A stretch of DNA of 32,545 nucleotides, from the NCBI RefSeq assembly GCF_000801955.1, contig NZ_JSZO01000023.1:1-32545 (forward strand). Reading direction: 5' to 3'. How positions within the stretch are numbered: the stretch's first letter is position 1; every line of letters begins with the position of its first letter. A program made the translations under genes and the position numbers. The notes under the pieces are model-generated. The model saw only the letters and a list, made by a program, of their open reading frames with translations. It did not search any database and was not told the origin of the DNA. Source of the DNA: Ralstonia sp. A12. GTDB lineage: Bacteria; Pseudomonadota; Gammaproteobacteria; Burkholderiales; Burkholderiaceae. Positions 1-32,545 of the stretch are shown piece by piece.

Positions 1-19
1 CGAACTTTTCCTTTGCCAT
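1..19 (-). CDS. tuf: Elongation factor Tu, 5' end only (left-edge tuf copy)
   Basis: Only the first six codons are in the window; they read M-A-K-E-K-F, the usual EF-Tu N-terminus in beta-proteobacteria. A GAGGAG ribosome binding site lies a few bases before the ATG (about 25-30). EF-Tu carries aminoacyl-tRNA to the ribosome as a GTP complex. It follows fusA by 81 bases, the normal rpsL-rpsG-fusA-tuf order. Identification rests on this short peptide plus position, and both agree. A second tuf copy ends at the right edge of the window. Confidence 0.88.
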
Positions 20-64
20 GTCAGCTCCTCAATTCGGAATTGGCTAATTGCTAGATTTAGATGT

Positions 65-88
65 GGGCGACACGCGCACGTGTCGCCC
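65..88 (-). other. Perfect 10-bp stem-loop between fusA and tuf
   Basis: Positions 65-74 and 79-88 are exact reverse complements around a 4-base loop. The stem begins 12 bases after the fusA stop. No T-run follows on the minus strand, so it does not look like a full intrinsic terminator. It more likely protects or marks an mRNA end or acts as a partial attenuator between fusA and tuf, whose product is needed in larger amounts. The structure is seen; the role is inferred. Confidence 0.5.
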
Positions 89-100
89 AAAACACGTTGA

Positions 101-2269
<2,169 letters not shown>

Positions 2270-2292
2270 GGTTAATCCTCAGATTCGTCAAC

Positions 2293-2319
2293 GGGGCGCC
2301 GCCGGATAGCAAGCGCCCC
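2293..2319 (-). other. Stem-loop in the rpsG-fusA spacer
   Basis: A 7-bp GC-only stem (2293-2299 with 2313-2319, 13-base loop) lies 24 bases before the fusA start codon. No T-run follows, so it is unlikely to terminate transcription. It may influence fusA translation or mRNA processing. The rest of this 114-base spacer shows only the fusA ribosome binding site. Confidence 0.3.
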
Positions 2320-2383
2320 TAATACAAATGGGCGAGATGTGCGCACACAGCCCGCCCAGCAACCAACAACGTGCGTGAGTCGC

Positions 2384-2854
2384 TTAGAAGCGGAAGTGCG
2401 AGAACGCCTTGTTGGCTTCCGCCATACGGTGCACTTCATCGCGCTTCTTCATGGCGCCGCCGCGGCCTTCCGAGGCCTCGAGCAGTTCACCAGCCAGACG
2501 CAGGGCCATCGACTTCTCGCTGCGCTTCTTCGCAGCTTCCCGCAGCCAACGCATCGCCAATGCCAGACGACGCGACGGCCGGACTTCGACCGGCACCTGA
2601 TAGTTGGCGCCACCAACACGGCGGCTCTTCACTTCGACCACCGGCTTGATATTGCCGATTGCCAGCGTGAACACCTCGATAGGCGCCTTGCCTGCTTTCT
2701 TCTCGATCTGGTCGAACGCACCGTAGACGATACGCTCAGCCACCGACTTCTTGCCGTCCAGCATCAGGACGTTCATGAACTTGGCGACTTCCACATTGCC
2801 GAACTTCGGGTCCGGCAGAATTTCCCGCTTGGGGACTTCACGACGACGTGGCAT
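2384..2854 (-). CDS. rpsG: 30S ribosomal protein S7
   Basis: Primary 16S rRNA-binding protein that nucleates assembly of the 30S head and contacts the E-site tRNA. The 156-aa product begins M-P-R-R-R-E-V and has the conserved S7 core ([30 protein letters not shown]), with normal length for proteobacteria. The start is ATG with an AAGGA sequence just upstream. In E. coli S7 represses its own operon by binding the rpsL-rpsG spacer. Here that spacer is 186 bases and contains a strong hairpin close to the start codon, so similar feedback is plausible but not shown. Confidence 0.98.
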
Positions 2855-2877
2855 CTTCTTTCCTTCTCTGTTCAGTT

Positions 2878-2896
2878 GAGAACCGCTTCGGTTCTC
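2878..2896 (-). promoter_or_regulatory. 8-bp hairpin before rpsG, possible S7 feedback site
   Basis: Positions 2878-2885 and 2889-2896 pair perfectly with a 3-base loop, 23 bases before the rpsG start and next to its ribosome binding site. The rpsL-rpsG spacer is where S7 binds mRNA in E. coli, so this is a candidate part of the translational operator. I did not recognise the E. coli S7 site itself. The remainder of the 186-base spacer (2855-3040) holds no gene that I can see. Confidence 0.4.
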
Positions 2897-3040
2897 CGGC
2901 CACCAACTAGCTTGTCTTCCAACAATCTGAGCCGGGTGACCACTTACTCGACGGTGCCAGTGCGGTCAAAAAACGCACCGTTGTACCGCCTGCTCATGAC
3001 AAGACCGTGACCGCAAACGCGGGCCGATCTCACTGACAAC

Positions 3041-3418
3041 TTAGGCCTTCTTCGGGCGCTTCGCGCCGTACTTCGAACGCGCTTGCTTACGGTCCTTGAC
3101 GCCTTGCAGGTCAAGGGAGCCGCGCACGATGTGGTAACGCACACCCGGCAAATCCTTCACACGGCCGCCGCGGATCAGCACGACGCTGTGTTCTTGCAGG
3201 TTGTGGCCTTCACCGCCGATGTACGAAATGACTTCGAAACCGTTGGTCAGGCGCACCTTGGCGACCTTACGCAGTGCCGAGTTCGGCTTCTTCGGCGTCG
3301 TGGTGTACACGCGGGTGCACACGCCGCGACGCTGCGGGCAGTTCTCAAGCGCCGGGCTCTTGCTCTTCAGCTTTTCAGAGACGCGGGGCTTGCGAACCAA
3401 TTGATTGATAGTTGGCAT
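3041..3418 (-). CDS. rpsL: 30S ribosomal protein S12
   Basis: Decoding-centre protein of the 30S subunit and first gene of the str operon. The 125-aa product has the hallmark [10 protein letters not shown] and [13 protein letters not shown] segments. Lysines 43 and 88 (counting Met), whose substitutions commonly give streptomycin resistance or dependence, are both the usual lysine, so the allele looks wild type. The start ATG gives M-P-T-I-N-Q; the ribosome binding site is weak (a GGA about 10 bases upstream). It is preceded by a leader of about 230 bases with a folded element and by a good sigma70-type promoter. Confidence 0.99.
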
Positions 3419-3441
3419 TGTTCAATCCAGCTTGGTTTTTG

Positions 3442-3493
3442 AAAAATCGCCGGGCCACATGACGTGGCAGCCTCACAAGTGAGGCAATCGGCG
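3442..3493 (-). promoter_or_regulatory. Folded rpsL leader: three-way junction followed by U5
   Basis: In the minus-strand RNA a closing stem (3489-3493 with 3448-3452) encloses two perfect hairpins: a 7-bp one at 3470-3485 (GCCTCACTTGTGAGGC) and a 5-bp one at 3454-3468. The closing stem is followed after one A by five U residues (3446-3442), 23 bases before the rpsL start. The shape could be an attenuator or a protein-responsive leader of the str operon. The structure is seen; the function is inferred. With the promoter and hairpin entries this covers the 296-base gap 3419-3714; no gene is visible there. Confidence 0.5.
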
Positions 3494-3652
3494 CAATCGG
3501 GTTTTGGAAGTGGCGAGCAGAACGCTCTAGAGGGAGGACCTGCGGGAACAGATCAAGACCAAAGAGCGCGAGCCCGTCTGGTTCAGATGCCTTGCACAGC
3601 GCTTTGCCGGGCATGGACGTGCGAAGCCAGAAGCCAAAAACTCGAATCTGGC

Positions 3653-3681
3653 ACTATAGCGGGGTGTTTTGCAAGCGTCAA
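3653..3681 (-). promoter_or_regulatory. Sigma70-type promoter of the str operon
   Basis: On the minus strand there is a -35 TTGACG (3681-3676), exactly 17 bases, and a -10 TATAGT (3658-3653). This is the best sigma70 consensus match I found in the window. Transcription would start near 3646 and give an rpsL leader of about 228 bases. The -35 box directly abuts the hairpin that follows the upstream MFS gene. Confidence 0.78.
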
Positions 3682-3706
3682 GCGCGCCACCAGTCTGGCG
3701 GCGCGC
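3682..3706 (-). terminator. GC-rich hairpin after the MFS gene
   Basis: A 25-nt inverted repeat begins 9 bases after the MFS transporter stop and forms about 10 bp on the minus strand, including one G-U pair that exists only in the minus-strand RNA. No proper U-run follows; the next bases are the -35 box of the str promoter. It probably limits read-through into the str operon, but as an intrinsic terminator it is imperfect. Confidence 0.45.
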
Positions 3707-3714
3707 GATGCAAG

Positions 3715-4971
3715 TCAGCAGCCACGCGGTGTGGCGCCGATGGCACGCAGGGCTGGGTTGGGCCGGAGGAAGACGAGTGCCGCAGCCACCACAAACCCGA
3801 GCGCGAGGACAGAAACGCCGACCCAGCCCGCACGTGCCCAGGCCACCCCGGCCAGTCCGCCGCCGGCTGCCGCGCCAAAGAAGAACGCCCCCGTGTACAG
3901 GCCATTCACGCGACCGCGAATCTCCGGTGACAGCGTGTTGACCATATAGCGACCGAGCGCCTGGTCGCCGATGGCACCGAAGTCCAGCAGCAGCGCGGCC
4001 ACCACCAGCATCGCCAGCATGACGGGCACGCTCAGGCCGGGCACCAGCGCCGAGGCCAGCGCCAGCAGCAACCCCGTCGCAGCACTGCCATGCGCGAGCA
4101 GCGTCCCCAGGCGTACCAGGCCACGGTCTGCCAAGCGCCCGGCCACCGGGGCTGCGACCACGCCCGCCGCGCCGCACAGCGCGAAGATGCCGATGCCGTT
4201 CTGCGACAAATGGAACGGCGCCGCCGCCAAGCGCAGCGCCACCGCCGTCCAGAACAGCGTAAATGCAGCCATCAGCAAAGCTTGCGTGGCAGCGCGGCGG
4301 CGCAACAACGGCTCGCTGCGCAGCAGTCGCCCGTACGAGCCCAGCAGCGCGCCATACGAATGTGCGCGCGGTGGCACGAAGGTCGGCATCACGCGCGGCA
4401 GGACGATCGCCAGCGCGCCGATCGCCACCGCAGAGGCGCCGTAGAACGCCCGCCAGCCCCACTGCGCCGCAATCAGGCTGGCCGCCGGGCGCGACAGCAG
4501 AATACCCAGGTTCAGGCCGATCATGATGTCGCCGAGCACGCGCCCGCGCCGATGGTCGCCCGCCAGGCGCCCGGCTAGTGCGATCAGCATCTGAATAACG
4601 GTCGACGTGAGTCCGATGGCGAATGCGGCCAGCATCAGCACCTGCCCGCTGTGTGCCACAGTGGTCAACGCCAACGACGCCACCGCACCCCACAGCGTGC
4701 GCGAGGCCAGCGTGCGGTTGTCCTGCAGGTCGGTCATCGGCATCAGCAGCAACAGGCCGATGCCGTAACCGATGAGCGTGGCGGTCACCAGCAACCCGGT
4801 GGTGGCCGTGGTCCAGCCGATGCTGGCGGCGATCTCGGCGATGAGCGGCTGGATGCCGAACAGGTTGACGACGATGAGCCCGACCGCGGCCGCGAACAAC
4901 GGCGTCGCGCCGCGCGGCAAGCGATCTGCAGGGGGATGAGACACAGCAACGGTAGGGGCTTCGGTAGTCAT
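3715..4971 (-). CDS. MFS transporter, probable drug or metabolite efflux
   Basis: Predicted 418-aa inner-membrane protein with about a dozen hydrophobic segments, starting M-T-T-E-A-P. The first membrane segment is near residues 25-45 and a typical MFS loop (GRLADRG) lies in the second half; the ending RPNPALRAIG is hydrophilic. A longer in-frame reading to 5349 exists but would run through the divergent lysR gene, so I placed the start at ATG 4971. No Shine-Dalgarno sequence is visible there. It is divergent from a LysR-type regulator across 100 bases, the classic arrangement for a transporter controlled by its neighbour. The substrate cannot be told from sequence. Confidence 0.9.
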   Translation of the reverse strand: MTTEAPTVAVSHPPADRLPRGATPLFAAAVGLIVVNLFGIQPLIAEIAASIGWTTATTGLLVTATLIGYGIGLLLLMPMTDLQDNRTLASRTLWGAVASLALTTVAHSGQVLMLAAFAIGLTSTVIQMLIALAGRLAGDHRRGRVLGDIMIGLNLGILLSRPAASLIAAQWGWRAFYGASAVAIGALAIVLPRVMPTFVPPRAHSYGALLGSYGRLLRSEPLLRRRAATQALLMAAFTLFWTAVALRLAAAPFHLSQNGIGIFALCGAAGVVAAPVAGRLADRGLVRLGTLLAHGSAATGLLLALASALVPGLSVPVMLAMLVVAALLLDFGAIGDQALGRYMVNTLSPEIRGRVNGLYTGAFFFGAAAGGGLAGVAWARAGWVGVSVLALGFVVAAALVFLRPNPALRAIGATPRGC

Positions 4972-5073
4972 GATGACGAGGAAGGAGGGTCGTGACGCCC
5001 CATCGTAGCCAGCCGATTCGCGCAGATTAAGGTAGCCTCTGGCGCCATATTGTTTCCAGAAGCGCGCAAATAT
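4972..5073. promoter_or_regulatory. Divergent control region between MFS gene and lysR
   Basis: The 100-base space between two divergent starts must carry both promoters. An imperfect dyad, ATATTG at 5047-5052 and CAAATAT at 5067-5073, overlaps the lysR start codon and includes a TTG-N14-CAA element, which suits a LysR autoregulatory site. For the MFS gene a weak TTAATC-N17-TACGAT can be read on the minus strand. Neither promoter is convincing by eye. Confidence 0.35.
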
Positions 5074-5991
5074 GGACCGACTCTCCGACGTGGTGATCTT
5101 TGTGCGGGTGGTGGAGTGCGGCAGCCTGTCGGCCGCTTCCGATGCGATGGGCGTCTCGCGCGGTGTGATCAGTAAGGCGCTGGCGCGATTGGAGGCGCGG
5201 CTGGGCACGCGTCTGCTGCAGCGGACGACGCGGCGCCTATCCCTGACCGAAGCCGGCGCAGCCTTCTTCGAGAAAAGCCGCGAAGGTCTGGCGCTGATGG
5301 ACGCTGCCGAACAGGCCGTGACCGCCCTGCGCGACGAGGCGCGCGGCACACTGCGGGTGTCGGCGCCAGCGTCGTTTGCTGTGACGTTGCTAGCGCCGCT
5401 GCTCGGGGCGTTCCAGGCACGCTACCCGGCCGTGCAGATCGACCTGGACATGAACGACCGTTACGCAGATCTGGTGGCGGGCCGCATCGACGTCGCCATC
5501 CGCATCGGCATGCTGGAGGATTCATCGCTGGTGGCACGGCGGCTGGCAAACTGCGCGCACGCCATCTACGGCGCGCCGTCGTATTTCCGCGAGCGCGGCA
5601 TTCCACGATCACCGGATGATTTGTGCGACCACAACTGCCTCGTCTACGCCAACTACGACGGACCGCACGACTGGGTGCTGACCGATTCCGCCGGCCAGCG
5701 CCACATCGCACACGTGAACGGCTCGATGTTGGCCAACAACAGCCTCGTGTTGCGCGAAGCAGCACGTGCAGGGTTGGGGGTATCGCTGGGGCCGGCGTAT
5801 CTGGTGCGCGAGGACATCGCCGCCGGCCGGCTGCAGGCGGTGCTGACGGACTACGCGGCGCGCGAAGTCCCGCTACACGCCGTATTCACGCAGCGTGTGC
5901 ACCTGCTGCCGAAGGTGCGTGCGTTTGTTGATTTTCTGGGCGACCACCTGACACGCACCGGTGTCATGGGGCCACTGCCGGTGGCGGCCGC

Positions 5992-5995
<4 letters not shown>
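5072..5995 (+). CDS. LysR-family transcriptional regulator
   Basis: A 307-aa DNA-binding regulator. Residues 1-60 form the winged helix-turn-helix ([20 protein letters not shown], then [24 protein letters not shown]), followed by a linker helix and a periplasmic-binding-protein-like effector domain from about residue 90 ([12 protein letters not shown]) to 295. The segment [19 protein letters not shown] is typical of the CrgA/DsdC-like branch. It is the only plus-strand gene in the window and is divergent from the MFS gene, its likely target. Its stop overlaps the recQ stop by four bases. Effector and target remain inferred. Confidence 0.95.
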
Positions 5996-7905
<1,910 letters not shown>

Positions 7906-7954
7906 CGGGACGGCGGGTGCACGTGGTGTCACGCGCGGGCTGGGCGAAACCGCT

Positions 7955-7985
7955 ATTGTGACAAACCCCGTCCGTCGATGGTCAA
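7955..7985 (-). promoter_or_regulatory. Possible recQ promoter
   Basis: The minus strand reads TTGACC (7985-7980), 19 bases, then CACAAT (7960-7955) directly preceded by TGT, an extended -10 element. The spacer is longer than ideal. Transcription would begin just before the candidate recQ start codons. This is the only plausible promoter in the 113-base space between the methyltransferase and recQ. Confidence 0.3.
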
Positions 7986-8018
7986 TCAGGGAAATCGGAT
8001 TGTGCCCAGAGCAGGTTC

Positions 8019-8609
8019 TCAGACCTTGCGCACGACGATGCGGTGAATCGTCTTGCCCGACGACTGGCTGACAGCGGCCTCGTCGAAAACAATGTTGGTG
8101 CCGGCCAGTGCTTCGTACACGGGTGCGGCCTCGAATGCGGTAAACAGCCGGCCGCGGCCATCGCGCTGATCGGCATCGGACGTGACGCGCCAGCTCAAGT
8201 ACAGCGTGCCGCCCGCGCGCAGCAGCGACACCAGCCGCTGCACCGCCGCACCGATCTGCTCGGGCGGCAGATGCATGATGACAGTCTCGCAGACCACGTT
8301 GTCGAAGGCGCCGTCGGCAATGCCCACCAGTTCCGGCAGCGGTGCCCGCCGGAACGACAGCCCCGGATACTGCGTGCGCGCCGCCTCCAGCAGCCCGGCC
8401 GAAGCGTCATAGCCGACCGCCGGATAGCCGTTGGCATTGAGCCACGCCACCTCGCGCCCGGCGCCGCAACCGATGTCCGCCGTGGCCCCGCCCGCCTTGA
8501 ACTCGCGCCGCAGCAGCGCGTACATGTCTTCCGGCGCAGGCTGCTCGCGCCACTCCTGCGCGAAGGTCTCGGCGAGGGTGTCGTAGGCGGCAACGGTCTG
8601 CGTGTCCAT
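8019..8609 (-). CDS. Class I SAM-dependent methyltransferase
   Basis: A 196-aa Rossmann-fold methyltransferase. Motif I is [10 protein letters not shown] (about 44-53), the acidic SAM-ribose residue is D68 (VGYDAS), and the later segments [14 protein letters not shown] and [12 protein letters not shown] match the post-I motifs of the Methyltransf_11/25 type. The start ATG 8609 has AGGAG about 10 bases upstream. It lies 26 bases after the second DUF2135 gene, so it is probably co-transcribed with the macroglobulin operon. There is no signal peptide, so it is cytoplasmic and may be functionally unrelated. The substrate is unknown. Confidence 0.93.
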
Positions 8610-8635
8610 GGCGGCGGGCTCCTGAGTCTCGGTTC

Positions 8636-9484
8636 CTATTTCATCGTGAAACTACGCAACAGCGTCAGATCGCCGGCCTTGCGCATCGGGACCACGAACG
8701 TTTGCTGGCGCTCGGATGGCGTGTTCTCGTCGGTGATGATGCTGACGGTGGCTGTGGTGATGACGCTGTTGTCGCTGCCGCTACCGTAGTAGTTCACGTA
8801 GACAAGGTACGTGCCGGGCACGGGTGCCGGGTTCGAATAGATCTCGGGGCCGTAGCCGGTGGTGACGTCCACGTCGAGTGCGCCGCCGTTTTCGACCACG
8901 CGGTTGCCGTACCAGGCGTGCTGGCCGTCGGGCGATATGACGTGCAGGTCGAGGTCGGTGCCGTCGGTATCCCACGACAGCACCACGCGCAGGCGTGGGC
9001 GCTGCTTGCCAGCGTAACTGTCGTAGAACTGTACGCGCTTGGCATCGCCGCGTGCGCTGCGCACTTCGACGCTGTTGCTGCCGGCGCCAAACGCGTACGG
9101 GCGCGAGAACGTGCCGTCGGCTTCGATGCGCTGCGGCATCGCCACACCATTGACGACCAGCGTGCCGACTGACGAGCCATCCGCCCCACGGCGGCGGCGC
9201 GGCTTGTTCTCATCCGTGGGGGCGGCGGCCTTGGGCTGGTTGCGGATGCGCCCGGCAATCATCGAGGCCGTGCCCTGCCCTTGCGGTGTGCTGACCGACA
9301 CGGCCGGATAGTGCACGTCCTGCGTGTAGCGCGAATCGTCGCCGGCCGAGTTGCGCCAGCCGTTGAGCGGCGCGGTGATCTCGATATTGCCGGTATCGGT
9401 TTGCGCAACAACAGCACCCGACGCCCCAAGCGAGGCGAGTGCGATGGCGAATGCGAGGCGGAATGTGGATTGCGTCATGAGCAT
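8636..9484 (-). CDS. DUF2135 (YfaP-like) secreted protein, copy 2
   Basis: A 282-aa exported protein of the YfaP/DUF2135 family. Residues 1-28 are a signal peptide ending VVAQ. The N-terminal part has the I..PLNGWRNS and SMIAGRIR motifs shared with copy 1. The C-terminal DUF2135 part contains LSWDTDGTDLDLHVISPDG, GPEIYSNPAPVPGTYLVYVNYYG and ENTPSERQQ. The acidic DTDGTDLDLH segment looks able to bind a metal, which is an inference. The start ATG overlaps the stop of copy 1 by one base (TGATG), implying translational coupling; an ATG two codons later is an alternative. It has a Lys/Arg-rich insert near residue 95 (PRRRRGADG) that copy 1 lacks. Confidence 0.9.
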   Translation of the reverse strand: MLMTQSTFRLAFAIALASLGASGAVVAQTDTGNIEITAPLNGWRNSAGDDSRYTQDVHYPAVSVSTPQGQGTASMIAGRIRNQPKAAAPTDENKPRRRRGADGSSVGTLVVNGVAMPQRIEADGTFSRPYAFGAGSNSVEVRSARGDAKRVQFYDSYAGKQRPRLRVVLSWDTDGTDLDLHVISPDGQHAWYGNRVVENGGALDVDVTTGYGPEIYSNPAPVPGTYLVYVNYYGSGSDNSVITTATVSIITDENTPSERQQTFVVPMRKAGDLTLLRSFTMK

Positions 9485-10293
9485 CAGAAGCGGATCGATT
9501 TCATCAACGCCAGCTCGCCGATCTTGCGCAGCGGCACGCTGACGAACTCGCGCCGCTCGTTGGGCGTGTTCTCGTTATAGATCAGCGTCAGTTGCGCGGT
9601 GATGAGATCGCGGTCGTGCGCCTTTTCATCAAAGTTGTAGCCGCCGGCGTCGAAGTTGCCCCAGTAGTTCACGTAGAACAACCAGACGCCGGGGCGCGGC
9701 GCGGCGGTGGAGAAAATCTCGGGGCCGGCGCCGTCGACGCTGTCCACGTCGAGCCCGCCGCCGTCAGAGAGCAGCGGCTGGGCGAAGAACGCGTGATCGC
9801 CAATCGGCGAGATGACGTGCATGTCGACCTCGGCACGTGGGTCGTCCCAGGTGAGGATGGCGCGCAGCTTGGCGGAGGTCTTGGTGGTGTCGGCCTCGTA
9901 GAACTGCAGGCGCTGGCGCGACTGGCCATCGGGGCTGACGATCTCGACGCTGTTCGAGCCCGGGCCGAACGCCCAGGGGCGTGCGAAGCGGCCTTCGCTG
10001 TCGCCGTACAGCGGCATGGCGTTGCCGTTGACGATCAGCACCGGCGGGCGGCGCTGCTTGCCGACCGCGCGAATGCGTCCGGCAATGAGCGTGCGGTACT
10101 TCTGCGCACCACGGTCCACCGGCGGTTTCGGATACGCAGCGGTATAGCGCTCCAGCTCGTTGGTCAGCTTGCTGTTGCGCCAGCCGCCGATCGGGCCTTC
10201 CAGATCGACCACCGGCTCGGCGACGGCCGAGGCACCAAGCAGCAAGGCCGCGGCGCCGATCATCATCCGCGTTGTCCATGCCTTCGTGTTCAC
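9484..10293 (-). CDS. yfaP: DUF2135 (YfaP-like) secreted protein, copy 1
   Basis: A 269-aa exported protein of the DUF2135 family, homologous to E. coli YfaP and to a small component of the P. aeruginosa mag operon. A signal peptide ends ASAVA (about residue 25). The conserved features are GPIGGWRNS, LIAGRIR, GPGSNSVEI, LTWDDPRAEVDMHVISPIG, GPEIFSTAAPRPGVWLFYVNYWG and ENTPNER. The start is GTG, overlapping the DUF2300 stop in GTGA and preceded by a strong GGGGAGGG site. Compared with copy 2 it has an extra loop (GGYNFDEKAHDRD) in the C-terminal domain. Its biochemical role is not established; in the mag system small partners sit with the macroglobulin at the inner membrane. Confidence 0.9.
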   Translation of the reverse strand: MNTKAWTTRMMIGAAALLLGASAVAEPVVDLEGPIGGWRNSKLTNELERYTAAYPKPPVDRGAQKYRTLIAGRIRAVGKQRRPPVLIVNGNAMPLYGDSEGRFARPWAFGPGSNSVEIVSPDGQSRQRLQFYEADTTKTSAKLRAILTWDDPRAEVDMHVISPIGDHAFFAQPLLSDGGGLDVDSVDGAGPEIFSTAAPRPGVWLFYVNYWGNFDAGGYNFDEKAHDRDLITAQLTLIYNENTPNERREFVSVPLRKIGELALMKSIRF

Positions 10294-12041
10294 AGCAAGC
10301 CCTCCCCTCGAATCAGGCGGCGCGCTGTCGCCTCAACAAACTGTTCGTCCTGCCCGAGCGGGTGGTGCGCAAAGGCCAGATGCAGATATTCGTGTGTCAG
10401 CGCGATGCGGTCTTCCTCGCTGGCGAGCCGATGGATGTAGAGCCGGTTGCGGCGCGCATCGGCATACGGGCGGCCTTCGTGCACCACGCACACGGCGGGC
10501 AGCGGCGGCGTCTCGTAGCCGGGCTCGGCGCCCAGACGCGCAGACCAGCGCGGCGCCTGCGCCTGCAGCCACTGCTGCGCGCCTGCCACCGGTGAGCAAT
10601 CGCCCGCCACCGGACTCTGGAACGAGGTGAGCGTTGCCTGCGGCCACCATTGCGCGAGGATGCGGTCAAACCCCTGGCCACGCTGCGCGGCAGCGCGCGC
10701 GGCGGTCCAGCTCATCTGGCCGCGTGCGCTGATCGTGCCGTGGTACTGCACGGACTGGCCGACCAGCACGAGTGCATCGGTAAATTCCGCCGCATTGCGC
10801 GCGGCGGCGGCGGGCGGGCGCGACAGCACACGCTGCGTGCGCGAGCTGTCGGCGATGCGGTAGCAGCCCTTGTCACGCGAGGCGTGCTGCACGAGGTAGC
10901 TGCGCGCCGCCACGGCCAAGGCGCGGGCGGCTTGCGGCTCGGTCAGATTGCCTTCGCGCTCCACGACGCGCGCCACGTAGTCGTTCATGCCGAGCCGGCC
11001 GGTGATGACGGTCGCGTTGTTCTCGCGCGCCAGGGTCAGCTCGCCGCGGCTCTCGATCGGCAGCGTATTGCCGTTGACGAAGCGCACGGTGTAGCGGCCT
11101 TCCAGGCGACCGGGGCCGACCGGCTTGCTGTCGATGTCGCGCACGTCCCAGATCGGATAGCGCGCGAAGAATTCCACCGCCACACAGGCGTCGTCGTCGG
11201 GCACGGGCGTCTGCTCGATCAGCGGCGTGAGACGTGGCGCGGCGGCGGCCAGCACCTGGTTGCTGGAGCCCACGCCGCCCAGCCACACGGGCGTGCCATC
11301 GGCCAGCCAACCGGCAGCACCGCCGATCGACGCGCCGGGGCGCTGCGGGTCAGGCATGGTCCACGTCTTGGCGCGCAGCAAGCCACCGAAGTACGACACA
11401 GTGCCCTCGCCGCGCCCGACGGTCAGCACGGAGACGAGCGTTTGTGCGGCGGTCTCACGCCCATCGGCGGGCACGCTGTGCAACGCGCTCAGCAGATCGG
11501 CAACGGGGACGCGGCGCGCGGGTTGCATGGCGCGCAGGTCACGCAGCCACGTGGGTGCGTTGGCTTGCTGCCAGAAGCGGCGCCAGTCGGCGCCATCCAG
11601 GCCCAGGCGTGCCGGTTCGAAATAGCGACCGCACGATTGGATGAGCGCGCGCTCGCGGTCGATGCTCTGGCCGGCCGTGCAGCAATAGACCTCTTCGGCA
11701 TCGTTGCCGTGACACGTGTAGTCGGGCGTGTTGATGCGGCGCGAGACGAGGTAGCTGTAGACGAAGAGCTTCCAGATGCTGCCGAGCGGCGTTTCAGTGT
11801 CACGCGGCAAAGCGGTGGCTTGCGGCATGCCACCGGCTGCGCTGGTGACGGTGCTGGCGCTGAACTGCCAGAGCTTGGCATCGTCGCCCTGCAAGGCGGC
11901 AAATCGTAACTGCGGCAGTTGCGGCGACGGCGCAGCAACAGGTACGGCAACGGCGTGCCCCGAATGCCCAACGAGCGCGAGTGCGCCGCCGGCCCAGATC
12001 AGGCCGGTCAGCACGCCGCGCGCAAGCAGGCTGGAGCGCAT
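10290..12041 (-). CDS. yfaQ: DUF2300 (YfaQ-like) envelope protein with PBP-like, SpoIID-like and HExxH modules
   Basis: A 583-aa exported protein; the signal or anchor segment is residues 1-32. I chose ATG 12041 because GGAG lies at the end of the preceding gene and the signal peptide follows at once. Three modules are visible. Residues 80-260 resemble a penicillin-binding or serine beta-lactamase fold: SxxK at S88-I-W-K91, SCG at 136-138 in the SxN position, and K-T-W where KTG is expected. The middle part resembles SpoIID (GMNDYVARVV, then ARALAVAARSYLVQHA and CYRIADSSRTQ). The C-terminus has HEYLH at 550-554 with Glu566/570 downstream, a gluzincin-type zinc site. The family is annotated only as unknown function; activity on peptidoglycan is my inference. 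The SxN and KTG changes may mean a binding rather than catalytic role. Confidence 0.88.
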   Translation of the reverse strand: MRSSLLARGVLTGLIWAGGALALVGHSGHAVAVPVAAPSPQLPQLRFAALQGDDAKLWQFSASTVTSAAGGMPQATALPRDTETPLGSIWKLFVYSYLVSRRINTPDYTCHGNDAEEVYCCTAGQSIDRERALIQSCGRYFEPARLGLDGADWRRFWQQANAPTWLRDLRAMQPARRVPVADLLSALHSVPADGRETAAQTLVSVLTVGRGEGTVSYFGGLLRAKTWTMPDPQRPGASIGGAAGWLADGTPVWLGGVGSSNQVLAAAAPRLTPLIEQTPVPDDDACVAVEFFARYPIWDVRDIDSKPVGPGRLEGRYTVRFVNGNTLPIESRGELTLARENNATVITGRLGMNDYVARVVEREGNLTEPQAARALAVAARSYLVQHASRDKGCYRIADSSRTQRVLSRPPAAAARNAAEFTDALVLVGQSVQYHGTISARGQMSWTAARAAAQRGQGFDRILAQWWPQATLTSFQSPVAGDCSPVAGAQQWLQAQAPRWSARLGAEPGYETPPLPAVCVVHEGRPYADARRNRLYIHRLASEEDRIALTHEYLHLAFAHHPLGQDEQFVEATARRLIRGEGLL

Positions 12042-12048
12042 TGCCGCT

Positions 12049-15000
12049 TCACTCCACCTTGTACGGAAAGCTGGCCGTCTTGCCGTCGCCCTGGAGCGCC
12101 TTGGCTTCCGGCTGATACATGCGGAAGTAGCGCACAGGCGGCAGCGCAAAGCGACCCGGCAACGAGAAGCGCACGAGTTGGCGCAGCACGGTCGGCCGCT
12201 CCAGCGCCGGTACCGGCTGGTTATACGAGAGCTGACCCATTTCGTAGGCCGCCTTGCGCTCGAACGGCTGCGGGCCATTGCCTTCGTTCGGCTCGCCCTT
12301 CAGGCCGTCGATCTGGATGCCCCAGGTGGTGGCTTCCACCTCGGCGCCCGGCGGCAGCGGTACTTCAACCAGGCCATAGCGGAACGTGCCCTGACGCGGT
12401 GTCAGCACCACCTCGTCGACATACAACGCGTTGCTGTCGAGCGTGTCGCCCGGCTTGACCGGCTTGGCCGTGAAGGCGATGCCGCTGCTGTTGGCGTCGG
12501 CCGCCGGCTGCTTGGGCGCCTTCGGGTCCGGCTTGGCCGGCGTGGAGTCGATCGGCTCCAGGCGGTACAGCTTGCGCTCCACCGTGATCGGCAGCTTGGA
12601 CACTTCCGGCGCACGGCTGCGGTAGGACACGATGGCCGATTGCGTCGTCACGTCGGTCGGTGCGGTCGTCAGGTCGAGCGCGGCGGGCACCTGCGCGCCA
12701 CTCCAGCGCCACGTCGGCACACCCACCGGCGAGCGAGCCGCCTGCCAGCCACCCGCCGACACCGTCGGCTGGATAGCAGCAACGCTCGCGCCTTGCAGAC
12801 CACCCAGGCCCTTCTGCAGCCAGACCAGCGCGATGGCGCGATCCATCGTCGGCATGGCGGCACTGGCGCGTGCCAGCAGCGGCGCCGGGTCAGCAGCCGA
12901 ACGGCCACCGCCCATCAGCAACAGGCTCTGCACCAGCGGCGAGTTGTCTGCCGCCAGCGCATTGCGTGCAGCGATGTCAGCCGAGACTAGCGCTTCGGGC
13001 ACCGGCTGACCAATCTGGCGCATCAGTTGCGCCGTCAGCACCGTTGCCACCTGGCGACCACGCGGGGAATCCGGCGCGACGAAGATCAGGCTGTCGCCCG
13101 CGGCGGGCTCAGCGTCGGCCGGGGCCTTGGCGTTGCGTGCGAGTTCGTTCGCTACGCCCGACAGCGGCGTTGCCACCGGCAGGCCCATCTCGTTGGCAAA
13201 CCACAGCGCCAACGCGCGGTGCAGCAGCGGCTCGTTCTGGCTGGTGCGCTTGTAGGCTTCGAGCACCTGCTTCCAGTTATCTGCCGGCAGGCTGATGCCG
13301 ACCGAGCGGCTGGCGAGCCAATCCGCGTAGTACGCATACGACGTGATGAGCGCGCTGCTGGTCGTCAGCTCACCCCACCAGCCGAAGGTGCCGTTGGTGC
13401 CGGCCAGCAGTGCCAGACGCTGACGCTGCGTGCGCAGTAGCGCATCGACGCCTTGCGTGCCGGCCGGGCCGCTATCTCCCGTACTGCCCAGGCGGGCGCC
13501 CGTGGCGGCAAGGCTCTGCTGGGCGAGTGCCAGCGGAATCAGGCGGCTGGCGGTCTGCTCGGCGCAACCGTACGGGTACTCGATCAGGTCATCGGCCACG
13601 CGGGCGAACTGGCTGGCCGTGTTGCCAACCACGCGCAGACGCACGTCGCGCGCATCGGCAGGCAGGCCCAGCGGCAGGCGCGTGCCTTGCAGCTGCGTGA
13701 GCGGGACGACGTTTTCGCGGTCCGCCAGCCAGCCGGTGGCATCCAGCTTGAGGGTGGTCTGCAGGCGGTCCGACACGGCATCGCCCTGCTTCAGCTCGGC
13801 ATTGATGACACCCGCCTGCAAGGCAGTGACCGGCGCGCGCAGATAGTTGGCACCGCGCTTGAGCGTCACGCGCTGGTTGATGTTCAGGCCGGCGCCCGAG
13901 ACGATCCAGTCGGCGGTGATGTCCTTGTCGGTCTGGTTGAAGGCGACCATGTCCAGGCGCGGCTGATCGCTTTCGCGGAAGCGCTGTGGGCCGGTCCACT
14001 TCAGATACAGCGGCTTGTCGGAGCGGATGTTGGCCGTGCGCTGACCGACGATGCCATCCGATGCGCCCGTGGTCGACACTGCACGCACCGTGATGCGCCA
14101 ACGCGCCAGCGAATCGGGCATCTTGAACGTCATGCGCGCGCGGCCATCCGCATCGGTCTGCAGGTTGGCAACCCACGCAGCAGTGTCCTGCTCGTCACGA
14201 CGCGGGCGCTCCAGCACCTTCACGCCGCGCTCGTTATGACGGCCGTAGGTGCCGCCCGGCTTGCCCGGCAACGAAGCGAGCGCCAGGTCGTAGCTGATGA
14301 AGCTCTGGCTCGACGTGGTGCGCACGCTGTTGCGGCGCGGGTGGTAGAAGAAATCGACGATGCTGGGTGCCACTTCGGGCTGCAGCACGTAGATCATCTC
14401 GTCGACCACGGACACGGTCAGATTGGCCGGCACCGGCTTGCCCGCCAGCGCGCTGGTCAGGTCCAGCGTGACGGTCTCGCCCGGGGCGTAGACGGCCTTG
14501 CCAGCGTGCACGCTCAGATCCAGCGTCGGCTGCGTAACGACGATGCCGGCGTTCTGGAACACCATGTCGCCATCGCGCACGTAGAGCACCGAGAACGTCA
14601 TGTTCGGGGCGAACTCCGCACCGATCTTGATGCGTGCACGGTACTGCGTGGGCGTGACTTTCTTCAGGCTGAGCCACTCGCCGCCGCGGGTGAGCAGCGC
14701 GTGGCGCTCGACCTTGTCACGCTCCAGCGTGAGCAGTGCGTCGTCCACCGGCAGCGGGAAGGTGATCAGCGCCTCGGCCGTGTCACCAATCTGGTAACGG
14801 TCGCGGTCGAACACCATTTCGATGTTGCCGGGCACAGTCTGCACGCCATCGCCGGCCACCCAGTGGCTCGATGCGGCAAGCAGGTTGCCGGCAGCATCAC
14901 GCACCGACAGCGTGTAGGAGCCCGGTTGGTCGAACTTGACCGGGAAAGTCGCGTTGCCCTTGGCATCCGGAGCCACCGTACCTTCGGTGCGGGTACGCGT

Positions 15001-16839
15001 CTCCAGGCGCACCAGATCCCACTTGGCAGGCGGCGCGCTTGCACCGGCCCCACCGCTTGCACCACCCACGACCGGCATCGGCGTCAGGTTGAACGACACG
15101 TCCTGGCCCGGCGTCGTGAAGTTCGACGTGGTCGACAGCTTGTACGGCGTGGCGCCACGTGCGATCAGCAGCTCACGCGTGACCTTCACGCGGTAGGCCG
15201 CGCCGTCGTTGGCGAACACGGTCACCACGTAACGACTCGGCTCCTTGGCCGCAGGCAGGTCCAGCTTGGCGTTGCCGTCGCCGTCGGTGGTCAGTTCCTG
15301 CTGCTCCAGCTTGACGGGGAACAGGCCGGCGTAGCGCAACTCGCCCTCCACCATCGTCACCTGCTGTGCGCGCAGGCTGACCGACACCTTGCCGTTCTTG
15401 ACCGGCTTGCCGTCCGGATAGCGCAGGCTGATCTTGCCCTTGACCGCTTCGCCCGTGCCATAGCTGGCCTTGTCCAGCGACAGGTTCACGTCAAAGTGCG
15501 GCTTGATGTATTCCGCCACACGGAAGGCGCCGCCATACGTGCCGCCGTTGTAGTCGAAGCGCAGCGAGTAGCCGCCGGCCGGTGCGTTGGACGGCAGCGT
15601 GAAGCGCGCGTCAGCGCCGCTATCTCCAGCCTGGCCAGCCAGGCGCGTAGTGGACGTGGCCACCGGCGCGCCGTTCGGGTCGAGCACCTGCAGCTTGATG
15701 TCGCCGGCAGCCGGCACGGTCGATTCGGTAGCGTTCTTGAAGTTGCGGCCGATGAACTTGACGCGCACTTCATCGCCTGGGCGATAGAGCGGGCGATCGG
15801 TGAAGGCGTACAGCTTGGTGTTGTAGATCTCGCTGTCGTAATAGAAATTCTCGGAGATGAACACGCCGCCCGCGCGATCGTTGCCGATCACGTAGCTGCG
15901 CTCCGGCGAGACATGGCGCAGGTCAGCCGTGCCATCGCTATCGGTGGTGCCAGACGCGAGCACGCCAACGCCGTCGGTCCAGCTTACGGACGAGCCGCTC
16001 ACCGGCTTGCCGCTCTTGCGCTCGGCGGTCCAGACCATCATCCCTTGGGACGTGCCCTTGGTGACGGCCACGGTGTCCGACACGAACAGCAGCGTGTGCG
16101 CGCGGTACGCACCAATCACCGCTTCCACGATGTACAAACCCGCCGGCAGCTTGCCCACCGGGATCATCACGTTGCCGACGTTCTGTGGCATCCATTCGCT
16201 GCTGCTGCCCTCCAGCTTGACGTCCTTGGGCGGCGCGATCGGCTTGGCATCCCAGATCGGGTAACGGAAGCGACCGAGCAGCTCATAGCCCTTGAGCGGC
16301 GCGTACTGCGGGTTGTTCGAGAAGCGCGTGGGTGCCGTCATCTGGTCGCCCATGCTGAACTGCGGCGCGGTCTCCACGGCCTTGCTGCGCGTGGCGAACG
16401 ACAGCACGCGCTGCCATGTGCGGCGGGCCTGGCGCGTCCAGTTGTCCCACAGATACGCGAGCGTGTTGGCCAAGCCTTCGCCCGTGTAGTTCGCCTTCAC
16501 GTCGATGCGGTGCAGGTTCTTCTGCGCCTTCAGGAACTCAAGCGGCTGCGCCACACGGTAGACGAGGATGTCGGCGCCGCCATAGCGGGAGAGCTCGTCC
16601 TTGTATTCACGGCCCGGCGCCTCCAGGCGGACCATCGCTTCCTGGTCGGTGCCGTAGCTGGCGTCCGAGAGCAGGAAGAATGGCTGGCCCTTGATCGGCT
16701 CATAGCCGCTGGGGGGCGCGTCGGCGAAGGTGGGGTTCGGCTTTTCGGGTGCGTCGGCCGCATGAGCGTGGCCCACAAACGCCAGCACCGTCAGGCAGAC
16801 GGCAGCGACCAGATTGAACGAATGCCAACGGTTGCGCAT
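12049..16839 (-). CDS. yfaS: Bacterial alpha-2-macroglobulin (YfaS/MagD type) with CxEQ thioester motif
   Basis: A 1596-aa periplasmic macroglobulin. Residues 1-27 are a signal peptide (ends GHAHA) without a lipobox at the cleavage site, so it is not an obvious lipoprotein. The TDRPLYRPGDEV segment marks the A2M N-terminal MG domains; several more beta-sandwich repeats follow, then the A2M family core (RRDEQDTAAW, DSLARWRITVRAVS) and the thioester domain with YPYGC1092-A-E-Q1095. Family knowledge: such proteins trap or bind proteases, and P. aeruginosa MagD binds neutrophil elastase and sits in an inner-membrane complex with Mag partners. I chose ATG 16839, eight bases after the DUF1175 stop, because a longer reading to 16929 would put 30 residues before the signal peptide. 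The ribosome binding site is weak, suggesting coupling. Confidence 0.95.
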   Translation of the reverse strand: MRNRWHSFNLVAAVCLTVLAFVGHAHAADAPEKPNPTFADAPPSGYEPIKGQPFFLLSDASYGTDQEAMVRLEAPGREYKDELSRYGGADILVYRVAQPLEFLKAQKNLHRIDVKANYTGEGLANTLAYLWDNWTRQARRTWQRVLSFATRSKAVETAPQFSMGDQMTAPTRFSNNPQYAPLKGYELLGRFRYPIWDAKPIAPPKDVKLEGSSSEWMPQNVGNVMIPVGKLPAGLYIVEAVIGAYRAHTLLFVSDTVAVTKGTSQGMMVWTAERKSGKPVSGSSVSWTDGVGVLASGTTDSDGTADLRHVSPERSYVIGNDRAGGVFISENFYYDSEIYNTKLYAFTDRPLYRPGDEVRVKFIGRNFKNATESTVPAAGDIKLQVLDPNGAPVATSTTRLAGQAGDSGADARFTLPSNAPAGGYSLRFDYNGGTYGGAFRVAEYIKPHFDVNLSLDKASYGTGEAVKGKISLRYPDGKPVKNGKVSVSLRAQQVTMVEGELRYAGLFPVKLEQQELTTDGDGNAKLDLPAAKEPSRYVVTVFANDGAAYRVKVTRELLIARGATPYKLSTTSNFTTPGQDVSFNLTPMPVVGGASGGAGASAPPAKWDLVRLETRTRTEGTVAPDAKGNATFPVKFDQPGSYTLSVRDAAGNLLAASSHWVAGDGVQTVPGNIEMVFDRDRYQIGDTAEALITFPLPVDDALLTLERDKVERHALLTRGGEWLSLKKVTPTQYRARIKIGAEFAPNMTFSVLYVRDGDMVFQNAGIVVTQPTLDLSVHAGKAVYAPGETVTLDLTSALAGKPVPANLTVSVVDEMIYVLQPEVAPSIVDFFYHPRRNSVRTTSSQSFISYDLALASLPGKPGGTYGRHNERGVKVLERPRRDEQDTAAWVANLQTDADGRARMTFKMPDSLARWRITVRAVSTTGASDGIVGQRTANIRSDKPLYLKWTGPQRFRESDQPRLDMVAFNQTDKDITADWIVSGAGLNINQRVTLKRGANYLRAPVTALQAGVINAELKQGDAVSDRLQTTLKLDATGWLADRENVVPLTQLQGTRLPLGLPADARDVRLRVVGNTASQFARVADDLIEYPYGCAEQTASRLIPLALAQQSLAATGARLGSTGDSGPAGTQGVDALLRTQRQRLALLAGTNGTFGWWGELTTSSALITSYAYYADWLASRSVGISLPADNWKQVLEAYKRTSQNEPLLHRALALWFANEMGLPVATPLSGVANELARNAKAPADAEPAAGDSLIFVAPDSPRGRQVATVLTAQLMRQIGQPVPEALVSADIAARNALAADNSPLVQSLLLMGGGRSAADPAPLLARASAAMPTMDRAIALVWLQKGLGGLQGASVAAIQPTVSAGGWQAARSPVGVPTWRWSGAQVPAALDLTTAPTDVTTQSAIVSYRSRAPEVSKLPITVERKLYRLEPIDSTPAKPDPKAPKQPAADANSSGIAFTAKPVKPGDTLDSNALYVDEVVLTPRQGTFRYGLVEVPLPPGAEVEATTWGIQIDGLKGEPNEGNGPQPFERKAAYEMGQLSYNQPVPALERPTVLRQLVRFSLPGRFALPPVRYFRMYQPEAKALQGDGKTASFPYKVE

Positions 16840-16847
16840 GAGTTTTT

Positions 16848-17552
16848 CTACCGTGTCAAAAAGGCCAGACGAAACACGCCGATGAAGTTGGGATTGCCGC
16901 CCTGCGGCTGCCAGCGCGAGTCTTTCCATTGCATCAATTCAGAGACCGGGACCGCGCGCAGACCGTTGTCGGTGCGGGTGACGGTGCCGGTGTGGTAAGC
17001 GATGTAGCGATCCATCCAGATCATCAGATGCTGGTCGTCGCCTTGATCGAAGAAGAGCAGATCGCCCGGGAGCGCCTGGTTGACGTCCTTGGCAATGAAG
17101 CGGCTGTTCTGCTGGATGAGCCCGAGCGCAGAGACATACGCGCCGGTGCTGCCATCAATGCGTGCCCAACGCTGCGTGAGCGTGCGCTGGGCGGGCGTAA
17201 GGTTCAGCTCGGGCGGCAGTTGCCGCGCGGATTCCGCATCGCGCATGCCGTTGGCGCGCAGCCAGCGGGGGTCGTGCGGGCGCAAGGCCTCGCCGGCGGC
17301 GAAACGCACGAGGCCGGCGCAGTCACGGTGCGTCCAGCGCGGCGTCGGCCCCTGGCGCAGCTGCTCGTTGACGATGCGTACGAACCAAGCGCGGAACACG
17401 CTCGATTGATCCGGCGTGAGCGCGTCGAGGTCTGCCGGTGCGGCGTCCGCCCAGCCGGACAACGCGTGCGCATACGGAGCGAGCAGACAGCCGCCGGCTG
17501 CCGCCAACCAGCGGCGACGGCTCAGCACGGCGGCCGAGGCGCGCGGTGTCAT
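16848..17552 (-). CDS. yfaT: DUF1175 (YfaT-like) protein, probable NlpC/P60-type cysteine hydrolase, Tat-like signal
   Basis: A 234-aa exported protein. The N-terminus [11 protein letters not shown] (11-21) followed by a hydrophobic stretch and AHA (28-30) fits a twin-arginine signal peptide. The mature part carries RDC78AGLVRF, then [15 protein letters not shown]175LMIWMD, then AYH187TG. This is the layout of NlpC/P60 peptidases: Cys in D-C-S/A-G-L, His after the PGDL.FF strand, and a third polar residue. These enzymes usually cut peptide bonds in peptidoglycan stems. The start ATG overlaps the DUF2138 stop (ATGA). DUF1175 is formally of unknown function; the hydrolase call is from motifs and was not tested by alignment. 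Confidence 0.9.
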
Positions 17553-19417
17553 TGCGTGCTGGCGTTGTCAGCAGGAACAGGCGCCGCCGCCTCGGTGGCA
17601 GGCGCATCGGCAGGCGCCGCCGACGGGGCCGACGCCGCGGCCGTGTCTGCCGGCGCAGGCGGCGTACCGTCGCCGCCGGCCGGCAGACCGTGCCCGCTCG
17701 ACAGCCACGTCACCGGCACCCAGCCACGCGACGACGGCACACCGCCATCCAGCGCCAGCGACACCGGCGCATACCGCGCCAGCGCCTTGAGCTTCGGGAA
17801 CAGGTGTGTCTGTGCAGCGTTCAGGAACACGGCTTCCTGGTCGGCGGGCAGCGCAGCACCGGCTTCGCGGCGCACGAGCGGCGCGAGCGATGCAGGCGTC
17901 ATCGTCAGGACGATGCGTTCGGTCTTGTCCTTCGGCAAGCTGTCAGCCACCGCAGGGAACCGCTTGGCGAGCACGGCCAGCGCATCGTCAACGAGGCGCG
18001 CGTCCGGCGAAAACACCACCACGTCGCCCGCAATCGCCAGCGTGACCGGAAAGTAACGCTCCCACGACAACTGCGCCCCAAACGGTGCCTCGGCCGATTT
18101 CGCGGTGCCGTAGCGTGCGCTCACCGGGCGCTGCCACAGCGTGGCGTTGGCCGGGCCCTGGCGTGTCGTCACCGGCAGGCGCTTGTACGGGCCGGACTTG
18201 TCATCCGCCTGTGCCTTGGATTCATATGAGCCGATGATCTGGCCGAACAACGCAGCCAACGCTGGCTTGACCGCTTCAGCCTGCGAGGCCGACGACAGCT
18301 TCGCCACGAACAGCGGCGCCACCAGCGATGACTTGCCGTACCAGCACGCCGCAGCCGGGCCAGCAAAGGCGTCGCCGACATGCGCGGCGGCTTCGCTGAC
18401 TTCCTTGGCGTCGCCAGCCACGTTACGCAACAGTGCGCCGGCGGCCTTCCAGTCAACAGGTAGTGTGGCGCAAGCGGCCGGGTCAGACGGCAGCGCGCGC
18501 CACAGGCCAGCGTTGTCCCACTTGGCCGAAAGGTGGCTCGGGTCAATGAGCGCGGCACTCTGCCAGCCATTGCCCCCGCCGTCACCCTTGCCCGAACCAA
18601 AGTCGAAGCGCAACGCCTCGATGCCCGGGAAGTACTGCTGATAGCCGAACGACAGATAGTTGGCGCTCACCACAACGTGATGGCCCGTCGGCTCTTGTGC
18701 GGGCAGCGCGTACGCCGTGCCTTGCGCGTTGCGCTTGCCAGTGTCATCCGACAGCAGCGCGGCCAGCGCGCTCGCCTGCTTGGAAATCGGCTTGCCGTCC
18801 TTGTCCAGCAGGATGCCCGGCTCGGACAGCGCGATCAGCCGGTCGCCCTTGCTGGCGATCAGGATCGAGCGCGTGGCCGAGAGCCGCAACGCATAGACCG
18901 GCGCGCCGGAATCGCCCAGCGCATCGGCCACCTTGGTGAGCTGCGTATCGCTTGTGGCCACGGTGGCGACGGCTTCCAGCGCTTTCGCCAAGCCGTTGCG
19001 CTGCATCGAGAGCACCCAATAGCGCAGCTTGTCGTCCGGGCCTCGCCACAGCATCACGCGGGCGGGCTCGTCAAACACATGCTTGAGCACCGTCTCGGCC
19101 AGGTCGAGCTTCTGCTCGTACGCAAGGCGACGCAGCGCGCCGGCCACCGAGAGGCGGTCTTCGTTGCCCTCGTAGTAGGCGACGAAATCTTCGGTCAGCA
19201 CATCGCGCAGCAGCGGCACGCGCAGCACGTCGCGCGGCAGTTGCGACAGGCTCTGGCTGTCGATCAAGGCATCGGGGTAAGTCAAGTCGAGCTGGACCTG
19301 ACGGGCGTGCAGCGCGCGCGTGCGACTGAACGGGTGCCAGACCATCTGCACCACCGCCGCGCCGGCAACGACCAGGGCGACCGCGCCAACGGCGATCTGC
19401 TTGCGTGTGAGCTTCAT
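17549..19417 (-). CDS. yfaA: DUF2138 (YfaA-like) membrane-anchored protein
   Basis: First gene of the macroglobulin operon; 622 aa. Residues 1-6 are basic and 8-26 form one hydrophobic segment without a clear cleavage site, so it is probably anchored in the inner membrane with a large periplasmic domain. Recognisable DUF2138 features include [17 protein letters not shown] near the start, [19 protein letters not shown], and [29 protein letters not shown] cut by variable parts. The last 45 residues are an Ala/Pro-rich, probably disordered tail. No function is known; in P. aeruginosa Mag partners hold the macroglobulin at the membrane, so a scaffold role is a reasonable inference. No Shine-Dalgarno is seen before ATG 19417; the purine-rich GGAGG there is on the opposite strand. 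Confidence 0.88.
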
Positions 19418-19459
19418 GGAGGAATCTGCGGCAAGGCTGGAGAGGGCCGGCAGATTGAA

Positions 19460-19582
19460 ACAACCGGCTCACGATCCGTCGCGAGCGGCCCGAGGTTGGC
19501 CTGAGAAGCGCAGCTGTACACGGGTACAGCGAGCATCGCAGGGCCAAGATCGGGCCGCGCAGCAGGATCGTGAGCCGGTTGT
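19460..19582. repeat. 123-nt nested inverted repeat before the macroglobulin operon
   Basis: The outer arms are 18 bases each and perfectly complementary (19460-19477 with 19565-19582). Inside are further matching arms: 8 bp (19485-19492 with 19551-19558), 8 bp with one bulged G (19496-19503 with 19539-19547), and a 7-bp tip hairpin (19513-19519 with 19524-19530, loop ACGG). About 41 base pairs form in 123 nt. No G-U pairs favour either strand and no T-run follows. It occupies most of the 353-base gap 19418-19770 together with the rpoC terminator. It could be an extragenic palindromic element or a leader RNA of the operon. A TATGAT at 19614-19609 on the minus strand lacks a good -35. Confidence 0.75.
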
Positions 19583-19709
19583 AAAAAGTGCCGGTCTATA
19601 ACCGCGTGATCATAGCCGTTGCGATGTTAAGGCAGGTTAACGTTTCGAGAAAATCAGAGCACGCTGAGGCCGGCGTCTACCCAGTTGTTGTTTGCGCGAC
19701 ATGCAGGCG

Positions 19710-19745
19710 AAAAAAAACCCGGCACCCCACAAGGGGGGCCGGGCT
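19710..19745 (-). terminator. Intrinsic terminator after rpoC
   Basis: On the minus strand a GC-rich hairpin (outer CCCGGC with GCCGGG at 19738-19743 and 19718-19723, inner CCCC/GGGG around TTGT) is followed directly by eight T residues (19717-19710). It lies 25 bases past the rpoC stop and closes the secE-to-rpoC block, so the macroglobulin operon needs its own promoter. Confidence 0.92.
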
Positions 19746-19770
19746 TTGATGCGAAGGACGCTGCCTAACT

Positions 19771-24006
<4,236 letters not shown>

Positions 24007-24030
24007 TCCAAACTCCTTGAGTTTGAGGCT

Positions 24031-24055
24031 GGCGCCTTAGGACTGCTAAGGCACC
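24031..24055 (-). other. Hairpin 1 in the rpoB-rpoC spacer
   Basis: A 10-bp stem (24031-24040 with 24046-24055, 5-base loop) lies just before the rpoC ribosome binding site. One pair is G-U in the minus-strand RNA and a mismatch in the plus-strand RNA, which suggests the fold matters in the transcript. It may be an mRNA processing or stability element. No T-run follows. Confidence 0.45.
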
Positions 24056-24097
24056 GGCCCTAAATCTTCGTCAATGGGCTGCTACTGCTGTTACCAA

Positions 24098-24133
24098 GGC
24101 GTGGCAGGTTGGGACAACCCGTGCCGCCACGCC
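24098..24133 (-). other. Hairpin 2 in the rpoB-rpoC spacer
   Basis: Arms of 8 bases (24098-24105 with 24126-24133) enclose a further small stem (GGTTG/CAACC). It lies 16 bases past the rpoB stop on the minus strand. There is no U-tract, so termination is unlikely; an end-protecting or processing structure is the simplest reading. Confidence 0.4.
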
Positions 24134-24149
24134 CTCACCGCTTCGGCGC

Positions 24150-28256
<4,107 letters not shown>

Positions 28257-28476
28257 GGGATCTCCGAATCATCGCAAGTGCGCGCGACGGACTTGTAGCG
28301 TAGGTCACGCCTGGCACTTGAGGTGTTCAGCGACTGGTGACGGGATTTGGCGGTTGGCCGCTACCAACCTCTGGCTGACGGTACTGCGCGCGCCGCCCGC
28401 ACATGAACCCATGGAGCCCATGCTACGGACGGGGGAGTACCCGACCAAACTTGCCTTCTGCAGTCGGTTCAGAAGA

Positions 28477-28522
28477 CAAACATCAGCGGACTGCGAACTG
28501 CCTAGTGTGCCACTGATGTTTG
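28477..28522 (-). promoter_or_regulatory. 13-bp stem-loop in the rpoB leader, possible RNase III site
   Basis: Minus-strand RNA from 28522-28510 pairs with 28489-28477 over 13 bp, including one U-G pair that would be a mismatch on the other strand; the loop is 20 nt. The position between rplL and rpoB matches where E. coli has an RNase III cut that separates the ribosomal-protein mRNA from the rpoBC mRNA. With the attenuator entry this describes the 449-base gap 28257-28705; smaller GC-rich hairpins lie near 28540-28565 and no gene is visible. Confidence 0.5.
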
Positions 28523-28631
28523 GCCTCTGCTGGCCTTGTTCCGGCCGGCTGCCGGAAAACCCGGCGAAAGAGACTTTAGCGTTACTTATTGCGTGATTGC
28601 AGGATCGCTCAGCATCGCGTCCCACAAGCGC

Positions 28632-28669
28632 AAAAAGGCTGGCGCCGGGAAATCTCCCTTTGCCAGCCT
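28632..28669 (-). terminator. Attenuator-type terminator between rplL and rpoB
   Basis: An 8-bp stem (28669-28662 with 28643-28636 on the minus strand) with an 18-base loop that can pair further (GGGA/TCCC) is followed by a run of T (28636-28632). It starts about 37 bases after the rplL stop. In E. coli a partial terminator at this place lowers rpoBC transcription relative to the ribosomal-protein genes; the same role is inferred here. Confidence 0.75.
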
Positions 28670-28705
28670 CCGTCGCGTACCGAATACGGCACGCGAGACC
28701 TGCAC

Positions 28706-29080
28706 TTACTTGGCTTCGGCTTCCGCGCCGGCTTCCACCAGCTTCTTCACCAGCTCGTCGGCGGTCTTCTTGTCGACGCCTTCCTTCACGGGCTTCGGTG
28801 CGCCATCGACCAGGTCCTTGGCTTCCTTCAGGCCCAGGCCGGTGATTTCACGCACGGCCTTGATGACGCCAACCTTGTTCGCGCCGGCGCTCTTCAGCGT
28901 CACGGTGAATTCGGTTTGCTCTTCGGCTGCAGCAGCGGCGCCGCCAGCTGCCGGGCCAGCCACTGCAACAGCAGCTGCCGACACGCCAAACTTCTCTTCG
29001 AACGCCTTGACCAGGTCGTTCAGTTCCATCACGGACATCGAGCCAACGGCTTCGAGGATGTCGTCTTTGGTGATTGCCAT
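28706..29080 (-). CDS. rplL: 50S ribosomal protein L7/L12
   Basis: Stalk protein of the 50S subunit that recruits translation GTPases. The 124-aa product has the N-terminal dimerisation domain ([19 protein letters not shown]), an Ala-rich hinge at about 38-54, and the C-terminal domain ([27 protein letters not shown]). The start ATG has GGAG upstream. It follows rplJ by 63 bases, and the two are translated together in the L10(L12)4 stalk complex. It precedes the attenuator before rpoB. Confidence 0.99.
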
Positions 29081-29143
29081 TTGAATAACTCCAGAATGTG
29101 ATTCGGTATCGATCGTGCGATCTGTACGTGGTGCCGCGGCCGA

Positions 29144-29650
29144 TTAGGCTGCAGCAGCCTCGCCTTCGCCTTGCTTGGCAGCCAGAGCACCCAGGGCGCG
29201 GGCAAAGCCCGACACCGGTGCCTGCATGACGAACAGCAGCTTGCTGAGCAGTTCTTCGCGGCTCGGGATCGAAGCCAGGGCCTTCACGCCATTGGCGTCC
29301 AGCACCTTGCCTTCGTACGAACCGGCGCGCAGCACCAGCTTGTCATTGCCCTTGGCGAAATCGTTCAGCACCTTGGCCGGGGCCACTGCGTCTTCGGAAA
29401 TACCGTAGATCAGCGGGCCAGTCAGTTGCTCGGCGAGTTCGGCAAACGGCGTGCCTTCAACAGCGCGGCGTGCCAGCGTGTTCTTCAGAACGCGCAGGTA
29501 GACGCCTTGCTGGCGCGCTTGCGCGCGCAGCTTGGTCAGATCGCCAACCGTGATACCGCGATATTCAGCAACGACGATGGTCGAGGCCTTGGCGACTTGC
29601 GCCGTTACCTCGGCCACGACGGCCTTCTTATCTTCGAGATTGAGTGCCAC
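29144..29650 (-). CDS. rplJ: 50S ribosomal protein L10
   Basis: Stalk base protein that binds 23S rRNA and holds the L7/L12 dimers. The 168-aa product starts [10 protein letters not shown] and has the conserved [17 protein letters not shown] and [19 protein letters not shown] segments. The start codon is GTG with GGAGC upstream. The TTAACCGTGGC context is the same as at the fusA start. A 370-base leader precedes it and contains the L10 autoregulatory structure. Confidence 0.99.
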
Positions 29651-29784
29651 GGTTAAGCTCCAAAACGACTTCGGTTTCCACAGTCACTGAGGTCACCTCG
29701 GTCAGTCCAAAAGTACGGCGTCCGATTGGCACAAATCACTTCGGCAATACCAAAGTCACTTATTCCCTTCGGGGGCGCCATCTG

Positions 29785-29858
29785 CGTTGGCCGTGCGCTC
29801 CGTTACCGGATTGCGTCGCGATTAAGGTGTCGGCTCGACGAGCCCTTCACCGCCAACG
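29785..29858 (-). promoter_or_regulatory. L10 leader: three-way-junction autoregulatory RNA
   Basis: The minus-strand RNA folds as a 7-bp closing stem CGTTGGC/GCCAACG (29858-29852 with 29791-29785). Arm one is GGTG/CACC, an asymmetric AAG-versus-GA internal loop, then GGCTC/GAGCC closed by three bases. Arm two is CGC, two bulged A residues, then TCCG-GTAA-CGGA-GCG with a GNRA-type tetraloop. This matches the known L10(L12)4-binding leader of rplJL mRNAs in shape and place. It covers part of the 370-base gap 29651-30020; the segment from here to the rplJ start holds no gene that I recognise. Confidence 0.75.
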
Positions 29859-29939
29859 GTCTTTGATAACCAGCGGCTTCAGCGCGCTTGCGCACACATC
29901 CGCCCCTGCCCAAAGTCCTTCCCTCAAACCGCAAGGGAC

Positions 29940-30003
29940 CGCGTGGCCGGGGCCACGCGAGAGAAAACTGCTAACGCTGGGGTGGTTATCGGGCCACCCA
30001 GCG
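29940..30003 (-). terminator. Two hairpins after rplA, weak terminator or attenuator
   Basis: Hairpin one (30003-29994 with 29985-29975) has 10 bp with one bulged C, starts 17 bases past the rplA stop and is followed at a distance by TTTT (29967-29964). Hairpin two (29940-29959) is a near-perfect GC palindrome, CGCGTGGC with GCCACGCG. The T-tract is short and displaced, so termination would be partial, in keeping with rplKA and rplJL being only partly separate units. Confidence 0.4.
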
Positions 30004-30020
30004 CGAATGATCGAGAACGA

Positions 30021-30716
30021 TCAGGCAGCCAGGGTTGCCTGGTCGACACGCACGCCAACGCCCATGGTCGACGAGACGGCGACCTTGCGCAGGTACACGC
30101 CCTTGCTCGAAGCCGGCTTAGCCTTGGTCAGCGCGTCCAGCAGTGCAGCCAGGTTGCTCTTCAGAGCAGCCGGTTCGAACGAACGGCGGCCGATGGTGGC
30201 GTGGATGATACCGGCCTTGTCGACACGGAATTGCACCTGACCAGCCTTGGCGTTCTTCACAGCCGTGGCGACGTCCGGCGTCACGGTGCCGACCTTCGGG
30301 TTCGGCATCAGGCCGCGCGGGCCCAGGATCTGACCCAGCGTACCAACCACGCGCATCGTGTCCGGCGAAGCGATCACGACGTCGAAGTCCATCTTGCCGG
30401 CCTTGATCTGCTCAGCCAAGTCTTCCATGCCGACGATCTCTGCACCAGCAGCCTTGGCTTGCTCTGCCTTGTCGCCTTGGGCAAACACGGCCACGCGCAC
30501 CGACTTACCGGTACCGGCAGGCAGCACCACCGAACCACGCACCACTTGGTCCGACTTCTTCGCATCGATGCCCAGTTGCACGGCCACGTCGATGGACTCA
30601 TCGAACTTGGCGCTGGCGCATTCCTTAACGAGGCTCAGGGCTTCGTCGATCGGGTAGAACTTGGTACGCTCGACCTTGGCCTTGTTTGCGGCCACGCGCT
30701 TCGAAATCTTTGCCAT
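30021..30716 (-). CDS. rplA: 50S ribosomal protein L1
   Basis: L1 stalk protein of the 50S subunit and, in E. coli, translational repressor of rplK-rplA. The 231-aa product starts M-A-K-I-S-K-R and has [40 protein letters not shown] and the C-terminal [18 protein letters not shown], all standard. It begins two bases after the rplK stop, with its GGAGG ribosome binding site inside the end of rplK, so the pair is translationally coupled. Confidence 0.99.
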
Positions 30717-30718
30717 GA

Positions 30719-31150
30719 TTACAGGCCCTCCACCGTGATACCCATCGAACGGGCGCTACCGGCGATCGTACGCACGGCGGCGTCCAGATCAGCTGCGGTC
30801 AGGTCAGCGTTCTTTGCCTTGGCGATTTCTTCAGCCTGGGCGCGGGTGATCTTGCCGACCTTGTCGGTATGCGGCTTGGCCGAGCCCTTCTGGATACCGG
30901 CTGCCTTCTTGATGAGCACGGTCGCCGGCGGCGACTTCATCACGAAGGTGAAGCTCTTGTCGGCGAAGGCGGTAATCACCACCGGCACCGGCAGGCCCGG
31001 CTCCATGCCTTGAGTCTGCGCGTTGAACGCCTTGCAGAACTCCATGATGTTCAGACCGCGTTGACCCAGGGCCGGGCCGACGGGCGGGGACGGATTTGCT
31101 TTACCAGCCGGAATTTGCAGCTTGATAAAGCCAATAATTTTCTTGGCCAT
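30719..31150 (-). CDS. rplK: 50S ribosomal protein L11
   Basis: Component of the GTPase-associated centre, needed for RelA activation and the target region of thiostrepton. The 143-aa product has the conserved [21 protein letters not shown] and the C-terminal rRNA-binding segment ([12 protein letters not shown]). The start ATG is preceded by GGAG. The gene lies 175 bases after nusG; that gap contains two hairpins before the start, a likely place for L1 control. Confidence 0.99.
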
Positions 31151-31164
31151 CTTGACTCCAATCC

Positions 31165-31231
31165 GGATTGCCCAGCTAAGACAACCGTGGCAATCCTATT
31201 GAGTGGTAACGCATCAGCGCAGGGCTGACGC
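31165..31231 (-). promoter_or_regulatory. Two hairpins in the rplK leader, candidate L1 operator
   Basis: Hairpin A (31165-31172 with 31189-31196) is a perfect 8-bp GGATTGCC/GGCAATCC stem with a 16-base loop, ending 14 bases before the rplK ATG. Hairpin B (31211-31218 with 31224-31231) has 8 bp including a G-U pair specific to the minus-strand RNA. In E. coli L1 binds the rplK leader to repress rplKA; I could not match the consensus L1 site, so the assignment rests on place and structure. Confidence 0.38.
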
Positions 31232-31325
31232 TCCTCTGTTGGCGCAGGCGGCTTCACCGCCGTTGCCCGCCAAGTCCAATGGACTGGGCGATTGGCGCGG
31301 CGGCTTACGCCCCCGCACCCAATCC

Positions 31326-31910
31326 TTATACCTTCTCGACCTGGCCAAACTCGAGTTCGACCGGCGTTGCACGCCCGAAGATCGTCACGGAAACGCGCAG
31401 GCGCGACTTCTCGTAGTTCACTTCCTCGACGTTGCCGTTGAAGTCGGTGAACGGGCCTTCCTTCACACGCACCATTTCGCCCACTTCGAACAGCGTCTTA
31501 GGACGCGGCTTTTCGACGCCTTCCTGGATCTGGGCCATGATCTTGTCGACTTCGCCCTTGGAAATCGGCGAGGGACGGTTACCCGTACCACCGATGAACC
31601 CCGTCACCTTGGCCGTGTTCTTGACCAAGTGCCAGGTCTCGTCGGTCATCTCCATTTCGACAAAGACATAGCCCGGGAAAAGGCGGCGCTCGGTCACGGT
31701 CTTGCGACCGCTCTTGCTTTCCATCACCTCTTCCGACGGCACCAGAATCTGGCCGAACAGATGTTGCAGGCCTTCGCGCTCAATGCGCTCCTGCAGCGCG
31801 CGTTGCACGCTCTTTTCCATGCCCGAGTAGGCATGCACGACATACCAGCGCTTCTTAGAGGCCGGTGCGGACGAATCCGTGGACGTGTCGTTCGCTGCGT
31901 TATCCGTCAT
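31326..31910 (-). CDS. nusG: Transcription termination/antitermination factor NusG
   Basis: RNA polymerase-bound factor that links to Rho or to ribosomal S10. The 194-aa product has a short Ser/Asp-rich N-terminal extension (1-18), the NGN domain ([33 protein letters not shown]) and a C-terminal KOW domain ([14 protein letters not shown]). It begins 12 bases after the secE stop and is co-transcribed with it. Confidence 0.99.
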
Positions 31911-31922
31911 GGCTTCACTCGA

Positions 31923-32303
31923 TTATTTCCAGCCCAACACGAGCGAGAAGATTACCCACTCGATGAGCTTGTCCGCAGACCAGAGGAACAAGGCCATGAT
32001 TACCACGAAGGCAAACACCAGACCGGTCATCTGCCCTGCTTCCTTGCGCGTCGGCCAAACGACCTTACGAACTTCGCGGTACGACTCGCGGGCGAACTCG
32101 ATAAAGCTCTGCCCCGGCGCGGACACCAGTGCAACACCGGCACCCAGCACCAGCCCGCCGATCAGCGAGGCCGCACGGACGTAACTCGGCTGTTGCGCCA
32201 GCAAGTAAAAACCGATCACCCCTGCGACCACCAGCAGGAACGCCACGACCAGCAGCCATTTGCCGCTGGCGGTGTTGACGGTTTCGACGGTCGGATTGGC
32301 CAT
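31923..32303 (-). CDS. secE: Preprotein translocase subunit SecE
   Basis: Essential inner-membrane subunit of the SecYEG channel. The 126-aa product has three predicted membrane segments, at about 16-36, 43-63 and 95-120, as in E. coli, with the conserved cytoplasmic ARESYREVRKVVWPTRKEA stretch between the second and third. I chose ATG 32303 (M-A-N-P-T-V) rather than an upstream TTG at 32321. It lies between tRNA-Trp and nusG, the common order in this group. Confidence 0.97.
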   Translation of the reverse strand: MANPTVETVNTASGKWLLVVAFLLVVAGVIGFYLLAQQPSYVRAASLIGGLVLGAGVALVSAPGQSFIEFARESYREVRKVVWPTRKEAGQMTGLVFAFVVIMALFLWSADKLIEWVIFSLVLGWK

Positions 32304-32321
32304 GTTTCCCAAACGAGACAA

Positions 32322-32351
32322 GCCGCGTGGCGCTGAATCGCGCTACGCGGC
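32322..32351 (-). other. Stem-loop between tRNA-Trp and secE
   Basis: A 7-bp stem (32322-32328 with 32345-32351) continues after one mismatch into a further 4 bp. It sits between the tRNA 3' end and the secE start, where the tRNA must be cut from the mRNA. It may be a processing signal. No T-run is present. Confidence 0.35.
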
Positions 32352-32359
32352 TGATGAAT

Positions 32360-32435
32360 TGGCAGGGGCAGAGGGAATCGAACCCCCAACCTTCGGTTTT
32401 GGAGACCGACGCTCTGCCAGTTGAGCTATACCCCT
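32360..32435 (-). tRNA. trpT: tRNA-Trp (anticodon CCA)
   Basis: A 76-nt tRNA with encoded 3' CCA. The acceptor stem is AGGGGTA with TGCCCCT and discriminator G; the D-arm, the anticodon loop CTCCAAA giving anticodon CCA, and the GGTTCGATTCC T-arm are all present. It lies between the upstream tuf and secE, the standard tuf-trpT-secE-nusG arrangement of beta-proteobacteria. Confidence 0.97.
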
Positions 32436-32446
32436 AAAACAGCTTT

Positions 32447-32509
32447 GGGGTTGCCATTTCGGTCAACCCCACTCTGGCACTTCACATGCGGCCGGTTGGC
32501 AGCCGCATG
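32447..32509 (-). other. Two stem-loops between tuf and tRNA-Trp
   Basis: An 8-bp stem, CATGCGGC with GCCGCATG (32485-32492 with 32502-32509), begins 17 bases after the tuf stop. A 7-bp stem, GGGGTTG with CAACCCC (32447-32453 with 32464-32470), follows, 11 bases before the tRNA. Neither has a proper T-run. They fit processing or partial termination between a very highly expressed gene and the tRNA. Confidence 0.4.
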
Positions 32510-32525
32510 GAAGAGTTACAGCAAC

Positions 32526-32545
32526 TTACTTGATGATCTTGGCAA
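32526..32545 (-). CDS. tuf: Elongation factor Tu, 3' end only (right-edge tuf copy)
   Basis: The last codons read A-K-I-I-K followed by TAA, the normal EF-Tu C-terminus in beta-proteobacteria. The position before tRNA-Trp and secE fits the copy often called tufB. It lies on the same strand as the tuf copy starting at the left edge. Confidence 0.85.

Follow-up and report, generated by a model that had tools for sequence, protein, structure and literature searches.

The closest described relative of the locus studied here is the magABCDEF operon of Pseudomonas aeruginosa, which encodes the 'Type II' macroglobulin MagD. MagD is said to bind elastase, as the preliminary description of this DNA stated, and the claim reportedly goes back to a 2013 mBio abstract. 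The word 'elastase' is absent from PMC5764988, which describes a membrane-bound complex of MagA, MagB, MagD and MagF, in keeping with the inner-membrane complex named in that description. According to the same paper, MagD binds the other three proteins and forms no stable complex with MagE or MagC; deletion of magE changes the amount and forms of MagD, and the higher-mass forms were interpreted there as unprocessed MagD (PMC5764988).

MagC was published in 2021 as an NlpC/P60-like protein with a solved structure, and its interaction with peptidoglycan has been reported. A 2023 survey calls DUF1175 inactive and peptidoglycan-binding (PMC10318531); in PMC12828279 and PMC10977779, DUF1175 or the gene names receive no more than a passing mention. 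A June 2025 paper describes Escherichia coli YfaQ (MagE, DUF2300) as transpeptidase-like and SpoIID-like, with a predicted Sec signal, and reports that the yfaQ deletion mutant is wider and groups with mepK, mepS and nlpI mutants; its main text contains no macroglobulin, yfaS, zinc or HExxH. A November 2025 paper on type VI secretion (T6SS) reports that MagD protects against some wall-targeting effectors, VgrG3 and Tae1, and its main text contains no magC, PA4488 or PA4490.

The mag operon of Ralstonia sp. A12

The window, a stretch of 32,545 nucleotides (contig NZ_JSZO01000023.1), carries adjacent genes for DUF2138, DUF1175, macroglobulin, DUF2300 and DUF2135 proteins in that order, which identifies the operon as mag (MagB, C, D, E, A, F; Table 1) and agrees with the earlier statement that it is already known. 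The six coupled genes of the preliminary description are all open frames with one terminal stop each, on the minus strand at 8636-19417, and each family name it used is backed by a Pfam match. The overlaps it listed are present as well (ATGA between DUF2138 and DUF1175, GTGA between DUF2300 and the first DUF2135 gene, TGATG between the two DUF2135 genes), and the remaining junctions are gaps of 8 nt, from DUF1175 to the macroglobulin, and 7 nt, from the macroglobulin to DUF2300. The macroglobulin gene starts at ATG 16839 and the DUF2300 gene at ATG 12041, as against 12278 in the mechanical list of open reading frames.

Table 1. Genes of the operon and one module of MagE, in window positions.
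Feature	Positions	Strand	Length and basis
MagB-like, DUF2138	17549..19417	-	622 aa; Pfam PF09909 1.5e-155
MagC-like, DUF1175, NlpC/P60-like	16848..17552	-	234 aa; PF06672 2.5e-59; PDB 7bk8
MagD-like alpha-macroglobulin	12049..16839	-	1596 aa; MG2 2.7e-21, bait region 4.5e-20, A2M 6.5e-14
MagE-like, DUF2300 (YfaQ)	10290..12041	-	583 aa; DUF2300 7.9e-51, SpoIID 1.2e-6
MagE C-terminal HExxH module	10290..10616	-	model, fold neighbors, stand-alone relatives
DUF2135 protein, MagA-type	9484..10293	-	269 aa; PF09906 8e-10; best-match typing and alignment
DUF2135 protein, MagF-type	8636..9484	-	282 aa; PF09906 9.3e-17; alignment

The P. aeruginosa operon encodes the same six protein families, and its MagC is a very close orthologue. 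In Pseudomonas-type loci a DUF2135 gene precedes magB, and the Ralstonia gene that resembles it is labeled MagA-type. This gene lies downstream in Ralstonia, whereas its P. aeruginosa counterpart lies upstream of magB. The E. coli genes yfaA-yfaT-yfaS-yfaQ-yfaP show the same order and families, and YfaQ has the same three modules as MagE; E. coli has one DUF2135 gene where Ralstonia has two, and strains MG1655 and BW25113 both carry an interrupted yfaS. The MagB-like protein has an N-terminal hydrophobic helix by inspection; neither sequence nor profile searches of the PDB turned up a relative for it, and profiles of DUF2138 and DUF2135 found no PDB relative worth naming. None of the six proteins was matched by PADLOC (0/6), NCBIfam returned only DUF2138 and a sub-threshold SpoIID_LytB match, and no sigma-70-like promoter site was found. 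A methyltransferase gene at 8019-8609 was considered as a seventh member and dropped, since it lies beside the operon in only 5 of 109 loci, all from Ralstonia or from a 'Burkholderiaceae bacterium' close to that genus.

These 109 loci comprise the best 80 of 428, 28 from further genomes and E. coli K-12; the underlying genome draws overlap one another, and because Paraburkholderia and Ralstonia are strongly over-represented among the 80, percentages should not be read as population frequencies. The B-C-D-E gene order is conserved across the surveyed loci, and the grouping of the genes goes beyond chance. MagC frames occur in all 109, partly by construction because the loci were found via MagC or DUF2300, macroglobulin frames in 108 and MagE frames in 99. 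Nine of the ten loci without a MagE frame reach a contig end (L032, L034, L064, L069, L093, L108, L116, L123 and L133), and the tenth, L154, is a genuine absence. Merging four near-identical macroglobulin pairs reduced the 108 to 104 distinct operons.

Modules and active-site residues of MagC and MagE

The NlpC/P60-like reading of the DUF1175 protein in the preliminary description stands, the fold being assigned through close homology to the solved P. aeruginosa MagC structure 7bk8 (E 1.4e-82 in a PDB sequence search); the Pfam NLPC_P60 match itself is sub-threshold (E 0.0013, 19.1 bits against a cut-off of 23). The N-terminus is of twin-arginine type by inspection. Residues C78, H175 and H187, a Cys-His-His set that we take to be catalytic from the motif DCAGLV, are the same in every one of the 104 distinct operons. 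This invariance argues against an inactive MagC, a point that we have not found in print.

For MagE, the PBP-like/SpoIID-like/HExxH composition proposed earlier is recovered as a PBP-like domain (~41-280), a SpoIID domain (~290-475) and an HExxH domain (~476-583). Structure prediction and fold search, the check suggested in the preliminary description, give the N-terminal domain a predicted penicillin-binding/serine beta-lactamase fold. Its SxxK motif is present in 52/52 long members and in all 88 distinct operons covering the position; SCG and KT[WYF] stand in place of canonical SxN and KTG, so we call the domain PBP-like only. An in-genome yardstick was used for its S/S/K spacing, beside the exact spacing known for BlaR1 and the OXA enzymes. 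The middle module is predicted to be SpoIID lytic transglycosylase-like from its profile match (29.4 bits against a cut-off of 23; 52 of 53 members match at E up to 1) and the retained Glu E363 (52/52 members, 87/87 distinct operons where the position is present), which we take from work on SpoIID to be the catalytic Glu. Unlike the SpoIID lytic transglycosylases, it is fused between the PBP-like and HExxH domains.

The C-terminal HExxH...E domain, of about 105 residues, is by its model (pLDDT 93; zincin-type fold neighbors) zincin-like and a putative metallopeptidase, with residues H550, E551, H554, E566, E570, C482 and C518. Of 41 stand-alone-type MagE matches, 33 were aligned. The HExxH motif and downstream Glu occur in 35/35 rows of one alignment and in 92 of the 95 distinct operons that have a frame for MagE. 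The misses are a fragment (L066), a MagE split over two frames (L103) and a contig end (L121), so that HExxH is kept in 92/92 where the position is present. In six distinct operons this module is the entire MagE, without either wall module. Judged by this distribution in the alignments, HExxH is the core of MagE, the wall modules being an add-on, and the protease-like module would be the constant part carried by the macroglobulin operon; we have not found the third module in print. The preliminary description is partly supported: its wall-enzyme interpretation is right, but the enzymatic reading that it thought might be new is mostly published (2021, June 2025, November 2025), save for this module.

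Long and short MagE proteins have signal-type N-termini by inspection, and inspection of sequence and model found no membrane-spanning region beyond these. Eight cysteines are retained in each of the 52 or 53 rows that span them. PDB searches with MagE needed a profile, as the whole protein searched as a single sequence gave a chance match only. With a profile of the C-terminal domain, the PDB yielded nothing but angiogenins (42 rows at E 0.042-1.3), and we discarded these as a short match due to chance. We also rejected tandem DUF2300 as a functional duplication, because one Pfam model matches twice in different modules, once in the PBP-like domain and once across the SpoIID end and HExxH.

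The thioester of the macroglobulin

The thioester motif of the macroglobulin, noted in the preliminary description, is GCAEQ. It occupies residues 1091-1095 and lines up with the TED site and with the CSEQ of the PBP1C-linked macroglobulin of the same genome. This differs from P. aeruginosa MagD, which lacks the motif, and from the enterobacterial macroglobulins sampled, which have GGV[VI]N and no CxEQ. The Ralstonia protein accordingly falls outside Type II, defined for MagD by the absence of CXEQ; it has the CXEQ of Type I, but its gene does not adjoin that for PBP1C, which lies on contig C1 beside a different macroglobulin. One pair of the YfhM-type/PBP1C kind, to which the earlier description had compared the operon, is thus present in this genome. 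Both arrangements place a thioester macroglobulin gene beside a gene for a PBP-fold protein; PBP1C is a full glycosyltransferase-transpeptidase, whereas MagE has a PBP-like domain without canonical SxN/KTG, joined to SpoIID and HExxH.

On a tree of 100 sequences, parsimony places the thioester at the root with four losses (the thioester region is missing from 5 of 104 rows). Among the operons that keep the motif is that of Paraburkholderia xenovorans LB400 (L132). For the sequences sampled, the most likely history is a mag macroglobulin that had a thioester at first and lost it in the best-studied lineages. We have found neither its retention, unlike in P. aeruginosa MagD, nor this root placement in print, and they suggest that dividing Type I from Type II by operon context does not hold generally. 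The active-site residues of MagC and MagE are kept also in lineages without the thioester, which suggests that selection holds the enzymes and not the covalent trap.

Candidate mechanisms and their implications

The best mechanism, to which we give a little under an even chance, is a wall-linked periplasmic trap with MagC and MagE as wall-directed enzymes. MagB would be the inner-membrane anchor, MagD, a relative of the macroglobulins of our own immune system, the periplasmic trap, and MagA and MagF the DUF2135 partners. Next to the trap, MagC and MagE would detect damaged peptidoglycan or act on it.

It is somewhat unlikely, in our judgment, that the operon serves pure wall remodeling, in which MagC and all MagE modules act on peptidoglycan (as transpeptidase-like, lytic transglycosylase, NlpC/P60 and, on stem peptides, metallopeptidase activities) and the macroglobulin is a neighbor and not a substrate. 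Six distinct operons with the HExxH module alone fit this poorly, as do the MagD changes in the magE deletion, whereas the missing MagD-MagE and MagD-MagC complexes (both PMC5764988) agree with it. So do the conserved catalytic-type residues of both wall modules and the yfaQ deletion phenotype, which groups with wall/envelope mutants in MG1655, where yfaS is interrupted. This alternative is close to the wall-repair idea of the preliminary description and to the 2025 YfaQ paper.

Returning to the wall-linked trap, the HExxH module, kept by every complete MagE, may help process the macroglobulin, so that trapping would be readied at the site of wall attack; with evidence pointing both ways, we regard this protease step as rather doubtful. 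More doubtful still is that MagE is a secreted BlaR1-like sensor, whose PBP-like and SpoIID modules would read the damaged wall and switch on a minimal zincin, which would cleave and arm the adjacent thioester macroglobulin. BlaR1/MecR1 combine a serine domain of class D lactamase type with a zinc protease domain, which resembles the predicted make-up of MagE, and both BlaR1 domains are among the MagE fold neighbors (ranks 10 and 19). MagE differs in that it looks secreted, has SpoIID and is without the membrane-embedded protease, so the relation is one of likeness, not membership.

We consider it improbable that MagC and MagE are pseudo-enzymes, non-catalytic anchors or scaffolds that hold the macroglobulin at peptidoglycan: the non-canonical SxN and KTG positions of MagE and the description of DUF1175 as inactive and peptidoglycan-binding (PMC10318531) would suit such a role, but Cys-His-His (104/104), SxxK (88/88), the SpoIID Glu (87/87) and HExxH (92/92) are kept, including in lineages without the thioester. 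The 2018 proposal that MagE is a cytoplasmic helper for MagD export or signal-peptide removal, based on higher-mass MagD in the magE deletion and on earlier fractionation (PMC5764988), is very improbable given the signal-type N-termini, eight conserved cysteines and PBP-like fold of MagE and the Sec prediction for YfaQ.

The wall-linked trap bears on three lines of work published apart, namely the interaction of MagC with the wall, the shaping of the wall by YfaQ and the guarding by MagD against wall-degrading T6SS effectors. The HExxH core gives a concrete handle on why loss of MagE alters MagD. If the sensor reading is true, mag operons would run a complement-like cascade in the periplasm, and where MagE stands alone the protease would work with no sensor attached.

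Layout and surroundings of the operon

The six genes are encoded in the order DUF2138, DUF1175, alpha-macroglobulin, DUF2300, DUF2135 and DUF2135, and the tight coupling claimed for them in the preliminary description is borne out by three overlapping junctions (ATGA, GTGA and TGATG) and two gaps of 8 nt and 7 nt. The organism is a Ralstonia, as its DUF1175 protein shares 93% identity with an R. pickettii-named protein cluster and 96% with Ralstonia sp. ASV6. Downstream lie genes for a methyltransferase, a RecQ-type helicase and an MFS protein, followed by rpsG and fusA; the operon and these first three genes are housed within the usual ribosomal-protein/RNA-polymerase gene block, between rpoC and rpsG/fusA.

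The leader between rpoC and magB contains a near-perfect palindrome of ~120 nt, with an RNA fold of -87.3 kcal/mol (z -10.25), which is one copy of a repeat scattered over the genome, the 23 match rows falling at 20 distinct places. It looks like a recent insertion into this leader, since seven other Ralstonia-type loci have leaders without it. In three of the 20 copies (L186, L187 and L188, out of L170-L188 and the window copy) the core-adjacent arms are unrelated to those of the other copies and still self-pair; judged from these arms, it is pairing that is kept, not the letters.

Coordinates of the operon, its surroundings and the loci compared
Feature	Location	Strand	Remark
Six-gene operon	window 19417-8636	-	
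DUF2138 (MagB), DUF1175 (MagC), alpha-macroglobulin (MagD)	within window 19417-8636	-	
DUF2300 (MagE; YfaQ in E. coli)	start 12041	-	
Two DUF2135 proteins (MagA-type, MagF-type)	within window 19417-8636	-	
MagC N-terminus	window 17480-17552		RRRW
Leader palindrome	window 19464-19585	-	
Repeat copy in the window	window 19455-19595		
rpoC	19771-24006		upstream of operon; named by inspection
Regions on either side of the operon, in the ribosomal-protein/RNA-polymerase block	window 101-8609, 19771-32545		
Second macroglobulin, same genome	contig C1, L148 4614-13005		2002 aa
Operon without MagE	L154 (G1199) 7920-9815		
Split MagE, Paraburkholderia rhynchosiae WSM 3937	L103 14389-16163		
yfaS, E. 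coli MG1655	L003 7799-12403		annotated pseudogene

MagC and the macroglobulin thioester

The NlpC/P60-like fold proposed for DUF1175 agrees with its nearest PDB entry by sequence, 7bk8, annotated as MagC (E 1.4e-82; 3.5e-108 in a profile search). The title of the 7bk8 paper describes MagC as NlpC/P60-like and interacting with peptidoglycan (via the references of PMC10318531), and the 2023 survey citing it lists DUF1175 as inactive (PMC10318531). Residues C78, H175 and H187 are invariant in 104/104 distinct operons, including those without a thioester. This constancy is taken here to reflect selection for catalytic activity, perhaps gated, without amounting to proof. By inspection, the MagC N-terminus carries a twin-arginine-type sequence, and the names given to some relatives in their source records refer to a Tat signal, so that export of MagC may take place in the folded state.

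The macroglobulin had been described as thioester-bearing, and it indeed contains GCAEQ at residues 1091-1095, aligned to the CSEQ of a second macroglobulin. As the latter adjoins PBP1C, both macroglobulin systems occur in this Ralstonia genome, and the thioester motif is present in the two alike. In its motif the window protein differs from MagD of P. aeruginosa, the protein that has been studied for this type of operon, which is described as lacking CXEQ (PMC5764988). The site was covered in 99 of the 104 distinct macroglobulins; C-x-E-Q is found in 84 and absent from 15 (eight GGVEQ, three GGVVN, two GGVIN, one GSAEQ and one with the Cys shifted by one). The shifted case, Pseudomonas schmalbachii (L142), has CGVEQ, where relatives have GCVEQ or GGVEQ. 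We used FastTree for phylogeny reconstruction from 100 sequences (these 99 and the window protein), and parsimony on this tree, with a sample biased to Burkholderiales and only a midpoint root, places the thioester at the root with four changes, in the Pseudomonas-type clade, the enterobacteria, and loci L030 and L157. Thioester loss therefore looks derived and repeated.

Distribution of the operon

We compared 109 loci: E. coli K-12, 80 from one MagC-anchored scan (the best 80 of 428) and 28 further stretches. MagC is present in 109, the macroglobulin in 108 and MagE in 99, the ten MagE-less loci comprising nine cut by a contig end and one real absence. The latter locus (L154) encodes MagB, MagC and a thioester macroglobulin, followed by an acyl-CoA synthetase-like gene, and its genome gave no DUF2300 match. 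In the locus of Paraburkholderia rhynchosiae WSM 3937 (L103) MagE is split over two frames with the HExxH part separate; either the gene is broken or the sequence contains an error.

Across overlapping genome draws at several taxonomic ranks the distribution is patchy. DUF1175 was found in 16/397 genomes of a phylum draw, 2/370 of a class draw, 9/250 of an order draw, 5/195 from the order of G062 (a genome Pseudomonas-like as judged by its operon) and 5/30 from the class of genome G045, and DUF2300 in 30/249 of a family draw. The control genome of Thermotoga maritima, far outside Pseudomonadota, matches both DUF1175 and the macroglobulin bait domain, possibly indicating a distant mag-like operon.

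MagE, the cell wall and macroglobulin processing

The preliminary description was right that the operon is known, but the enzymatic reading it offered as possibly new is largely published: a wall role, the fold of MagC and all but one of MagE's three modules are already known. As far as our searches reach, what is new is the predicted zincin-like core of MagE together with stand-alone MagE, the thioester history of mag macroglobulins, and the finding that the active-site residues of MagC and MagE stay constant whether or not the operon has a thioester. No paper using the terms DUF2300 or PF10062 was among the matches listed in freely available main texts (one list complete, the other the best 40 of 66).

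In P. aeruginosa, MagD is processed from 165 to 100 kDa, a cut attributed to MagB, and removal of magE lowers the amount of MagD and leaves additional higher-mass forms, which the authors ascribe to failed signal-peptide processing (PMC5764988). The available passages of that paper do not state that the 100 kDa form is absent without MagE; they conflict between text and figure legend on magC, and neither MagC nor MagE was seen in a stable complex with MagD. According to another paper, MagD guards against the wall-degrading VgrG3 and weakly against Tae1, and gives no protection against TseH or B. thailandensis (PMC12663445).

In E. coli, YfaQ is predicted to be transpeptidase-like and SpoIID-like with a Sec signal, and its loss makes cells wider, the mutant clustering with those of mepK, mepS and nlpI (PMC12282094); zinc, HExxH, metallo, DUF2300, yfaS and macroglobulin are all absent from its main text. 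yfaS is interrupted beside an intact yfaQ in both MG1655 and BW25113 (L201, by an internal stop), so K-12 yfaQ knock-out phenotypes are read without a whole macroglobulin. The yfaS copy of strain H15 is unflagged, and yfaS DNA occurs in 5335/5426 complete E. coli genomes.

Joined together, the published P. aeruginosa and E. coli results would describe one wall-linked trap, in which MagC and MagE would work where the wall is damaged, with the HExxH module assisting in processing of the macroglobulin. The main rival is that MagE and MagC serve the wall only, as favored by the YfaQ phenotype arising in MG1655, whose yfaS is an annotated pseudogene. We keep this rival, and regard the protease step of the trap as rather doubtful, because that same phenotype indicates a role of MagE for which no whole macroglobulin is needed.
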